Positions 1-64,000 of a stretch of DNA of 64,000 bases are shown in pieces. The stretch is from the NCBI RefSeq assembly GCF_017433805.1, contig NZ_JAFRGN010000043.1, positions 1 through 64,000 on the forward strand, written 5' to 3'. The DNA is from Butyrivibrio sp. (GTDB taxonomy: Bacteria; Bacillota; Clostridia; Lachnospirales; Lachnospiraceae). Positions within the stretch are counted from its first letter, which is position 1; each line of letters opens with the position of its first letter. The position numbers and the translations under genes were made by a program. The notes under the pieces are model-generated. The model searched no databases, had not been told where the DNA came from, and worked only from the letters and a program-made list of their open reading frames with translations.

Positions 1-33
1 GTGACAGCTAAGGCCGTCATCATTGCAAGCTGA
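1..33 (+). CDS. 3' end of an unidentified plus-strand gene (partial)
   Basis: Only frame 1 stays open from the window edge, reading about ten residues ending in VIIAS before a TGA at 31-33. A strong bidirectional terminator follows at once, which fits the end of a plus-strand gene converging on the flagellin operon. Too short to name; it could also be chance. Confidence 0.35.
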   Translation: MTAKAVIIAS

Positions 34-50
34 ATATAATCTCGATAATC

Positions 51-90
51 AAAAAGGGTGACCACATCCTATGAAGTGATCACCTTTTTT
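51..90. terminator. Bidirectional intrinsic terminator
   Basis: An A-tract, a stem (GGGTGACCAC pairing with GTGATCACC), a short loop and a T-tract. On the minus strand it lies about 90 bases past the flagellin stop and ends in TTTTT; on the plus strand it could end the partial left-edge gene. Confidence 0.75.
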
Positions 91-181
91 CTATGCTTAA
101 TTTGTTTATTTAACTTGTTTACTTGACAGACCCCTGTTCAAATCCCTGACTCTGAATATACATTTTTATTTATCTAACTTT

Positions 182-2095
182 TTACTGTAATAGCGACAGA
201 ACACCCTGATTAGACTGATTAGCCTGAGCCAGCATCGCCTGTCCAGCCTGAGCTAAGATGTTGTTATTGGAATACTTGACCATCTCGGCAGCCATATCTG
301 TATCACGAATAAGTGATTCAGCGCTCTGAGTATTCTCTACAACATTATCAAGGTTCTTGATCGTATGCTCTAATCTATTCTGAAGAGCGCCATAGTAGCT
401 TCTGACTTGTGCTACGTTTCGTCCTGCTATATTAACTGTTTCAATAGTCTCAAGGGCATTCTCTCTTGTGGATGTGTCAAAGGTATTGCCCTCAGCAATA
501 GACATCATGGTCATATTGTAGCGCTTAACTCCGATCTGGTTCTCAGAAGATGTCTCTGAACCAACCTGAAGATATAGCATCTTACCAACATCACCACTAA
601 TGCTTCCTTTTTCAGGTAAGGTATATCCTGTTCCATACGCATTAGTAATCCAGGTGTTGCTGGTATCCACATTATATGAGCCATAAGAGCCGCCGCTACC
701 AGCACCTGAAAAAACATCATTTTCTGACTGTCCAAGATTTCCAAGAAGAGAACCTGCTCCGGTAGTTCCTCTTTCATTCAGAAGATTTCTAGTAAAGGTA
801 AATGCATCTGAATCAGCATTTTTAAAGCCGCTTGTAAAGTCTGACAGTCCGGAATAATTAGTAAGAGAAGCTATAGCCTCATCCAAAGAGTGTTTATTGG
901 TAGCCATATCTACCATCAGTGATTCCAAACCATCTAATATGTTCGCGGAAGATACCGTTGTATTACCAGCTTTTGAAGAAACTGCATATCCCAGATACAT
1001 AGTTGCAAGATATCCTGCACCATAAGGCATGGATGTCATCTGGCTCATGTAATTCTTAACCGACGCATCACTTGAAGAAGGGCCAATACTTCCTGACACC
1101 CATCCATTATCCCCACTTGATGTCTGCGCCATACCTTCGATGAACCACTTAGGAAAACCATTAAGCATTCCATCTGTTAATGTGTCGTACATAACAAGAT
1201 GCGTCATCTCGTGAGCTATTACAGATGCAAGATCAGACTTCTGTGCCTGTGTCATACTTGCATAATTACTTTCATTATAGTCAGATGTATCAACCTTAAG
1301 GCTATATGACATCATTGAATAGTCGTTGGTCCAGGACATCTTAAGTGATGCAACTGCTAGTGTTCCACCCTGACCATCAACGTTAGTCAGATCAAGACCT
1401 ATCTTGATGTTATCAGAGGAAGCAACGTCAAACAGTCTGTCATATTTGGATGCAAGCTGAGAAACAGCACTTGCTGCAGCATTTTGAATGAACTTGGCAA
1501 AATCAGAATCTTTATAGCTTGTATCATTTCCTGAAGCAGAAGATTCCTTTACAGTGTTCTCTAGTCCATCGTTGCCTATGAAATCTACAGATATTTCTAT
1601 GGATTTCCCATTGGAAAGATTGACCATAAGCTTTCCATCAGTTTCAGTAACACTGATATTCTCGTTAGGCTCATAGCCATCATCAGAAAAGATATGAATA
1701 TTATTAAACTCTGTAGATGCGTGAATTCTGTCTATCTCTGCAGCCATCTTCTGCATCTCTTCGTTAATATACTTCCTGTCTTCAGACATAAGGGTATCAT
1801 TAGCTGCCTGAACTGCAAGTTCTTTGGCTCTGCTCAGCATAGTGCTGACTTCATCGAGAGCTCCATCAGCAATCTGGCACCAGGAAATACCATCCTGAGC
1901 ATTACTGGATGCCTGTGTAAGACCACGGATCTGTCTGCGCATTTTCTCACTTATCGCAAGACCAGCTGCATCATCCGCTGCCCTGTTGATTCTGTATCCA
2001 GATGACAGTTTCTCAGATGATTTAGCCTGTACTCCGGTAGTGATATTCAGTTGTCTTCTGGAATTCATTCCGCTTATATTATGCTGAACTACCAT
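182..2095 (-). CDS. Flagellin with inserted zinc metalloprotease domain (flagellinolysin)
   Basis: Structural subunit of the flagellar filament that should also be a peptidase. The N-terminus (MVVQHNISGMNSRRQ) and C-terminus (NQSNQGVLSLLQ) are classic flagellin D0/D1 helices; together they occupy about the first 140 and last 120 residues. The variable middle, normally the exposed D2/D3 region, holds HEMTH (His295, Glu296, His299) followed by WFIEGMAQ, whose Glu320 is the expected third zinc ligand of a gluzincin. This layout matches the known flagellinolysin family (flagellins with an M9B-like peptidase insert). An ATG two codons upstream (2101) sits too close to the ribosome site; AGGTG is seven bases from the chosen ATG. 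The gene follows the zinc-ribbon gene by about 18 bases and probably shares its sigma-28 promoter. Substrate is unknown. Confidence 0.93.
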   Translation of the reverse strand: MVVQHNISGMNSRRQLNITTGVQAKSSEKLSSGYRINRAADDAAGLAISEKMRRQIRGLTQASSNAQDGISWCQIADGALDEVSTMLSRAKELAVQAANDTLMSEDRKYINEEMQKMAAEIDRIHASTEFNNIHIFSDDGYEPNENISVTETDGKLMVNLSNGKSIEISVDFIGNDGLENTVKESSASGNDTSYKDSDFAKFIQNAAASAVSQLASKYDRLFDVASSDNIKIGLDLTNVDGQGGTLAVASLKMSWTNDYSMMSYSLKVDTSDYNESNYASMTQAQKSDLASVIAHEMTHLVMYDTLTDGMLNGFPKWFIEGMAQTSSGDNGWVSGSIGPSSSDASVKNYMSQMTSMPYGAGYLATMYLGYAVSSKAGNTTVSSANILDGLESLMVDMATNKHSLDEAIASLTNYSGLSDFTSGFKNADSDAFTFTRNLLNERGTTGAGSLLGNLGQSENDVFSGAGSGGSYGSYNVDTSNTWITNAYGTGYTLPEKGSISGDVGKMLYLQVGSETSSENQIGVKRYNMTMMSIAEGNTFDTSTRENALETIETVNIAGRNVAQVRSYYGALQNRLEHTIKNLDNVVENTQSAESLIRDTDMAAEMVKYSNNNILAQAGQAMLAQANQSNQGVLSLLQ

Positions 2096-2113
2096 AGACA
2101 TTCACCTGGATTC

Positions 2114-2542
2114 TTAATCCCAGTGGCCATTAACTGTTACTTCTAAGGGTTCTCCGCATGGAGGACATGAAATCTTTGTCTTACCTTCTATTACTTCTTC
2201 TGAATCGTATATATCTACTTCAGCACCGCATGGACATTTAGCCTTATATACAATAAACTGTCCATTTTCCTGATTGAGTTTAAATACTGCAACGCCTGAT
2301 ATTCTGCCGCACTTGTCGCATACGCCTATTTCTTTTGAAACGTACCAAAAATTTCTAGGGTACTGCTCAATAGCGGCTTTTATCTTATCCTGCGTAGGTT
2401 TGTCAAACAGGGTCAGGACTGTATCGAGACTGTTAAAAGTAAGGCCTGCACCTACGCCAAGGTTTACTTCATATCCACATTTTTCGCATTTAAGACTAAT
2501 AAGTTGTCCCATTTGTTTTCTCCCACGGGGTGAAGCAAACAT
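2114..2542 (-). CDS. Small zinc-ribbon protein, first gene of the flagellin operon
   Basis: A 142-residue protein with four Cys pairs: CEKC near the N-terminus, CDKC mid-protein, then CPCG and CPPCG near the C-terminus, enough for two zinc sites. No signal peptide or membrane segment, so cytosolic. I do not recognise a named family beyond a CpXC/zinc-ribbon resemblance. Two starts have ribosome sites: ATG 2542 (AGAGG, six bases away) and ATG 2512 (GGGAG, seven bases away, giving MGQLISLKCEKC). The shorter one removes an unconserved-looking basic leader. It lies immediately downstream of a sigma-28-like promoter and immediately upstream of the flagellin gene, which suggests a role tied to that flagellin or its protease, for example regulation or handling before export. 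That role is inference. Confidence 0.75.
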   Translation of the reverse strand: MFASPRGRKQMGQLISLKCEKCGYEVNLGVGAGLTFNSLDTVLTLFDKPTQDKIKAAIEQYPRNFWYVSKEIGVCDKCGRISGVAVFKLNQENGQFIVYKAKCPCGAEVDIYDSEEVIEGKTKISCPPCGEPLEVTVNGHWD

Positions 2543-2563
2543 AGTTCACCTCTATCATTCTGT

Positions 2564-2591
2564 TTATCGGTCAATTAGAGTATTTACTTTA
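2564..2591 (-). promoter_or_regulatory. Sigma-28 (FliA/SigD-type) promoter
   Basis: On the minus strand TAAAGTAA, a 12-base spacer, then ACCGATAA. The motility sigma consensus is TAAAGTTT-N11-GCCGATAA, so only a few bases and one spacer position differ. It lies 22 bases before ATG 2542 and after the groEL terminator, so it should drive the zinc-ribbon and flagellin genes. Confidence 0.8.
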
Positions 2592-2601
2592 ACTTTTAAA
2601 C

Positions 2602-2631
2602 AAAAAAACACCTGGCCTTACAGACCAGGTG
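2602..2631 (-). terminator. groEL intrinsic terminator
   Basis: Stem CACCTGG/CCAGGTG with a nine-base loop followed on the minus strand by seven Ts, 18 bases past the groEL stop. It separates groESL from the flagellin operon. Confidence 0.88.
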
Positions 2632-2648
2632 CCAAACTAAAGATCAAA

Positions 2649-4295
<1,647 letters not shown>

Positions 4296-4308
4296 TCATA
4301 TAATATAC

Positions 4309-4464
4309 GAGTGATATACGGATTGCTCCGTTTCACTCTCGCAATCCTACATACATTCGGAATCCGCATTATCATGCTCCTTCCTCATGTATGTTCGCAT
4401 CCCGAGGTCAATTGATCATATGTGCAAGCACATGATCAATTGACTTCTGTCTGCTATATCACTC
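4309..4464 (-). repeat. Intercistronic structured repeat, copy A (groES-groEL spacer)
   Basis: A 156-base element with a ten-base terminal inverted repeat, GAGTGATATA at 4309-4318 and TATATCACTC at 4455-4464. Inside it, in plus-strand order, are a GGATTGC/GCAATCC hairpin, an ACATACAT/ATGTATGT stem enclosing a small hairpin, the conserved block GTTCGCATCCCGAGGTC, a long hairpin (CAATTGATCA arms, 4408-4442) and GACTTCTGTCTGC. It is highly similar to 18946-19110 except in hairpin arms and loops. The groES TGA stop lies at 4463-4465, overlapping the element boundary. Function unknown: RNA structure, mobile remnant, or both. Confidence 0.85.
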
Positions 4465-4747
4465 ACTTAATGATTGCAAGAATGTCGTTCTGCTTAACGA
4501 TGATGAATGTCTCGTCATCAAGCTTAACTTCTGTTCCAGCATATTTGGAATAGATGACATTGTCACCCTTCTTAACCTGCATCTTAACTTCCTTGCCGTC
4601 TACTACTCCGCCAGGACCTACAGCGATAACTTCAGCCTGCTGTGGCTTCTCCTTCTCTGCTCCAGGAAGAACGATTCCTGATTTTGTAGTCTCTTCAGCC
4701 TCAAGAGCCTTCAGTACAACTCTGTCTGCAAGTGGTTCTAACTTCAT
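4463..4747 (-). CDS. groES: 10 kDa co-chaperonin GroES
   Basis: Heptameric lid of the GroEL chamber. The 94-residue length, the opening MKLEPLADRVVLK and the closing KQNDILAIIK are typical. The mobile loop (ETTKSGIVLPGAEKEKPQ) is present. AAGGAGG lies upstream of the ATG. First gene of the operon; a CIRCE operator sits 47 bases upstream. The final codons AAG TGA run directly into repeat copy A, so the stop codon overlaps the end of that element. Confidence 0.98.
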   Translation of the reverse strand: MKLEPLADRVVLKALEAEETTKSGIVLPGAEKEKPQQAEVIAVGPGGVVDGKEVKMQVKKGDNVIYSKYAGTEVKLDDETFIIVKQNDILAIIK

Positions 4748-4793
4748 AATAAAGCCTCCTTTATATGTTAAATACTTTGCTTTTTAATTTTTG

Positions 4794-4820
4794 TTAGCAC
4801 TCATTATTATTGAGTGCTAA
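4794..4820 (-). promoter_or_regulatory. CIRCE operator (HrcA binding site)
   Basis: TTAGCACTC, nine bases, GAGTGCTAA: a perfect match to the CIRCE inverted repeat. It overlaps the expected transcript start of groESL and implies repression by HrcA, whose gene is not in this window. Confidence 0.97.
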
Positions 4821-4833
4821 TCTCTAAGAACAT

Positions 4834-4862
4834 ATATTAGTTGTTTATGGTTACACATGCAA
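4834..4862 (-). promoter_or_regulatory. groESL vegetative promoter
   Basis: On the minus strand TTGCAT, 17 bases, TAATAT, placed so that transcription begins just ahead of or within CIRCE. This arrangement is usual for HrcA-controlled operons. Confidence 0.7.
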
Positions 4863-4945
4863 CCTCTATCGCATCGATATATCTTAGCATATCTCTTTTA
4901 ATCTCTATATTACTCTATTATTCTCATATTTTCTACAATACATAT

Positions 4946-4990
4946 AAAAAGAGCTTTACAAAGCCCATTTTAACTGACTTTGTAAAGCTC
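4946..4990 (-). terminator. Terminator of the SIMPL gene
   Basis: A perfect 13-base stem GAGCTTTACAAAG/CTTTGTAAAGCTC followed on the minus strand by TTTTT, 17 bases past the stop at 5007. Confidence 0.9.
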
Positions 4991-5006
4991 ATTGGATGCA
5001 AAAATA

Positions 5007-5756
5007 TCACTTAAGATCATACTCAAGACGCACTGTTATAGAAGCTGTCTTGTATCTGGCGCTTGTATCAAAGGCTCCATCATATGTATAGCTGCTTGTT
5101 CCGGTATTTCTGGCTGTAATCTGGAATACTCCAAGACTTGAGTTCTTGAGTTTACCAAGACCTGCTCCTGAATTCTTGGCGATTATGTCTATTCTGTCCT
5201 TGGCATTTATTGAAGCCTTATCGATAAGATCGAGCTTGAGTGCATCAAGATCAGAATAATAGTACTCTGGTGAATTGGAAGTAAGCTCTACTCCTTTATC
5301 AAGAAGACTTGAAATGTCTCTGGATATCTTTTCAACCACATCAAGGTTGTATGAAGATACTGTAACACTCTGTGTGAGCTGATAGCCATCTGCTTCAGAG
5401 CCAATGTAATTACCATTATTATCATAATTGTCACGATAAGTTCTTCTGATATCCACAGAGTCAAAAATGATCTCCGCTTCCTGAACACCATTACTTGTGA
5501 GGTACTCTTTAACTACATTTGCATCCTTTTTGATCTTGTTGTAGGCCTCCTGCGATGTAAAGGCTGTAGATGAAAAAGAGCCTCTCCAGATGATAATATC
5601 TGATTCAAAATCAACACTGGCACTACCTGTTGCGGAAATGACATGAGAACTCTCAGATCTAAAGTGTGAAAGTCCAAAGGCTAAAAGAGCGCAGCTGCTA
5701 ACTACACACAGGCCAATTATAAGCGCATTAACCCAACTATTTTTCTTTTGTTCCAT
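5007..5756 (-). CDS. SIMPL-domain (DUF541) membrane-anchored protein
   Basis: A 249-residue protein with a basic N-terminus and one hydrophobic segment (residues about 9-28, VNALIIGLCVVSSCALLAFG), probably a signal anchor or a signal peptide, followed by an exported SIMPL domain. Family-typical features include ISATGSASV at the start of the domain and the repeated VTVSSYNLDVVEKI region. SIMPL proteins form large oligomers of uncertain function. The ATG at 5756 was chosen because AGGAGGG lies just upstream; a longer frame to 5840 has none. It is monocistronic, with its own promoter and terminator, and diverges from the small gene at 5977. Confidence 0.83.
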   Translation of the reverse strand: MEQKKNSWVNALIIGLCVVSSCALLAFGLSHFRSESSHVISATGSASVDFESDIIIWRGSFSSTAFTSQEAYNKIKKDANVVKEYLTSNGVQEAEIIFDSVDIRRTYRDNYDNNGNYIGSEADGYQLTQSVTVSSYNLDVVEKISRDISSLLDKGVELTSNSPEYYYSDLDALKLDLIDKASINAKDRIDIIAKNSGAGLGKLKNSSLGVFQITARNTGTSSYTYDGAFDTSARYKTASITVRLEYDLK

Positions 5757-5801
5757 ACTCTTCCCTCCTGAAATGCTAAGAAACTTCATAACTATACTAA
5801 T

Positions 5802-5830
5802 ATTATACGGACCGCCCAGTAATAATACAA
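5802..5830 (-). promoter_or_regulatory. Vegetative promoter of the SIMPL gene
   Basis: On the minus strand TTGTAT, 17 bases, TATAAT, 46 bases before the chosen ATG at 5756. Its position independently supports that start over the longer frame. Confidence 0.7.
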
Positions 5831-5976
5831 TTTTAATCACTTTTTAATTGCCACTTAATTGCATTTATGGTCCCTTCGAATAATAATAATCGTAAGATAC
5901 TATAGTTATTTTGTCAGAAAAAGGACTTTCTGACGTTTGCAACTTGAGCAAACGCTATACTCAAGGAGGTGAATAC

Positions 5977-6393
5977 ATGAGCACTAATTTCTTTTCAAGT
6001 TTATCTGGAAATTTTGATTATATGTCCAGCATGAATAGTCTTCTTGGCGACTATGCCAGCATCAAAAATGGCTCTTATGGTTCCCTGATGAAATCATATG
6101 TCAATAAAGTTGGTAACAAGGCAGCTCTGAATGCATACAGAGAGACTGGCTCTACAACTTCTGTGGCTGATACAGCCAGCTCTACCAGTACATCATCAAG
6201 TACATCAACAGCAAAGACATCCACAGCCAAATCTAGTTTCCTTGACAGCCACCTTGGCAGCGTAAGCAGTTCAGGACATGTTGAGAAATCAGCAACTCTT
6301 CAGAAGCTTAAAGAAACAGCAACCCAGTATGATAAGGATGCAAATAAGACTACAGTAGCAAATACACCAACAGAGTATGACACAACTATCTAA
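5977..6393 (+). CDS. Small Ser/Thr-rich protein of unknown function
   Basis: A 138-residue protein starting MSTNFFSSLSGNFDYM with a strong AGGAGGTG ribosome site. Residues about 18-45 (LLGDYASIKNGSYGSLMKSY) look ordered and conserved in style. A long linker of Ser, Thr and Ala follows, then a Lys-rich helical C-terminus. No signal peptide or membrane segment. I recognise no named family. Related-looking short proteins with an LGDY-IKNGSY-LMK stretch occur, from memory, in motile Lachnospiraceae, but I cannot confirm this. It is alone between a divergent promoter region and a shared terminator. Confidence 0.72.
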   Translation: MSTNFFSSLSGNFDYMSSMNSLLGDYASIKNGSYGSLMKSYVNKVGNKAALNAYRETGSTTSVADTASSTSTSSSTSTAKTSTAKSSFLDSHLGSVSSSGHVEKSATLQKLKETATQYDKDANKTTVANTPTEYDTTI

Positions 6394-6426
6394 AGTTCAT
6401 ATTCAGTTGGAATAAATAGCGCACTC

Positions 6427-6464
6427 AAAAAGGAAGTAACCACATTCAGCTGGTTACTTCCTTT
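6427..6464. terminator. Bidirectional terminator between convergent genes
   Basis: Stem AAAGGAAGTAACC/GGTTACTTCCTTT, flanked by A and T tracts. It ends the plus-strand gene at 6393 and the minus-strand operon ending at 6468. Confidence 0.88.
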
Positions 6465-6467
6465 ATT

Positions 6468-7358
6468 TTATTCTTCGCTATGCGGAATCTCTTTTCCATG
6501 CAGATCAATATAGTTTTCTTTAAGAGCTATCGCCCAGTATTTCTCAGGAATATTGGGCCATTTTACTGTTCCTCTCTCCTGCTCACAAAGCCTCATGGCA
6601 CGCAAAAGAACTGTCTGATTAAGGTCTACTCCGGTTCTGATGGTATGCATGGAAACCGCCGCCCAGGCAGGTGCATATCTGCTGACATCTGAGGACTTAA
6701 AATCTCTTATGATCTCTTTTCTGTTATAGTCCAGCTGAATATATTCTTCTTCCCAGCCTTTGGCACTACCATGTAATATGCAGAACTGAGTCTTACCATC
6801 ATAGTACCATGGGATTCCGATGGATCCAGGATTGATTGCCTTGTTTCCGCGGTATACATAAGTTCCCTGAATATGCGTATGCCCGTGTACCAGGCAATTG
6901 CCCTTAAGATGGGTTAATACCTTTTTGGTATTACGCTTTTCCTTATACAGGAGCTCTGAAGTATTGGATGGAGATCCATGACAATACTCAAAGGATGGAA
7001 AGCCCTTCATCTCAAATACGCCGTAGTTAGGTAGAGATTCAAAAAACTTAAAGTCTTTATCAGAAAGATTCTCGTAGGTATAAAGAAGCGCTCCTGAAGC
7101 CGACCCTTTACGCCAGTTCCCTGCGCCGCTATTACGGTAGTTTAAAAGATATTCTTCCCTGTTGCCTCTGATGATATATGTATTAAAGTACTGTTTGAGA
7201 ACATATATCTTTTCCATGGTCTTCTGAGGGCTCGGGCAGTCAGTGACATAGTCACCAAGGAGCATAAAGTTCGTAATGCCCTTGCCAACTGCATAGTCTA
7301 TACACGCCTGCAAAGCGCTATAGTTACCATGAATATCACTAAAAACTGCTATATCCAT
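6468..7358 (-). CDS. Calcineurin-type metallophosphoesterase
   Basis: Predicted cytosolic dinuclear-metal phosphatase of 296 residues. The metal-binding motifs appear in order: DIHGN (residues about 8-12), GDYVTD, GNREE, HGSP and HGHTH. The last third (about residues 200-296) goes beyond the core fold and is helical. Substrate unknown; YfcE-like or protein-phosphatase-like roles are possible. It starts 11 bases after the downstream ABC exporter subunit stops (7370), with GGGGA ahead of the ATG, so it is the last gene of that operon. Confidence 0.87.
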   Translation of the reverse strand: MDIAVFSDIHGNYSALQACIDYAVGKGITNFMLLGDYVTDCPSPQKTMEKIYVLKQYFNTYIIRGNREEYLLNYRNSGAGNWRKGSASGALLYTYENLSDKDFKFFESLPNYGVFEMKGFPSFEYCHGSPSNTSELLYKEKRNTKKVLTHLKGNCLVHGHTHIQGTYVYRGNKAINPGSIGIPWYYDGKTQFCILHGSAKGWEEEYIQLDYNRKEIIRDFKSSDVSRYAPAWAAVSMHTIRTGVDLNQTVLLRAMRLCEQERGTVKWPNIPEKYWAIALKENYIDLHGKEIPHSEE

Positions 7359-7369
7359 ATAATCCCCTG

Positions 7370-9184
7370 TCAGCCAAATACTGCATTGGTACTTGTTTCA
7401 TCAAACTGCTTGGTAAAGAGCTCGTAGTAATAACCTCTCTGATCCATGAGCTGCTGGTGAGTACCTCTTTCTATAATTTTACCATCATTAACCACAAGAA
7501 TGATATCTGCATCAACAATAGTTGATAATCTGTGTGCAATTACAAAAGAGGTTCTGCCCTTGGTAACTGTCACGATAGCGTCCTGAATAGCCTTCTCTGT
7601 AACTGTATCTATAGAAGCTGTGGCCTCATCAAGGACCAAAATCCTTGGATCAGCAAGAAGTGCTCTGGCAAAAGAAAGAAGCTGCTTCTCACCAGTTGAG
7701 AGCATTCCACCATCCTCTCCTACGTCGCTGTCAAGTCCCTTGTCCATACGCCTTACAATATCATCTGCCGATACCAGCTCAAGTGCTTTCCAGATTTCTT
7801 CCTCTGTAGCATCAGGATTACCATATCTAAGGTTATCTCGTACTGAACCAGAGAAAAGATGTGGTGTCTGGAGAACATATCCGATGTTGGAGTGAAGCCA
7901 TAGCTGTGACCTCTCTGCTGCATCTCTACCATCGATGAGAACCTGACCACTTGTAGGTTTAAAGAATCTGCACACAAGGTTAACAAGTGTAGATTTACCA
8001 GCACCTGTCTCACCAACAATCGCTACATTGGTACCCTGGGGAACCTTGAGGTTAAAGTTTGTAAGAACATATTCATCTCCATCAGGATATTTGAAGGTTA
8101 CATCCTTAAACTCAACATCACCGTGAAGTGGCTCCCAATTCTCTTTTTTAGGATTGAAGGTATCTCCGTATTTCTCGATAACCTCAGGAGAATCAGATAC
8201 ATCTGACTCTGTCTCAAGAAGCCTTGTAAGTCTCTCAACATTAACCTGAACGGCAATGAGCTCAGAAAGAGTGATGATAATGTTCTGAATAGGCTCCATC
8301 ATGCTAAGGGCATAGGACAGGAAAACAGAAAGTGTTCCTATCTGTATAACGCCGTCCAAAGTAATGATTCCACCTCGCCACAATACAAGTGCCAGCGCCA
8401 GGGAAGACATCATGGTAATTGCAGATGTGAAAAAGGCTGAATAATGAGTAGCATGCACCGAGGTTGCTCTCATCTTCTCAGTATCTTCTTCAAAGTCTCT
8501 CTGAATCTTATCCTCTACAACCAGAGTCTTTATTGCTCTGGCTCCGGTAATACCTTCATTGAAGTTACTGGTTATAGTTGAATTGATCTCTCTGATCTTA
8601 CGATTCAGCACTATAAGCTTACTCTGGAAATACATTACAAGTACCACTGCAATAGGCACCAGAACTATTACAAAAAGAGCCAGTCTGAAGTTGAGGATCA
8701 TCATCAGAACAAGTTCAAAAATAACGAACGCTCCCTGCCATATAATATCCATCATACGCCAAGACACCATCATACCGATTTTGCCGGTATCACTCATTAC
8801 TCTGGCATGGATATAGCCTACATTGTTCTGATTAAAGTAGGCAAAGGACAAGGTCTGTAAGTGGCTGAATGCCGCATTACGAAGATCTCTGTCCACAGAC
8901 AGTTCTACCTGTCCGCAGAGATAACAACATATGAAATTATCAACAACCTGAAGAACCAGAACTGCAACATAAAGTATTATGAATACCGACAGGCCTTCAA
9001 GAGTTTTTTTGCCAACAAAATTATCAATGGCATACTGATTAAAAATTGGAAATAACGAATCCGCAAGCGAGCTCAGAACTCCCAAGAAGATCATAAAAAT
9101 AATCTTGGGAATGTACTGCTTGATATACGGATACAATCTAGGTATTCCAAATAGTTTTAGTTTAATATTAGTATTCTCGTTCAT
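7370..9184 (-). CDS. ABC exporter half-transporter, subunit with catalytic Walker B
   Basis: A 604-residue fusion of a six-helix exporter domain (about residues 15-320) and an ATPase domain. Walker A is GETGAGKS, Walker B ILVLDEATAS with the catalytic Glu, and the switch region is IAHR. Its signature is altered, LSTGEKQ instead of LSGGQ. Together with the partner's altered Walker B this points to a heterodimeric exporter of the BmrCD/LmrCD/TM287-288 type, with one consensus and one degenerate ATP site. The ATG overlaps the partner's stop by four bases (ATGA), giving tight translational coupling. Cargo cannot be read from sequence; drugs, lipids or peptides are all possible. Confidence 0.93.
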   Translation of the reverse strand: MNENTNIKLKLFGIPRLYPYIKQYIPKIIFMIFLGVLSSLADSLFPIFNQYAIDNFVGKKTLEGLSVFIILYVAVLVLQVVDNFICCYLCGQVELSVDRDLRNAAFSHLQTLSFAYFNQNNVGYIHARVMSDTGKIGMMVSWRMMDIIWQGAFVIFELVLMMILNFRLALFVIVLVPIAVVLVMYFQSKLIVLNRKIREINSTITSNFNEGITGARAIKTLVVEDKIQRDFEEDTEKMRATSVHATHYSAFFTSAITMMSSLALALVLWRGGIITLDGVIQIGTLSVFLSYALSMMEPIQNIIITLSELIAVQVNVERLTRLLETESDVSDSPEVIEKYGDTFNPKKENWEPLHGDVEFKDVTFKYPDGDEYVLTNFNLKVPQGTNVAIVGETGAGKSTLVNLVCRFFKPTSGQVLIDGRDAAERSQLWLHSNIGYVLQTPHLFSGSVRDNLRYGNPDATEEEIWKALELVSADDIVRRMDKGLDSDVGEDGGMLSTGEKQLLSFARALLADPRILVLDEATASIDTVTEKAIQDAIVTVTKGRTSFVIAHRLSTIVDADIILVVNDGKIIERGTHQQLMDQRGYYYELFTKQFDETSTNAVFG

Positions 9185-10998
9185 GTTCCCTGCATCTGAA
9201 TATCATAAATCTTCTTGTAAATGCCGCCCTTTTCAAGTAACTGTTCATGAGTTCCCTGCTCAGCAATCCTGCCGTGGTCCAGAACAATTATGTTGTCGGC
9301 GTTCATCAGTGTCATAATCCTGTGCGAAATAAGAACTACTGTGGAATCTGAAGTATTCTCAGAAAGCGCATGTCTTATCTTGGCATCAGTCTGCGTATCT
9401 ACAGCAGAAAGTGAGTCATCAAAAACCATCACCGGAGGCTTGGAAACAAGCATCTGTGCAATAGCAGTTCGCTGTTTCTGTCCACCCGAGAGTGTTACAC
9501 CACGCTCACCAACATAGGTCTCATATCCCTTGGAAAAATCTTCTATAGTCTCATCAAGAGCTGCTATTCTGGCAGCTGCACGAATCTCTGCAAAATCAGT
9601 TTTCTTCTGAGTTATACCAATGTTCTCAGATAAGGTTCTGCTAAAAAGGAATGGCTCCTGAAGTACAAAGCCAATATTCTGACGAAGCCATGACGCCTTG
9701 ATATCTGTAATATCAGTATCTCCAACGAGAATTCTTCCGCAGCCTTCCTTAAGCCCATAGAGTCTGTCCATAAGGTACATAAGTGTGGACTTGCCTGAGC
9801 CAGTTCCACCAAGAATGCCGAAAGTTGTCCCTGCCTTGATGGTAAAAGATACATCTTTTAGAACTTCTCCTCCGCCGTTCTCATAAGCGTAGGATACATG
9901 GTCAAAGGTGATATCCTGATTAAGTGATGGAGTGACAGCTCCCTCTTTATCATGCTCAGTCTCTGAGTTCATGATATAGGCTATACGCTCTATTGATACT
10001 CCGGCTTTACTCATATCTGAGATGATTCTGCCAAGAGCTCTTACAGGCCAAACCAGCATGGAATTATATGATACAAAAGCAATATACTCACCAACTGTAA
10101 TAGTATCCTGAACGCAATAAACTGCACCCAGAACCGTAATCAGCATAACCTGAAGACCTGAAATAAGGTCATTGGAAGACCAGAAGGCTGCCAGCGTTCT
10201 CATAAGGTTGATCCACAGCTGGGTATATTCTGCGTTCTGTTTAACGAACCTGTCTTTTTCATATTTTTCACGGCCAAAGGCTCGTACAACCCTCACACCT
10301 GTCAGATTCTCCTGAGCAGTTGCAGATAGTCTTCCCTCTTCGCTGTCAGCTCTTTCAAACTCGGTTCTGATACGCTTATGGAAAAAGCCTGAATATATGA
10401 CAATTATAGGAATGAACACAGCTGATACAATTGACATAGGTATGCTGATGCCAATCATAAAATACATGGCTACAATTATCCTGATCGCAATTCTGAAAAG
10501 AGACAGCATCTGCTCAGAAATGAACATCTTGATAGTATCTACATCAGAAGTACATCTCTGAATGATATCTCCTGTGTGATTCTCTCCATGCCAGGTAAAT
10601 GGCAGGTGCATAATATGCTCAAAAAGCTTATCTCTCATTCTCTGGATAAGCTTCTCAGCACCCTGCGCATTACACAGCCTGAAGAGATACCTGAAGGTAG
10701 CAGTTAAAAGAGCTACCACAGCCACCACAAGAGCAATGTAATACAGATGGCCTCTAAGGAACTCTCTTCCTCCAAGGCCATCCATTATTCTTTTCAGATA
10801 GACAGGAACACTGTTCGACTCTGCATCTGAGATACAGAAGTCGACAGTGTACTGTATGATTTTTGGATTGATAAGATCAAAAAATGTAACCAGAACAGAA
10901 AAGATAATACTTAAAAAGAAAAATCTCTTGCTTCCCTCAAGGAAGTATAAAACCAAATCTGAATTAGATTTGAATCTTTTGTTATTATTTGATGACAT
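9181..10998 (-). CDS. ABC exporter half-transporter, subunit with degenerate Walker B
   Basis: Partner of the next gene. An exporter membrane domain occupies about residues 20-320, then an ATPase domain with GGTGSGKS, a canonical LSGGQKQR signature and LISHR. Its Walker B is VMVFDDS, with Asp where the catalytic Glu should be. That is the usual sign of the non-hydrolysing site in heterodimeric exporters. The ATG at 10998 has AGGGA upstream; an ATG at 11022 has no ribosome site. An inverted repeat (11003-11040) covers that ribosome site. The gene follows the SPFH gene by about 50 bases. Confidence 0.92.
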   Translation of the reverse strand: MSSNNNKRFKSNSDLVLYFLEGSKRFFFLSIIFSVLVTFFDLINPKIIQYTVDFCISDAESNSVPVYLKRIMDGLGGREFLRGHLYYIALVVAVVALLTATFRYLFRLCNAQGAEKLIQRMRDKLFEHIMHLPFTWHGENHTGDIIQRCTSDVDTIKMFISEQMLSLFRIAIRIIVAMYFMIGISIPMSIVSAVFIPIIVIYSGFFHKRIRTEFERADSEEGRLSATAQENLTGVRVVRAFGREKYEKDRFVKQNAEYTQLWINLMRTLAAFWSSNDLISGLQVMLITVLGAVYCVQDTITVGEYIAFVSYNSMLVWPVRALGRIISDMSKAGVSIERIAYIMNSETEHDKEGAVTPSLNQDITFDHVSYAYENGGGEVLKDVSFTIKAGTTFGILGGTGSGKSTLMYLMDRLYGLKEGCGRILVGDTDITDIKASWLRQNIGFVLQEPFLFSRTLSENIGITQKKTDFAEIRAAARIAALDETIEDFSKGYETYVGERGVTLSGGQKQRTAIAQMLVSKPPVMVFDDSLSAVDTQTDAKIRHALSENTSDSTVVLISHRIMTLMNADNIIVLDHGRIAEQGTHEQLLEKGGIYKKIYDIQMQGT

Positions 10999-11002
10999 AT
11001 TA

Positions 11003-11040
11003 TAATCCCTATTATTCTGCATTATTAGTGGCAGGGATTA
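11003..11040 (-). promoter_or_regulatory. Leader inverted repeat covering an exporter ribosome site
   Basis: TAATCCCT and AGGGATTA arms 22 bases apart, between the SPFH stop and the exporter start. In the transcript the second arm contains the AGGGA ribosome site of the exporter gene, so pairing would hide it. There is no T-tract, so it is not a typical terminator. Confidence 0.4.
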
Positions 11041-11048
11041 TCAAAATG

Positions 11049-11966
11049 TTATTTAACCACTTCCTTGATAGACTGCGCAAGACCAGCAATTCCCTGAATA
11101 TTTGAAGGAACAATGATCTTAGTAGCCTGTCCATCAGAAGCCTTCTCAAATGCCTCAAGGCTCTTGAGAGTAAGTACTGACTCATCAGCACCAGCCTCTT
11201 TTAACATCTTGATACCCTCAGCATTAGCCCTCTGAACGCTCTTAATAGCTTCAGCCTGACCTTCTGCTTCTCTTATTCTCTTCTCTCTCTCAGCTTCAGC
11301 TCTAAGGATTGTAGCCTGCTTATCAGCTTCAGCCTGAAGAATCTTACTCTGCTTCTCACCTTCTGCAACAGTGATCTGTGACTGCTTCTCACCTTCTGCG
11401 AAAAGGATCTTCTCTCTCTTCTCACGCTCAGCCTTCATCTGCTTCTCCATGGCATCTCTGATCTGCTCTGGAGGATTGATGTTCTTGAGCTCGACTCTTG
11501 TGATCTTGATACCCCAAGGATCAGTTGCAATATCAAGCGCATCCTGCATCTGTGCATTGATCTGATCACGTGATGTAAGTGTCTCATCAAGAGTAAGTGA
11601 ACCGATTACGTTACGAAGTGTTGTAGCTGTAAGGTTCTCAATAGCTCCGATAGGATTTCTAACACCATAAGCATAAGCCATAGGATCAGAAATTCTGAAG
11701 AATACGATTGAATCGATCTGCATAGTAACGTTATCCTGTGTGATAACAGGCTGAGGTGGGAAATCACAATACTGCTCCTTGAGATCAACCTGTCTAGCCA
11801 CTCTGTCGATAAATGGAACCTTGATATGAAGACCTACATCCCAGGTCTCCTTGTATGCGCCAAGTCTCTCTACTACATATGAGTGAGCCTGTGGCACGAT
11901 CTTAATATTTGCTGCAAATAAAATCAAAATAAGAATAATAAGAGCTAGTAAAACATAAATAGACAT
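11049..11966 (-). CDS. SPFH/stomatin-like membrane protein (QmcA/HflC-like)
   Basis: A 305-residue protein with one N-terminal membrane segment (residues about 3-22), an SPFH domain starting IVPQAHSYVVERLGAYKETW, and a long Glu/Lys/Ala coiled coil built from repeats such as AEGEKQSQITVAEGEKQ. The C-terminus is hydrophobic (IQGIAGLAQSIKEVV). Such proteins form ring-like membrane scaffolds, probably organising microdomains or controlling proteases. The start is three bases after the NfeD stop, and its ribosome site lies in the end of that gene. The NfeD-SPFH pairing is a well-known conserved partnership. Confidence 0.93.
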   Translation of the reverse strand: MSIYVLLALIILILILFAANIKIVPQAHSYVVERLGAYKETWDVGLHIKVPFIDRVARQVDLKEQYCDFPPQPVITQDNVTMQIDSIVFFRISDPMAYAYGVRNPIGAIENLTATTLRNVIGSLTLDETLTSRDQINAQMQDALDIATDPWGIKITRVELKNINPPEQIRDAMEKQMKAEREKREKILFAEGEKQSQITVAEGEKQSKILQAEADKQATILRAEAEREKRIREAEGQAEAIKSVQRANAEGIKMLKEAGADESVLTLKSLEAFEKASDGQATKIIVPSNIQGIAGLAQSIKEVVK

Positions 11967-11969
11967 AAC

Positions 11970-12413
11970 TTAAACCTCCCTTTCAACAATAAGCTTTGCT
12001 CCCTGAACGCGAACCACTCTAACCTCTGCTCCAGCCTCAATTACAACCTCATCAATACTGGAAGCTGCAAGCCATGTAGAACCATCCATATCAACTTTGC
12101 CAGTTCCCTTGATATTGTCAATTTCCACTTTGACAATCAGTTTCCTACCGACAAGAGCATCAATATTGGTCTTCTTAATGTGGTTATTAAAGTGCGCTGC
12201 TGCAATAGGCCGCACAGTTAAAAGAATAACCGTGGATACTATCACAAATGTAAAAAGCTGTACCCAGATATTTCCACCAAGAAGTGACACTATAATAGTC
12301 ACAGCTGCGCCGATGGCAAACCAGATAGTTATAAGTCCCATAGTGGAAAGCTCAATGACCGCAAGAACTACAGTCAGAAGCAGCCAGAATACTGCATATG
12401 AAACATTTGTCAT
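11970..12413 (-). CDS. NfeD-family membrane protein
   Basis: A 147-residue short-form NfeD. Three hydrophobic stretches (about residues 8-30, 32-50 and 54-70) are followed by a C-terminal OB-fold domain (LVGRKLIVKVEIDNIKGTG to KLIVEREV). Partner of the SPFH protein just downstream. The ATG at 12413 is seven bases from AGGAGG; an ATG at 12419 would sit one base from it, so the shorter start was chosen. Confidence 0.9.
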   Translation of the reverse strand: MTNVSYAVFWLLLTVVLAVIELSTMGLITIWFAIGAAVTIIVSLLGGNIWVQLFTFVIVSTVILLTVRPIAAAHFNNHIKKTNIDALVGRKLIVKVEIDNIKGTGKVDMDGSTWLAASSIDEVVIEAGAEVRVVRVQGAKLIVEREV

Positions 12414-12586
12414 CCCCATACCTCCTCTCTTAATGCTGCGATGCAGCTAGGATTATTATACTTCATTATCCTCTGGCAAGGAAGTACATATTTCCCGATG
12501 TAATCTGATATTTTCAGCATTTTTAATAACTATTTAATAATTCGCAGAACACATGTAAATGTTTTTTAGTTAACAATGTGTTATTA

Positions 12587-12592
12587 TATAAT
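12587..12592 (+). promoter_or_regulatory. Possible -10 element for the GGDEF gene
   Basis: TATAAT 55 bases before the ATG. The upstream sequence at the -35 position is T-rich but has no good TTGACA match. The rest of 12414-12646, between two divergent genes, shows no recognised riboswitch or operator. Confidence 0.35.
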
Positions 12593-12646
12593 GGTAGAAT
12601 TGTAATCGTTATGTCGTATTTATTATATAAATAACTGGAGGCTGAA

Positions 12647-14035
12647 ATGTCAGGTATCGATTATTCAACTCTCAAGAGTATAGTAAATCTTTGCGATATG
12701 CCCTGCGCTATCATGTCAGTAGAGAAAAAGGCAGATGGCACCTGTGGTGAGATTCGTATGGCCGCAACCAACAGTAAATTCAGCATGACTGGTGAAGATG
12801 TTGAGGGGCTGACCTATGATGCCAAGCTTCCCAAGGATCCAAAATTTGAAGATATTCTCTTCAAAGCGGCTTGGGAAAACGAGCATTATCATGCATATAT
12901 CGATACTTCAAGACTCTATGGATACTGGACTGAAGATATTATCATCCCAATGAACAACGGCGGCGATGATAAGATTGGTTACTGCCAGTTTATGTATAAC
13001 CTGAGTAAAGAAATGGAATCAGGCAAATATTCTATGATTTCACCTGATATAGCAAGCTTTGTTATCAGAACCTGCATTAATCTTCGTAAGGACGACGATT
13101 TCTATGCAACAATGGCAACTGTAACCAAAGATATCCGAGAGTTCACAGATTCTTTTGCTGCATCTATTATGACTGTTTCAAAGGACATGTACCAGTTTGA
13201 GGTTGTAAGTGAAAGCGTCAGAAATAACCTCAAAAACCTTCATGATGTATTTGCTGATATTCCTTATGAAGTTGTTGAATCCTGGGAAGAGCTCATTTCT
13301 GAGACAGACTGCATCATAATCCGCAATGAACAGGATATGAAGGATTTCGAATCCAAGGCACCAGAATGGGTTCAGACTCTTAGAGATAATGACGTAAGGA
13401 GTCTTATCCTTGCTCCTTTCATTCATCAGAACATGATCATCGGATACCTTTACATAACGAATTTTGACGTTTCTCATCTTTCCAGATTAAAAGACACAAT
13501 AGAAATGGTATCCTTCTTCCTTGCTTCTGAAGTTGCTCACCATATCTTCATAGACAAGCTCAAAACTCTCAGTTCGCTGGATATCAGAACCGGTGTACAG
13601 AACAGAAATGCCATGAACAGTAAGGTTGATGAACTTGCATTGGAACTTCGTATCAGTAAGACTCCATTCAGTGTAGCTTTCTGTAACCTGAACACTCTTC
13701 GTACAGTCAATATCCAGCAGGGCCACGATGCAGGAAATAACCTTCTTAGCGATGCCGGCAGGATCCTAAGAGATGTATTCAAGGATGATTTCATCTTCAG
13801 ATCATCCGGTGATGAATTTGCCATCATCTCAACCAACAGCTCCAAGGACGGCTTTGATGCCAAGATAAAAGAGCTGAAGGAAAAAGCCAACGATCCAGAA
13901 TGGGTTTACTTCACAGTTGGATACTACACTGACATGACGGAAGGAAACCTTCACGCTGCCATGAGATTTGCAAACGAATATGAGCAGGAGTTCAAGGAAG
14001 ACTTCTACTACAACAATCCTGACATGCTCAAATAA
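12647..14035 (+). CDS. GAF-GGDEF protein, probable diguanylate cyclase with SGDEF site
   Basis: A 462-residue cytosolic protein. The N-terminal third resembles a PAS-type sensory fold, the middle (about residues 160-310) a GAF-like domain, and residues about 320-455 a GGDEF domain. GGDEF marks are SLDIRTGVQNRNAMN, GHDAGN and RSSGDEF (387-391). The first Gly of the active loop is Ser and GHxxGD is GHDAGN. SGDEF proteins can be active, so cyclic-di-GMP synthesis is possible but not assured. No RxxD inhibitory site is evident. GGAGG precedes the ATG. The gene is monocistronic with its own terminator. Confidence 0.8.
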   Translation: MSGIDYSTLKSIVNLCDMPCAIMSVEKKADGTCGEIRMAATNSKFSMTGEDVEGLTYDAKLPKDPKFEDILFKAAWENEHYHAYIDTSRLYGYWTEDIIIPMNNGGDDKIGYCQFMYNLSKEMESGKYSMISPDIASFVIRTCINLRKDDDFYATMATVTKDIREFTDSFAASIMTVSKDMYQFEVVSESVRNNLKNLHDVFADIPYEVVESWEELISETDCIIIRNEQDMKDFESKAPEWVQTLRDNDVRSLILAPFIHQNMIIGYLYITNFDVSHLSRLKDTIEMVSFFLASEVAHHIFIDKLKTLSSLDIRTGVQNRNAMNSKVDELALELRISKTPFSVAFCNLNTLRTVNIQQGHDAGNNLLSDAGRILRDVFKDDFIFRSSGDEFAIISTNSSKDGFDAKIKELKEKANDPEWVYFTVGYYTDMTEGNLHAAMRFANEYEQEFKEDFYYNNPDMLK

Positions 14036-14054
14036 TTATATGAATTTTCCCACT

Positions 14055-14088
14055 AAAAAAGGTGCCATCGTAAACGATGACACCTTTT
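14055..14088. terminator. Bidirectional terminator between convergent genes
   Basis: Stem AAAAGGTGCCATCG/CGATGACACCTTTT with loop TAAA, followed by T-rich sequence on both strands. It serves the GGDEF gene and the GGGtGRT gene. Confidence 0.88.
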
Positions 14089-14104
14089 ATTATTGTTCAA
14101 ATAA

Positions 14105-15124
14105 TTAGAACTTACCAGCCTTAGCAGCCTCTTCGATTGATACAGCAGTTGAAACTGTCATACCAACCATAGGGTTGTTACCAGCGCCGATAAGACCCAT
14201 CATCTCAACGTGAGCAGGAACTGATGAAGAACCAGCAAACTGAGCATCTGAGTGCATACGTCCCATAGTATCTGTCATACCATAAGAAGCTGGGCCTGCA
14301 GCCATGTTATCTGGGTGAAGTGTACGTCCTGTACCGCCACCTGAAGCAACTGAGAAGTACTTCTTACCAGCCTCAACACGCTCCTTCTTGTATGTACCTG
14401 CAACTGGGTGCTGGAATCTTGTAGGGTTAGTTGAGTTACCTGTGATAGATACATCAACATTCTCCTTCCACATGATAGCAACACCTTCCTGTACGTCGTT
14501 AGCGCCGTAGCAGTTAACCTTAGCACGAGGTGAATTAGCATCCTTAGAGTAGCACTTTCTGAATACTTCCTTAACCTCACCTGTGTAGTAATCGTACTCT
14601 GTCTCAACATATGTGAAACCGTTGATACGAGAAATGATCTGAGCAGCATCCTTACCAAGACCGTTAAGGATAACTCTAAGAGGTTTCTGACGAACCTTGT
14701 TAGCCTTCTCTGCGATACCGATAGCACCCTCAGCAGCTGCGAATGACTCGTGACCAGCAAGGAATGCGAAGCACTCTGTATCCTCTTCAAGAAGCATCTT
14801 ACCAAGGTTACCATGTCCAAGACCTACCTTACGACGATCAGCAACTGATCCAGGGATACAGAAAGCCTGAAGTCCGATACCGATTGCAGCAGCTGCATCA
14901 GCAGCCTTGCGGCAGTTCTTCTTAATTGCGATAGCAGCACCTACAGTGTAAGCCCACTTAGCATTTTCAAAACAGATTGGCTGAATGCCCTCGATGAGCT
15001 TGTATACATCGATACCAGCATTCATGCAAATATCTCTACATTCTTCGATTGAAGAGATTCCATACTCCTTAAGGCAAGCCAGGATCTGGGGCTCTCTTCT
15101 TTCATATGATTCAAATAAAGCCAT
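14105..15124 (-). CDS. GGGtGRT protein
   Basis: A 339-residue cytosolic protein of the conserved family named for its glycine motif, here ASGGGTGRTLHPDN near residue 275. Family function is not established. It is almost always found next to an Fe-S scaffold-like gene, as here (23 bases apart, same operon), and it contains several Cys (for example CRDICMNAG near residue 30). A role in Fe-S or redox metabolism is inferred from that pairing only. AAGGAGGAA precedes the ATG. Codon use is strongly biased to favoured codons, suggesting high expression. Confidence 0.88.
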   Translation of the reverse strand: MALFESYERREPQILACLKEYGISSIEECRDICMNAGIDVYKLIEGIQPICFENAKWAYTVGAAIAIKKNCRKAADAAAAIGIGLQAFCIPGSVADRRKVGLGHGNLGKMLLEEDTECFAFLAGHESFAAAEGAIGIAEKANKVRQKPLRVILNGLGKDAAQIISRINGFTYVETEYDYYTGEVKEVFRKCYSKDANSPRAKVNCYGANDVQEGVAIMWKENVDVSITGNSTNPTRFQHPVAGTYKKERVEAGKKYFSVASGGGTGRTLHPDNMAAGPASYGMTDTMGRMHSDAQFAGSSSVPAHVEMMGLIGAGNNPMVGMTVSTAVSIEEAAKAGKF

Positions 15125-15147
15125 TTTAATTTCCTCCTTCTTACCTA

Positions 15148-15840
15148 TTACTCGTGTCTAGGATCGATGCATCTAGCTGCATCTGCAACACGTCCATACT
15201 GTCCCTTAGCCTTCTCAAGAGCTGTGTTAGCATCATCACCAGCCTTGATGAAGTCCATCATCTTACCAAAGTTAACGTATTTATATCCGATGATCTCATC
15301 ATTCTCATCAAGAGCAACATCTGTGATGTAACCATCTGTAAGCTCGAGGTAACGAGGTCCCTTCTCAAGTGTACCGTATGTTGTACCAACCATTGAACGG
15401 TTACCCTTACCAAGATCCTCAAGACCAGCGCCGATCTGAAGTCCATCCTCAGAGAATGCAGACTGTGTACGTCCATAAACGATCTGAAGGAAGAGCTCTC
15501 TCATAGCTGTGTTGATAGCATCACAAACAAGGTCTGTGTTAAGAGCTTCGAGAACTGTAAGTCCTGGAAGAATCTCAGCTGCCATAGCTGCTGAATGTGT
15601 CATACCAGAGCATCCGATAGTCTCAACGAGTGCCTCCTGAATGATACCTTCCTTAACGTTAAGTGAAAGCTTACAGCAACCCTGCTGAGGAGCACACCAG
15701 CCAATACCATGTGTATAGCCTGAAATGTCCTTAATTTCTTTTGACTTTACCCATTTAGCCTCTTCAGGAATGGGAGCAGCGCCATGATGTACCCCTTGTG
15801 TTACGGGACACATATTTTTTACCTCTGTTGAGTAAATCAT
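15148..15840 (-). CDS. Fe-S cluster assembly scaffold-like protein (NifU/IscU-type)
   Basis: A 230-residue protein with scaffold-type cysteines in HGIGWCAPQQGCCKLSLN and ETIGCSGMTHSAAMAAEILP, the latter like the conserved Cys-containing loop of IscU-type proteins. It is longer than IscU and has a C-terminal part ending RVADAARCIDPRHE. First gene of the two-gene operon with the GGGtGRT gene. AAGGAGA lies eight bases ahead of the ATG. Role in Fe-S handling is family inference; the substrate proteins are unknown. Confidence 0.83.
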   Translation of the reverse strand: MIYSTEVKNMCPVTQGVHHGAAPIPEEAKWVKSKEIKDISGYTHGIGWCAPQQGCCKLSLNVKEGIIQEALVETIGCSGMTHSAAMAAEILPGLTVLEALNTDLVCDAINTAMRELFLQIVYGRTQSAFSEDGLQIGAGLEDLGKGNRSMVGTTYGTLEKGPRYLELTDGYITDVALDENDEIIGYKYVNFGKMMDFIKAGDDANTALEKAKGQYGRVADAARCIDPRHE

Positions 15841-16084
15841 GTGAAAAATCTCCTTTCGTATTGTAAAGTAACTTTCATTACTTACTACCTATTAGATGAC
15901 CGCATGCCTTATGATATGCCACATGCAATCAAAGATGGCTCTTACATGTCAGTTTATATGCCGACCGTAGAACACCATTTTTATTTTTGCACAAATTCTC
16001 TAGTTTTTCAATGGTTTTTGATATTTTTTTAACATCCCATTTTCAGCATATTTTTTTCCAATAAATAGCATGGCTACGGGACAG
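15841..16084 (-). other. Long leader/promoter region of the Fe-S scaffold operon
   Basis: About 244 bases without a gene. It is AT-rich with several T-runs and holds one weak hairpin (GCATG/CATGC, roughly 15902-15930). TTGAAA with an AAAAAT 17 bases on is a possible weak promoter on the minus strand. I recognise no riboswitch, T-box or operator. The length suggests a regulated leader, but nothing more can be read. Confidence 0.3.
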
Positions 16085-16118
16085 AAAACAAGGAGTGCAA
16101 TCCTTTAGATCGCACTCC
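16085..16118 (-). terminator. Terminator of the chvE-mmsA-mmsB operon
   Basis: Stem GGAGTGCGATC/GATTGCACTCC with a five-base loop, followed on the minus strand by TTGTTTT, 26 bases past the mmsB stop. Confidence 0.85.
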
Positions 16119-16144
16119 CTGGCATAGTTTATAGATATTTAATA

Positions 16145-17335
16145 TTAGTTCTTAACGATCATCTTACCACCACGCTTAGATACAACGTCGAAGATAACAG
16201 CTGCAAGAAGAACGACACCCTTTACAACCTTCTGCATGTTGGCATCAACACCCATAAGAGACATACCAAGGTTGATAACACCCATAAGAACCGCACCAAC
16301 GATAACCCCCGGAACTGTACCGATTCCACCGTAAGCAGATGCTCCACCGATGAAACACGAACCGATAGCATCCATCTCGTAGTTCTGACCATATGTTGGC
16401 TGAGCTGATGTAAGTCTTGCTATTGTAACCATTCCTGCAAGTGCTGCAAGGAATCCCATGTTTGTGTAAGCAAGGAAGTATACCTTGTTTGTATCGATAC
16501 CAGAAAGCTTTGTAGCCTTCTCATTACCACCTACTGCGTAGAAATAACGACCAGTTGTTGTATTGCTTGTAATGTAACCATAGATGATTACTACGATGAG
16601 TACCCAGATAAGAACTGTAGGAATACCCTTATGCTGAGCAAGCTTATAAGCAAAAGCAAGAAGTGCTGCAGCAATGAGGATCATTTTACCAAGAAATGCC
16701 CATAATGGTTCTACATCATAGTGGCTGTCCACTTTCTTTTTACGGCTGAATAAGCTAAGTGAAACAATGGCAACTGCTCCAAGGATTCCACCAAAGAGAC
16801 ATGTAAGGTTAAGGCTTCCATTTCCAAAGAAGTCAGGAATATAACAATCTGCACCGCCACCAAAGAGGTTAACAAATGATGTCTTATCCTTGATTGATAC
16901 TGTAAGACCGCCGAGTACTACATTTGAAAGACCTCTGAAAGCAAGCATTCCAGCCAGTGTTACGATGAAAGGTGGAATTCTTACGAATGCGATCCAGAAG
17001 CCCTGGAAAGCACCAATTGCTGTTCCGATAAGAACCATAGAGAGGATTGAAAGCCACACAGGAACATTTAGGTTAACCATGAGTGTCGCACCAACCGCAC
17101 CTACGAAACAAACAACTGATCCAACTGAAAGATCGATGTTACCACCAGTTAAGATACAGAGCAGCATACCTGTTGCCAGGATAAATACATATGCATTCTG
17201 CGAAATCAGGTTACTTACATTCATTGGCAGAAGGATTGCTCCACCTGTCTGCCATGAGAAGAATCCCAATACTATGAGAAGCACTATGATCATAGTGTTC
17301 TTTTTCAAAAATCCAAATACTTTGTCCTTATTCAT
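16145..17335 (-). CDS. mmsB: Multiple monosaccharide ABC transporter permease MmsB
   Basis: A 396-residue integral membrane permease of the XylH/MmsB (GguB) branch with about ten hydrophobic segments. The conserved cytoplasmic motif region [20 protein letters not shown] near residue 330 is the EAA-like contact to the ATPase. It imports pentoses or hexoses with ChvE and MmsA. The ATG at 17335 lies inside the last codons of mmsA (overlap of eight bases, shared ATGAATAA) and uses AAGGAGGAG in the mmsA coding end. An ATG six codons upstream lacks that spacing. Last gene of the operon. Confidence 0.93.
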
Positions 17336-18881
17336 GTTTCTCCTCCTTAACATCGGCAGATCTTAAGATGCAAGCCATAATCTTCTCCTGTGTTGCATCC
17401 TTGGCATCCATTTCCCCTACCATCTTGCCTTCGTTCATAACATATATTCTGTCGCACATTCCCAGGATCTCTGGCATTTCAGATGAAATCATGATAACGG
17501 CTTTTCCCTCTGCTACCAGCTGGTTAATAATGCAGTAAATCTCATACTTGGCACCGACGTCGATACCTCTTGTGGGCTCATCCAGTATAAGAATATCCGG
17601 ATTAGCAAACATCCACTTTGCAAGAAGAACCTTCTGCTGATTACCACCACTAAGGTTTCCAACATTCTGTTCTACTGTAGGACACTTGGTTTTAAGCTTT
17701 TCCTTATACTCTACCGCTACTGAATACTCCTTGTGCTTATCAATTACACTCCTGTTGCTGACATCATCAAGATTAGCAAGAGTTGTATTTATCTTGATAG
17801 GATTTGAAAGAATAAGTCCATTTCCTTTTCTGTCCTCAGTAACGTATGCAAGTCCATGTTTGATGGCTGTATTTACGTTCTTAAGGTCAACAGGTTCCCC
17901 ATTTATAAGGATCTGTCCAGAAATATTTTCTCCATAGCTCTTTCCAAAGATACTCATTGCAAGCTCTGTTCTGCCTGCTCCCATAAGTCCTGAAATACCA
18001 AGAACTTCACCTTTTCTTACATTGATATTTACGTTATCAACAACTTTTCTATCTTTGTGAAGAGGATGATATACATTCCAGTCCTTAACTTCCAGCATAA
18101 CATCGCCGATATGAGGTTCTCTCTTAGGGAATCGATCTGAAATTTCTCGACCAACCATACCCTTGATGATGCGGCTCTCAGAGAAATCATCTACGCCCTT
18201 AGTAAGAGTTTCTATAGTAGAACCATCTCTTATTACCGTGATCTTATCCGCAACGTAGGATACCTCGTTGAGCTTATGAGAAATAATAATAGATGTAAGA
18301 TTTCTTTCTGCTTTAAGTCTAAGGAGCAGATCCAAAAGAGCTTTAGAATCTGTCTCATTAAGTGATGATGTAGGCTCATCCAGGATAAGAAGCTTGGCAT
18401 CCTTTGAAAGAGCCTTAGCTATTTCAACAAGCTGCTGCTTACCAACACCAAGATCTTTGATAAGCGCCTGTGTGCTTTCATGAAGACCTACTATATCCAA
18501 GAACTTTCTAGCAAGTTCGTTAGTTTCATTCCAATTAATTCTAAACTTTGTTCCTCTCTCATTTCCAAGGAACATATTCTCCGCAATTGTCATATACGGA
18601 ATAAGAGCCAGCTCCTGATGAATGATAACAATACCCTTTTCTTCACTATCCTTGATAGCATTGAACTGGCATACTTTTGAATCATATATAATGTCGCCTT
18701 CGTATGAACCAAATGGATATACTCCACTTAGTACATTCATGAGTGTAGACTTACCAGCGCCGTTCTCTCCAACCAGCGCATGAATTTCACCTTCTGCCAC
18801 TTGCAAATTTACATTGTCAAGTGCCTTAACCCCAGGAAAGGTCTTGGTGATATTCTTCATTTCCAATAATATCTTTTCCAC
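17328..18881 (-). CDS. mmsA: Multiple monosaccharide ABC transporter ATPase MmsA
   Basis: A 517-residue tandem ATPase of the sugar importer (GguA/XylG-like). The first domain has GENGAGKST, the signature [15 protein letters not shown] and [10 protein letters not shown]; the second has [26 protein letters not shown] and [10 protein letters not shown]. The atypical second Walker A (GAGRTE) is normal in this family. Translation begins at GTG (18881), seven bases after AGGAGG. It is separated from chvE by a hairpin and by repeat copy B. Confidence 0.94.
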
Positions 18882-18910
18882 CTTTGCCCCTCCTCCTTTC
18901 TTTCAAAGTA

Positions 18911-18936
18911 AAGGCGGGCTTTTTAGTTCCCGCCTT
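18911..18936 (-). terminator. Hairpin between chvE and mmsA (attenuator or mRNA 3' stabiliser)
   Basis: Stem AAGGCGGG/CCCGCCTT with a short loop, then TTTACTTT on the minus strand. The T-tract is poor, so readthrough is likely. Such hairpins often protect the abundant binding-protein message and reduce downstream expression. Confidence 0.6.
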
Positions 18937-18945
18937 ATATTTCTT

Positions 18946-19110
18946 GAGTTCTATACGGATTGCTCCGCTTCGCTTTCGCAATCCTACATACATTCGGAAT
19001 CCGCTAATTTGCAAGCAAATTGCTACTTCCTCATGTATGTTCGCATCCCGAGGTCAAAATGTCATTTGTGCAAGCACATGACATTTCGACTTCTGTCTGC
19101 TATATCACTC
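18946..19110 (-). repeat. Intercistronic structured repeat, copy B (chvE-mmsA spacer)
   Basis: A 165-base element matching copy A. Its ends are GAGTTCTATA (18946-18955) and TATATCACTC (19101-19110). It shares the GGATTGC/GCAATCC hairpin, the ACATACAT/ATGTATGT stem, GTTCGCATCCCGAGGTC and GACTTCTGTCTGC. The two internal hairpins differ from copy A in sequence and length yet remain paired: here AAATGTCAT arms (about 19057-19086) and a GCAATTTGC-type hairpin (about 19005-19024). The chvE stop TGA (19109-19111) overlaps its end, as groES does in copy A. Confidence 0.85.
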
Positions 19111-20185
19111 ACTTCAGCTGATCCTCTGTGTAGTAACCAGAATCAATAAGGAGTGTCTTGTAGTTGTTAACATCAGCGAATACAGGCTCGCAAAGGTATG
19201 AAGGAATAACGCCTGTGCCGTTGTCATATGTTGATGTATCGTTTACAGGAGCCTCTGTTCCCTTCATGATAGCGTCAACCATCTCAACTGTCTTAGCTGC
19301 AAGATCACGAGTATCCTTGAAGATAGACATTGACTGCTTGCCAGCGATCATGTTCTTAACGTTTGCGATATCGCAGTCCTGACCTGTGATGATTGGCCAG
19401 TCGCCTGTGTAGTTAGCTTCAAGAGAGTTTGTAACACCAAGTGCTGTTGAGTCGTTTGAGCAAAGAACTGCATCAAGCTTTGTTCCATCAGCATAGTTAG
19501 CAGAAATAATAGCATCCATTCTTGACTGAGCATTCTCTGTTGACCAGTTAGCTGTAGCAACGTTATCGAAGTCAACCTGACCAGACTTAACTACGAGCTT
19601 ACCATTGTCGATGTATGGCTTAAGGACATCGATAGCACCACCATAGAAGAATCTAGCGTTGTTGTCACCAGGGTCACCTGTGAAGATCTCAAGGTTGAAA
19701 GGACCAGCTGCGTTGTCGAGATCAAGCTGCTGCTTGATGTATTCGCCCTGCTTTGTTCCAACCATGTAGTTATCGAATGTTGCATAGTAAGAAACAGCGT
19801 CTGAATTCATGATAAGACGGTCATAAGCAATAACCTTAATTCCAGCTTCCTTAGCCTGTGCAAGAACTGTTCCAAGTGAATCACCATCGATAGAAGCAAT
19901 TACGAGAACCTTCGCTCCTGAACTGATCATGTTCTCAATCTGAGAAACCTGAGTAGCAATATCATTAGAAGCATACTGAAGGTCTACATCATAGCCAGCT
20001 GCCTTGAGCTGTTTCTCCATGTTAGCTCCGTCCTGATTCCATCTCTGAAGATCCTTTGTAGGCATAGCAACACCGACTTTACCATTTCCGCCGCCTGAGC
20101 TAGCAGGAGCTCCACTACCGCATCCAACAAGAAGTGATGCTGCCATAGCAGCAGCGAGCATTACACTAAATAACTTTTTCTTCAT
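19109..20185 (-). CDS. chvE: Multiple monosaccharide-binding lipoprotein ChvE
   Basis: A 358-residue solute-binding protein for the MmsAB importer. Signal peptide with lipobox LLVGC (Cys near residue 22) and a Ser/Gly linker are followed by a periplasmic-binding-protein type 1 fold (KVGVAMPTKDLQRWNQDG, VIAYDRLIMNSDAV, CSNDSTALGV, TGQDCD). The likely ligand is a pentose or hexose such as xylose, arabinose, galactose or glucose. GGAGGAAAAG precedes the ATG. First gene of its operon, after a terminator, and probably regulated by the two-component system encoded just upstream. Confidence 0.93.
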   Translation of the reverse strand: MKKKLFSVMLAAAMAASLLVGCGSGAPASSGGGNGKVGVAMPTKDLQRWNQDGANMEKQLKAAGYDVDLQYASNDIATQVSQIENMISSGAKVLVIASIDGDSLGTVLAQAKEAGIKVIAYDRLIMNSDAVSYYATFDNYMVGTKQGEYIKQQLDLDNAAGPFNLEIFTGDPGDNNARFFYGGAIDVLKPYIDNGKLVVKSGQVDFDNVATANWSTENAQSRMDAIISANYADGTKLDAVLCSNDSTALGVTNSLEANYTGDWPIITGQDCDIANVKNMIAGKQSMSIFKDTRDLAAKTVEMVDAIMKGTEAPVNDTSTYDNGTGVIPSYLCEPVFADVNNYKTLLIDSGYYTEDQLK

Positions 20186-20331
20186 TTCTTTTCCTCCGTC
20201 TAGATTTACTATATGTTTATAGTTTTTTTATAGTTCAGCATCGCTCATGCCTCCCTACAGTTAACACCTTATCATAAAAAAACAAGCACTAACTTGCGAT
20301 GTTAAGCAAATTTTTATGGTTGGTTAATAAT
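20186..20331 (-). promoter_or_regulatory. Leader and probable promoter region of chvE
   Basis: About 146 bases between the upstream terminator and chvE. On the minus strand it contains TATGATAA, a possible -10, and a tandem AACTATAAA repeat 11 bases apart near the gene. That repeat could be a binding site for the AraC-type regulator at 21517, but this is only inference. No cre site was found. Confidence 0.35.
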
Positions 20332-20371
20332 AAAAAACAGTAGTGCTAGCATTATTTTGCTAGTACTACTG
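20332..20371 (-). terminator. Terminator of the sugar-sensing operon
   Basis: A 14-base stem (CAGTAGTGCTAGCA with TGCTAGTACTACTG, one G-T pair) and six Ts on the minus strand. It separates the sensor genes from chvE-mmsAB. Confidence 0.9.
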
Positions 20372-20436
20372 CTTTGAGACAATTTTGTGCTATAACGATT
20401 AAGATTCTGTAAATTTACGATGACTATTTTTGATAA

Positions 20437-21501
20437 TCATTTCCCAGGAACATTGAGATATACATCTTCCTCCAAATGGAAGCCGCTCTTAATTATCACC
20501 TCATCCATATTGTCAGCACTGACGCTTACTGTTTCTATCTTGAGATATGGAACAATCTTCTTGCCATCATCATATTCATCAATGTCATCTACAGGAAGCT
20601 CTTCTCCACTTACCATGGCAACTGCTGCCTCTGCTGCCGTTCTGGCCAGCTTCTCAATAGGCTTATACACCGTCATGAGCTGTGTTCCTTCTACTATCCT
20701 CTGACACGCCTCAAGATCTGCATCCTGTCCCGAAACAAGCTTTTTACCTGCAAGTCTCTTTTCTGAAAGAGCATATACCACTCTGCTGGCAAGATCATCA
20801 TTGCCACACATTATGGCATCAGCTTCTTCTATGAGTTCTGTATTGCTATATACATAATCGCCTGCTGCCTCTGCCTTCCAACCGTCTGCATAATATATGT
20901 CCAGAACCTCATTGTCATTTTCTTCCATGACTCTTGTAAAACCATCACGAACCATAGGCACGTTGTTGTCCGTAAGAGGGCCACATATCATTACAACCTT
21001 GCCGCCCTTAAGTCCACTTTTCACAAATGCCTCTCCCATCATTTCTCCAACCATTTCATTGTCAAAAGAAATATAGAGGTCTGCTCCGGCATTGGTAATT
21101 GGTCTGTCATAGGCAATGACCTTTATTCCTTCATCCTGAGCTTTTTTGACTGAATCAACTATCTTTTCCGGGTCGATACTAATAATGACAATAATATCCA
21201 TACCCTTCTTGATAAAGTATTCTATCTGTTCTTTTTGCTTGAGCGGATCTCCATTAGCATTCTGGACATTGACTTCAGCCCCAAGCTCCTTGGCTGTGGA
21301 TACAAATACATCCCTATCCCTCTGCCATCTCTCTATAACAAAAGAGTCAAAGCACATACCTATCTGTATTTTGTCAGTTTTTTCTTTATTACTGCTATCA
21401 GTCTCCATTGCTGGCGCACTACATCCACTGCATGTACACAAGAATGCTGCAATGAGAAGACTAGTGATAACCCTTAGAATATAAAACCTTCTCTTTCCCA
21501 T
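20437..21501 (-). CDS. Sugar-binding lipoprotein of the sensory operon
   Basis: A 354-residue ChvE/XylF-like binding protein. Signal peptide with CTCSGC at residues about 22-27, then a type 1 periplasmic-binding fold (IQIGMCFDSFVIERWQRD, VIAYDRPITNAG, MCGNDDLASR, SGQDAD). It is a divergent paralogue of the ChvE encoded downstream. It is co-transcribed with a histidine kinase and response regulator (15 bases from the latter) and not with a permease, so it more likely presents sugar to the sensor or acts as an extra receptor for the MmsAB importer. GGGGCAGGG precedes the ATG. Confidence 0.88.
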   Translation of the reverse strand: MGKRRFYILRVITSLLIAAFLCTCSGCSAPAMETDSSNKEKTDKIQIGMCFDSFVIERWQRDRDVFVSTAKELGAEVNVQNANGDPLKQKEQIEYFIKKGMDIIVIISIDPEKIVDSVKKAQDEGIKVIAYDRPITNAGADLYISFDNEMVGEMMGEAFVKSGLKGGKVVMICGPLTDNNVPMVRDGFTRVMEENDNEVLDIYYADGWKAEAAGDYVYSNTELIEEADAIMCGNDDLASRVVYALSEKRLAGKKLVSGQDADLEACQRIVEGTQLMTVYKPIEKLARTAAEAAVAMVSGEELPVDDIDEYDDGKKIVPYLKIETVSVSADNMDEVIIKSGFHLEEDVYLNVPGK

Positions 21502-21516
21502 AAACCCTGCCCCGTT

Positions 21517-23112
21517 TTAGAACCTGTCTTTATACTCAGTTGGTGTAACTCCCACGTTTTTCTTAAAGCTGCGGCTAAAATAGTTAGGATCGGAATAGCC
21601 ACAGGATACGCATATCTCCTTGATAGAAAGATTAGAATTCTCAAGAAGATTCTTGGCCTTATCTATTCTGATGTTTGTGAGATACTCAATAAAGTTAAGA
21701 CCACTCTCCTCCTTGAATATCTTACTGAAATAATAAGGGGAGATATTAACTACCTTTGATACGTCATCTAAGGAAATGTCCTTATCAAAATGCGCATCTA
21801 TATAATCCTTGGCGGTCTTTATTATATTGCCTGACCTCTCCTGTCTCTTACTGATTACATCACTGCAGGCTGTAATTACCTTGGCTATAAACCACTCTTT
21901 TATCTGCGAAGGGCTATCAAGTGCCATTATCTCAGGCAGGTAGTTGTTTCTACTGGAATACCTGTAGGTCTGTCCGCCGTTTTGGTATGCGATGTGCTCA
22001 GCATAAAGAGAAAACTCAAGTACCTTAAGCCTCATAGACATAAGGTCACCGTCCATAGCTTTTTTACACATCCAGTCAGCATACTGCTCAGCAATCACCC
22101 TTGTTTCATTAAGATCGCCTTTGCTGACAGCTTCGAACAGAGGCTTCTCCAGTGCCTTGGGATATCCATCTTCATAGTCACAGTTGATTGTAAGGTCATC
22201 CGCATGAGCTACAGAACCAGTAGTTGCTATAAGGGCATTTAGTGCTTCCTTGTAGGAATCGCCCAGCTCCTTAAGAGGCTTAACTCCGCCAATACCTACT
22301 CTGAAGCTTATGTCTGTCTTTTTCCTGAGATACCTTGCCATCTCTCTTGCTCTGTCAATCAGCTCTGATCTTGCTGAGAGCTCCATCTGTGGATCCTTTT
22401 GCGGAATAAGGACAGCAATCTTGTTGGCCATTACGTTACCAATCTTACAGTTAAAAAAGTTTTTGACACCCTCTCGTATCTCCTGATACTTGCCAGATAT
22501 CTTGACGGAACTACCAATGGCATTAGTCATATGATTACCCTCCTGGGAGTCTCCACATACTATAGCCATCATATAGCCATAGCTTTCATCGATTCCCAGA
22601 ATAGTCCTGTAGTTCTCAATATCTTCCTCAAAATGCTCCTGCAAAAGGATGTCATAAATAAGACCGTTTTCGATGATTGGCTCAACAGTCTCAAGCTTCT
22701 CCTTAATAAGAAGCTCATTGCTGCGCTTTTCTCTATCAGAATCAATCTGCTCCATGGCCTTTTTAAGTACGCTGACAACCTTGGTCTTATCCATGGGCTT
22801 GGTGATATACTCAAGAACGCCAAGCTTAATAGCTTCCTTGGCATAGTCAAATTTGTCATATGCAGACATTACGATAAATACAGTGTTACTACTAAACCTC
22901 TGCATTTCTCTTATGGCATCAATTCCGTTGATGCCAGGCATATGAATATCTACTATTGCTATATCAGGTCTGAAGGTCTCAGCAAGCTCTATCATCTTGC
23001 GTCCTGTCTTGGCGAATTCCACCTGACACAGATCTCCAAACTCTTTTTCTATTATGAACTTGGTAGAATCTATTACGATTCCCTCATCATCAGCAAGCAT
23101 TACTCTGTACAT
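21517..23112 (-). CDS. YesN-type response regulator with AraC DNA-binding domain
   Basis: A 531-residue regulator. N-terminal receiver with the phospho-acceptor Asp in IAIVDIHMPG (about residue 56) and Lys in YITKPMD; a helical linker region; and a C-terminal double helix-turn-helix of AraC type (ISLDDVSKVVNISPYYFSKIF and IKEICVSCGYSDPNYFSRSF). Activated by the kinase upstream, it probably turns on the chvE-mmsAB operon and related carbohydrate genes. Its ribosome site GAGGAG lies in the final codons of the kinase gene, so the two are coupled. Confidence 0.93.
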   Translation of the reverse strand: MYRVMLADDEGIVIDSTKFIIEKEFGDLCQVEFAKTGRKMIELAETFRPDIAIVDIHMPGINGIDAIREMQRFSSNTVFIVMSAYDKFDYAKEAIKLGVLEYITKPMDKTKVVSVLKKAMEQIDSDREKRSNELLIKEKLETVEPIIENGLIYDILLQEHFEEDIENYRTILGIDESYGYMMAIVCGDSQEGNHMTNAIGSSVKISGKYQEIREGVKNFFNCKIGNVMANKIAVLIPQKDPQMELSARSELIDRAREMARYLRKKTDISFRVGIGGVKPLKELGDSYKEALNALIATTGSVAHADDLTINCDYEDGYPKALEKPLFEAVSKGDLNETRVIAEQYADWMCKKAMDGDLMSMRLKVLEFSLYAEHIAYQNGGQTYRYSSRNNYLPEIMALDSPSQIKEWFIAKVITACSDVISKRQERSGNIIKTAKDYIDAHFDKDISLDDVSKVVNISPYYFSKIFKEESGLNFIEYLTNIRIDKAKNLLENSNLSIKEICVSCGYSDPNYFSRSFKKNVGVTPTEYKDRF

Positions 23113-23115
23113 ACA

Positions 23116-24591
23116 TTACTTCTCCTCAAGAGGAAGGCTTAATTTGATCTCACATCCCTTATCCTCGCCGTCACTCTTAATATTGATAACATCGTCCCTT
23201 CCTGCAAAAAGACGAAGTCTTGAAATGACATTATCCATTCCAATGCCATTATTATCATATCTGCTCTCATCAGGATTTCTGGTCCCTGAGAGAATCTCTT
23301 CTATGGTCTTACTATCCATTCCCTTACCGTTATCAATAACGCTTATGCACAGCCTGTCATCTTCCCTGTAGACCTTAAGAAGGATCCTGCCTTCTCCTGC
23401 CATCTCTCTGATACCATGATTAACAGCATTCTCAACTATAGGCTGCAGTATCATGCTCGGCATTTCATGCTCAAGGAGCCTTTCATCAACCTGCTTGTCA
23501 TAGCCTATGTCTCCAGAAAATCTTACATTCAGAATGCGAATATAGTTATCTACAAGGGTAACCTCTTCACGAACCTTAACTGTATCCTCACGGTTTTTGA
23601 CATTATACCTGAAGAAATCAGCAACAGTCTGAACATACTCATAGGTTCTGTCTGCCCCCTCCATCATAGCAAGCTGAGCGCCTGCATTAAGGGTGTTAAA
23701 AAGAAAATGCGGATTGATCTGGGCCTTTAGATACTTAAGCTGAGCATCCTTAAGGTGAGCTTCCATAGTCAGCTCTTTTTCCTGCATGTCTTTTTCTTTT
23801 TCCAGGCTCTCACGAAGCTTTTCAATATAATCCTTGATACTGATGACCATCTTATTAAAGGCTCCAATAACTATTCCAACCTCGTCATTGTAATGAGCTG
23901 TTGGAAGAACGATATCGAAATTACCATCAGCCACTTCGTCAGCAGAATCAGACAACTTTTTAAGTGGCATGATCATGGTCTTAACAAACTTAGTGATAAT
24001 GATTACATTACCTATCATTACCAGGAATGTAACAGCAACAGCAACTACCTCAAAATATCTGAACGCCGTGATGAGTGTGCTGAAGTTCTCTGAGTTTGAT
24101 ACAAAGAGCTCAAGGTTAAGACTGGTAAGATATGCCTTTATATCCTTGTAGAGCTCAGTTGATTTCTCGTAATATGCACGGTATTTTTCTACATTTCGGC
24201 CGCGCTTGGTATCAATTGTCTGCTCAACCTCACTTAAGTAATTACCAGTCATGTACTTGATGTTCCTCTCCATTCTGTTGTAGGAGAGGTCTGTTATCTT
24301 ATCATCAAGGTCACCTGCAAGATTAGAAAGTCTCTGAGCACTGATATAGTAGTTCTCAAGAGAATCACTGGTCTTGGAGCTAAGGTAAAGAGTCATTGAA
24401 TCCTGAACCTCATCAAGAGCCTTAGTCAGCTCGTTAAGTGCCCTGTTGTCCTGATAAACCATGTCCATGTCATTGGACATACTATTTATTCCCAGTAAAA
24501 GAAAAAGATTAACCACGAAGATGATCATGTTCGCAAAGACACATACACTTATGATCTTGGTCTGGAGGGAGCTGTTTAATAGTTTATTCAT
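23116..24591 (-). CDS. YesM/LytS-type sensor histidine kinase
   Basis: A 491-residue membrane sensor with two transmembrane segments (about residues 13-35 and 180-205) enclosing a helical extracytoplasmic domain, then a HAMP segment, a His_kinase domain with QINPHFLFNTLN (phosphorylated His) and a HATPase domain (VENAVNHGI, IDNGKGM, GIGMDNV). The extracytoplasmic part lacks a clear sugar fold, which fits sensing through the separate binding proteins of the operon. The ATG at 24591 overlaps the upstream gene by eight bases in ATGAATAA and uses its AGGAGGAG; a longer frame to 24621 has no such site. Confidence 0.92.
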   Translation of the reverse strand: MNKLLNSSLQTKIISVCVFANMIIFVVNLFLLLGINSMSNDMDMVYQDNRALNELTKALDEVQDSMTLYLSSKTSDSLENYYISAQRLSNLAGDLDDKITDLSYNRMERNIKYMTGNYLSEVEQTIDTKRGRNVEKYRAYYEKSTELYKDIKAYLTSLNLELFVSNSENFSTLITAFRYFEVVAVAVTFLVMIGNVIIITKFVKTMIMPLKKLSDSADEVADGNFDIVLPTAHYNDEVGIVIGAFNKMVISIKDYIEKLRESLEKEKDMQEKELTMEAHLKDAQLKYLKAQINPHFLFNTLNAGAQLAMMEGADRTYEYVQTVADFFRYNVKNREDTVKVREEVTLVDNYIRILNVRFSGDIGYDKQVDERLLEHEMPSMILQPIVENAVNHGIREMAGEGRILLKVYREDDRLCISVIDNGKGMDSKTIEEILSGTRNPDESRYDNNGIGMDNVISRLRLFAGRDDVINIKSDGEDKGCEIKLSLPLEEK

Positions 24592-25681
24592 CCTGCTCCT
24601 CCTTTTTTTTGAAGTCACCAACGTTTTCCTTGTTTATAAGTGTGATGTCTGCAGTGTAATATTCACTTGTATTTCCAAATTCATAGTAGTCCATAAGAGC
24701 CTGAACGCTGTAGGTTCCAAGCTGATCAGTATCAATGGCTACCGTTGCATAGATAACTCCTCTGTCGATAGCCTTTATAATTTCTTCTGAGTCGTAGTAG
24801 CCAAGGACATTAACGTCTCCAACCATGTTGTAATCTACAACTGCCTGATAAGCGCAGACAGTATTAAGCTCATTTAGAGCTACGATTACATCCGGAACCT
24901 CTTCCTGCATGAAGATATCTCTGATGGATTCCTCTACAGCAAAGGCGTTGGTGTTATCTACAGTAACGATAGAAACCTCAAACTCAGAGTCTGTTGCATT
25001 TTCCTGCCTGATAGTATCCTGCATGGAAGAAATGATAATGTTCTGACCTGCATCAAGAGTATCTGCATTTGCAAGAACAGCAATCTGTATTTGGGTTCTG
25101 TCTCCTATAGTCTCTGATTCAAGTAATTCCTGTCTTCTGTTATCTTTGATGATATTGACTATCTGTTTGCCATAGAGCTTACCGACACTATAGCCGCCGA
25201 CACCTACAAAGCTCAGCCTGTCAGAGTGCGTGCTATCCCCGTACAGGGTGACTACAGGGATACCATTTTTAACCGCTTCATCTATGAGATTGGTCATGGA
25301 AACTGCCTCGCTGGCATAGACAATTATCCCATCTACTTTGGAAGCTATAGCCATTCGCATAAGCTCCTCACAGGAATAATCCCCCGAAAGATTCTCTCCC
25401 AACAAATCCACATAAATACCATGTTCTTTGGCTGTCTCAAGAGCCGATCTGTATACTGACTGCCAGAAATCCGACTTATAATTGTCAGTTATCATCACAT
25501 AGTACTGATCGTACTCGTTTCCTTCGGCTCTTCTTGTTATCCCCGCCCTGTAGAACCTGAAGTAAAAAGAACCGGCTATAAGCGTAATTACCACAAAGAA
25601 AAGCGTAAATAAAAGCGTCAGGTATTGTCTGTTTATTCTCTTTTGATAAATATCAACATTACTTTTTTTCATATGCTCCAT
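24584..25681 (-). CDS. Membrane-anchored sugar-binding protein of the sensory operon
   Basis: A 365-residue protein with a basic N-terminus, one strong hydrophobic segment (residues about 19-40, LTLLFTLFFVVITLIAGSFY) and no lipobox, so probably an uncleaved anchor. The rest is a type 1 periplasmic-binding fold (YYVMITDNYKSDFWQSVY, DGIIVYASEAVSMTNLI, VNVLGYYDSEEIIKAIDRG). First gene of the sensory operon, overlapping the kinase by eight bases. Such proteins commonly bind a ligand and touch the kinase's extracytoplasmic domain. ATG 25681 has no ribosome site; ATG 25672 has GGAG only three bases away, so the start is uncertain. Confidence 0.87.
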   Translation of the reverse strand: MEHMKKSNVDIYQKRINRQYLTLLFTLFFVVITLIAGSFYFRFYRAGITRRAEGNEYDQYYVMITDNYKSDFWQSVYRSALETAKEHGIYVDLLGENLSGDYSCEELMRMAIASKVDGIIVYASEAVSMTNLIDEAVKNGIPVVTLYGDSTHSDRLSFVGVGGYSVGKLYGKQIVNIIKDNRRQELLESETIGDRTQIQIAVLANADTLDAGQNIIISSMQDTIRQENATDSEFEVSIVTVDNTNAFAVEESIRDIFMQEEVPDVIVALNELNTVCAYQAVVDYNMVGDVNVLGYYDSEEIIKAIDRGVIYATVAIDTDQLGTYSVQALMDYYEFGNTSEYYTADITLINKENVGDFKKKEEQDE

Positions 25682-25707
25682 TTTATCAAATAGGCCACTA
25701 TATACAA

Positions 25708-25755
25708 AAGTGGATTATCTTGTCATTTCATCTCCAATGACAAAAAAATCCACTT
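25708..25755 (-). terminator. Terminator of metH-ilvBN, also an interrupted palindrome
   Basis: AAGTGGAT and ATCCACTT outer arms, then TTGTCATT and AATGACAA inner arms separated by short unpaired tracts, 27 bases past the ilvN stop. The minus strand has seven Ts inside the first side rather than after it, so it may act also as an operator. Confidence 0.6.
25714..25743 (-). promoter_or_regulatory. Candidate promoter of the sensory operon, inside the hairpin
   Basis: On the minus strand TTGTCA, 18 bases, GATAAT. It lies wholly inside the 25708-25755 palindrome and ends 33 bases before the first gene of the sensory operon. Confidence 0.4.
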
Positions 25756-25781
25756 GGTAATACTATATGCATTTGGAAGTT

Positions 25782-26264
25782 TTACTGCTCCTTACACTTG
25801 GTAAGAGCTACAGTTCCAGTGCGGGCAATCTCAACGATGCTGACACTTTTTAGCATTTCTATAAAGAGCTCTATACGCTCTGAGGTATCGCATATCTGGA
25901 TCATCATAAGGTTCTTGGACATGTCAACGATCTGGGCATGCATGATCTCGCAGTTCTCCATGATGTCGCGGCGATTTTCCTTGTTATATTTGACCTTGAT
26001 GAGCATGAGCTCTCTGTTGATAGACATGCTCTCCTTGAAGGTCTTAACTTTGATGACATCTATTTTCTTGTTGAGCTGTTTCTCAATCTGCTCAATAGTA
26101 CGCTCATCTCCGCTGGAAACAATGGTCATGGCAGATATTCCCTTATCGGCAGTCTCACCAACAACAAGGGAATCGATATTGAAATTCCTTCTAGAGAAAA
26201 GACCTGCTACCTTCGAAAGTACACCGGCTCTATTCTCAACTAAAACTGAATAAATTCTACGCAT
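25782..26264 (-). CDS. ilvN: Acetolactate synthase small (regulatory) subunit
   Basis: Regulatory subunit of acetohydroxyacid synthase, branched-chain amino acid pathway, cytosolic. The 160 residues hold an N-terminal ACT domain (RRIYSVLVENRAGVLSKVAGLFSRRNFNIDSL split here as two parts) and a C-terminal ACT-like domain, conferring valine feedback. The ATG at 26264 follows GGAG closely; an upstream in-frame start at 26297 lies within the intergenic structured region and has no ribosome site. Separated from ilvB by 188 bases containing a possible third copy of the intercistronic repeat. Confidence 0.95.
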   Translation of the reverse strand: MRRIYSVLVENRAGVLSKVAGLFSRRNFNIDSLVVGETADKGISAMTIVSSGDERTIEQIEKQLNKKIDVIKVKTFKESMSINRELMLIKVKYNKENRRDIMENCEIMHAQIVDMSKNLMMIQICDTSERIELFIEMLKSVSIVEIARTGTVALTKCKEQ

Positions 26265-26285
26265 GCTACTCCAATCCAGTTTTCT

Positions 26286-26450
26286 ATATGCTCGCATGAA
26301 TATACATATTCAATCAGTAGTTCTAAACGCTTCGACAAGCCAAATCATTGGATTTGTCTTGCCTACACAGAACTAATTCATTCATATGTATATCCATTGT
26401 TCGCATTAGAAAACTTCACTGAATCATATATCTGTCTGGAACTATATGCA
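26286..26450 (-). repeat. Possible diverged third copy of the intercistronic repeat (ilvB-ilvN spacer)
   Basis: A nested hairpin: ATATACATAT/ATATGTATAT (26300-26309 and 26384-26393), TAGTTCT/AGAACTA (26318-26324 and 26369-26375) and an inner CAAGCCAAATC/GATTTGTCTTG stem. Like copies A and B it has a TACAT/ATGTA stem followed in plus orientation by GTTCGCAT and, further on, TCTGTCTG and TATAT, and it sits between two genes of an operon. Otherwise the sequence differs, so kinship is uncertain. Confidence 0.4.
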
Positions 26451-26452
26451 GA

Positions 26453-28081
26453 TCAATACTTCACAAGTTCCATTGGGTCTACTCGAACTTCCAAAAGACC
26501 TGCATTGTCATCAGAAAGGAACTTTTTAAGCTTGGCTTCTATATCATCCTCACCTGTAATTTTATCGTAATTCATCTCATAGGCTGCGGCGATAAGGGAA
26601 AGGTCTGGATCACCCTTAAGCTCTACCATGCTGTAGTTATCGTCATAAGCATAGTGCTGATGCTCTCTTACCATGCCAAGGAAACCATTCTTCATAACAA
26701 TTATCTTGATGTTGATTCCGTACTGTCTCATGGTGGCAAGCTCCATCATGGACATCTGGAAGGCTCCATCTCCAATAACTGCAAGGACCTGTTTATCAGG
26801 AGCTGCGAGCTTGGCTCCCATCGCAGCCGGGATAGAATAGCCCATAGTTCCCATACCACCTGATGTAAGGAATCTTCCATCCTTAACCTTGTAATATGCA
26901 CAGGACCACATCTGATTCTGACCTACGTCAGCTACATAGATAGCATCATCCTTAACAGCAGCTGAGAGCTTGATCATGAAATCTTTGGGCTCTACATAAT
27001 CATCATCTCTTGGTGTTCTGTCTGATGCCATTTCTTTCTTGTAAGTGTTAAGCGTATCAAGCCACTCGCTGTGATCATCCGCATGCTCATCCTGTTCAAG
27101 GAAATCCTGAAAAATATTCTTGATATCTCCAACAAGAGGAATTGTAGGTCCAACGTTTTTACCAATCTCAGCAGGGTCTACATCTATATGTACCATTACC
27201 TTATTCTCTGTAATAAGGTCTGGTCTGTTAACCGCTCTGTCAGCAACTCGCGCTCCTACCATGAGAAGAAGATCTGACTCATTCATCGCTCTGTTAGCAA
27301 ATGGCTGTCCGTTATTACCTACCATTCCAAAGAAAAGTGGATGATCAGAAGGCATTACGCCAATTCCCATCATAGTTGTAACAACAGGAACACTATTGAG
27401 CTCAGCAAACTTCCTTATCTCCGTCGTAGCCTGGCTAAGGTGTACACCGCCGCCTACGCAGATAATAGGACGCTTTGCATTCTCAACTTCCTTGATAACC
27501 TTTTTGATCTGAGCCATATTACCTTTAACAGTAGGCTTATAGCTTCTCATGGAGATTGACTCAGGATATGAGAATTTATCTTTAAACTCATCATTCTGAA
27601 TATCGAAAGGAATATCGATAAGTACTGGTCCTCTTCTTCCTGTACTTGCAATATAGAAAGCTTCCTTGAAGATTCTGGGAAGGTCATTAACATCTCTTAC
27701 AAGATAGCTGTACTTAACAAAAGACTCTACAGCTCCAGTAATATCAGCCTCCTGGAAAACATCACTTCCGATCATGTCACTGTTGACCTGACCTGTGATT
27801 GCTACAATAGGAATACTGTCGGCATAAGCTGTTGCAATACCTGTAATAAGGTTAGTAGCACCTGGGCCTGATGTAACAGCACAGACACCCACTCCTCCAC
27901 TGATTCTTGCATATCCGCTGGCAAGATGAGCAGCATTCTGCTCTGTGCGCACAAGGACTCTTTTGATCTTAGAATCCAGTATCTTATTCCAAAATGGATC
28001 TATGGCAACACCTGAATATCCGAAAATAACCTTAGTGTTCTCTTTTTCAAGACATTTAACGATTACTTCTGCACCTGTCAT
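26453..28081 (-). CDS. ilvB: Acetolactate synthase large (catalytic) subunit
   Basis: Thiamine diphosphate enzyme that condenses pyruvate to acetolactate (or with 2-oxobutyrate), first common step of valine, leucine and isoleucine synthesis. The 542 residues show the catalytic Glu region (VLVRTEQNAAHLASGYAR), PGATNLITGIA, and the ThDP motif from GDGAFQMSMMELATM to KNGFLGMV. The ATG at 28081 is five bases from GGAGG; an upstream TTG at 28093 would overlap that site. It begins 39 bases after metH and is followed by ilvN. Confidence 0.96.
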   Translation of the reverse strand: MTGAEVIVKCLEKENTKVIFGYSGVAIDPFWNKILDSKIKRVLVRTEQNAAHLASGYARISGGVGVCAVTSGPGATNLITGIATAYADSIPIVAITGQVNSDMIGSDVFQEADITGAVESFVKYSYLVRDVNDLPRIFKEAFYIASTGRRGPVLIDIPFDIQNDEFKDKFSYPESISMRSYKPTVKGNMAQIKKVIKEVENAKRPIICVGGGVHLSQATTEIRKFAELNSVPVVTTMMGIGVMPSDHPLFFGMVGNNGQPFANRAMNESDLLLMVGARVADRAVNRPDLITENKVMVHIDVDPAEIGKNVGPTIPLVGDIKNIFQDFLEQDEHADDHSEWLDTLNTYKKEMASDRTPRDDDYVEPKDFMIKLSAAVKDDAIYVADVGQNQMWSCAYYKVKDGRFLTSGGMGTMGYSIPAAMGAKLAAPDKQVLAVIGDGAFQMSMMELATMRQYGINIKIIVMKNGFLGMVREHQHYAYDDNYSMVELKGDPDLSLIAAAYEMNYDKITGEDDIEAKLKKFLSDDNAGLLEVRVDPMELVKY

Positions 28082-28120
28082 AGGAGCCTCCAACTTAGCT
28101 TTTTCTCTTTTGTTCTATTA

Positions 28121-30586
28121 TTACTCTATACCAAGAATGTTCTTAACAACTCTTACTGCATCTGCAGCATCTGATGAATAACCATCTGCACCGATCTCAT
28201 CAGCGTAGTCCTGTGTAACTACTGCCCCGCCAATGATGATCTTGGCATCAAGGTTCTCAGCATGCGCCAGATCTACCACATTCTTCATCTCTTTCATAGT
28301 TGTAGTCATAAGAGCTGAAAGAGCAATGATCTTGGCATCATTTTCCTTGGCAGCCTTGATTATCTCTTCCCTTGGAACATCCTTACCAAGGTCGATAACG
28401 TTAAAGCCGTAGTTCTTGAGCATCAGCGCCACAAGATTCTTACCAATGTCATGAATGTCACCATGAACCGTAGCTATAACAATTGAAGGAAGCTTTTCTC
28501 CAGAATCTGCCCCCTCCTTTAAAAGAGGTTCAAGATATCCGATAGAGAGCTTCATCGCCTCAGCACCAGCAATGAGCTGAGGAAGGAAGTACTTACCCTT
28601 ATCAAAAAGATCTCCTACTTCGTTGATAGCAGGCATCAGAACTTCATCCAGAATCTGTCTGGGAGAATTGCCCTCCTTAACAGCCTTCTCAGTGTCCTTG
28701 ACTATTCCTCTCTTGTTACCTGTCAGTACATCTTTCTTAATTATATCAAGAATATTATCGTTTTCCAAAACAGGCTTTGACGCATTTGCATTAGTTCCTG
28801 CAGGGACAGCCTGATTCTGATCGGCATAACGCTCCATTCTGGTGATATATCTTACGTCTGCGCCCTCTTTTTTTCGAAGAAGGTCAGAAGCAAAGGCCGC
28901 ATTGACCAGCATCTCCTGTGATGGGTTGGCAATTGCCATAGTAAGGCCTCTTGCTATAGCCATAGTCAGAAACGCTGTGTTTACGTTACTTCTCTGAGGA
29001 AGTCCAAAAGAAATATTGGAAAGTCCACAGATTGTAGCATAGCTGTTGTCATGACAGTACCCAATTGTATCAAGTGTGTTGAGAGCTGCATTAGGATCAG
29101 CACCTACAGTTGCTACAAGGCCGTCTACTACTATATCTTCCTTGTCCATGCCAAGTTCACAAGCCATAGCATAGATCTTATTAATGTTATCAATCTTCTC
29201 CTGACTGTCCTTAGGAAGGGCTTCAGCCAGTGGCAGCAGAATGAACATAGCGCCATATTTCTTGGCGAGTGGAAGGAACTTCTCAGCCTTACCCTTTTCA
29301 AGGGAAATAGAATTCATAAGTGCTCTTCCTGGGTATAGGCGAAGCGCAGCTTCCATTACATCTGCGCTACTTGTATCAATACAAAGTGGAAGGTCTGTGA
29401 TAGACATTACTTCTTCCATAACCTTGAGCATCATCTCTTTTTCATCGATTCCGCTCATACCAACGTTGATATCAAGGATAGAAGCGCCCTCTTTTTCCTG
29501 ATTGGCAGCAAAATCACATACCATATCAAGGTTGCCTTCTCTTAGCTGTTCCTGAAGCTTCTTCTTACCAGTAGGATTGATTCTCTCACCTACTATCATG
29601 AAGTTCTCATCAAGCCCAAAGGAAAGGCTCATTCTCTCAGAAGCAAGGTATCTTCTGCCGCAGATTTTCCTAGGTATAGGGTTACCTTCGCTATCTCTGA
29701 TATCTAAAGGCTTAACATCGCCGTATTTATCTTTTATTCCCTTAATGTATTCAGGAGTTGTGCCACAGCAACCACCGATAATAGAAGCTCCGGCGTTAAC
29801 AAGCTGTTCCATCTCCTTAACAAAAGTATCACAGTCCATGTCGTACTCAGTATTACCATTTTCATCAACAGATGGAAGTCCTGCGTTAGGCTTGGCAATA
29901 ATAGGAATACTTGTAACCGCCGCCATATCACTGATAATGCTGACCATCTTGTCTGGACCTGTTGAGCAGTTAGCTCCAATAGCGCATGCGCCAAGAGCTT
30001 CCAGTGTGATAGCGCTTGATGCTGCGTCTGAGCCGTAAAGTGTTCTGCCATCAGCTTCAAAGGTAAGGGTTACCATAACAGCAAGGTCTGTTACTTCCTT
30101 GGCTGCAATAAGTGCTGCTCTGCACTCCTGAAGGCTCATCATAGTCTCAACTACGAGAAGATCACAGCCAGCAGCCTCTAATATCCTGATCTGCTGCTTG
30201 TAAACTTCGATAAGCTCCTCAAAATCTAGGTCACCGATTGGCTTTAACTGCCTGCCTGTCATGGTGATATCACCAGCTACAAGAGCTCCAGGCGCTGCTT
30301 CTTTGGTGAGCCTCACCAGCTCAGTATTGATCTCTTCTATTCTGTCTCCAAGACCATAATCTGCAAGCTTGATGCGATTTCCAGTAAAGGTAGGCGCATA
30401 GATAATGTCAGCTCCTGCCTCAGCATAGCTTCTCTGGAGATTAAGCATTACATCTTTATGCTCAAGGATCCAGTTCTCAGGACAGACGCCAGCAGGCATA
30501 CCGGCTTTCATCAGGTTAGTGCCAGTAGCTCCATCAAGGAACAGTATTCTATTATTACTAAGTTTTAAAAACTCTTCTTTTGTCAT
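28121..30586 (-). CDS. metH: Cobalamin-dependent methionine synthase without the reactivation domain
   Basis: An 821-residue enzyme transferring methyl from methyltetrahydrofolate to homocysteine through cobalamin. Domains in order: homocysteine-binding barrel (FLDGATGTNLMKAGMP; zinc Cys in GGCCGTTPEYI), pterin-binding barrel (IVGERINPTGKKK), helical cap, and B12-binding domain with the DIHDIGKN cobalamin-His motif near residue 700. The SAM-dependent reactivation domain of the E. coli type is absent. This short form is common in Firmicutes, where reactivation is separate. AAGGAAA precedes the ATG. Probably co-transcribed with ilvB. Confidence 0.96.
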   Translation of the reverse strand: MTKEEFLKLSNNRILFLDGATGTNLMKAGMPAGVCPENWILEHKDVMLNLQRSYAEAGADIIYAPTFTGNRIKLADYGLGDRIEEINTELVRLTKEAAPGALVAGDITMTGRQLKPIGDLDFEELIEVYKQQIRILEAAGCDLLVVETMMSLQECRAALIAAKEVTDLAVMVTLTFEADGRTLYGSDAASSAITLEALGACAIGANCSTGPDKMVSIISDMAAVTSIPIIAKPNAGLPSVDENGNTEYDMDCDTFVKEMEQLVNAGASIIGGCCGTTPEYIKGIKDKYGDVKPLDIRDSEGNPIPRKICGRRYLASERMSLSFGLDENFMIVGERINPTGKKKLQEQLREGNLDMVCDFAANQEKEGASILDINVGMSGIDEKEMMLKVMEEVMSITDLPLCIDTSSADVMEAALRLYPGRALMNSISLEKGKAEKFLPLAKKYGAMFILLPLAEALPKDSQEKIDNINKIYAMACELGMDKEDIVVDGLVATVGADPNAALNTLDTIGYCHDNSYATICGLSNISFGLPQRSNVNTAFLTMAIARGLTMAIANPSQEMLVNAAFASDLLRKKEGADVRYITRMERYADQNQAVPAGTNANASKPVLENDNILDIIKKDVLTGNKRGIVKDTEKAVKEGNSPRQILDEVLMPAINEVGDLFDKGKYFLPQLIAGAEAMKLSIGYLEPLLKEGADSGEKLPSIVIATVHGDIHDIGKNLVALMLKNYGFNVIDLGKDVPREEIIKAAKENDAKIIALSALMTTTMKEMKNVVDLAHAENLDAKIIIGGAVVTQDYADEIGADGYSSDAADAVRVVKNILGIE

Positions 30587-30660
30587 TTCGTTATTTCCTT
30601 TAATACTTATCTAACTGCTCATCTCAGCAATTTTACTATCAAATATAACCTTAAATTACA

Positions 30661-31731
30661 TCATGTACTAGATGGCATTTTTAACCATTTTTCTGTTATC
30701 ACTGGAAGCAAATAGAATAAAATCACACAAATAGCCATAACCAGCAGCGGTTTAAACCACATGGCAGGCGTATGAATAAGGCCTTTTTGCGAGCATAGAT
30801 CAATCACTGCGATCAAGAGTACATGATAATAATAGATATTTGAGGATGCTCTCCTTCCAATCTTCCAGGCAAAGCTTCCTAAAGGCATGTCGCACTCTGA
30901 TAGGAACAAAAGGCTTACAACTATCATAAGAGATCCAAAGTGTACCTCTTTATTGCCATAGATTTCTATTTCCACCGCTGTAAGAACCACACCTGCTATA
31001 AGGCCAGCAAGTGCCTTTAATCTGGTACTTTTTTGCCAGCTCTTTTTATCTGCGTCAGCAAGTATATCCACCTTGCTCCTGATGTAATCGGAAAACAGTA
31101 CACCAATGAGAACAAAAGGTATTCCCACAAACAGCCAGTTCCTCATTACGTACCAGGTACAGATATTGATTCCAAAGGGCCTAATTGGATAATAGGTCTG
31201 AAGCAGCATTCCAAGGTATAAAAAGAATAGGAGAATCGCTATAAGCCCCTTGTACCATTTCCTCAGAACTTTTGCAAAAATGCAGATCAGCAGATATACA
31301 TAGATAAGTGCAAATAAGAACCACATGTGATCAAAGGTATATGAGCCGTCATAGATAAATCTGCCTGAGTTGTACAGGATAAAGTTTGATAGCTCTGTCA
31401 GATTAAACTTACTGGTAAGCCACTCGAGAGGTGCCATCTGATCTCGAAAAACATTGATGATAAAAGAATATACAAGATGGATAAGGTAAACAATTCCAGT
31501 AACCTTAAGTAGTCTCTTTAAAGCTCTTATTGCTCTAAAGCGAATATATCCAGGCTCATCATTTGATGAATCCAAAAGATATCTTCCTGAAACTGCAAAA
31601 AAATAAGGTACCGCAAATCTGGCCAGGGCATCCATCACCTGACCAAATTTTCCCGGAAACCTTGTATGAATTGTTATAACTGCCAGGCATGCAATAAATC
31701 TGACAGCATATAAGAATTTGTTTTCTTTCAT
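30661..31731 (-). CDS. Membrane acyltransferase, family 3
   Basis: A 356-residue protein with about ten hydrophobic segments and the Acyl_transf_3 opening (FLYAVRFIACLAVITIHTRF), in which the conserved His follows the first helix. The family O-acylates sugars, surface polysaccharides or other membrane-side acceptors; the substrate cannot be told here. It starts four bases after the stop of the lipoprotein gene at 31736, so it is part of the tail of the ATP synthase transcript unless an internal promoter exists. Confidence 0.85.
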   Translation of the reverse strand: MKENKFLYAVRFIACLAVITIHTRFPGKFGQVMDALARFAVPYFFAVSGRYLLDSSNDEPGYIRFRAIRALKRLLKVTGIVYLIHLVYSFIINVFRDQMAPLEWLTSKFNLTELSNFILYNSGRFIYDGSYTFDHMWFLFALIYVYLLICIFAKVLRKWYKGLIAILLFFLYLGMLLQTYYPIRPFGINICTWYVMRNWLFVGIPFVLIGVLFSDYIRSKVDILADADKKSWQKSTRLKALAGLIAGVVLTAVEIEIYGNKEVHFGSLMIVVSLLFLSECDMPLGSFAWKIGRRASSNIYYYHVLLIAVIDLCSQKGLIHTPAMWFKPLLVMAICVILFYLLPVITEKWLKMPSST

Positions 31732-31735
31732 GTAT

Positions 31736-32254
31736 TTACTCTGCGGTTGCTCCTATTGTAGAGAACTGACCAGCCTCCTGCGTAGTAACTATTACACCAT
31801 CTCCCTCTGGAATCTCTCCATGAAGAACCTGCAGCATAACATTAACTCTGTTATTAGCTCTCTCGTAGTACTGAGATGCTAGCATCTCACTGTCTTCATC
31901 AAACACACCGTCATAAGCCTGATGATAGCTCTCATTGGCCATCTGCATATAATCTGCAGCCTCTGCAGCTATATCTGAAATACCTGAAAACTCCTCTGGA
32001 ATAGCTATTGCCGCCATCATCTTGTACGCTTCATTCATCTCATCAAGATATCCCAAAAGCTCGTACTTGGCTGTATCTGATGATGTATCAATATTGTTCA
32101 TAGAATCATCAAGGCTTGAGAGCTTGTCATAGAACTCTGTCATACTAGCCTTGTAATCGTCAAGCTCCGCAGAGCCCTTCTGTCCGCATCCGGTAAGTGC
32201 AAATACCAGAACGGTCATAATAATGGTCAAAAAATATGCTTTACTTCTAAACAA
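31736..32254 (-). CDS. Lipoprotein of unknown function downstream of atpC
   Basis: A 172-residue protein beginning at TTG (32254), seven bases from AGGAG. This start gives a clean signal peptide (MFRSKAYFLTIIMTVLVFA) with lipobox LTGC. A longer frame to 32434 overlaps atpC out of frame and was rejected. The mature part is acidic and helical (SSLDDSMNNIDTSSD, AAEAADYMQMANESYHQAYD), with no named family recognised. It lies 16 bases after atpC with no terminator between, and four bases before the acyltransferase. Confidence 0.75.
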   Translation of the reverse strand: MFRSKAYFLTIIMTVLVFALTGCGQKGSAELDDYKASMTEFYDKLSSLDDSMNNIDTSSDTAKYELLGYLDEMNEAYKMMAAIAIPEEFSGISDIAAEAADYMQMANESYHQAYDGVFDEDSEMLASQYYERANNRVNVMLQVLHGEIPEGDGVIVTTQEAGQFSTIGATAE

Positions 32255-32270
32255 CTTGTGTCTCCTAAAA

Positions 32271-32696
32271 TCAGTCAGAATATTTGGAAGCCGCCTTAAG
32301 TCTTGTAAGAGCTCTTGCAAGTCCCGCCTGAGACTTTTTAAACTCTTTGATAGACTGCTTCTGCTGAAGATGCTCCATAGCAAATTCGTATGCTTCCTGA
32401 GCTCTTCTCTTATCAATATCTTCAGGTCTCTCAACCGTATTAACTATTACTATACATCTATTATTGGCAACCTGAACAGACCCAAGACTTACAACACCGT
32501 AAATCCATTCTCCGCCAGGCTTCTTGATCTTGATGACACCATCATTAAGAGCAAGGATCATCTCCTCATGCTCCGCAAGAATGGCAAGTTCACCATCATC
32601 CAGAGGAAGAACAATCTCTTCTGCTCTGTCATCATAGAACACACCGTTAACAGATATTACCTGAAGACCAAAGGTTGGAACTTTTCCCTCACTCAT
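32271..32696 (-). CDS. atpC: ATP synthase epsilon subunit
   Basis: Central-stalk subunit of F1 that regulates rotation and hydrolysis. At 141 residues it has the N-terminal beta sandwich (FGLQVISVNGVFYDDRAEEIVLP) and a C-terminal helical hairpin (QSIKEFKKSQAGLARALTRLK). The N-terminal half is slightly divergent from the usual VxTP opening. TTGAGGC precedes the ATG. It starts two bases after the atpD stop. Confidence 0.92.
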   Translation of the reverse strand: MSEGKVPTFGLQVISVNGVFYDDRAEEIVLPLDDGELAILAEHEEMILALNDGVIKIKKPGGEWIYGVVSLGSVQVANNRCIVIVNTVERPEDIDKRRAQEAYEFAMEHLQQKQSIKEFKKSQAGLARALTRLKAASKYSD

Positions 32697-32698
32697 AT

Positions 32699-35072
<2,374 letters not shown>

Positions 35073-35098
35073 TTATCAGACCTCTGTTTTCTGATGTA

Positions 35099-36895
35099 TC
35101 ATTGCTTGTTCTTATGCAGTTCTTCTACTTCTTCTTTGAGCTTTTTGTTCTCGACGTCCATAAATTCATCGACAGCTTCTATGATTCTTCTCTTAAGCTG
35201 ATCTGACATCTCACCGCTCTTCTCAAGCTCTTCACAGATATCTCCCTTTTCTGTGTTAAAGAATTCAAGGAGTCTGTTCTTGTAGCCTCTTACCTGATTA
35301 ACAGGAATCATATCAAGTCTCTTGGCTCCAACTGCAACAAGAATTATAACCTGTTCATGCATTGCAAGAGGATGCTCAAGTGGCTGTTTGAGAAGCTCCA
35401 TCAAGACATTACCATGAGCAAGCTGATTCTTGGTGGTCTCATCCAGATCAGAACTAAACTGTGTGAACACCGCCATTTCTCTGTACTGGGCAAGGTCAAC
35501 TCTGATACTGCCCGCAGCCTTCTTCATGGCTTTAGTCTGAGCCGCACTACCTACACGGGATACGGACAGACCAACGTTTACGGCTGGTCTCATTCCTTCA
35601 AAGAACAGATCGCTTTCAAGGAATATCTGTCCATCTGTAATGGAAATAACATTGGTAGGGATATATGCAGATACATCACCTGCAAGTGTCTCTATGATCG
35701 GAAGCGCTGTAATGGAACCTCCACCAAGTTCTGATGAGAGTTTACTGGATCTCTCAAGAAGTCTTGAATGCAGATAGAATACATCGCCTGGATAAGCCTC
35801 ACGACCTGGTGATCTCTCAAGCAAAAGAGAAAGTGCTCTGTAAGCAACAGCATGCTTGGACAGATCATCATATACAATAAGAACATCTTTTCCCTGATAC
35901 ATAAAGTACTCAGCCATAGCTGTTCCGGAATAAGGTGCTATGTACTGAAGAGGTGCTGTATCAGATGCTGTAGAGCTCACAACGATTGTGTACTCCATAG
36001 CTCCTGTCTTTTTGAGTGTCTGTACTATCTTGGCTACAGTAGATGCCTTCTGTCCTATAGCTACATAGATACAAATAACATCCTTGCCCTTCTGGTTAAT
36101 GATGGTATCGAGGGCTATAGATGTCTTACCAGTCTGTCTGTCGCCGATGATAAGCTCTCTCTGTCCTCTTCCAATAGGGAACATGGTATCAATAGAAAGA
36201 ATACCTGTCTCCATAGGCTCATTAACTGACTGTCTCTCGATGATACCAGGCGCAGGTCCCTCAACAGGTCTGTATCCTGACTCCTTGATATCACCCTCTC
36301 CATCTATAGGAGCGCCAAGTGCATCAATTACTCTTCCTATAAAGGCTTCACCAACAGGGATACCTGCCTCTTTGTAGGTTCTGACTGCTCTGGTGCCCTG
36401 TCTGATTCCTGTATCATTACCAAAAAGAATACACCCAATATGATCATCTCTGATATCCTGGGCCATTCCCTTAGTACCATCTTCAAATTCAATTATCTCG
36501 CCGTAGAAAGCGTGGTCAATTCCATCGATATTGGCAATTCCATCACCAACCCATGTAACACTGCCAACCTCTCTATCCTCAACAGCAAGGTTAAAGTCCT
36601 CAACCTTGGTGCTGAGCATGGAAATGATCCTGCCAGTGTCATTATCGCCGCTCTTGCGTCTGAGATTATTTATTTCTGCGCGAAGCTGCCTTGCTCTGCC
36701 AATATCCGACCAGTCATACTCATAGTTCTTGCAGGATACAATAAAGCCGCCACCAATAGACTTATCTTCGCTGACCTCCAGCTCGATGTCTTCACCATCA
36801 AACTTCTTACGAAGCATGGCCTTTATTCCATCAATCTGTTCAGTAGTTGGAGCAGTGCTGGCATAGCGCAGTTTAGCTAAAAGTTTTTCACCCAT
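35099..36895 (-). CDS. atpA: ATP synthase alpha subunit fused to a delta-subunit C-terminal domain
   Basis: Nucleotide-binding F1 subunit of 598 residues, about 95 longer than usual. The alpha part begins near residue 88 ([20 protein letters not shown], then [11 protein letters not shown]) and has [13 protein letters not shown]. Residues about 8-75 ([49 protein letters not shown]) match the C-terminal domain of the delta/OSCP subunit: the xxAPTxEQ entry, the IGGG turn and the final helix. No separate atpH exists; atpF abuts this gene. The delta N-terminal helical bundle is missing. ATG 36895 was preferred to ATG 36913, which overlaps atpF. Confidence 0.9.
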
Positions 36896-36902
36896 TCTCT
36901 GC

Positions 36903-37379
36903 TCAAGCCTCATTTATAAACTTATCGTACAGTTCTCTATCGTCTTGTGTACTATGCTTGGTTGCCGCAATCTTGGATGCAGCATCAATAACCATGTCTG
37001 TGAGCTGAGCAGCATAAATCTCCTTGGCTCTCTCATTCTCAACCTCAGCGTTGTGCTTGGCCTCTGTAATGATCTGCTCACCCTTTTTCTTGGCATCATT
37101 AACAATGCGCTCGTACTCGTCATAGCCCTGCTTCTTGATATCAGCAAGAATCTGCTCTTTTTCCTCGTCAGCAAGAGCAATCTTCTCCTCATATTCTTTC
37201 TTGGTATCAAGAGCCTTCTGTGTCGCAATATCAGCAGCTCTGGTAGCCTCATCCACTTCTTCTTTTCTCTGCATGAGAACCTTATCTACTCTCTCAAACA
37301 GGAACTTCTTGAAGATCAGATAGAGAATAAGAAGATTAACTATGACACATATAATGTTTACTAAACTAAATTCTAACAA
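36903..37379 (-). CDS. atpF: ATP synthase b subunit
   Basis: Peripheral-stalk subunit of 158 residues: one N-terminal membrane helix ([20 protein letters not shown]) and a long charged helix to the C-terminus ([29 protein letters not shown]). The start codon is TTG, seven bases from AAGGG. The next gene begins within or just after its stop, leaving no room for a delta gene. The C-terminus is normal b, not a b-delta fusion as in mycobacteria. Confidence 0.95.
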
Positions 37380-37407
37380 TGTATTACCCTTCTTTCTCGC
37401 TGTCTGA

Positions 37408-37623
37408 TCAAGTGAACAAAATCATGATAGCTACAATGAAGCCATAAATAGCTGTAGCCTCTGCAAGTGCACAACCTGTGATCAAAAGAGTCATGATCTT
37501 ACCATTAGCTTCTGGCTGTCTTGCTACAGCGTCTGTAGCCTTAGCTGTCGCAACACCGATACCAATACCTGCACCAATACCTGTAAATACCGCAATTGCT
37601 GCTCCTAATGCTGTTAAATCCAT
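37408..37623 (-). CDS. atpE: ATP synthase c subunit
   Basis: A 71-residue hairpin of two membrane helices joined by the ARQPEA loop; forms the rotor ring. The ion-binding Glu is in ALAEATAIYG. The helix-1 Gln and the Ser/Thr right after the Glu that mark sodium-type rings (GIGQG and AEST) are here Ile (GIGIG) and Ala, so proton coupling is more likely. GGAGGT precedes the ATG. Confidence 0.96.
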   Translation of the reverse strand: MDLTALGAAIAVFTGIGAGIGIGVATAKATDAVARQPEANGKIMTLLITGCALAEATAIYGFIVAIMILFT

Positions 37624-37663
37624 TACTTTACCTCCGTTTTTGAGTTTTTATATTGTGGTACTA

Positions 37664-38353
37664 TCACTCTACTGCTTCGTTAATGTAGAGAGATGTTAAA
37701 AATACAAATACATATGCCTGAATAAGTCCATCAAAAATATCAAAGTACAGACAGAATGGAACTGGCAGAACAACCGGCAGAACCATCTTGATAAGCTCCA
37801 TGATAACTGTGGCACCGATGATATTACCAAAAAGTCGCATACACAGTGACAGAGGTCTGATTGCAAGCTCCATGATATTCATAGGAAGAACGATAGCCAT
37901 AGGCTTGGCAAAGCCCTTGAGCCAGCCCACAGGTCCTTTTTCTCTGATAGCTGCCACTTCAACAAGCGTAATACTCATAAGAGCAAGAGCTGCTGTAACG
38001 TTGATGTCCATAGTTGGCGGAATAAATCCAAGCAGTCCTATCATATTGGCTGCGCCGAGGAATAATAAGACACTTACGATATAATCAGTATATCTTTCGC
38101 CCTTTTCCCCAAGGGAACCTCCTATTATCTTCCTGATCCAGACAACAAAAGACTCAATAGCCGCCTGTCTCTTGGAAATATTATGAACTTTAAAATCACG
38201 GGTAAGAATTAGTAGAACAACCAAAATAATAGCCATTATGATCCACATGACCACAACTGACTCATAGATATCATATTTGCCATCCCCAAAAGGCAAATGA
38301 ATGAAAGTCTTATCTTTTAAAAGAACTTCTCTTAGTAATTCTTTAATATCCAT
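37664..38353 (-). CDS. atpB: ATP synthase a subunit
   Basis: Membrane stator subunit that forms the ion path with the c ring. The essential Arg lies in the segment LAIRPLSLCMRLFGNIIGATVIM, and about five to six hydrophobic helices span 229 residues. ATG 38353 follows GGGGGT; a start six codons upstream is inside that site. First gene of the operon B-E-F-(delta)A-G-D-C; no atpI is seen. Confidence 0.95.
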   Translation of the reverse strand: MDIKELLREVLLKDKTFIHLPFGDGKYDIYESVVVMWIIMAIILVVLLILTRDFKVHNISKRQAAIESFVVWIRKIIGGSLGEKGERYTDYIVSVLLFLGAANMIGLLGFIPPTMDINVTAALALMSITLVEVAAIREKGPVGWLKGFAKPMAIVLPMNIMELAIRPLSLCMRLFGNIIGATVIMELIKMVLPVVLPVPFCLYFDIFDGLIQAYVFVFLTSLYINEAVE

Positions 38354-38380
38354 TTTATACCCCCATAGCAATCATATTCT

Positions 38381-38409
38381 ATTATAAAAAAGCGTATGGG
38401 ATTGTGCAA
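38381..38409 (-). promoter_or_regulatory. ATP synthase operon promoter
   Basis: On the minus strand TTGCAC, 17 bases, TATAAT, 28 bases ahead of the atpB ATG and just past the terminator of the preceding gene. The near-consensus match suggests strong constitutive expression. Confidence 0.85.
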
Positions 38410-38417
38410 GATAAAAC

Positions 38418-38454
38418 GGGGCTTTATGGCATTTTTTATATTCCCAAAAGCCCC
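38418..38454 (-). terminator. Terminator of the FapA-like gene
   Basis: Stem GGGGCTTT/AAAGCCCC with an AT-rich loop and GTTTTATC after it on the minus strand, 15 bases past the stop at 38469. Confidence 0.7.
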
Positions 38455-38468
38455 TTATTTTTGTTTAA

Positions 38469-40988
38469 TTAAAATACAAATATTTTCTCTTTTTTGGCAT
38501 CGATTCTGAATACTATTTTATCAACAGTTTTACGGTCTTCTGTTATCTTAAGTGCAAGACCTTCGATAATAATTATAGTTCCGGCGAAGATCTGTTCTGT
38601 AACTACCGCTGTAGCTTTTCCGCCCTTCTCAACGTCTCCTTCAAGCTTTTCTTTCTTGGCTGACAGATACTTTATCTGCTGCTGTTTAATCGCAATCGCG
38701 GCATTGATCTTGATCTTAAGCTGCATAACCTGTGTGTTTCCAGAACCTATCTCCTGAAGCTTTTCTTTTTGCTTAAGCAGATTCTTAAGGTCTTCAGCCT
38801 CTCTGCTGATCTGCTTCTGTAATTCACTGTATTCTGCAAGAAGCGCAGTGTTTGCTCCAAGTGTGATTGTTGTCCTTGCTCCTGATACGTTTCCAATTTC
38901 AGCAGATTCAATTCCTATGAGGCTATAGGCCGTTCCACCGTATATAACACCCTGGCGGCCAAAGGTCCTGATCATTCCCCTGGCCTCTATAGTGCAGTTA
39001 ATAAAATAGTTCGATGAGATATTGTTTCCCTTGATTGTAACTCCATCAAAGAACTTAGCTGTTATATCGCCTTTTGCTGTTATCGAGCCTCTGTTAGGAC
39101 AGGTTGCACCACCTGCTATCACAACATTACACTTACTCTCTATTTCAGAGCTTTCCATGTGTCCGCCGATGATAATATCACCTGTAGCATGAATCTCACT
39201 GCCAGCATGGACATCACCCCTGATGAATACTACTCCATCGTAATTTATCTTATTATCAGTGATCTTGACTTCAGACATTATCAATATCTTCTTGATATAG
39301 ATATCGCCCTCTTCCACACTGATAGCGCCACCGTACTTGGCTACATAGGTAACCCTGTCGGTCATGATCATGAATCCATCGCCCTTTAAAATAGGCACTT
39401 CCTTACCGTTTTGCGCTTTTACTATCTCGCCGTAAATATTGAATCCATCAACGCCTTTTGTGGCCTTGTGGTATAATGCCAGTTTATCTCCTACCTTTAC
39501 CTGCTCTATCTCTTCAATGTTTGAAAAGTCAATGTTACCTTCTTCATCAACCTTGATCTCATTATTCTTTTCATAGTCAAAAAAGTATTCGTAATAGCCA
39601 TCTTTGCCATTGATCACTTCTTTACCCTGTGCAGCAAGATATTTTTTCTTAGGCTCAGGGTTGGCAATAGCATCCTTGATAACTTTTCTATCTATACCGC
39701 TTCTTATCTTGAGCTTAAAAAAGAGCGTCATAATGGCATCTTCGGTATAATTTATTCCGTCTCTTCTAAGAGGAAGCATTAACCAGCATTTCATTTTATC
39801 TTCGGAAACAGAGATATACTGGTCTCTATTTTCGAGCATATCAGATAAAAGAGCCGTCTGATCTGATACGCCTCCAGTTCTGTCAAGGATACTTCCTTCC
39901 AGAGAATCATCAGCAATAACATTCTGCAACTCTCCAGACAGTATCTTTTTTCTGATGCGATACATATCCTTGGCTGTATACATCATTGAAGAATATTTAG
40001 ATACATCAAGACTCGCTTCAATACCAAGCCTTATTTCACGCATCTGATCAGCCTGATATAATGGCTTACAGTATGGTGTTACATCTATCTGATGCTCCAG
40101 TCCCAGACGCATTTCGCGCATCTGCATCCAGTTAAAGGCAACATCAGCATACTTACCTACATCTATTCCCTCTTCCAGACCAAGTCTTATCTCTTTGATC
40201 GCTTCACCTCGCATATCAGCGGTCATGAAATCGTCGATAGGAAGATTCTTCTTAAGCGCCAGTCTTATCTGTTCAAGCTGTTCAGCATCAAAAAGTCTTT
40301 TAACATATCCATCAATATTAACGCCGTCCTTATGAGCCTGATGCATTTCTTCCAATATACTGGCTGTATATCTGCGAATGTCGGACTCTGTAAAGAAAAG
40401 TCCATCTTCAGCACTCTTTCTGGCAGCCCTCATCTTCATATATGGAATATCCAGCATCGCATAAGGAGAGATGTCAATACCTGCCTGTAGGCCCTTCCTG
40501 ATTTCCCTCATCTGAAGAGAATCGAATGCCGGATCCTGGAAAAAGATAATAGGCACACTATTATCCTTGGCAAGTCCATGTCTTATTTCTCTCATCTGAT
40601 CAGCCAGATACACCTTTTTGGCATAAACAGATACATCGAGTCCATCAACAATTCCTCTTCTTATCTGATAAAGCTGCTGATTATCAAAGCCTTTCTCTCG
40701 ATACTCAGACATATCTATGCCCTGAGACATTTCAAGGCGCATTTCTTCCATATCCGTCCAGGAAAGCTTAGGATTCAGATACTTATTTACATCAACATTT
40801 TTATCCTCAAGGCCTTTTCTTATCTCAGCAAGCTGGAGCGCATTAAAACCAAGGCTACGCAGCTTTTCAACATTAGCGCCCAGCCCCTTACATAATTCCA
40901 ACTCTTTTTCCAGAGCGATTTCACTTAACGATTCGAGTCCAGAATAGATATTCAATTCGTTAATAAGATCAATATCTTCGATATCCAT
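38469..40988 (-). CDS. FapA (DUF342)-type protein with N-terminal QMREIR repeats
   Basis: An 839-residue cytosolic protein in two halves. Residues about 45-375 hold some twelve degenerate copies, spaced about 26-28 residues, of F-x3-QMREIRxGLExGIDVSxY (clear examples DSLQMREIRKGLQAGIDIS and QADQMREIRLGIEASLDVS). Residues about 400-839 are a FapA/DUF342 domain: a right-handed beta helix (VFIRGDVHAGSEIHATGDII) with an inserted coiled coil near the end. FapA proteins are widespread and linked to cell-surface or polar processes, without a fixed activity. ATG 40988 follows AAGGAG; a longer frame lacks a site. Confidence 0.82.
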   Translation of the reverse strand: MDIEDIDLINELNIYSGLESLSEIALEKELELCKGLGANVEKLRSLGFNALQLAEIRKGLEDKNVDVNKYLNPKLSWTDMEEMRLEMSQGIDMSEYREKGFDNQQLYQIRRGIVDGLDVSVYAKKVYLADQMREIRHGLAKDNSVPIIFFQDPAFDSLQMREIRKGLQAGIDISPYAMLDIPYMKMRAARKSAEDGLFFTESDIRRYTASILEEMHQAHKDGVNIDGYVKRLFDAEQLEQIRLALKKNLPIDDFMTADMRGEAIKEIRLGLEEGIDVGKYADVAFNWMQMREMRLGLEHQIDVTPYCKPLYQADQMREIRLGIEASLDVSKYSSMMYTAKDMYRIRKKILSGELQNVIADDSLEGSILDRTGGVSDQTALLSDMLENRDQYISVSEDKMKCWLMLPLRRDGINYTEDAIMTLFFKLKIRSGIDRKVIKDAIANPEPKKKYLAAQGKEVINGKDGYYEYFFDYEKNNEIKVDEEGNIDFSNIEEIEQVKVGDKLALYHKATKGVDGFNIYGEIVKAQNGKEVPILKGDGFMIMTDRVTYVAKYGGAISVEEGDIYIKKILIMSEVKITDNKINYDGVVFIRGDVHAGSEIHATGDIIIGGHMESSEIESKCNVVIAGGATCPNRGSITAKGDITAKFFDGVTIKGNNISSNYFINCTIEARGMIRTFGRQGVIYGGTAYSLIGIESAEIGNVSGARTTITLGANTALLAEYSELQKQISREAEDLKNLLKQKEKLQEIGSGNTQVMQLKIKINAAIAIKQQQIKYLSAKKEKLEGDVEKGGKATAVVTEQIFAGTIIIIEGLALKITEDRKTVDKIVFRIDAKKEKIFVF

Positions 40989-41078
40989 CAAACGCTCCTT
41001 CATTAAAATGGATACAGTATTACACAGTAATTTTATCACTATGTTGATTATCACTCAACGCTATATCGGAACACAAAA

Positions 41079-41108
41079 GCACCCTAGCCCGCATATAGAC
41101 TAGGGTGC
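41079..41108 (-). terminator. Chemoreceptor gene terminator
   Basis: Stem GCACCCTAG/CTAGGGTGC followed by TTTTGTG on the minus strand, 19 bases past the stop at 41127. Confidence 0.85.
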
Positions 41109-41126
41109 AGTATATTTATTAAGTTA

Positions 41127-42929
41127 TTATAAAGCAAATTTTGATACAAATTCCTGGAGTTCCTGCGCATTGTCAGCAAGTTTGTCTGATGCTTCCGCAA
41201 CTTCATGGGTAGAAGCTGTCTGCTCCTCTGATGCTGCCGATACATTCTGAGTTTCATCAGCAACATTTGTACTCATATCTTCAATCTTACGGATATTATC
41301 TGCGATTGTCTCTGTTCCATCAGACAACTGGCTTACAATCTCACTCATTCTCTCGGACTGTTCTGAGATTGAATATACCATGTCTACAATATTACTAAAG
41401 GTATTACCGGCTTCATTTACGGTCTCAGTACCCTCAACAACGTTCTGTGCTCCGACACGCATGGCTTCAACAGCCTCATCAGAATTCTTCATGATCTCAG
41501 CAATAAGCTCAGTAATCTTGGATGCAGCCTCATTAGACTGATCAGCCAATTTGCTTATCTCACTGGCTACTACCGCAAAGCCTTTACCCATTTCTCCCGC
41601 TCTTGCAGCCTCAATGCTGGCATTAAGAGACAAAAGATTTGTCTGGCTTGCAATCTCAGCAATAGTATCAACAAAGGTATCAATGTTCTTGAGTTGTTCT
41701 CCAAGAGCTTCTACGACAGTTGCTGTATTTTCAACAGATTCCTTGATAGAACCCATCATATTTGTAGCGTTGGTCATATCAGCAGCACCCTTGCTGGCCG
41801 CCTCATTAGTGCTTTTGATCATCTCAGTTGTTCTGCCAATAGCATCCTGGAATTCCTGCATGTTATTAACAAAGGTCTTGGTCTCTTCACTGGCACCTGC
41901 AACTGCCGTAATCTGTCCAGAACAGGACTCTGCAACATTAGTACAGGAATTGGCAACCATCTCACTGGCCTTTGCAGACTGTGAAGCACTTGCAGAAAGT
42001 TCTTCTGAAGCAGACGCAACATAAGCTGTTGTATCAGAAATCTTCATCATAAGGTCTCTGATATTTGTATGCATGAGATCAAGAGCAACAGCAATCTGGC
42101 CAATTTCATTCTTTTCTCTTGCAGGAAGCTTACGAACTTTATCCATTGCCTCTGTATCAGTAAAGTCATTATTGGACATACGAACCATCTGATCTGTAGC
42201 CAGTATAAGTGGGCTTGTAATTCTCTTACCCATATATACAGCGATAGCTATACCAATGATCAAAAGAATAATAGTAACAACAATACAGCTCGTGATAGTT
42301 TTGGACAGGGCTGCAGACGCATGCTCATTATATGTGGCAGTAAGGGTATCTATATAATCTACCCATACTCCGGTACCCATAACCCAGTCAAAAGGCTCAA
42401 AGTATGCCGTATAGTTTATCTTAGGCAAAGGTTCAGTCTCGTTTGGCTTGGCAAACATAAGGTTAGTGTATCCGCCACCATCCTGCATGCCATTCTTAAT
42501 CATTTCCTGAATAAAATAGGTTCCATTTGGATCTACACTATCCCATCTGGACTGACCTTCTGTGTCTCTTCCAAGAAGAACTACATTTACACCCTTAGAA
42601 GTATCAACCCAAAAATAGCCAGATCCGTCATTATACTTAAGCTCTCTAATAATATCTGCAGCTTCTTTCTGAGCTTCTTCCATGGTCATCTCACCAGCTA
42701 AGTATCTATCATACATTACCTGGCATATACTCATAGCTTCCTGAGTCTCGTTCTTGAGCTCAGTCATTATATCTTCCTTAAGTCTGCTCTGATAAGCTTC
42801 TGTCTGCGATGCGTTTGTACTGATAGTACTATAGATGTTGAACCCTGCAATAGATATGGCAGTGATCACAACAGCAAGAAAAATAGATCCAACGATAGGT
42901 AACATTAAAGAACCACGTTTTTTATCCAT
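41127..42929 (-). CDS. Methyl-accepting chemotaxis protein with single Cache domain
   Basis: A 600-residue receptor. Transmembrane segments at about 10-32 and 207-230 flank an extracytoplasmic sCache_2-type domain ([38 protein letters not shown]), which usually binds small organic acids. A HAMP segment and the signalling domain follow, with the conserved hairpin [19 protein letters not shown]. The C-terminus ([11 protein letters not shown]) has no CheR-binding pentapeptide. It is monocistronic and probably part of the motility regulon. Confidence 0.95.
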
Positions 42930-42960
42930 AATGACTATCCTTCCCCGATACTTTAACGAT

Positions 42961-42968
42961 ATATCGGC
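42961..42968 (-). promoter_or_regulatory. Sigma-28-like -10 element before the chemoreceptor
   Basis: GCCGATAT on the minus strand, seven of eight to the motility -10 consensus, 31 bases before the ATG. The expected -35 at N11 is weak; TAAA occurs only seven bases upstream. Offered as a candidate because chemoreceptor genes are usual sigma-28 targets. Confidence 0.4.
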
Positions 42969-43047
42969 ATCTACCTTTAGAATATATCACACTTCAAAGT
43001 ATTAAAACTTAGGAAAAAACAAATATATTATTAAGAAAAAATAAAGA

Positions 43048-43082
43048 AAAAAAAGAGCTAGAACCCTTCTGGATTCTAGCCC
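43048..43082 (-). terminator. ppdK terminator
   Basis: Stem GGGCTAGAATCC/GGGTTCTAGCTC with loop AGAA and eight Ts after it on the minus strand, 25 bases past the stop. Confidence 0.9.
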
Positions 43083-43106
43083 TTTATTAAAGTCTAACTA
43101 AACAAA

Positions 43107-45953
43107 TTAGTTCTTCTTGTTCTCGTTGTAAGCTCTCTTAGCTTCCTCGAGACCAGCCTTAAGACCAGCGAGACCAGCCTTAGCAACCTCTGCAGATGTC
43201 TCTGCGAGCTCCTTAGCGATTACCTGAGCCTTCTCAGCAGCTTCCTTAAGCTTCTCCTTTGTCTCGTCATCTACGAATGCCTTTGTAGCATCCTCGCACT
43301 TGTCGCACTTCTTAGCAGCCTTCTCAGCGATAGCAGCCTGAGCAGCAGCAAGTCTAGCAACAGGTACACGGAATGGTGAGCATGATACATAGTCAAGGCC
43401 AATCTTGTGGCAGAACTCAACTGATGAAGGATCTCCACCGTGCTCTCCGCAGATACCAACGTGAAGTGATGGGTTAACTGGCTTACCAAGCTTGAGAGAC
43501 ATCTCCATAAGCTTACCAACACCTGTCTGGTCAAGCTTAGCAAATGGATCGTTCTCGAAGATCTTTGTATCATAGTAAGCATTGAGGAACTTACCAGCAT
43601 CATCACGTGAGAAACCGAATGTCATCTGTGTAAGGTCGTTTGTACCGAAGCAGAAGAAGTCAGCTTCCTTAGCGATCTCATCAGCTGTAAGAGCAGCTCT
43701 TGGGATCTCGATCATTGTACCAACTTCATACTCAAGCTTAGCGCCTGCAGCAGCGATCTCAGCATCAGCTGTCTCAACAACTACCTTCTTAACATACTTA
43801 AGCTCCTTAACCTCACATACAAGAGGAATCATGATTTCAGGCTTAACGTTCCAATCAGCATGTGCCTTCTGAACTTCAAGAGCTGCACGGATAACAGCCT
43901 TAGTCTGCATCTTAGCAATTTCAGGATATGTAACTGCAAGACGGCATCCTCTGTGACCCATCATAGGGTTGAACTCGTGAAGTGAGTTAATGATAGCCTT
44001 GATCTCGTCAACGCTCTTGTTCTTTGCGTCAGCAAGCTTCTTGATCTCGTCCTCTGTTGTAGGTACGAACTCGTGAAGTGGTGGATCAAGGAATCTGATT
44101 GTAACAGGGCATCCCTCAAGAGCCTCATAAAGAGCCTTGAAGTCGTTCTGCTGGTAAGGAAGAATCTTCTCAAGAGCAGCTTCTCTCTCTTCTACTGTAT
44201 CTGAGCAGATCATCTCACGGAATGCAGCAATTCTGTCTTCCTCGAAGAACATGTGCTCTGTACGGCAAAGACCAATACCCTCAGCGCCAAGCTCTCTAGC
44301 CTTCTTAGCATCAGCAGGTGTATCAGCGTTTGTACGAACCTTAAGCTTTCTGAACTCATCAGCCCAAGCCATGATACGTCCGAACTCACCAGCGATCTGA
44401 GCGTCAACTGTTGCGATCTGACCATCATAGATGTTACCTGTTGTACCATCGATTGAAATGAAGTCTCCCTCGTGGAACTCTTTGCCACCAAGTGTGAACT
44501 TCTTGTTCTCTTCGTCCATGTTGATATCGCCACAACCAGATACGCAGCACTCACCCATACCACGAGCAACTACGGCAGCGTGTGATGTCATACCACCACG
44601 AACTGTAAGGATACCCTGAGCAGCCTTCATACCTGTGATATCTTCTGGAGATGTCTCAAGTCTTACAAGAACTACCTTCTCTCCTCTTGCAGCCCAATCA
44701 ACAGCGTCATCAGCTGTGAATACGATCTTACCGCAAGCAGCTCCAGGTGATGCACCAAGACCCTTTCCGATAGGTGTTGCAGCCTTAAGAGCAGCAGCAT
44801 CAAACTGTGGGTGAAGAAGTGTATCAAGGTTTCTAGGATCGATCATTGCTACAGCTTCTTCTGGAGTCTTGTGTCCCTCATCAACGAGATCGCAAGCAAT
44901 CTTAAGAGCAGCAGGAGCTGTTCTCTTACCGTTACGGCACTGAAGCATATAGAGCTTCTTGTTCTCAACAGTGAACTCCATATCCTGCATGTCATGATAG
45001 TGGTTCTCAAGAGTCTCACAAACCTTGATGAACTCTGCGTATGCTTCTGGGAACTCCTTCTCCATCTGAGCGATTGGCATAGGTGTACGAACACCAGCAA
45101 CTACGTCCTCACCCTGAGCGTTGATAAGGAACTCACCCATAAGCTTATTCTCACCTGTTGCAGGGTCACGTGTGAATGCAACACCTGTACCAGACTCATT
45201 ATTAAGGTTACCGAATACCATAGGCATTACGTTAACAGCTGTTCCCCATGAATATGGGATATCGTTATCACGACGATATACGTTAGCACGAGGGTTATCC
45301 CATGAACGGAATACAGCCTCGATAGCAAGCTTAAGCTGCTCTACTGGATCTGAAGGGAAGTCCTTGCCAAGCTGATTCTTGTACTCAGCCTTGAACTGCT
45401 CTGCAAGCTCCTTAAGGTCAGCTGCTGTAAGGTCAACGTCAAACTTAACACCCTTCTTCTCTTTCATTGCATCGATAAGCTGCTCGAAGTACTTCTTACC
45501 AACTTCCATAACAACGTCTGAGAACATCTGGATGAAACGACGATATGAATCATATACGAAACGCTCGAATGCAGGATCAGGATTACCCTTGATCATTGCT
45601 GCAACTACGTCATCATTAAGACCAAGGTTGAGGATTGTATCCATCATACCAGGCATTGATGCACGAGCACCTGAACGAACTGATACAAGAAGTGGATTCT
45701 GAAGATCGCCAAACTTCTTGCCGTTAATCTCCTCCATTTTCTTAACGCCTTCCATAGCCTGAGCCATGATCTCGTCGTTGATCTTACGACCATCCTCGTA
45801 ATACTGTGTGCAGGCCTCTGTTGTGATTGTGAAGCCCTGTGGTACTGGAAGGCCAATGCTTGTCATCTCTGCAAGGTTAGCACCCTTACCACCGAGAAGG
45901 TTACGCATTGTCATGTTACCTTCGCTGAACATATAAACCCACTTGTTCGCCAT
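43107..45953 (-). CDS. ppdK: Pyruvate, phosphate dikinase with C-terminal extension
   Basis: Interconverts pyruvate, ATP and phosphate with phosphoenolpyruvate, AMP and pyrophosphate; a key glycolytic or gluconeogenic enzyme in many Lachnospiraceae. N-terminal ATP-binding domain (GGKGANLAEM), the swivelling domain with catalytic His in GGMTSHAAVVARG, and the PEP/pyruvate barrel with GICGEHGGD and SCSPFRVPVARLAAAQA. After that usual end (about residue 875) come about 70 extra residues: AAKKCDKCEDATKAF, then a helical Ala/Lys/Glu tail. ATG 45953 has AAAGG upstream. A leader hairpin (45969-45991) lies just before it. Favoured codon use suggests high expression. Confidence 0.95.
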   Translation of the reverse strand: MANKWVYMFSEGNMTMRNLLGGKGANLAEMTSIGLPVPQGFTITTEACTQYYEDGRKINDEIMAQAMEGVKKMEEINGKKFGDLQNPLLVSVRSGARASMPGMMDTILNLGLNDDVVAAMIKGNPDPAFERFVYDSYRRFIQMFSDVVMEVGKKYFEQLIDAMKEKKGVKFDVDLTAADLKELAEQFKAEYKNQLGKDFPSDPVEQLKLAIEAVFRSWDNPRANVYRRDNDIPYSWGTAVNVMPMVFGNLNNESGTGVAFTRDPATGENKLMGEFLINAQGEDVVAGVRTPMPIAQMEKEFPEAYAEFIKVCETLENHYHDMQDMEFTVENKKLYMLQCRNGKRTAPAALKIACDLVDEGHKTPEEAVAMIDPRNLDTLLHPQFDAAALKAATPIGKGLGASPGAACGKIVFTADDAVDWAARGEKVVLVRLETSPEDITGMKAAQGILTVRGGMTSHAAVVARGMGECCVSGCGDINMDEENKKFTLGGKEFHEGDFISIDGTTGNIYDGQIATVDAQIAGEFGRIMAWADEFRKLKVRTNADTPADAKKARELGAEGIGLCRTEHMFFEEDRIAAFREMICSDTVEEREAALEKILPYQQNDFKALYEALEGCPVTIRFLDPPLHEFVPTTEDEIKKLADAKNKSVDEIKAIINSLHEFNPMMGHRGCRLAVTYPEIAKMQTKAVIRAALEVQKAHADWNVKPEIMIPLVCEVKELKYVKKVVVETADAEIAAAGAKLEYEVGTMIEIPRAALTADEIAKEADFFCFGTNDLTQMTFGFSRDDAGKFLNAYYDTKIFENDPFAKLDQTGVGKLMEMSLKLGKPVNPSLHVGICGEHGGDPSSVEFCHKIGLDYVSCSPFRVPVARLAAAQAAIAEKAAKKCDKCEDATKAFVDDETKEKLKEAAEKAQVIAKELAETSAEVAKAGLAGLKAGLEEAKRAYNENKKN

Positions 45954-45968
45954 GTTTTCTACCTTTCC

Positions 45969-45991
45969 TGTCGCTCCTCTAAAAAGCGACA
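45969..45991 (-). promoter_or_regulatory. Leader hairpin upstream of ppdK
   Basis: TGTCGCT and AGCGACA arms with a nine-base loop, ending 16 bases before the ATG and just ahead of the AAAGG ribosome site. It may stabilise the abundant ppdK message; no ligand-binding class is recognised. Confidence 0.4.
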
Positions 45992-46022
45992 CCTTTCAAT
46001 ATTGTGCATTATTTATATATAA

Positions 46023-46922
46023 TCACATTTTGGGCCCATTCAAAGGAATGAAGCTATCAAATATGAATATATCGAAATTCTTGCGAGCGCGCTCAAGATC
46101 TTCCTCGCTCTTGATAGTCCAGGCAGCGGCAACGTTGCCATATACGCGTCTGCAAATTCTTCTGGACAGGTTACTTGCGTACTTGTGATTGTAAGCAACA
46201 AAGTCCGGTCTGGTAATACAGTTAAATAACAGATTAGTAAGAATAAAATACAAAGGTCCCTTGAACTCCTCAGGCTTGTCCTTGTGGAATTCATCTGAGA
46301 GCTGGCCTCTGAAAACCTCTGGCCTGTTCTTCCTATACCATCTGACACCCAATGGATTAAAGGATTCTATACAGTAAACTCCCTTGTAGTTACTAAGGAG
46401 TGCATCCACTTTTGGACAAACTGACAAATCTTTTAATTCTATTTTGAGTTCGACGATAAGAGGAATTGTACCATTTACCATTTTGAGAAACTCCTCAAAT
46501 GTTGGGATTTTCTCATCAGAATCAAGTAAATGAAACTCTAATAGTTCCTCGTACGTATAATCGATTACTTTGCCTTTTACTCCAAGGCTTCCATCTGGGT
46601 TTCTTACTGCATCTGCAGGAATCTGACCCTCTGGATATCTGGCAATCCTTGCCAATGTAAAATCGTGGAAAATAACTGGAACCCCATCCTTGGTAAGCTG
46701 AACATCACATTCGATGCCGTATCCAGCCTCTACAGCCTTTCTGAAGGCTGCCATTGAATTCTCAGGTGCATCGCTCCTATTGTCATGTAGTCCCCTATGA
46801 GCATAAAGCACCCTGGTAAATGGTTCTCTAGAAGGTTTGTTCACCAATCTAGGCATAATCATAAGCATGTAGACCACGCATATAATAAGAATAATTAAGC
46901 CAACAATCTTAAGAACTAACAT
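46023..46922 (-). CDS. Glycerophosphodiester phosphodiesterase, membrane-anchored
   Basis: A 299-residue enzyme that hydrolyses glycerophosphodiesters. One N-terminal membrane helix (LVLKIVGLIILIICVVYMLM) is followed by the GDPD barrel: AHRGLHDN, APENSMAAFRKAV, GIECDVQLTKDGVPVIFHD (metal and catalytic residues) and LIVELK. ATG 46922 is near a GGGAAG stretch; a TTG at 46943 has no ribosome site. It ends 70 bases before ppdK with no terminator seen. Confidence 0.88.
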   Translation of the reverse strand: MLVLKIVGLIILIICVVYMLMIMPRLVNKPSREPFTRVLYAHRGLHDNRSDAPENSMAAFRKAVEAGYGIECDVQLTKDGVPVIFHDFTLARIARYPEGQIPADAVRNPDGSLGVKGKVIDYTYEELLEFHLLDSDEKIPTFEEFLKMVNGTIPLIVELKIELKDLSVCPKVDALLSNYKGVYCIESFNPLGVRWYRKNRPEVFRGQLSDEFHKDKPEEFKGPLYFILTNLLFNCITRPDFVAYNHKYASNLSRRICRRVYGNVAAAWTIKSEEDLERARKNFDIFIFDSFIPLNGPKM

Positions 46923-46988
46923 CAAACCACTTCCCAAATTCAATATACTGACAAACGTTAAAATTCTAACGGAGTTTGTCCGCTAAAT

Positions 46989-47017
46989 ATTTTACAGCCT
47001 TAATCCGTATTACGCAA
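46989..47017 (-). promoter_or_regulatory. Promoter of the GDPD gene
   Basis: On the minus strand TTGCGT, 17 bases, TAAAAT, 67 bases before the chosen ATG. A small hairpin-forming stretch (GACAAAC to GTTTGTC, about 46952-46980) lies between promoter and gene. Confidence 0.55.
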
Positions 47018-47077
47018 CTAAATTTTCTATGAATTACGAATATTAGATATAGATATGAAATATTATATTAAACACCT

Positions 47078-49225
47078 TTATTTATTTAGAGCCAGATCCA
47101 TCAATTCCCAAAGCTCATCATCTGTAAGATGCTTTCTGACCCTGAGGATCAGGTGAACCTTGTTTCCTCCTGCTCCCTCCTGAAACATTCTCTGCCACTT
47201 ATAGAAATGTGGTCCATCGCCATGGAACCTTACAAAAGACATAAGTCCCTTCATAACATAGTAAGATTGCCTTATATCAGCTTCGCAGTCATTATCAAAA
47301 AAGCCATCAAAATCCCCATGCTCATGGCTTCTCATCTTGTCGTAACCGGCAAGAAAAGCCTGTGCTGCAAGACCTGCTTCGTAGAACGCAGTCAGATAAT
47401 CAGGCTCTCCTTCCCTATCCTGCCCCTGAGAGATACAGTCTATGACTTTCTCTTTCTGGTCATCATCAGTTCCCACTTTATCCGAGGCATCAACAAGACA
47501 TGCATCCATAGACTTTATTGCATAAAGTGCGCCAAGATAGCTGTAATAAAGATATTCAACCTGCCAAACAAGAGTATCCTCCAGTATCTGTCTGGTGCTT
47601 TCAGGAAGCTCAGCCAGTACCTGCCTGCACTTTACAAGGTATTCCTCGTAGCCTCTCTGGGCGGGCTCTATAACATCTCTGTAAGCCAGTAGCTGCTCTC
47701 TAAGTGTCTTCTTGTCAGAGAACCAAAGCCACTCATCTGCCGCCCTGGTGCCACTTGGATTCTTTTTATCAAAATCCGTGATAAATCCTGTTGTCAGAAC
47801 CCTGGCTCCATGATGTGCAAACTGTTCTCCTGAATGATCATCCTCATTGGGTCCATAAGATGGACTGTACCCTGGCCACAGCTGGTACAGTTCCTGTATC
47901 TGCGCAAGATGGTCATCCGCATAGTAATTCTGACAGTACTCTGATAAATGCGCATTAACATATTCAGGTGCTTCTCCTGCCAAGGCTTCCTCATCCGCCA
48001 TAAGAGGTTCTCTCCACATTCTGGCGATAAGGTCAAGTATATAAGCATGAGGCTTAACATTTGAGCAGTTGATTATCCAAAAATCATCTGCTCCTACCTC
48101 ATAGACGTTCGTCAGCTCTTTTACCACAAATTCAGGTGAGTTTGGAAGCATAGTCATCTGCGCAGCCGCCTGAAGGTCGTAAAAGGATGCATGATAATAG
48201 ATTCCATGCCTGCCAGCTGCCCCATTCTCAGGAAGCGCATAAACTCTTGGATTGTGATTGCCCTGACGCCTTGAAACCATCTTGCCAAAGCCATTATCTG
48301 CCCAGATAAATATTACATCCTCTGGAATATCCAAAAGTCCCTTTTTGTACAGCTCCATGGTCTCACCGTAAAGGTTACTGCAGCATACGGCTTCACTGTC
48401 ATAAGCCTTGACCAGATCATACTGCTTGCGGATGAGACTACTCATGAGCTCTCCACGCTTCTCATCAGAATCGTAAGCTGGATCATCGGCCCAGAATGGC
48501 CTGTCTCCCTGTCCCCTAAAGCCAAGATTCCATATAACCTTACATTCCTTCTGATCTTCTATTGCTTCCTTCCATAGTCCCTCGAACAGCTCAGGATATC
48601 TGTCATAGGAAGCCTCAAGCTCCGGATATGCTCTTGCAAACATTCTGGCACCAAGTGGCTCTGCATGATGGTGGGTTATCCATAAGCCGTAGTCAGCTGC
48701 TAGTTTCTTATATATGTGTGCATTAAAATCCGTGCCTGGGATAGTCATGTTGCCGCCAAGTCTTAATAGCGTTTCAAAAGCCATCTCCCAGGGCCTGTTG
48801 TCATCCTTATCTTTTTTCCAGCCATCGAACAAAACTTCATCGTTAATAAACCATCCTCTGAATCTCACACTGTAAGGCTTTGCTTCAAAGTGATAGTCCT
48901 CTGGAACCTCGTATCCTTCACGCTTTTCAAATATCTGCTCGTTCCAGAACCAGAATTCATTTACCCCAAGGAACTTCTTACTGATATGGTAGATTCCATA
49001 GACAAAGCCCAAGTCATCAGAAGCAGATATCTGCACTTTGTCAGAGAAGGCCGTGATCACATAGCACTCGCCAACTACAGCATCATCCTTTACAAAAGAA
49101 ATATCGATGCCCTCTTTATCTGATTCAAGACAGGTACAGATAATGTCTCTCCTAAGAGCATCCGCAGCTATCTGCACCGGCTTATGTCTTGGAACATCTA
49201 TAAGTTTAGTATTGTATGTGATCAT
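47078..49225 (-). CDS. GH115 alpha-glucuronidase-like enzyme, cytosolic
   Basis: A 715-residue glycoside hydrolase of family GH115, which removes (4-O-methyl-)glucuronic acid from xylan chains or oligosaccharides. Family-like stretches are DDLGFVYGIYHISKKFLGV, RFRGWFINDEVLFDGW, IPGTDFNAHIYKKLAADYGLWITHHHAEP and WNLGFRGQGDRPFW. It has no signal peptide, and no C-terminal accessory domain is obvious, so it should act on imported aldouronic acids. AGGAGG precedes the ATG. The GPH-type transporter gene just upstream (49330-50670) is a likely importer. Confidence 0.9.
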   Translation of the reverse strand: MITYNTKLIDVPRHKPVQIAADALRRDIICTCLESDKEGIDISFVKDDAVVGECYVITAFSDKVQISASDDLGFVYGIYHISKKFLGVNEFWFWNEQIFEKREGYEVPEDYHFEAKPYSVRFRGWFINDEVLFDGWKKDKDDNRPWEMAFETLLRLGGNMTIPGTDFNAHIYKKLAADYGLWITHHHAEPLGARMFARAYPELEASYDRYPELFEGLWKEAIEDQKECKVIWNLGFRGQGDRPFWADDPAYDSDEKRGELMSSLIRKQYDLVKAYDSEAVCCSNLYGETMELYKKGLLDIPEDVIFIWADNGFGKMVSRRQGNHNPRVYALPENGAAGRHGIYYHASFYDLQAAAQMTMLPNSPEFVVKELTNVYEVGADDFWIINCSNVKPHAYILDLIARMWREPLMADEEALAGEAPEYVNAHLSEYCQNYYADDHLAQIQELYQLWPGYSPSYGPNEDDHSGEQFAHHGARVLTTGFITDFDKKNPSGTRAADEWLWFSDKKTLREQLLAYRDVIEPAQRGYEEYLVKCRQVLAELPESTRQILEDTLVWQVEYLYYSYLGALYAIKSMDACLVDASDKVGTDDDQKEKVIDCISQGQDREGEPDYLTAFYEAGLAAQAFLAGYDKMRSHEHGDFDGFFDNDCEADIRQSYYVMKGLMSFVRFHGDGPHFYKWQRMFQEGAGGNKVHLILRVRKHLTDDELWELMDLALNK

Positions 49226-49275
49226 AAGACCTCCTGACCTTTCGGACCTTTAAATCTGTACATCTATCGTAACAC

Positions 49276-49310
49276 AAAAATGTAGTCAGACACCTACGCA
49301 TCTGACTACA
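49276..49310 (-). terminator. Terminator after the sugar transporter
   Basis: Stem TGTAGTCAGA/TCTGACTACA with a ten-base loop, then TTTTTGTGTT on the minus strand. It lies between the transporter and GH115 genes, so GH115 is expressed by readthrough or its own start in 49226-49275. Confidence 0.85.
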
Positions 49311-49329
49311 TTTTACATCATATATTTAA

Positions 49330-50670
49330 TCAATCATCTACATCAAAGTTCTCAATAAGTTTTTCCTTCTTGGGCGGCTTAACATCTCCATGTTTAACCA
49401 TCAGCATCGTGCAGAATGAAAGTGCGGAGAATATAAACGCATAAGGGAAAAGAGTTTTATAGGAAACATGCTCTAGTAAAAATCCCGAAAAAATTGGTGT
49501 GAACACCTGAGCTGCCATGGAAAACGTGTAGTAGGTTCCTGTAAATTTACCTATATCTCCCGCTTTACTCATCTCAACAACCATAGGATAGGAATTAACA
49601 TTTATAGCTGCCCAGCCAATACCAACCAGGGCAAAAAAGATATTGATTGAAGCCGAAAAATGAGGATACATGCCAGTAATAATGTAGCTCGCTCCCATGA
49701 TCGCTATACCTATAAGGATTGTTTTCCTTCTGCCAATCTTGCTGGACACCATGGCAATCGGCACATAAGCCAGCGTTGCAGCGATGGTTGCCACCAAAAG
49801 ACATGTAGCATAAGCATTATCATGAAGATTCCACACTTCTCCAACGAATCTGGAAAAGGCTGTTGTTACTGCGTTATAAGCTGTAAACCAAAGGAATACC
49901 GATACCAGAAGGAAAATAAGGCTTCTCTTTACCTCTTTGGGCATCATCTTGGTTACTGAGCCTTCCTCGAAGCTCTCAGTATTTTTGATACACTCAGCAT
50001 CTTCTTCGTCATCAAAGGTATCTCCAAGAGAACAAAGTCCGCCTTCCTTGCTGATCTCATCCTTGATTTTCTTTTCCCTTATAGTTAATACCACGACTGC
50101 TACAGCAATAAGCATAAACAGAATAAGGCTGATCATAAGTGGTATGTAGTTAGTCTTGGCAGGATCATCAGCTTCCTTGAGAAGGAGCTTGATCATTACA
50201 AGAATATAGATACCTCCAAGTGTACCCATGAGATTGATAATGGCATTAGCTGAACTTCTGCATGGAGCAGGTGTAAGATCAGGCATCAGAGAAACTGCTG
50301 GTGATCTGTATATTCCCATTGCAATGAGAAGGAATAAGAGCACTGCCACGAAAAATGCAAGACTACCACTTGGCCTTGCAACAACAATAAGGATAGTTAA
50401 AAGAAATGTAGCCAGAACGGTTCCGATAATGATGAAAGGCATTCTTTTACCGATTCTTGTATTAGTCCTATCTGAGACAGAGCCAAACAAAGGCAAAAGG
50501 AAAAGCGCAAGCACATTATCCAGCGCCATAACTACTCCTGTAAAAGTTTCCCCCAGATTAAAAGTATATTTTAGTATCTTAGGAATCTCGTTGTCGTAGA
50601 ACTGCCAGAATGCGCAGATAGACATGAAGGCAAATCCGATGAGTATAGTTCTTTTTGTGTTAAGTTTCAT
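49330..50670 (-). CDS. GPH/MFS-family sugar transporter
   Basis: A 446-residue carrier with about twelve membrane helices. The loop between helices 2 and 3 reads LFGSVSDRTNTRIGKRMPFI, typical of glycoside-pentoside-hexuronide cation symporters and related MFS carriers. A long charged central loop (about residues 190-245, including EEDAECIKNTESFEEG) separates the halves. Likely substrate is a (glucurono)xylo-oligosaccharide, inferred only from the GH115 neighbour. ATG 50670 is eight bases from AGGGGG; an in-frame TTG two codons upstream lies too near it. Confidence 0.88.
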   Translation of the reverse strand: MKLNTKRTILIGFAFMSICAFWQFYDNEIPKILKYTFNLGETFTGVVMALDNVLALFLLPLFGSVSDRTNTRIGKRMPFIIIGTVLATFLLTILIVVARPSGSLAFFVAVLLFLLIAMGIYRSPAVSLMPDLTPAPCRSSANAIINLMGTLGGIYILVMIKLLLKEADDPAKTNYIPLMISLILFMLIAVAVVVLTIREKKIKDEISKEGGLCSLGDTFDDEEDAECIKNTESFEEGSVTKMMPKEVKRSLIFLLVSVFLWFTAYNAVTTAFSRFVGEVWNLHDNAYATCLLVATIAATLAYVPIAMVSSKIGRRKTILIGIAIMGASYIITGMYPHFSASINIFFALVGIGWAAINVNSYPMVVEMSKAGDIGKFTGTYYTFSMAAQVFTPIFSGFLLEHVSYKTLFPYAFIFSALSFCTMLMVKHGDVKPPKKEKLIENFDVDD

Positions 50671-50723
50671 CCCCAAATCCCCCTAGATTCTTTATATAGT
50701 AATACTACTACAAAATAAAGTAT

Positions 50724-50731
50724 GATATAAT
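50724..50731 (+). promoter_or_regulatory. Extended -10 promoter of the degV gene
   Basis: TGATATAAT (TGn-TATAAT) 42 bases before the ATG. No clear -35, which extended -10 promoters tolerate. Confidence 0.5.
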
Positions 50732-50772
50732 GTCTTTTGTACAATATTTTGAAAAATTTTAAGGGGTTTTTT

Positions 50773-51636
50773 ATGTCTTTTACCGTATTTGCAGATGGAT
50801 GTGCCAATCTGCCACAGAAAATAGCTGAAGAAATCGTAATTCTTCCATGTAATTACCTTGTAAATGGCACTCAGAATACTTATAGTGGCGACATTGATAA
50901 TTTCGATGGACACACCTACTATGAGGGTCTTAAGAATGGCGATCTTATTCAGACCAGCCTTCTTAATACACAGCTTTTTATTGAGCACTTTACTCCTTAC
51001 GCTCAGGAAGGTAAGGATATTATCTATATTTCTATGAGTTCAGGAATCAGTGGAACCTATAATGCTGCCAGAATCGCTGCTGATGAGCTTATGGAGGAAT
51101 ATCCAGACTGCTTTATCCATATCGTTGATTCACACGGCTGCGGCTTTGGTAACGGAATACTTGCTCTCAAGGCTGCAGATCTTGCAAGAAAAAATATCAG
51201 TGCCAGAAACGCTGCACAGATTCTGGACGAGGCTGTTCCTCATGCCTGCCAGTACTTTACTGTAGACGACCTTAACTTCTTAAAGAGAACAGGCCGTGTA
51301 AGCGGAGTTACAGCTAACATCGGAACTATCCTTAACATCAAACCCATTCTTTTTGGCGACAGCACAGGTCATATCATCTCCTGCAATAAGGTCAGAGGCC
51401 GCAAGAATGCTATTTCAGAGCTTGCCAAGAAATATGCCGAGAAGCGCATGGAGGATGAGAAGCAGATTGTTTTCATCTCCCACGGTGACTGTCTTGATGA
51501 TGCCAATAAGCTTGCCGAAATGGTAAAAGAGATTAATCCACGTGCCCAGATCACAATCTGCATGCACGAGCCATTCTCCGGAGCCCACGTAGGACCTGGA
51601 ATGCTTGGTCTCTTCTTCTGGGGCAAGGAAAGATAA
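50773..51636 (+). CDS. DegV-family (FakB-like) fatty acid-binding protein
   Basis: A 287-residue cytosolic protein. Family marks are FADGCANLPQKIAEE at the start, the Ser motif ISMSSGISGTYNAAR, VDSHGCGFGNGILALKAADLA and FLKRTGRVSGVTANIG, ending in HVGPGMLGLFFWG. DegV/FakB proteins bind a fatty acid and present it to the kinase FakA; no fakA is in the window. ATG 50773 follows AAGGGG by six bases; a longer frame from 50737 lacks a site. Confidence 0.92.
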   Translation: MSFTVFADGCANLPQKIAEEIVILPCNYLVNGTQNTYSGDIDNFDGHTYYEGLKNGDLIQTSLLNTQLFIEHFTPYAQEGKDIIYISMSSGISGTYNAARIAADELMEEYPDCFIHIVDSHGCGFGNGILALKAADLARKNISARNAAQILDEAVPHACQYFTVDDLNFLKRTGRVSGVTANIGTILNIKPILFGDSTGHIISCNKVRGRKNAISELAKKYAEKRMEDEKQIVFISHGDCLDDANKLAEMVKEINPRAQITICMHEPFSGAHVGPGMLGLFFWGKER

Positions 51637-51640
51637 CGAA

Positions 51641-51756
51641 AAGGTATACTCCAAAAGCCGAGAGATTAATATGCGCACCCAATCCTCCGATGATTGTTCC
51701 AATCAAATCGGATTGGTCGCACATATTTAACCTCTCGGCTTTTTCACTTATACCTT
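51641..51756. repeat. Very long imperfect hairpin after degV (terminator core)
   Basis: A 116-base near-palindrome. Outer arms AAGGTATA and TATACCTT; then AAAAGCCGAGAG with CTCTCGGCTTTTT, the terminator core; then TTAATATGCG with CGCACATATTTAA; CCAATCC with GGATTGG; and an apical CCGATGATTG/CAATCAAATCGG stem. It lies between convergent genes and can stop transcription on both strands, but is far longer than a terminator needs. Confidence 0.75.
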
Positions 51757-51812
51757 AGATTGTATTATTCTCTAGCCATATTTATTGGCTTATCAGTCAG
51801 TCCTCTATGGAT

Positions 51813-52424
51813 CTACAGATTATGAATCAAATCGTTCATAACATCCCAATTCATCTGTACAAGAAGCTCTTTAAGTTTGTCTACTGTATCATGATCTTTT
51901 TGGGGGAGCTTGTACTCTTTTAAACTATCAAGAATTACTTCTACTGCATCGTAATCCATTTTAGGAATATATTCTTTAAGGGCATTGTACGCATCTATAA
52001 GGTCTTCTGGAGCGATTTCTTCATGTGGTGTTTCTTCTAAGTTTTCAGCTACCACAGACAGCTTAGCTTTGTAACTGGAATAAAGCTGAAGAAGCTTATC
52101 ATTATTATCTCGTATAAAAGCGATATCTTTCTTCTCTCCTGCTTCTTCGAGGCTACGAGCAAGGTCCGAAAGCTCGTATGCGCCTATTATTCTTGATGTA
52201 CTCTTAAGTGCATGAACCTTGATCGTGTAGCTGGTCAGGTCATTTTTATCGAAAGCTTCTTTTATTTCTGCCAGCTTATAATCTATGGAACTGTAAAAAG
52301 TATTAAGAAATTTCAGAAACGCCTTGGAGCTACCACAAAAATCAAGTCCCTCTTTTATAGATATACCATCAATATTCTCCAGAATTTTAAGTTCTTCTGG
52401 AATCTCTTTTCCGTCTCCTATCAT
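51813..52424 (-). CDS. Histidine phosphotransfer (Hpt) domain protein
   Basis: A 203-residue helical protein. The Hpt motif with the phospho-accepting His is KVHALKSTSRIIGA near residue 70, followed by the usual helix (YELSDLARSLEEAGE). A second helical domain (residues about 130-203) has no His motif. It relays phosphoryl groups between a hybrid kinase and a response regulator. It is 26 bases downstream of the two-receiver regulator gene, its likely partner. The ribosome site AAGGTG is rather far (about 11 bases) from the ATG. Confidence 0.85.
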   Translation of the reverse strand: MIGDGKEIPEELKILENIDGISIKEGLDFCGSSKAFLKFLNTFYSSIDYKLAEIKEAFDKNDLTSYTIKVHALKSTSRIIGAYELSDLARSLEEAGEKKDIAFIRDNNDKLLQLYSSYKAKLSVVAENLEETPHEEIAPEDLIDAYNALKEYIPKMDYDAVEVILDSLKEYKLPQKDHDTVDKLKELLVQMNWDVMNDLIHNL

Positions 52425-52450
52425 TTATAAATTCACACCTTAAATATGTT

Positions 52451-53212
52451 TTATCTATTTACAAAGAATTTGCTGATAGTATTTACTATCTCAGCCTTTC
52501 CGCTGGTCTTGAGAATATAGCCCTCTGGCTTGAGGGACAGAACACTCATAACGCTTTCCTTGTCATCCTTACCCGTAAGGAATATTACGGGAATGCCCTT
52601 GGTCTCTTCGTCACTTCTGAGCATCTCCAGAACCTGTGGTCCATCGGTAACAGGCATCTCATAATCCAGAAGTATCAGGTCAACCTTGTTACTACCAAGC
52701 CATTTGATAGCACGAAGTCCCGAGTTAGCCATTGAAACCTTGTAGGTATCCTTGATCCATTCTCTTACAAGACCCATGTAGTTAGGATCATCGTCAACGA
52801 TAAGAATACTCTTTTTCATCTCACCTTCAGCAACCAGATTGAAGTAGAGGCTGACATCCGAAATGAAAGCATTATAGTCAAGAGGTCTGGTGAAGGCTTT
52901 GAATATGACATGTGGAGGGAACATATCTATTGCCTCCTTGGTATCGGTCATATCTCCTATAAGCGCAAGCTGCTTGTTATAATCTGACAGCTTGTCACGA
53001 AGGAACGTGGCAACTTCTCCTGCAATATGCTCACCCGCCTCCATGTAATAGATGACAAGGCCACTATCTGCCCACTCTTTATTTATAGCATTTACATTGG
53101 TGGATGAAAAAACAGCAGTTATCCCGGCATCTTTAAGCTTGCCCATAAGTACCTTAATGATAAATGTCTCTTTTTCGCCTATAACCAATATCTTGTTTGA
53201 ACCAAAAACCAT
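52451..53212 (-). CDS. Two-receiver response regulator with degenerate first receiver
   Basis: A 253-residue protein without an output domain. Residues about 1-115 resemble a receiver (NKILVIGEKETFIIKVLMGKL) but the acceptor position reads VIYYMEAG with no Asp, while FKAFTRPLD mirrors the usual KP turn. Residues about 130-253 form a canonical receiver: ILIVDDDPNYM, LILLDYEMPVTDG (acceptor Asp), VIFLTGK and ILKTSGK (Pro of the KP pair replaced). It is probably a phosphorelay protein working with the Hpt protein downstream. ATG 53212 is six bases from GGAGG; a longer frame from 53260 lacks one. Confidence 0.87.
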   Translation of the reverse strand: MVFGSNKILVIGEKETFIIKVLMGKLKDAGITAVFSSTNVNAINKEWADSGLVIYYMEAGEHIAGEVATFLRDKLSDYNKQLALIGDMTDTKEAIDMFPPHVIFKAFTRPLDYNAFISDVSLYFNLVAEGEMKKSILIVDDDPNYMGLVREWIKDTYKVSMANSGLRAIKWLGSNKVDLILLDYEMPVTDGPQVLEMLRSDEETKGIPVIFLTGKDDKESVMSVLSLKPEGYILKTSGKAEIVNTISKFFVNR

Positions 53213-53280
53213 TGGTTGCCTCCATCTCTCATCAGGATTCATTGATACTGTCTTAAGCACAATGCCACGTACATGTTATC

Positions 53281-53289
53281 ATTATATCA
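53281..53289 (-). promoter_or_regulatory. Extended -10 promoter of the receiver-Hpt operon
   Basis: TGATATAAT on the minus strand, 68 bases before the ATG at 53212, without a clear -35. Confidence 0.45.
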
Positions 53290-53308
53290 TTTGTCAATTA
53301 TCAATGCC

Positions 53309-53335
53309 ATATCATAGACCTTGAATCTATGATAT
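53309..53335 (-). terminator. Hairpin after the SGNH esterase gene
   Basis: A perfect ten-base stem ATATCATAGA/TCTATGATAT with a seven-base loop, 23 bases past the esterase stop. There is no T-tract on the minus strand, so it is a weak terminator at best or a binding site. Confidence 0.35.
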
Positions 53336-53358
53336 TTTCGGGCACTAATTCTAAATTT

Positions 53359-55080
53359 TCAATGTACTGGGTGAACTTCTGCATCTGATGGAAGGCCCTG
53401 ATCAGACAGATTATCCCTATCCATGAACCTTGCAAGTATCGAATAAACTGCTGCTCTATTCACAGCTTTACCTGCATCAGCTGGGTCAATGTCTATTAAA
53501 CCAAGCTCGATTGCTCTTTTTGCATAGCTTTCATACTTTTTATTCTCAAGCCTGCGAACCAAAAACTGAGATAGTTCTTCGTATGTCACAGCATCATCCG
53601 GCCTGAACACAAGCTTGGAATAGGCATTTCGTCCGTAGGTATCATAATCTATCAGATTATTTTCTATAAGTGCCTGAACATAGCCCGAAATCCACTCATC
53701 AACCTGGATATCTGCAAATATCTTTTTGTAGGGCCTGACCCCCGCCATCCTGAAGGCGTTAAACATCACCATCAGAAGCTGTCCCCTTGGCATCTGATCA
53801 TAGGGGTGAAGGTACATAACGCAAGGATCAAGAAGGCAATACTTAAATGCCTTGCGTATTCTCTCATATTCAGGGATTCCCTTAATATCCAGATATGGCG
53901 GCTCAATATCAAATATGCTCGGGCCTGGTAACTCCTTGGGAAGTGTTTTGGTGTCTGAATCCGGAAGAAAGTCTCTACAAAATGGACCACTAACCCCGTC
54001 CCCCTGGTCCATTTGTTTCTTCATGTTTTCTACAAAAAGGCTGCATATGAGTACTGCGCCATATTCATTGGTATGGGTTATGTCTCCCGGCATAAAATAA
54101 TCCCTGGCCTTATCACCAAGCTCTACCCATTTATCAAAGGTCATCCTGTGAAGGTCAATAAAACATACATTAAGCTTCTCGGCTACATCTCTTGCAGCAT
54201 CAGCGTGAGCCTGTAAAAGAGAGTAGTGCCTTGGCATAGATAAATCCTTGGACTCCTCCTTGCTCAGTTCAAGCGGGATACGGCTTATGGGTGAGCATAT
54301 GATCGGCTCAGCGCCTTTATCTCTTGCTTCTATAACAAATCTTCCAAGGTTATCTGCATAGCCTCCATAGGCTGATAAATTTCTTCTTTTCTGGTCATTG
54401 TGTCCAAACTGCATTATAAAGAAGTCACCTTTTTTCATGAATTCCTGGCAGATGGCGTAGTGTCCGTCATCCCTAAAGCAGTTAGATGTCATTCCAGAAT
54501 GAGCCAGATTACAAACCGCATCCTTTCTGACGTATTTGTTAAGAATCTGCGCCCAGCCTGCGCAGCTACCATATGGATAGTAAGGAATTCCCGCATTCTG
54601 ATCAGTGAGTGTTGAGTCACCTGCAATCCAAATGACCGGCACATCCTCTTTTGAAATATTTACTTCTAAGTCCTCTTCAATATCCGCCTCATCAGCTCCT
54701 GCTATGCTGACATATATACTCTTATCATTTATTCTATCTGCCATAAGAGCTGGAATATAGGGAAATACAGCCTGATAAAAAGATATATGATACTCTTCAC
54801 CCTTTTTGATGCAGATATTTCTATCAATCATGTTTCTTCTTCCTGCAAAAAGAGTCAGTTCAGACAGCTCTTTTACCCTAGCTGAAAGAGTAACCTCCAC
54901 CCTATAAGTTCCAAATTCAGGCACGCTAAAGCTTCTGACTATAACATTTCTGTTCCTTGAATCAGACTTTACGCCTTCATCGCTCAGGAGCCTTCGCTTA
55001 TTCCATCCGCCATTAAAAAGTGCTGTATATGAATCCGTATCTTGCACGCTTATCTGCTTACATTTTGTTTGCTCTGTCAT
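53359..55080 (-). CDS. SGNH/GDSL esterase (CE12-like) with SLH-like C-terminal repeats
   Basis: A 573-residue protein. Residues about 60-140 form a beta-rich module; about 150-390 a rhamnogalacturonan-acetylesterase-like SGNH domain with WIAGDSTLTDQ (nucleophile Ser), NLAHSGMT, QFGHNDQ and DITHTNEYG (Asp/His). It should deacetylate pectin or xylan fragments. Residues about 430-573 resemble S-layer homology repeats (IFADIQVDEWISGYVQALIE, KRAIELGLIDIDP). No signal peptide is present with ATG 55080 (GGGG five bases upstream), and a longer frame from 55179 does not give a convincing one. It would therefore act in the cytosol, odd for SLH-type modules. Confidence 0.82.
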   Translation of the reverse strand: MTEQTKCKQISVQDTDSYTALFNGGWNKRRLLSDEGVKSDSRNRNVIVRSFSVPEFGTYRVEVTLSARVKELSELTLFAGRRNMIDRNICIKKGEEYHISFYQAVFPYIPALMADRINDKSIYVSIAGADEADIEEDLEVNISKEDVPVIWIAGDSTLTDQNAGIPYYPYGSCAGWAQILNKYVRKDAVCNLAHSGMTSNCFRDDGHYAICQEFMKKGDFFIMQFGHNDQKRRNLSAYGGYADNLGRFVIEARDKGAEPIICSPISRIPLELSKEESKDLSMPRHYSLLQAHADAARDVAEKLNVCFIDLHRMTFDKWVELGDKARDYFMPGDITHTNEYGAVLICSLFVENMKKQMDQGDGVSGPFCRDFLPDSDTKTLPKELPGPSIFDIEPPYLDIKGIPEYERIRKAFKYCLLDPCVMYLHPYDQMPRGQLLMVMFNAFRMAGVRPYKKIFADIQVDEWISGYVQALIENNLIDYDTYGRNAYSKLVFRPDDAVTYEELSQFLVRRLENKKYESYAKRAIELGLIDIDPADAGKAVNRAAVYSILARFMDRDNLSDQGLPSDAEVHPVH

Positions 55081-55195
55081 AACTTCCCCATTTAAAATAC
55101 ATTTTTCATTACTACACAATAGTAAACTCTTTGTCATATCTTTGAAACTCAGTTTTACAAGGTTTCTTCCTATTTTCATCCATATTCTTTTTTTG

Positions 55196-55224
55196 TTGCA
55201 ATTAATAGAAGATTCTCATATAAT
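55196..55224 (+). promoter_or_regulatory. ABC-F gene promoter
   Basis: TTGCAA, 17 bases, TATAAT: a near-consensus vegetative promoter 52 bases before the ATG at 55277. Confidence 0.85.
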
Positions 55225-55276
55225 ACGAACTGTTGCAAAGGATAGATTTTTAATAAATATGTGAGGTTATTTTTTA

Positions 55277-56917
55277 ATGATTAGTGCAAATAACGTAACC
55301 TTAAGAGTTGGTAAGAAGGCTCTTTTTGAAGAAGTTAACATCAAGTTCACACCAGGTAACTGCTACGGTATCATCGGCGCAAACGGTGCTGGTAAGTCTA
55401 CATTTCTCAAGATCTTATCAGGACAGATCGAGACCACTAACGGAGATGTAGTTATCTCTGATGGTGAGCGTTTATCATTCCTTGAACAGGATCACTTCAA
55501 GTATGACGAGAATGTTGTTCTTGATACTGTTATCGCTGGTAATGCCCGTCTCTTCGAGATCAAGAATGAGAAGGATGCTATTTATGCCAAGGAAGATTTC
55601 ACTGATGAAGATGGTATCAGAGCAAGTGAGCTCGAGGCTGAGTTCGCTGAGATGAACGGATGGGAAGCTGAGTCAGATGCTGAGTCACTTCTTAACGGCC
55701 TTGGAATCGATACAGAGTTCCACTACAAACTTATGAAAGAACTCGATGGTGCTCAGAAGGTCAAGGTTCTTCTTGCAAGAGCTCTCTTTGGTAATCCAGA
55801 TATTCTTCTTCTGGACGAGCCTACTAACCACCTTGATCTTGATGCTATAGCATGGCTTGAGGAGTTCCTTATCAACTTTGAGAATACAGTCATAGTTGTA
55901 TCCCATGACCGTTACTTTCTCAACAAGGTTTGCACTTACATTGCAGATATAGATTATGGCAAGATTCAGCTCTATGCTGGTAACTATGATTTCTGGTACG
56001 AGTCATCACAGCTGATGATCCGTCAGATGAAGGAAGCCAACAAGAAGAAGGAAGAGCAGATCAAAGAGCTCAAGGAATTCATCGCTCGTTTCTCTGCTAA
56101 CGCAAGTAAGAGTAAACAGGCTACTTCCAGAAAGAAAGCTCTTGAGAAGATCGAGCTTGATACAATTAAGCCATCAAGCCGTAAGTATCCATACATCGAC
56201 TTCAGACCAGACAGAGAAATCGGTAACGAAGTTCTTACTGTAGAAGGTCTTTCCAAGACAATCAACGGCGAGAAGGTTCTTGATAACATCTCATTCGTTG
56301 TACAGCGTGAAGACAAGATTGCTTTTGTTGGTGGTAATGAGCTTGCCAAGACTACTCTCTTCCAGATTCTTACAGGAGAGCTAGAGCCAGACGAGGGAAC
56401 TTACAAGTGGGGTGTTACAACATCTCAGGCTTACTTCCCTAAGGACAACACAAAAGAGTTCGATAATGACTACACAATTACTGAGTGGCTTACAGGCTAC
56501 TCTGAGATAAAGGATGCAACATACGTAAGAGGATTCCTTGGACGTATGCTGTTTGCCGGCGAAGACGGAGTTAAGAAGGTTAAGGTTCTCTCCGGTGGTG
56601 AGAAGGTTCGTTGCCTTCTTTCCAAGATGATGATAAGCGGTGCTAACTGCCTTATCTTCGATGAGCCTACTAACCACCTTGATATGGAATCAATCTCCGC
56701 TCTCAATGACGGAATGATCAAATTCCCAGGTGTTGAGCTTTTCGCATGTCGTGACCACCAGGTTGTTCAGACTACAGCTAACAGAATCATGGAGATTCTG
56801 CCAGACGGATCACTTATCGATAAGCGTTCAACATATGATGAGTACCTTGAAAATGATGAAATGGCCAGAAAGCGTACAGTTTATAACACTGCCGCTGACG
56901 AAGAGGAAGACGACTAA
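55277..56917 (+). CDS. ABC-F family ATPase (YkpA/YbiT-like)
   Basis: A 546-residue soluble protein with two ATPase domains and no membrane part; ABC-F proteins act on ribosomes in translation control or antibiotic protection. Domain 1 is canonical: GANGAGKSTFLK, ILLLDEPTNHLDL and VVSHDRYFL. A charged linker (KEANKKKEEQIKELKEFIAR) joins to domain 2, which has LSGGEKVRCLLSKMM and LIFDEPTNHLDM. Its Walker A is GGNELAKTTL, lacking the usual GxGK, and the switch region reads FACRDHQVVQT where SHDH is expected. The altered Walker A is, from memory, usual in YkpA-like proteins; the switch His change is not. GTGAGG lies before the ATG. Confidence 0.9.
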   Translation: MISANNVTLRVGKKALFEEVNIKFTPGNCYGIIGANGAGKSTFLKILSGQIETTNGDVVISDGERLSFLEQDHFKYDENVVLDTVIAGNARLFEIKNEKDAIYAKEDFTDEDGIRASELEAEFAEMNGWEAESDAESLLNGLGIDTEFHYKLMKELDGAQKVKVLLARALFGNPDILLLDEPTNHLDLDAIAWLEEFLINFENTVIVVSHDRYFLNKVCTYIADIDYGKIQLYAGNYDFWYESSQLMIRQMKEANKKKEEQIKELKEFIARFSANASKSKQATSRKKALEKIELDTIKPSSRKYPYIDFRPDREIGNEVLTVEGLSKTINGEKVLDNISFVVQREDKIAFVGGNELAKTTLFQILTGELEPDEGTYKWGVTTSQAYFPKDNTKEFDNDYTITEWLTGYSEIKDATYVRGFLGRMLFAGEDGVKKVKVLSGGEKVRCLLSKMMISGANCLIFDEPTNHLDMESISALNDGMIKFPGVELFACRDHQVVQTTANRIMEILPDGSLIDKRSTYDEYLENDEMARKRTVYNTAADEEEDD

Positions 56918-56930
56918 TTGCAGTTCTAAA

Positions 56931-56968
56931 CGGAAAGCGATAGATAGTCTTCTACCCTGTCCTTTCCG
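56931..56968 (+). terminator. Weak hairpin between the ABC-F gene and purC
   Basis: CGGAAAG and CTTTCCG arms with a 24-base loop, then CTTATATATTATTTATTTC. A poor terminator; purC may be partly co-transcribed. Confidence 0.4.
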
Positions 56969-57010
56969 CTTATATATTATTTATTTCACATAAAACGGAG
57001 GAGTAATAGC

Positions 57011-57886
57011 ATGCAGGAATTTAAGCCAGTAAAAGAGGGAAAAGTTCGTGAGATTTATGACATCGGTGAGAACCTTATCATGGTAGCTACCGATAGAATT
57101 TCAGCTTTCGACGTTATCCTTAAGAACAAGGTAACCAAGAAAGGCGCAGTTTTAACACAGATGTCCAGATTTTGGTTCGATTATACCAAGGACGTAGTTA
57201 CAAACCACATGGTCAGCGTTGATTCAGCTGACATGCCTGAGTTTTTCAGAACACCTGATTTTGCAGGTAATAGCATGCTTTGCAAGAAGCTTAGAATGAT
57301 ACCTGTTGAGTGTATCGTTCGCGGCTATATAACAGGAAGTGGCTGGAAGAGCTATCAGGCAGATGGCACAGTTTGTGGCATCAAGCTCCCAGAAGGTCTT
57401 AAGGAATGTGATAAGCTCCCTGAACCAATCTACACTCCTAGTACTAAGGCTGAGATTGGTGATCATGATGAGAACATCGATTTCGAGCGCAGCATCGAAG
57501 TCCTCGAGAAAGAGTTCCCTGGTCATGGCGAATACTACGCTACCAAGATCAGAGATTATACAATCGCTCTTTACAAGAAATGTGCTGACTACGCTCTCAC
57601 TCGCGGAATCATCATTGCAGATACCAAGTTTGAGTTTGGCGTAGATGAGAATGGCGAAGTTGTTCTTGCTGATGAGATGCTCACACCAGACAGCTCACGT
57701 TTCTGGCCAGTAGAAGGCTATGAGCCAGGTCACGATCAGCCATCCTTCGATAAGCAGTTCGTACGTAATTATCTCAAGGCTCATCCAGAATGTGATTACA
57801 ACCTTCCTCAGGAAGTAATCGACAAGACTATTGATAAGTATCTTGAAGCTTACAAGCTCCTTACAGGAACTGAACTTAACGCATAA
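57011..57886 (+). CDS. purC: SAICAR synthetase
   Basis: Phosphoribosylaminoimidazole-succinocarboxamide synthase, purine synthesis step 7, joining CAIR and aspartate with ATP. The 291 residues match the longer form of the family: KEGKVREIYDIGENLIMVATDRISAFD, VECIVRGYITGSGWKSYQ, IADTKFEFGVDENGEVVLADEMLTPDSSRFW. GGAGGAG precedes the ATG. No other pur gene is nearby, and no PurR box or purine riboswitch is visible in the 93 bases upstream. Confidence 0.96.
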   Translation: MQEFKPVKEGKVREIYDIGENLIMVATDRISAFDVILKNKVTKKGAVLTQMSRFWFDYTKDVVTNHMVSVDSADMPEFFRTPDFAGNSMLCKKLRMIPVECIVRGYITGSGWKSYQADGTVCGIKLPEGLKECDKLPEPIYTPSTKAEIGDHDENIDFERSIEVLEKEFPGHGEYYATKIRDYTIALYKKCADYALTRGIIIADTKFEFGVDENGEVVLADEMLTPDSSRFWPVEGYEPGHDQPSFDKQFVRNYLKAHPECDYNLPQEVIDKTIDKYLEAYKLLTGTELNA

Positions 57887-57890
57887 AACA

Positions 57891-57921
57891 AACAGCGCCG
57901 AGGCAATCGCCCGGCGCTGTT
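57891..57921. terminator. purC terminator, bidirectional
   Basis: Stem AACAGCGCCG/CGGCGCTGTT with an 11-base loop and T-tracts on both sides. It ends purC and the convergent gene that stops at 57929. Confidence 0.92.
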
Positions 57922-57928
57922 TTAATAT

Positions 57929-59563
57929 TTAGTCATCATCTTCATAGAATCGGCTTTTCTTTTTAGGGTTATGCATCTGCTCCATCAACTGAATGATCAG
58001 GCGCACAAAGCCAATAATGATCAAATAGCTTCCAAGCGTAACTGATTTGGTGTAGTCAAATCTAGATGGAATGACTATAGAAATGATTCCAATGTACAGG
58101 TTAACCACAGCCAGAAGCATCATCCAGAACTTAGCTTTTCCTGATATAGTCTCTTTATATCTGATAATGTACCTGACACTGGCAAATGCCAGGGAAAAGA
58201 ATACAATAGCCATCAAAAAGTTGGTCCACTTAGGAATTCGCTCCAGGTTCGACATAATAAAAACCATGAACCACATGAGCACTATATGAAAAATCATTCG
58301 GCCTCTTTTAAGAAACGGATTCTCATCACGCATGCCTGCCTTTACCAGCATTATCGCGCTCCAGACTGCAACTATCAGAGCTATAGCTCCGCCTAAAACA
58401 CTGTAAACCGCCTCTGGAATGGTACGAAAAACGATACCAAGAAACATCATGAAAATATCTATGATACCCTGAAGTGACTTAAGGGCATCCAGAATCTTAA
58501 TCTTCTCAAAAGACCTCCAAAGAGATCCAAAGAACTTACCTACAACTATCTTAGTCTTACTCTCAGAGTTGGCAGCTGATAGCAGAATGGTTCCAAAATC
58601 ATGGAAGCCTCCTTCTGAAATATCATTTAATGAAACAGCACCTGCAGCCTTCATAGAATCAAAGATATCTCTCGTAAAAGTTCTCCTCTGCTCCATGGTA
58701 GCATTACCTATCCAGTCATCGATCGCTCTGTTGTATACAGAGCTTTCCTCTGTTAAAAACCTTCTGTTTACAAAATGATTTCCCTCTATCTTCCAGGTCA
58801 TTCCAGAATGCTGCGCCATCTTCTTGGCACTAGATGCCACAATCTCGTGTGTAACTGGAAGTTCAAAAAGCATACCTACTACGCAGAAGGTCGGAACAAC
58901 GTGAACTACTCTCTCCTGTATATCAGCAAACTTCTCTTCGTCCAAAAGTTCAGGACAAAAGCCTGGTCCATCAAAGCTATATATCTTTTTGATTCTGTTT
59001 CTAACAACATCGGGAGCATGCATGGCAGAATAAACCGCAAGATTTCCGCCCTTGGAATGGCCTCCCACATAGATGTTACCCGCATATTTCTGCATCACAT
59101 ACTGAAGGTATCTTGCTGCAGCTCTCTGAGCTTCTATCTCTTCGAAACTTATCTGGAAATCAAGTCTCCAGTCATCTATCTCCATTGTCGTTCCACGAAA
59201 AGCCACAAAGTGACTTCCATCTGGAAGGTGTACAGTAAATGCCGTAAACACCATGTTCCTGTCGGCATCGTCCACATCAACATAATCCGACAGATAAAGG
59301 CTTCCAAACCTCTTATATTTGGCCATATAGTACAGAACCCAGTCAAATGCAAGTTCATCCAGTTCATCTATACTGTGGGTCTGAAAATACCTCTCTGCAA
59401 CTTCATAAACAGATACACGTCCATTCTCGCCCTTACCAGGAATCAACCCGGTAAAGTCGTTATATACCAAAAGAGCCAGCGCCAGATTATCGACTTTATT
59501 AAAAGGCACCTGCTTAAATTCCAGATCACCACGCCATTTGATGTAGTTTATGATATTAGCCAT
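57929..59563 (-). CDS. Mbeg1-like (DUF2974) alpha/beta hydrolase with membrane tail
   Basis: A 544-residue protein. Residues about 90-260 form a lipase-like hydrolase: FVAFRGTTMEIDDWRLDF, the nucleophile elbow GGHSKGGNLAVY and KKIYSFDGPGF. The last third (about 360-535) has some five to six hydrophobic helices, so it is membrane-bound with the catalytic part probably cytosolic. The family is common in Clostridia and substrate unknown; phospholipid or acyl ester hydrolysis is a guess. AGAGGAACAG precedes the ATG. Downstream of an unrelated terminator that overlaps its likely promoter. Confidence 0.85.
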   Translation of the reverse strand: MANIINYIKWRGDLEFKQVPFNKVDNLALALLVYNDFTGLIPGKGENGRVSVYEVAERYFQTHSIDELDELAFDWVLYYMAKYKRFGSLYLSDYVDVDDADRNMVFTAFTVHLPDGSHFVAFRGTTMEIDDWRLDFQISFEEIEAQRAAARYLQYVMQKYAGNIYVGGHSKGGNLAVYSAMHAPDVVRNRIKKIYSFDGPGFCPELLDEEKFADIQERVVHVVPTFCVVGMLFELPVTHEIVASSAKKMAQHSGMTWKIEGNHFVNRRFLTEESSVYNRAIDDWIGNATMEQRRTFTRDIFDSMKAAGAVSLNDISEGGFHDFGTILLSAANSESKTKIVVGKFFGSLWRSFEKIKILDALKSLQGIIDIFMMFLGIVFRTIPEAVYSVLGGAIALIVAVWSAIMLVKAGMRDENPFLKRGRMIFHIVLMWFMVFIMSNLERIPKWTNFLMAIVFFSLAFASVRYIIRYKETISGKAKFWMMLLAVVNLYIGIISIVIPSRFDYTKSVTLGSYLIIIGFVRLIIQLMEQMHNPKKKSRFYEDDD

Positions 59564-59623
59564 TTTCTGTTCCTCTTATTGTCAAGCAAAGTCAAGATAC
59601 CCTGGAAAACACTTACATATATC

Positions 59624-59652
59624 ATTATAACGTAAAAGAGTGCATCTGTTCA
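59624..59652 (-). promoter_or_regulatory. Promoter of the Mbeg1-like gene, overlapping a terminator
   Basis: On the minus strand TGAACA, 17 bases, TATAAT. The -35 lies in the loop of the terminator at 59634-59667 and the spacer in its stem. Confidence 0.5.
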
Positions 59653-59667
59653 CAGATACACTCTTTT
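59634..59667 (-). terminator. Terminator of the trpB2-thrH-HIT operon
   Basis: Stem AAAAGAGTGCATCTG/CAGATACACTCTTTT with a TTCA loop region and a T-tract on the minus strand, 21 bases past the HIT stop. Confidence 0.88.
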
Positions 59668-59687
59668 CATTATCATTTTGTGTTAAA

Positions 59688-60107
59688 TTACAGTGCAGCC
59701 TTGATCTTCTCGATCATCTCATCGTACTCTGCGTCAGATAAGAAAACCTTCTGTGGGTTCATCTCAAATACTCCGCCCCACTCAAACTCATCTTTGTACT
59801 TGGGAACAAGGTGCATGTGCAGATGACAGCCCGTATCACCATATGCGCCGTAGTTGACCTTATCAGGATTAAATACCTTATGAATAGCCTTGGCAGCACG
59901 GTTAACGTCTGCAAAAAATGCATTTCTGTCTGCATCGGAAATATCAACTATCTCGCTGATATGATCCTTGTAAGCAACGATACATCTACCAGGATGTGAC
60001 TGCTCCTTAAAAAGAATAAGCTGGCTGACCTCAAGGTCACAGATCTTGATACCAAACTTTGCAAGTGGCTCGCCACCTACACAATATCCACAATTACAAT
60101 CTTTCAT
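59688..60107 (-). CDS. HIT-family nucleotide hydrolase
   Basis: A 139-residue protein with the histidine triad HLHMHLVPK (residues about 96-104) that hydrolyses nucleoside phosphoramidates or dinucleotides. The N-terminus has CNCGYC, a probable zinc site seen in some HIT proteins. TAGGAG precedes the ATG. Last gene of an operon with trpB2 and thrH. Confidence 0.9.
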   Translation of the reverse strand: MKDCNCGYCVGGEPLAKFGIKICDLEVSQLILFKEQSHPGRCIVAYKDHISEIVDISDADRNAFFADVNRAAKAIHKVFNPDKVNYGAYGDTGCHLHMHLVPKYKDEFEWGGVFEMNPQKVFLSDAEYDEMIEKIKAAL

Positions 60108-60127
60108 TACAAAAATACTCCTAAAAC

Positions 60128-60730
60128 TTAATCTAATTCTTTAATAATAGCGCTTAGCAGATCATTATATTCCTCAAAAGCTGGAAGCTCAGGATAATCT
60201 GCCTTGATCTTATCTGTTGATCTGAACAAAAAGCCTGCCTTGGAAGCCTGGATCATAGCAAGATCATTATAGCTGTCTCCACTGGCTATAGTATCATAGC
60301 CGATTGACTGAAGTGCCTTAACTGTAGTCAGCTTGGATTTCTCAATTCTCATCTTAAAGCCTGTAATCTCGCCGTTATCAGCAACCTCAAGTGAGTTGCA
60401 GAAAATTGTAGGCCAGCCAAGCTTCTCCATAAGAGGAGTTGCAAACTGAGTGAAGGTATCACTGATGATGATAACCTGTGTGCGTCTTCTAAGCTCATCA
60501 AGGAACTCTTTTGCTCCAGGAAGTGGATCTATCTTGGCAATAGTATCCTGGATTTCCTTAAGGCCAAGGCCATGCTCCTTGAGAATTCCTATTCTCCATT
60601 TCATAAGTTTGTCATAATCAGGCTCATCTCTTGTTGTTCTCTTAAGCTCTGGAATCCCACTTGCCTCAGCAAAAGCTATCCATATTTCTGGAACTAAAAC
60701 GCCCTCAAGATCTAAACATACTATGTTCAT
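60128..60730 (-). CDS. thrH: ThrH phosphoserine phosphatase/homoserine phosphotransferase
   Basis: A 200-residue HAD-family enzyme. Motif I DLEGVLVPE (Asp nucleophile), motif II IIISDTFTQ, and motif IV SGDSYNDLAMI. The VLVPEIWIAFAEASGI opening is typical of ThrH, which dephosphorylates phosphoserine and can move the phosphate to homoserine, linking serine and threonine synthesis. GAGGAG precedes the ATG. It follows the TrpB2 gene by 39 bases, so serine supply and tryptophan synthesis may be linked. Confidence 0.93.
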   Translation of the reverse strand: MNIVCLDLEGVLVPEIWIAFAEASGIPELKRTTRDEPDYDKLMKWRIGILKEHGLGLKEIQDTIAKIDPLPGAKEFLDELRRRTQVIIISDTFTQFATPLMEKLGWPTIFCNSLEVADNGEITGFKMRIEKSKLTTVKALQSIGYDTIASGDSYNDLAMIQASKAGFLFRSTDKIKADYPELPAFEEYNDLLSAIIKELD

Positions 60731-60769
60731 GAATCAAACGTCTCCTCATAATCTATTTTGATGCAAATA

Positions 60770-62149
60770 TCAGATATTAACCTTAGGTAATGTATCGAAG
60801 CTCTTCTGCAGCTCTGCATCTGTTGGGATATAATCTGTCATAACGCCATCGTTGTACTTCTGGTATGCAACCATATCAAAGTAACCAGTACCGGTAAGAC
60901 CAAAGAGAATTGTCTTCTCCTCGCCTGTCTCCTTGCACTTAAGAGCCTCATCAATAACAACTCTTATAGCATGGCTTGATTCTGGAGCAGGAAGAATACC
61001 CTCTACTCTTGCGAATTGCTGAGCTGCCTCAAATACTGAAGTCTGCTCAACTGATCTGGCCTCCATAAGCCCATCATCATACAGCTGAGAAAGAATTGGG
61101 CTCATGCCGTGATAACGAAGTCCTCCAGCATGGTTAGCTGATGGAATAAAGTTACTGCCCAGTGTGTACATCTTGGCAAGAGGACATACCATTCCGGTAT
61201 CGCAGAAGTCATAAGCATATTTACCTCTTGTGAATGAAGGACAGCTTGCAGGCTCAACTGCGATAATCTGGTAATCATTCTCTCCGCGAAGCTTCTCACC
61301 CATGAATGGAGAAATAAGTCCGCCAAGGTTAGATCCGCCACCTGCACAGCCAATGATCATATCTGGCTTAATTCCGTACTTATCAAGAGCTGCCTTAGCC
61401 TCAAGACCAATAACTGTCTGATGCAAAAGTACCTGATTAAGAACGCTTCCAAGAACATATCTGTAGCCTTCTGTATGTGTAGCCACCTCAACAGCCTCGG
61501 AAATAGCACAGCCAAGGCTTCCTGTTGTACCAGGATGCTCAGCATTGATCTTGCGTCCGATCTCTGTCTCCATAGATGGTGAAGGTGTTACGCTTGCGCC
61601 ATAAGTACGCATAACCTCACGTCTGAATGGCTTCTGCTCGTAAGAAACCTTAACCATGTAAACCTTACAATCAATGCCAAAATATGCTGATGCCATAGAA
61701 AGAGCTGTTCCCCACTGACCAGCACCAGTCTCTGTTGTTACACCCTTAAGCCCCTGCTTCTTGGCATAATAAGCCTGAACGATAGCAGAATTGAGCTTGT
61801 GGCTTCCGCTTGTGTTGTTACCTTCGAATTTGTAATAAATCTTGGCAGGTGTTCCAAGAGCCTTCTCAAGGAAATAAGCCCTAACAAGTGGTGATGGTCA
61901 GTACATCTTGTAGAAATCCATGATCTCATCAGGAATATCTATGTAAGGAGTTGTATCATCAAGCTCCTGCTTGATCAGCTCATCACAAAATACAGGCCTA
62001 AGGTCATCAAAAGTCATAGGCTTAAGTGTTCCTGGATTAAGAAGTGGTGCTGGCTTATTCTTCATGTCAGCTCTTACGTTGTACCACTGTCTTGGAATCT
62101 CATCCTCGCTAAGGTATATCTTATAAGGTATTCTCTTTTCTTCTCCCAT
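60770..62149 (-). pseudogene. trpB: Tryptophan synthase beta chain (TrpB2 type) interrupted by an in-frame TGA
   Basis: PLP enzyme joining indole and serine. A single frame of 459 sense codons plus stop runs from the ATG at 62149 (GGGGGA upstream), with a TGA at 61898-61900 (codon 84) between ...DFYKMY and PSPLVRAYFLEKAL. The family has Arg here (xGRPxPL), and one C-to-T change in CGA gives TGA. Downstream everything is intact: NNTSGSHKLNSA (PLP Lys), TETGAGQWGTALS, GCAGGGSNLGG and GLTGTGYFD. TrpB2 rather than TrpB1 by length and N-terminus (EDEIPRQWYNVRAD). Either a recent nonsense mutation, a sequencing error, or readthrough. Confidence 0.88.
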
Positions 62150-62185
62150 TTCTATATCCCCCGATATTCTTCAACAATTTAAACC

Positions 62186-62215
62186 ATTAAAGCATATTTT
62201 AACCCGTCATGTCAA
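62186..62215 (-). promoter_or_regulatory. Promoter of the trpB2-thrH-HIT operon
   Basis: On the minus strand TTGACA, 18 bases, TTTAAT, 37 bases before the ATG. The -35 is consensus. Confidence 0.7.
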
Positions 62216-62230
62216 TGAGAAAAGCCCTAT

Positions 62231-63115
62231 TTAATTGAAGTTACCATACAGTATCTGAGCAAGTTCAGAGTCCTTATCAAGGATAATTGTCTTCTCTCCC
62301 CTAAGTGATTCCTTGAGGGTATCAAGACCTCTGATATAGCTATAGAACTCAGCCTTTTCCTCTGTATCATAAGCCTTTGAAAGAGTCTCCATGTATGCAG
62401 CTTCTCCCTCAGCCTCAAGAACTGCAGCGCTCTTCTGAGCCTGAGCCTTTACAATGGCTACCTGCTTGTCTGTCTCATTGTGAATCTTCTGAGCCTCAGC
62501 TTCTCCCTGAGCAGTATATGATGCAGCAATATTGTTACGCTCTGAGATCATTCTCTCGTATACAGCCTGCTTGTTGTCATCAGGAAGGTCAAGAGCCTTG
62601 ATCTGAGCCTGAATGATAGCAATACCATATCCAGCCATATCTGAGTTAGCCTCTTCTGTAATAAGCTTGGTAAGGGTCTCGCCTCTTGCCTCAATGACCT
62701 CATCCTGTGTCATGGAAGAAATAGCATTTTTGGTTGCATTATATACAGAAGCTTCAATTCTCTCATCAGCTCTGGCACTAACTGCATTAAGAGTCTGGAT
62801 ATACTTAAGAGGATCAGCTACTCTCCAAAGTACATATGTATCAGTGATCATAGACTTCTTATCCTTGGTGATAACATCTGAAGCTGGGATATCATAGATG
62901 ATGATCTTGCCACTGATTGCCTGTGTATCCTCGATAAATGGTGTCTTGAAATGAAGACCTGGCTCAGAAGCAATAGATACGATCTTACCAAATCTTCTGA
63001 CTGCAACATACTCATTCTGATGAACTACATACATTGATGAGCCAACAAGAAAAGCTGCAGCAATTAACAATATGATAATTAATGTCTTTACAATACTAAA
63101 TCTCTTCTTTTCCAT
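62231..63115 (-). CDS. hflC: HflC, SPFH-type modulator of FtsH
   Basis: A 294-residue protein with an N-terminal membrane segment (residues about 8-28), an SPFH domain (VVHQNEYVAVRRFGKIVSI, PGLHFKTPFIED, ITDTYVLWRVADPLKY) and a coiled-coil C-terminal part (RNNIAASYTAQGEAEAQKI). With HflK it forms a large membrane cage around the protease FtsH. GGAGG precedes the ATG. It starts 12 bases after the hflK stop. Confidence 0.93.
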   Translation of the reverse strand: MEKKRFSIVKTLIIILLIAAAFLVGSSMYVVHQNEYVAVRRFGKIVSIASEPGLHFKTPFIEDTQAISGKIIIYDIPASDVITKDKKSMITDTYVLWRVADPLKYIQTLNAVSARADERIEASVYNATKNAISSMTQDEVIEARGETLTKLITEEANSDMAGYGIAIIQAQIKALDLPDDNKQAVYERMISERNNIAASYTAQGEAEAQKIHNETDKQVAIVKAQAQKSAAVLEAEGEAAYMETLSKAYDTEEKAEFYSYIRGLDTLKESLRGEKTIILDKDSELAQILYGNFN

Positions 63116-63127
63116 ATCAGGCCTCCA

Positions 63128-64000
63128 TCAATTATTAAAACTGTCTAAAGGAAGCATCTGCTGTGTCTTACCATCAGTGATGATAACCTTCAGATCTGGA
63201 AGAACTTCTTCCATAGTCTCGTAGAATAGTCTCTTCTTGGTAATGTATGGCTGAAGCTTGTACTGCTCATACATCTCATTGAATCTGGCAACCTGACCTT
63301 CAGCCTCTGCGATTCTGGCCTGCTTATAAGCCTCTGCATCCTGAATGATCTTGTCTGCGTCAGCTTCTGCCTTAGGAAGCTCCTCACTCTGATACTTCTT
63401 GGCATTGTTAACAGCTGTGTCCTTGCCCTGCTTGGCTGTTTCTACAGACTTAAATGCCTGAACGATTTCCTGTGTTGGTGGCTCAGCATCCTGAACAGAA
63501 AGGTTAACAACCATCATTCCGATGTTGCTGTTAGTAAGCTCATTCTGAAGCTTCTCTTTAACCTCGGCCTGAATCTGTCCCTTAGCTGTTGTGATAACAT
63601 CATCAACTGTGTAATTAACTACAGTATTTCTGATACAGGCAAGTGCCATATTCTTCATGATAACCTCAGGATTAGAAGAATTGTAGTAGAACGCTACAGG
63701 ATCACTTACCTTGTACTCAAGATAGAAATCAATATCAACAAAGTTGAAATCAGAGGTGATCATAACACCCTCATCATCGACAGTAATGTTCTGTCCATCC
63801 TGCAAAACATAACCGATTCCAACACCATGAGTTGTCATATCGATTGTATGAACATCCTGAATAAATGGAATCTTGAAATAAAGTCCGGCAGTATCTACTC
63901 TGATTACCTTACCGAACATTGTCAGAACAGCCTGTTCCTGCTCTTTGACAGAATAAAAACTTTCCCCTACACACGTAAGTGCCACAATTGCTATGATAAC
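63128..64000 (-). CDS. hflK: HflK, SPFH-type partner of HflC (5' end cut by window edge)
   Basis: Membrane scaffold that pairs with HflC. The SPFH domain (SFYSVKEQEQAVLTMFGKVI, TAGLYFKIPFIQDVHTIDM) and coiled coil are present. The frame stays open to the edge as VIIAIVALTCVGES, the end of the N-terminal membrane helix, so the true start lies outside; an apparent GTG at 63985 is inside that helix. The C-terminus ends MLPLDSFNN. Confidence 0.92.
   Translation of the reverse strand, partial: VIIAIVALTCVGESFYSVKEQEQAVLTMFGKVIRVDTAGLYFKIPFIQDVHTIDMTTHGVGIGYVLQDGQNITVDDEGVMITSDFNFVDIDFYLEYKVSDPVAFYYNSSNPEVIMKNMALACIRNTVVNYTVDDVITTAKGQIQAEVKEKLQNELTNSNIGMMVVNLSVQDAEPPTQEIVQAFKSVETAKQGKDTAVNNAKKYQSEELPKAEADADKIIQDAEAYKQARIAEAEGQVARFNEMYEQYKLQPYITKKRLFYETMEEVLPDLKVIITDGKTQQMLPLDSFNN

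Follow-up and report, generated by a model that had tools for sequence, protein, structure and literature searches.

A mobile, structured intercistronic element at stop codons in Butyrivibrio

Among the intercistronic repeats of bacteria, REPs are single hairpins of 20-40 nt moved by RAYT transposases, and Correia-type repeats are co-transcribed and cut by RNase III. The described family closest to the element considered here is the Clostridiales-1 RNA, RF01699, which Rfam types as Gene; sRNA. A listing from 2010 held it to be probably RNA, neither cis-regulatory nor a riboswitch (Weinberg et al. 2010, PMC2864571), and the accessible portion of that text mentions neither mobility, nor a stop-codon position, nor a closing stem fitted to the host. 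In the literature searched, which comprised the main texts of papers available without subscription, nothing addressed the mobility or function of the family, which was merely listed. Already known, then, is RF01699 as a catalogued orphan RNA; new are its movement, its seating at stop codons and the upkeep of its structure by paired changes.

Two copies behind groES and chvE

The window, a stretch of 64,000 nt from a Butyrivibrio genome, contains two copies of the element, both on the minus strand together with their neighbouring genes. Copy 1 (4309..4464; cmscan 4310-4463, 119.2 bits) follows groES (4463..4747, an ORF matching the NCBIfam GroES profile over positions 1-94 of 94) and precedes groEL (2649..4274, an ORF with a profile match), which lies 34 nt downstream. 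It starts at the second base of the groES stop codon and ends together with the closing stem, with GAGTGATATA at its 5' end and TATATCACTC at its 3' end, and the stop codon TGA (4465-4463) overlaps its start; in relatives without the element groES has the same last residue, followed by TAA. Copy 2 (18946..19110; cmscan 18947-19109, 102.4 bits) likewise starts at the second base of a stop codon, the TGA (19111-19109) of a gene for a chvE-type sugar-binding protein (19109..20185, an ORF with a profile match), and the same place is occupied by TAA in 28 of 29 other relatives' loci. The next gene, for a sugar ABC ATPase of the mmsA/gguA type (17328..18881, also an ORF with a profile match), lies 64 nt downstream. 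An older GC-rich intercistronic hairpin (GGCGGG ... CCCGCC, 18911..18937, minus strand) is also found in relatives without the element, and the comparison indicates that copy 2 was inserted between this hairpin and the chvE stop codon.

The first-pass annotation, made from the letters of the window, had described a structured repeat in both spacers, oriented in the sense direction between first and second genes. Direct repeats and folds bear this out, and profile searches uphold the gene names (GroES, GroEL, ChvE and a GguA-type sugar ABC ATPase). The spacer location stands as well, with the amendment that the start is actually the second base of the groES or chvE stop codon. Gapless direct repeats join the copies, which are 156-165 nt long; one spans 94 nt at 88% identity and the other 59 nt at 92%, and no direct-repeat family in the window is longer than these two. 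Their predicted folds reach -71.5 kcal/mol (z -10.1) for copy 1 and -63.8 kcal/mol (z -7.5) for copy 2, and in neither case was any of 200 shuffles equally low.

Four helices make up the fold. The ends of copy 1 form an exact terminal repeat (4309-4318 / 4455-4464), and the closing stem P1 of copy 2 retains seven of nine pairs, the two mismatches being in its 3' half. By alignment, P2 (4397..4454 in copy 1, 19043..19100 in copy 2) is a long hairpin with hypervariable yet paired arms and a conserved apex, GCUUGC, while P3 (4349..4394 in copy 1) has the most strongly conserved sequence of the helices, ACAUGAGGAA ... UUCCGAAUGU; in copy 2 alignment and fold place P3 at 18986..19040 and P4 at 18957..18984. 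P4 of copy 1 (4320..4347) is a hairpin, GGAUUGC ... GCAAUCC, with no U-tract downstream. Neither a promoter-like nor a terminator-like site was found on the transcribed strand within either window copy, and a promoter or terminator role for them was dropped on this ground. Rfam reports no group II intron domain in the window.

Both copies match RF01699 over model positions 1-166 of 166, above the curated cut-off of 48 bits. The family is therefore not new, and the proposal of an undescribed family, for which a match to a described one had been named in advance as counterevidence, is ruled out by this Rfam comparison. The expectation of further copies was in turn confirmed. There are 19 in the window's genome and at least one match in each of the 60 other genomes of the genus searched; outside the genus, a match occurred in 2 of 38 genomes from the rest of the order and in none of 14 control genomes, and the carriers among the named-contig matches listed are Butyrivibrio and other Lachnospiraceae. 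A single genome can carry 19 to 42 diverged copies. The 19 copies are flanked on both sides by unrelated housekeeping, flagellar and transport genes, some of them putatively named. This leaves no consistent downstream gene class, which speaks against a riboswitch or cis-regulatory leader. One plasmid record matches form A of the element, described below; none matches a window copy at the sensitivity used.

Transposition, paired change and seating at stop codons

The guess of a non-autonomous mobile element found its confirmation in a relative, Butyrivibrio fibrisolvens (genome G042), where the family moves as a short transposable unit that has inverted repeats at its termini and duplicates its target. 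Fourteen copies of 189 nt, 97.9-100% identical, carry terminal inverted repeats of 16/19 bp, and all 14 full copies are flanked by target duplications of 6-7 bp. With three longer copies included, duplications occur at 15 of 17, against a mean of 0.7 and a maximum of 5 with shuffled partners. The duplicated targets are AT-rich 6-mers. Two forms can thus be distinguished: form A, moving in B. fibrisolvens, and form B, that of the window, whose closing stem is seated at a sense gene's stop codon. The inverted ends of the window copies consist of the 10-bp closing stem only, no target duplications are visible by eye at them, and a fresh multi-copy burst of form B was not caught in the genomes sampled. 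A candidate cargo element, with ends 1.7 kb apart and an unrelated gene between them, was rejected because its outer duplications differ, and it is read as two partial copies. A second family in the B. fibrisolvens genome has the same RNA core and lies directly after terminator T-tracts.

The first-pass annotation had also taken paired changes as a sign of selection for structure, and the larger alignment supports it. Across 10 related copies from 6 genomes, 92.8% of the cells of 55 pairs are paired, and both sides have changed in 14 pairs (37 cells), a level matched by none of 500 shuffles; shifting the partner by 1-3 columns abolishes the covariation signal. P2 is the extreme case: 15-16 of its 16 pairs form in all 10 copies, and in pairwise comparison of six copies its distal arms diverge at 33-72% of sites in 12 of the 15 pairings and at 0-17% in the remaining three, against 3-17% for everything else in the element. 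Compensatory change between copies sharing a site implies that selection acts on the fold where it sits. Five such comparisons at four sites comprise 341 pairs, of which 271 are the same; pairing survives a change on one side in 21 and on both sides in 28, and is broken in 21, with 3 more containing gaps. G-U pairs make up a small share of P2 (82 of 1,993), which would be compatible with selection at the DNA level. The variable arms of P2 were considered as a target guide and rejected, their score against their own left flank being 4.44 as opposed to 4.37 against those of others (19 of 60 permutations as high). Against the right flank the values are 5.45 versus 4.62 on the same strand (0 of 60 permutations as high) and 4.75 versus 4.56 on the other (2 of 60); the likely source is further copies, tandem or partial, that the flanks contain.

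Of the 19 copies in the window's genome, 18 start at the stop codon of a sense gene lying upstream, as do 78 of 114 across all genomes sampled (mirror-image control, 3 of 114), with the other 36 lying away from such a stop. A replicate on named genomes, which left out 35 matches near contig ends, gave 44 of 81 (mirror control 4 of 81; 37 away), and in 39 of these 44 the stop precedes the P3 motif by 66-83 nt. Strains carrying the stop-codon form include INlla14 and AE3009. The stop codon either adjoins the closing stem or forms part of it, and the stem is able to pair with the final codons of the host gene itself. Since the element itself carries stop codons, an ORF running into it would end there. 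The upstream host proteins nevertheless reach the end of their family profiles in 7 of 7 informative cases; these profiles and the loci of groES, chvE and upp show natural ends for those genes only.

These last three sites were compared in 30 of 56 (groES), 30 of 61 (chvE) and 30 of 61 (upp) matching genomes. The full element is present at 8 of 30 loci at groES, 1 of 30 at the chvE stop and 8 of 30 at upp, counts that speak for its gain at individual sites, and remnants and internal deletions occur at all three. Several element lineages are found at the upp stop, where in three genomes the closing stem is an inverted copy of the target. Nine groES copies do not form one clade (log-likelihood 101.5 lower when forced together, AU p 0.016, in a tree excluding six copies of genome G081), which suggests that this stop codon received an element repeatedly.

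Possible role and route of insertion

What could such an element do at the end of a gene? Beyond its demonstrated mobility and structural selection, we infer a function from the sequence, and give about even chances to a non-autonomous mobile element that, time and again, has been taken over at the 3' ends of genes as a cis-acting RNA, its probable role being that of a barrier in mRNA processing or decay. Transcribed within the operon, its four helices would fold as soon as the terminating ribosome had passed the end of the first gene, where the RNA would serve both as a barrier and as a site of processing, shielding its message from 3' decay and separating expression of the second gene from it. 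Given the position of the closing stem, a terminating ribosome would hold the stem open, and the closed state would report the translation load of the first gene. The stop-codon position would suit protection of the first message better than tuning of the second gene, both of which had been suggested at the outset. A simple barrier does not, however, explain the strong conservation of P3.

The conservation of P3 and the Rfam type would rather suit a free-standing trans-acting RNA, with the copies as RNA genes and those in operons released from the operon transcript by processing or read from it. A sigma-70-like promoter (at least 10 of 12 matches) does abut 6 of 38 free-standing copies (upstream controls 1 of 114, mirror side 2 of 38), but none of 51 stop-codon copies; the sense seating of 18 of the 19 copies at stop codons, the lack of promoter- or terminator-like sites in the two window copies and the number of diverged copies, unlike that of an ordinary sRNA gene, make this decidedly unlikely. 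A purely selfish repeat, REP- or MITE-like and without local function, we consider unlikely; its arms would stay paired through template switching at imperfect palindromes or because transposition requires it. It would account for the recent transposition, for arms changed in blocks with few G-U steps, and for the remnants and deletions, which indicate that the element is dispensable. It would not account for the sense orientation at stop codons, given that freshly moved copies prefer neither (sense neighbour 10 of 17, at stop 1 of 17), nor for compensatory and G-U changes between copies sharing a site.

The seating could arise at insertion or afterwards. That insertion favours stop codons, as opposed to random insertion followed by selective retention, is a tentative possibility, suggested by the apparent refilling of the groES stop, the several lineages at upp and a chance of about 10^-14 for 15 copies of the window's genome under uniform placement in spacers. 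Ectopic gene conversion between copies could yield the same tree, however; the moving form duplicates its AT-rich targets away from stops, and other copies follow terminator T-tracts or promoters. An extension of this reading, in which elements home to stop codons and gain, during insertion or later, a closing stem complementary to the host's last codons as built-in termination sensors, seems very unlikely; the route could lead through copying, at the target, of an intermediate that is RNA or a snap-back single strand, and every insertion would then be a translation-termination sensor for its gene. SINE-like retroposition, with mobility through an RNA copy and no DNA transposase, is highly improbable. 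The element is structured and presumably transcribed, solo 3' ends (about 13, with variable 5' loss) outnumber solo 5' ends (1-2) in B. fibrisolvens, and a search of five genomes by end patterns found no autonomous element, no transposase being bracketed by two such ends at a spacing of 0.5-5 kb. The 5'-less copies, however, have no target duplications by eye, as expected of later deletions, and terminal inverted repeats with a duplication of constant length suit a DNA transposase.

An orphan Rfam family without a known role since 2010 proves to be a mobile element in one relative, seated mostly in sense at stop codons and with a structure maintained by selection at shared sites. This turns 'function unknown' into testable claims on the processing of operon mRNAs and on how mobile elements become cis-regulatory RNAs, and warns that 'sRNA' families rich in copies may be repeats.

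Relation to known systems

The element resembles group IIC introns, which target terminators, through the second family of B. fibrisolvens after T-tracts; size and termini differ. Like REP/BIME palindromes and stabilisers of the malE-malF type, it is intercistronic, presumably transcribed and placed behind a highly needed first gene, and the function proposed for it is similar, but it differs from REPs in size, termini and duplications. With the bacterial MITEs and intergenic repeats (RUP, BOX, ERIC, Correia/NEMIS) it shares its shortness, its non-autonomous and intergenic character and, in form A, the inverted ends and target duplications. Unlike these, it has a conserved RNA of four helices whose internal sequence hardly varies, and its stop-codon form keeps a single orientation and a single position relative to the preceding gene.

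Identity and fold of the repeat

The groES-groEL spacer (4309-4464, minus strand) and the chvE-mmsA spacer (18946-19110, minus strand) hold one common element, as the first-pass annotation had proposed. Its view that the family was undescribed gave way on comparison with Rfam: the family is already known, because both copies match RF01699 (Clostridiales-1 RNA) end to end at 119.2 and 102.4 bits, well above the cut-off of 48 bits. Besides these two copies the 64-kb window has no Rfam match above cut-off. In the portion of Weinberg et al. 2010 (PMC2864571) that we could consult, Clostridiales-1 is described as probably an RNA, neither cis-regulatory nor a riboswitch, found in Clostridiales and in the human gut; by title and abstract, the searchable literature otherwise offers scarcely more than the name, with other mentions belonging to unrelated fields. 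The anticipated further copies are numerous, with 19 in the window's genome and matches in 63 of the 99 genomes searched (its own, 60/60 of the genus Butyrivibrio and 2/38 of the order), against 0/14 control genomes; other Lachnospiraceae also carry the element among the named-contig matches listed. We class it among the mobile intercistronic repeats, as one that carries an orphan RNA already known; within the literature searched, its mobility, its seating at stop codons and the fit of its closing stem to the host appear to be new.

In each window copy the fold consists of P1 as closing stem, P2 as a long hairpin with a GCUUGC apex, and the helices P3, the most conserved sequence of the element, and P4. 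The paired changes first noticed in the hairpins recur in 10 related copies from 6 genomes: pairing holds in 92.8% of pair cells, and both sides have changed in 14 of the 55 pairs (0/500 shuffles as high), a signal destroyed once the pairing partners are slid along the alignment. P1 has no two-sided change in this set, and its covariation is visible only in comparisons with other subfamilies. Among six copies, the distal arms of P2 are hypervariable without losing their pairing: 12 of 15 comparisons find 33-72% of their sites different and the remaining three 0-17%, while the element outside them differs at 3-17%. Template switching suits these arm changes as well as selection does, since the arms change as blocks and G-U pairs are scarce in P2 (82/1,993). 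Four sites common to relatives, identified by their flanks, provide five comparisons in which 271 pairs are unchanged, 21 are changed on one side and 28 on both sides while still paired, 21 are broken and 3 have gaps; at one such site the pair adjoining the stop codon has changed from T-A to G-C. This retention of pairs through change argues, as far as sequence comparison reaches, that the structure has a function where it sits, and since recently moved copies share the same fold, the fold may serve mobility as well.

Mobility of form A

The suggestion of a non-autonomous mobile element is borne out in B. fibrisolvens D1 (G042), which has 14 copies of 189 nt, 97.9-100% identical, 11 of them chromosomal and 3 on the plasmid pNP243. 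The ends of this form A are 19-bp inverted repeats (16/19 identical), and its flanks are AT-rich duplications of 6 bp in 13 copies and 7 bp in one. With three longer copies included, duplications of at least 5 bp are found in 15 of 17, compared with a mean of 0.7 and a maximum of 5 in a shuffled-partner control. The neighbours have no preferred orientation (10/17 sense), and one of the 17 lies at a stop codon. Similar ends with a duplication also occur in G028, G018 and G007. A search of G042, G028, G043, G007 and G026 for such ends 0.5-5 kb apart around a transposase revealed no autonomous partner. About 13 solo 3' ends in G042 have lost their 5' parts to a variable extent (L109, L111, L112, L114-L118, L120-L122, L124 and L099), as against one or two solo 5' ends. 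At L109 a gene end runs into a 5'-less fragment; at L108 a 5' part and a 3' part flank a 502-aa ORF, presumably a GH32 sucrose/fructan hydrolase, and the outer duplications mismatch.

Seating of form B at stop codons

Both copies in the window are of a second form (B), in which the element ends at P1. In their genome 18 of 19 copies start between -8 and +7 nt relative to an upstream sense ORF's stop codon; for the 15 with a sense gene behind them, the chance of such seating under free placement in spacers is ~10^-14. Among 114 copies with flanks, 78 start within -11 to +7 of such a stop (mirror-image control 3/114), the next gene being sense for 64, antisense for 7 and absent from the locus for 7. 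An independent named-contig set has 44 of 81 copies at a stop codon (mirror control 4/81), the stop lying 66-83 nt before the P3 motif in 39 of these 44.

The copies not at such a stop (36/114 and 37/81) count against the stop-codon reading. A promoter-like site matching at least 10 of 12 adjoins 6 of 38 free-standing copies, with control values of 1/114 upstream, 2/38 on the mirror side and 0/51 for stop-codon copies, a placement that would suit an RNA gene; L323, L294, L230, L257, L327 and L256 start shortly after a promoter-like -10 box and may be RNA genes with a start of their own. A second, shorter family in G042 (L098, L100-L103), which shares the RNA core, lies directly behind terminator T-tracts, each copy closed by its own terminal hairpin and four of five scoring alike at 35 bits. 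Copies in G081, from another family of the same order, also lie behind terminator T-tracts and in tandem arrays (L107, also L104 and L105), with five tandem copies directly after the T-tract at L107.

For the stop-codon reading, the element's own stop codons make it necessary to ask whether the host-gene ends are natural. GroES keeps the same end, give or take one or two residues, at 30/30 loci read; the element is present at 8 and remnants at two (G024, G030), and at the others the stop is followed by a short spacer, in some with unrelated repeats. At L129 (G037) and L135 (G055) these repeats consist of 40-bp units in tandem and of an element with a GCCTTCTCCC...GGATGAGGG hairpin. Upp ends in GTK at 29 of 30 loci and in GTR at one, with the element at 8 and remnants in G032 and G021. 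The chvE stop is TAA in 28 of 30 loci, and the full element occurs there only in the window's genome, where an older GC-rich hairpin (18911-18937), found in this spacer between sugar-binding-protein and ABC ATPase genes at nearly all 30 loci (L155-L184), is intact behind the insertion. At chvE, G017 has a derivative consisting of a hairpin only. The chvE stop codon at L160 of Butyrivibrio INlla14 (G014) is occupied by another hairpin element, which has inverted ends and lacks the RNA core. All seven informative upstream proteins of the window's genome (GroES, ChvE, Upp, ArgS, MetG, GlyS and the P-II part of L014; Pgk is uninformative) reach the NCBIfam profile end. As the remnants show, loss of the element does occur. 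In a tree built from 114 copies, which leaves out six from G081 and includes six more from groES, the nine groES copies occupy three separate positions, and a tree constrained to group them is worse by 101.5 log-likelihood units (AU p 0.016). This suggests either that the same groES stop codon was hit repeatedly or that copies were overwritten by gene conversion.

Closing stem and proposed role

At upp, relatives that lack the element show that in G014, G039 and G040 the 5' strand of P1 is the native end of the host gene (Thr-Lys-stop); the element's 3' strand is complementary to it, most closely in G014. Across 86 copies, the complementarity of the 3' end to the last 12 nt including the stop is 4.83 for the own host and 4.00 for others (0/200 permutations), a contrast partly due to element-borne stop codons. 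The fairer test, on the last 12 coding bases without the stop, gives a weaker difference of 4.15 against 3.89 (1/200). Further upstream the same copies have no host fit (3.51 against 3.58; 162/200).

Form B would be co-transcribed with its operon, its stable four-helix body folding behind the terminating ribosome from the stop codon on. Its simplest role would be a barrier against 3' decay of the first gene, and it could also act as a processing or insulation point before the second; at chvE in relatives, the GC-rich hairpin already occupies the proposed barrier's place. Terminating ribosomes would keep P1 at the stop codon open, so that a read-out of translation would be on offer, and the conservation of P3 suggests a candidate protein-binding site. 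Intercistronic stabilisers shield the upstream message from 3' decay and set a processing or insulation point, and by analogy form B may play the same role.
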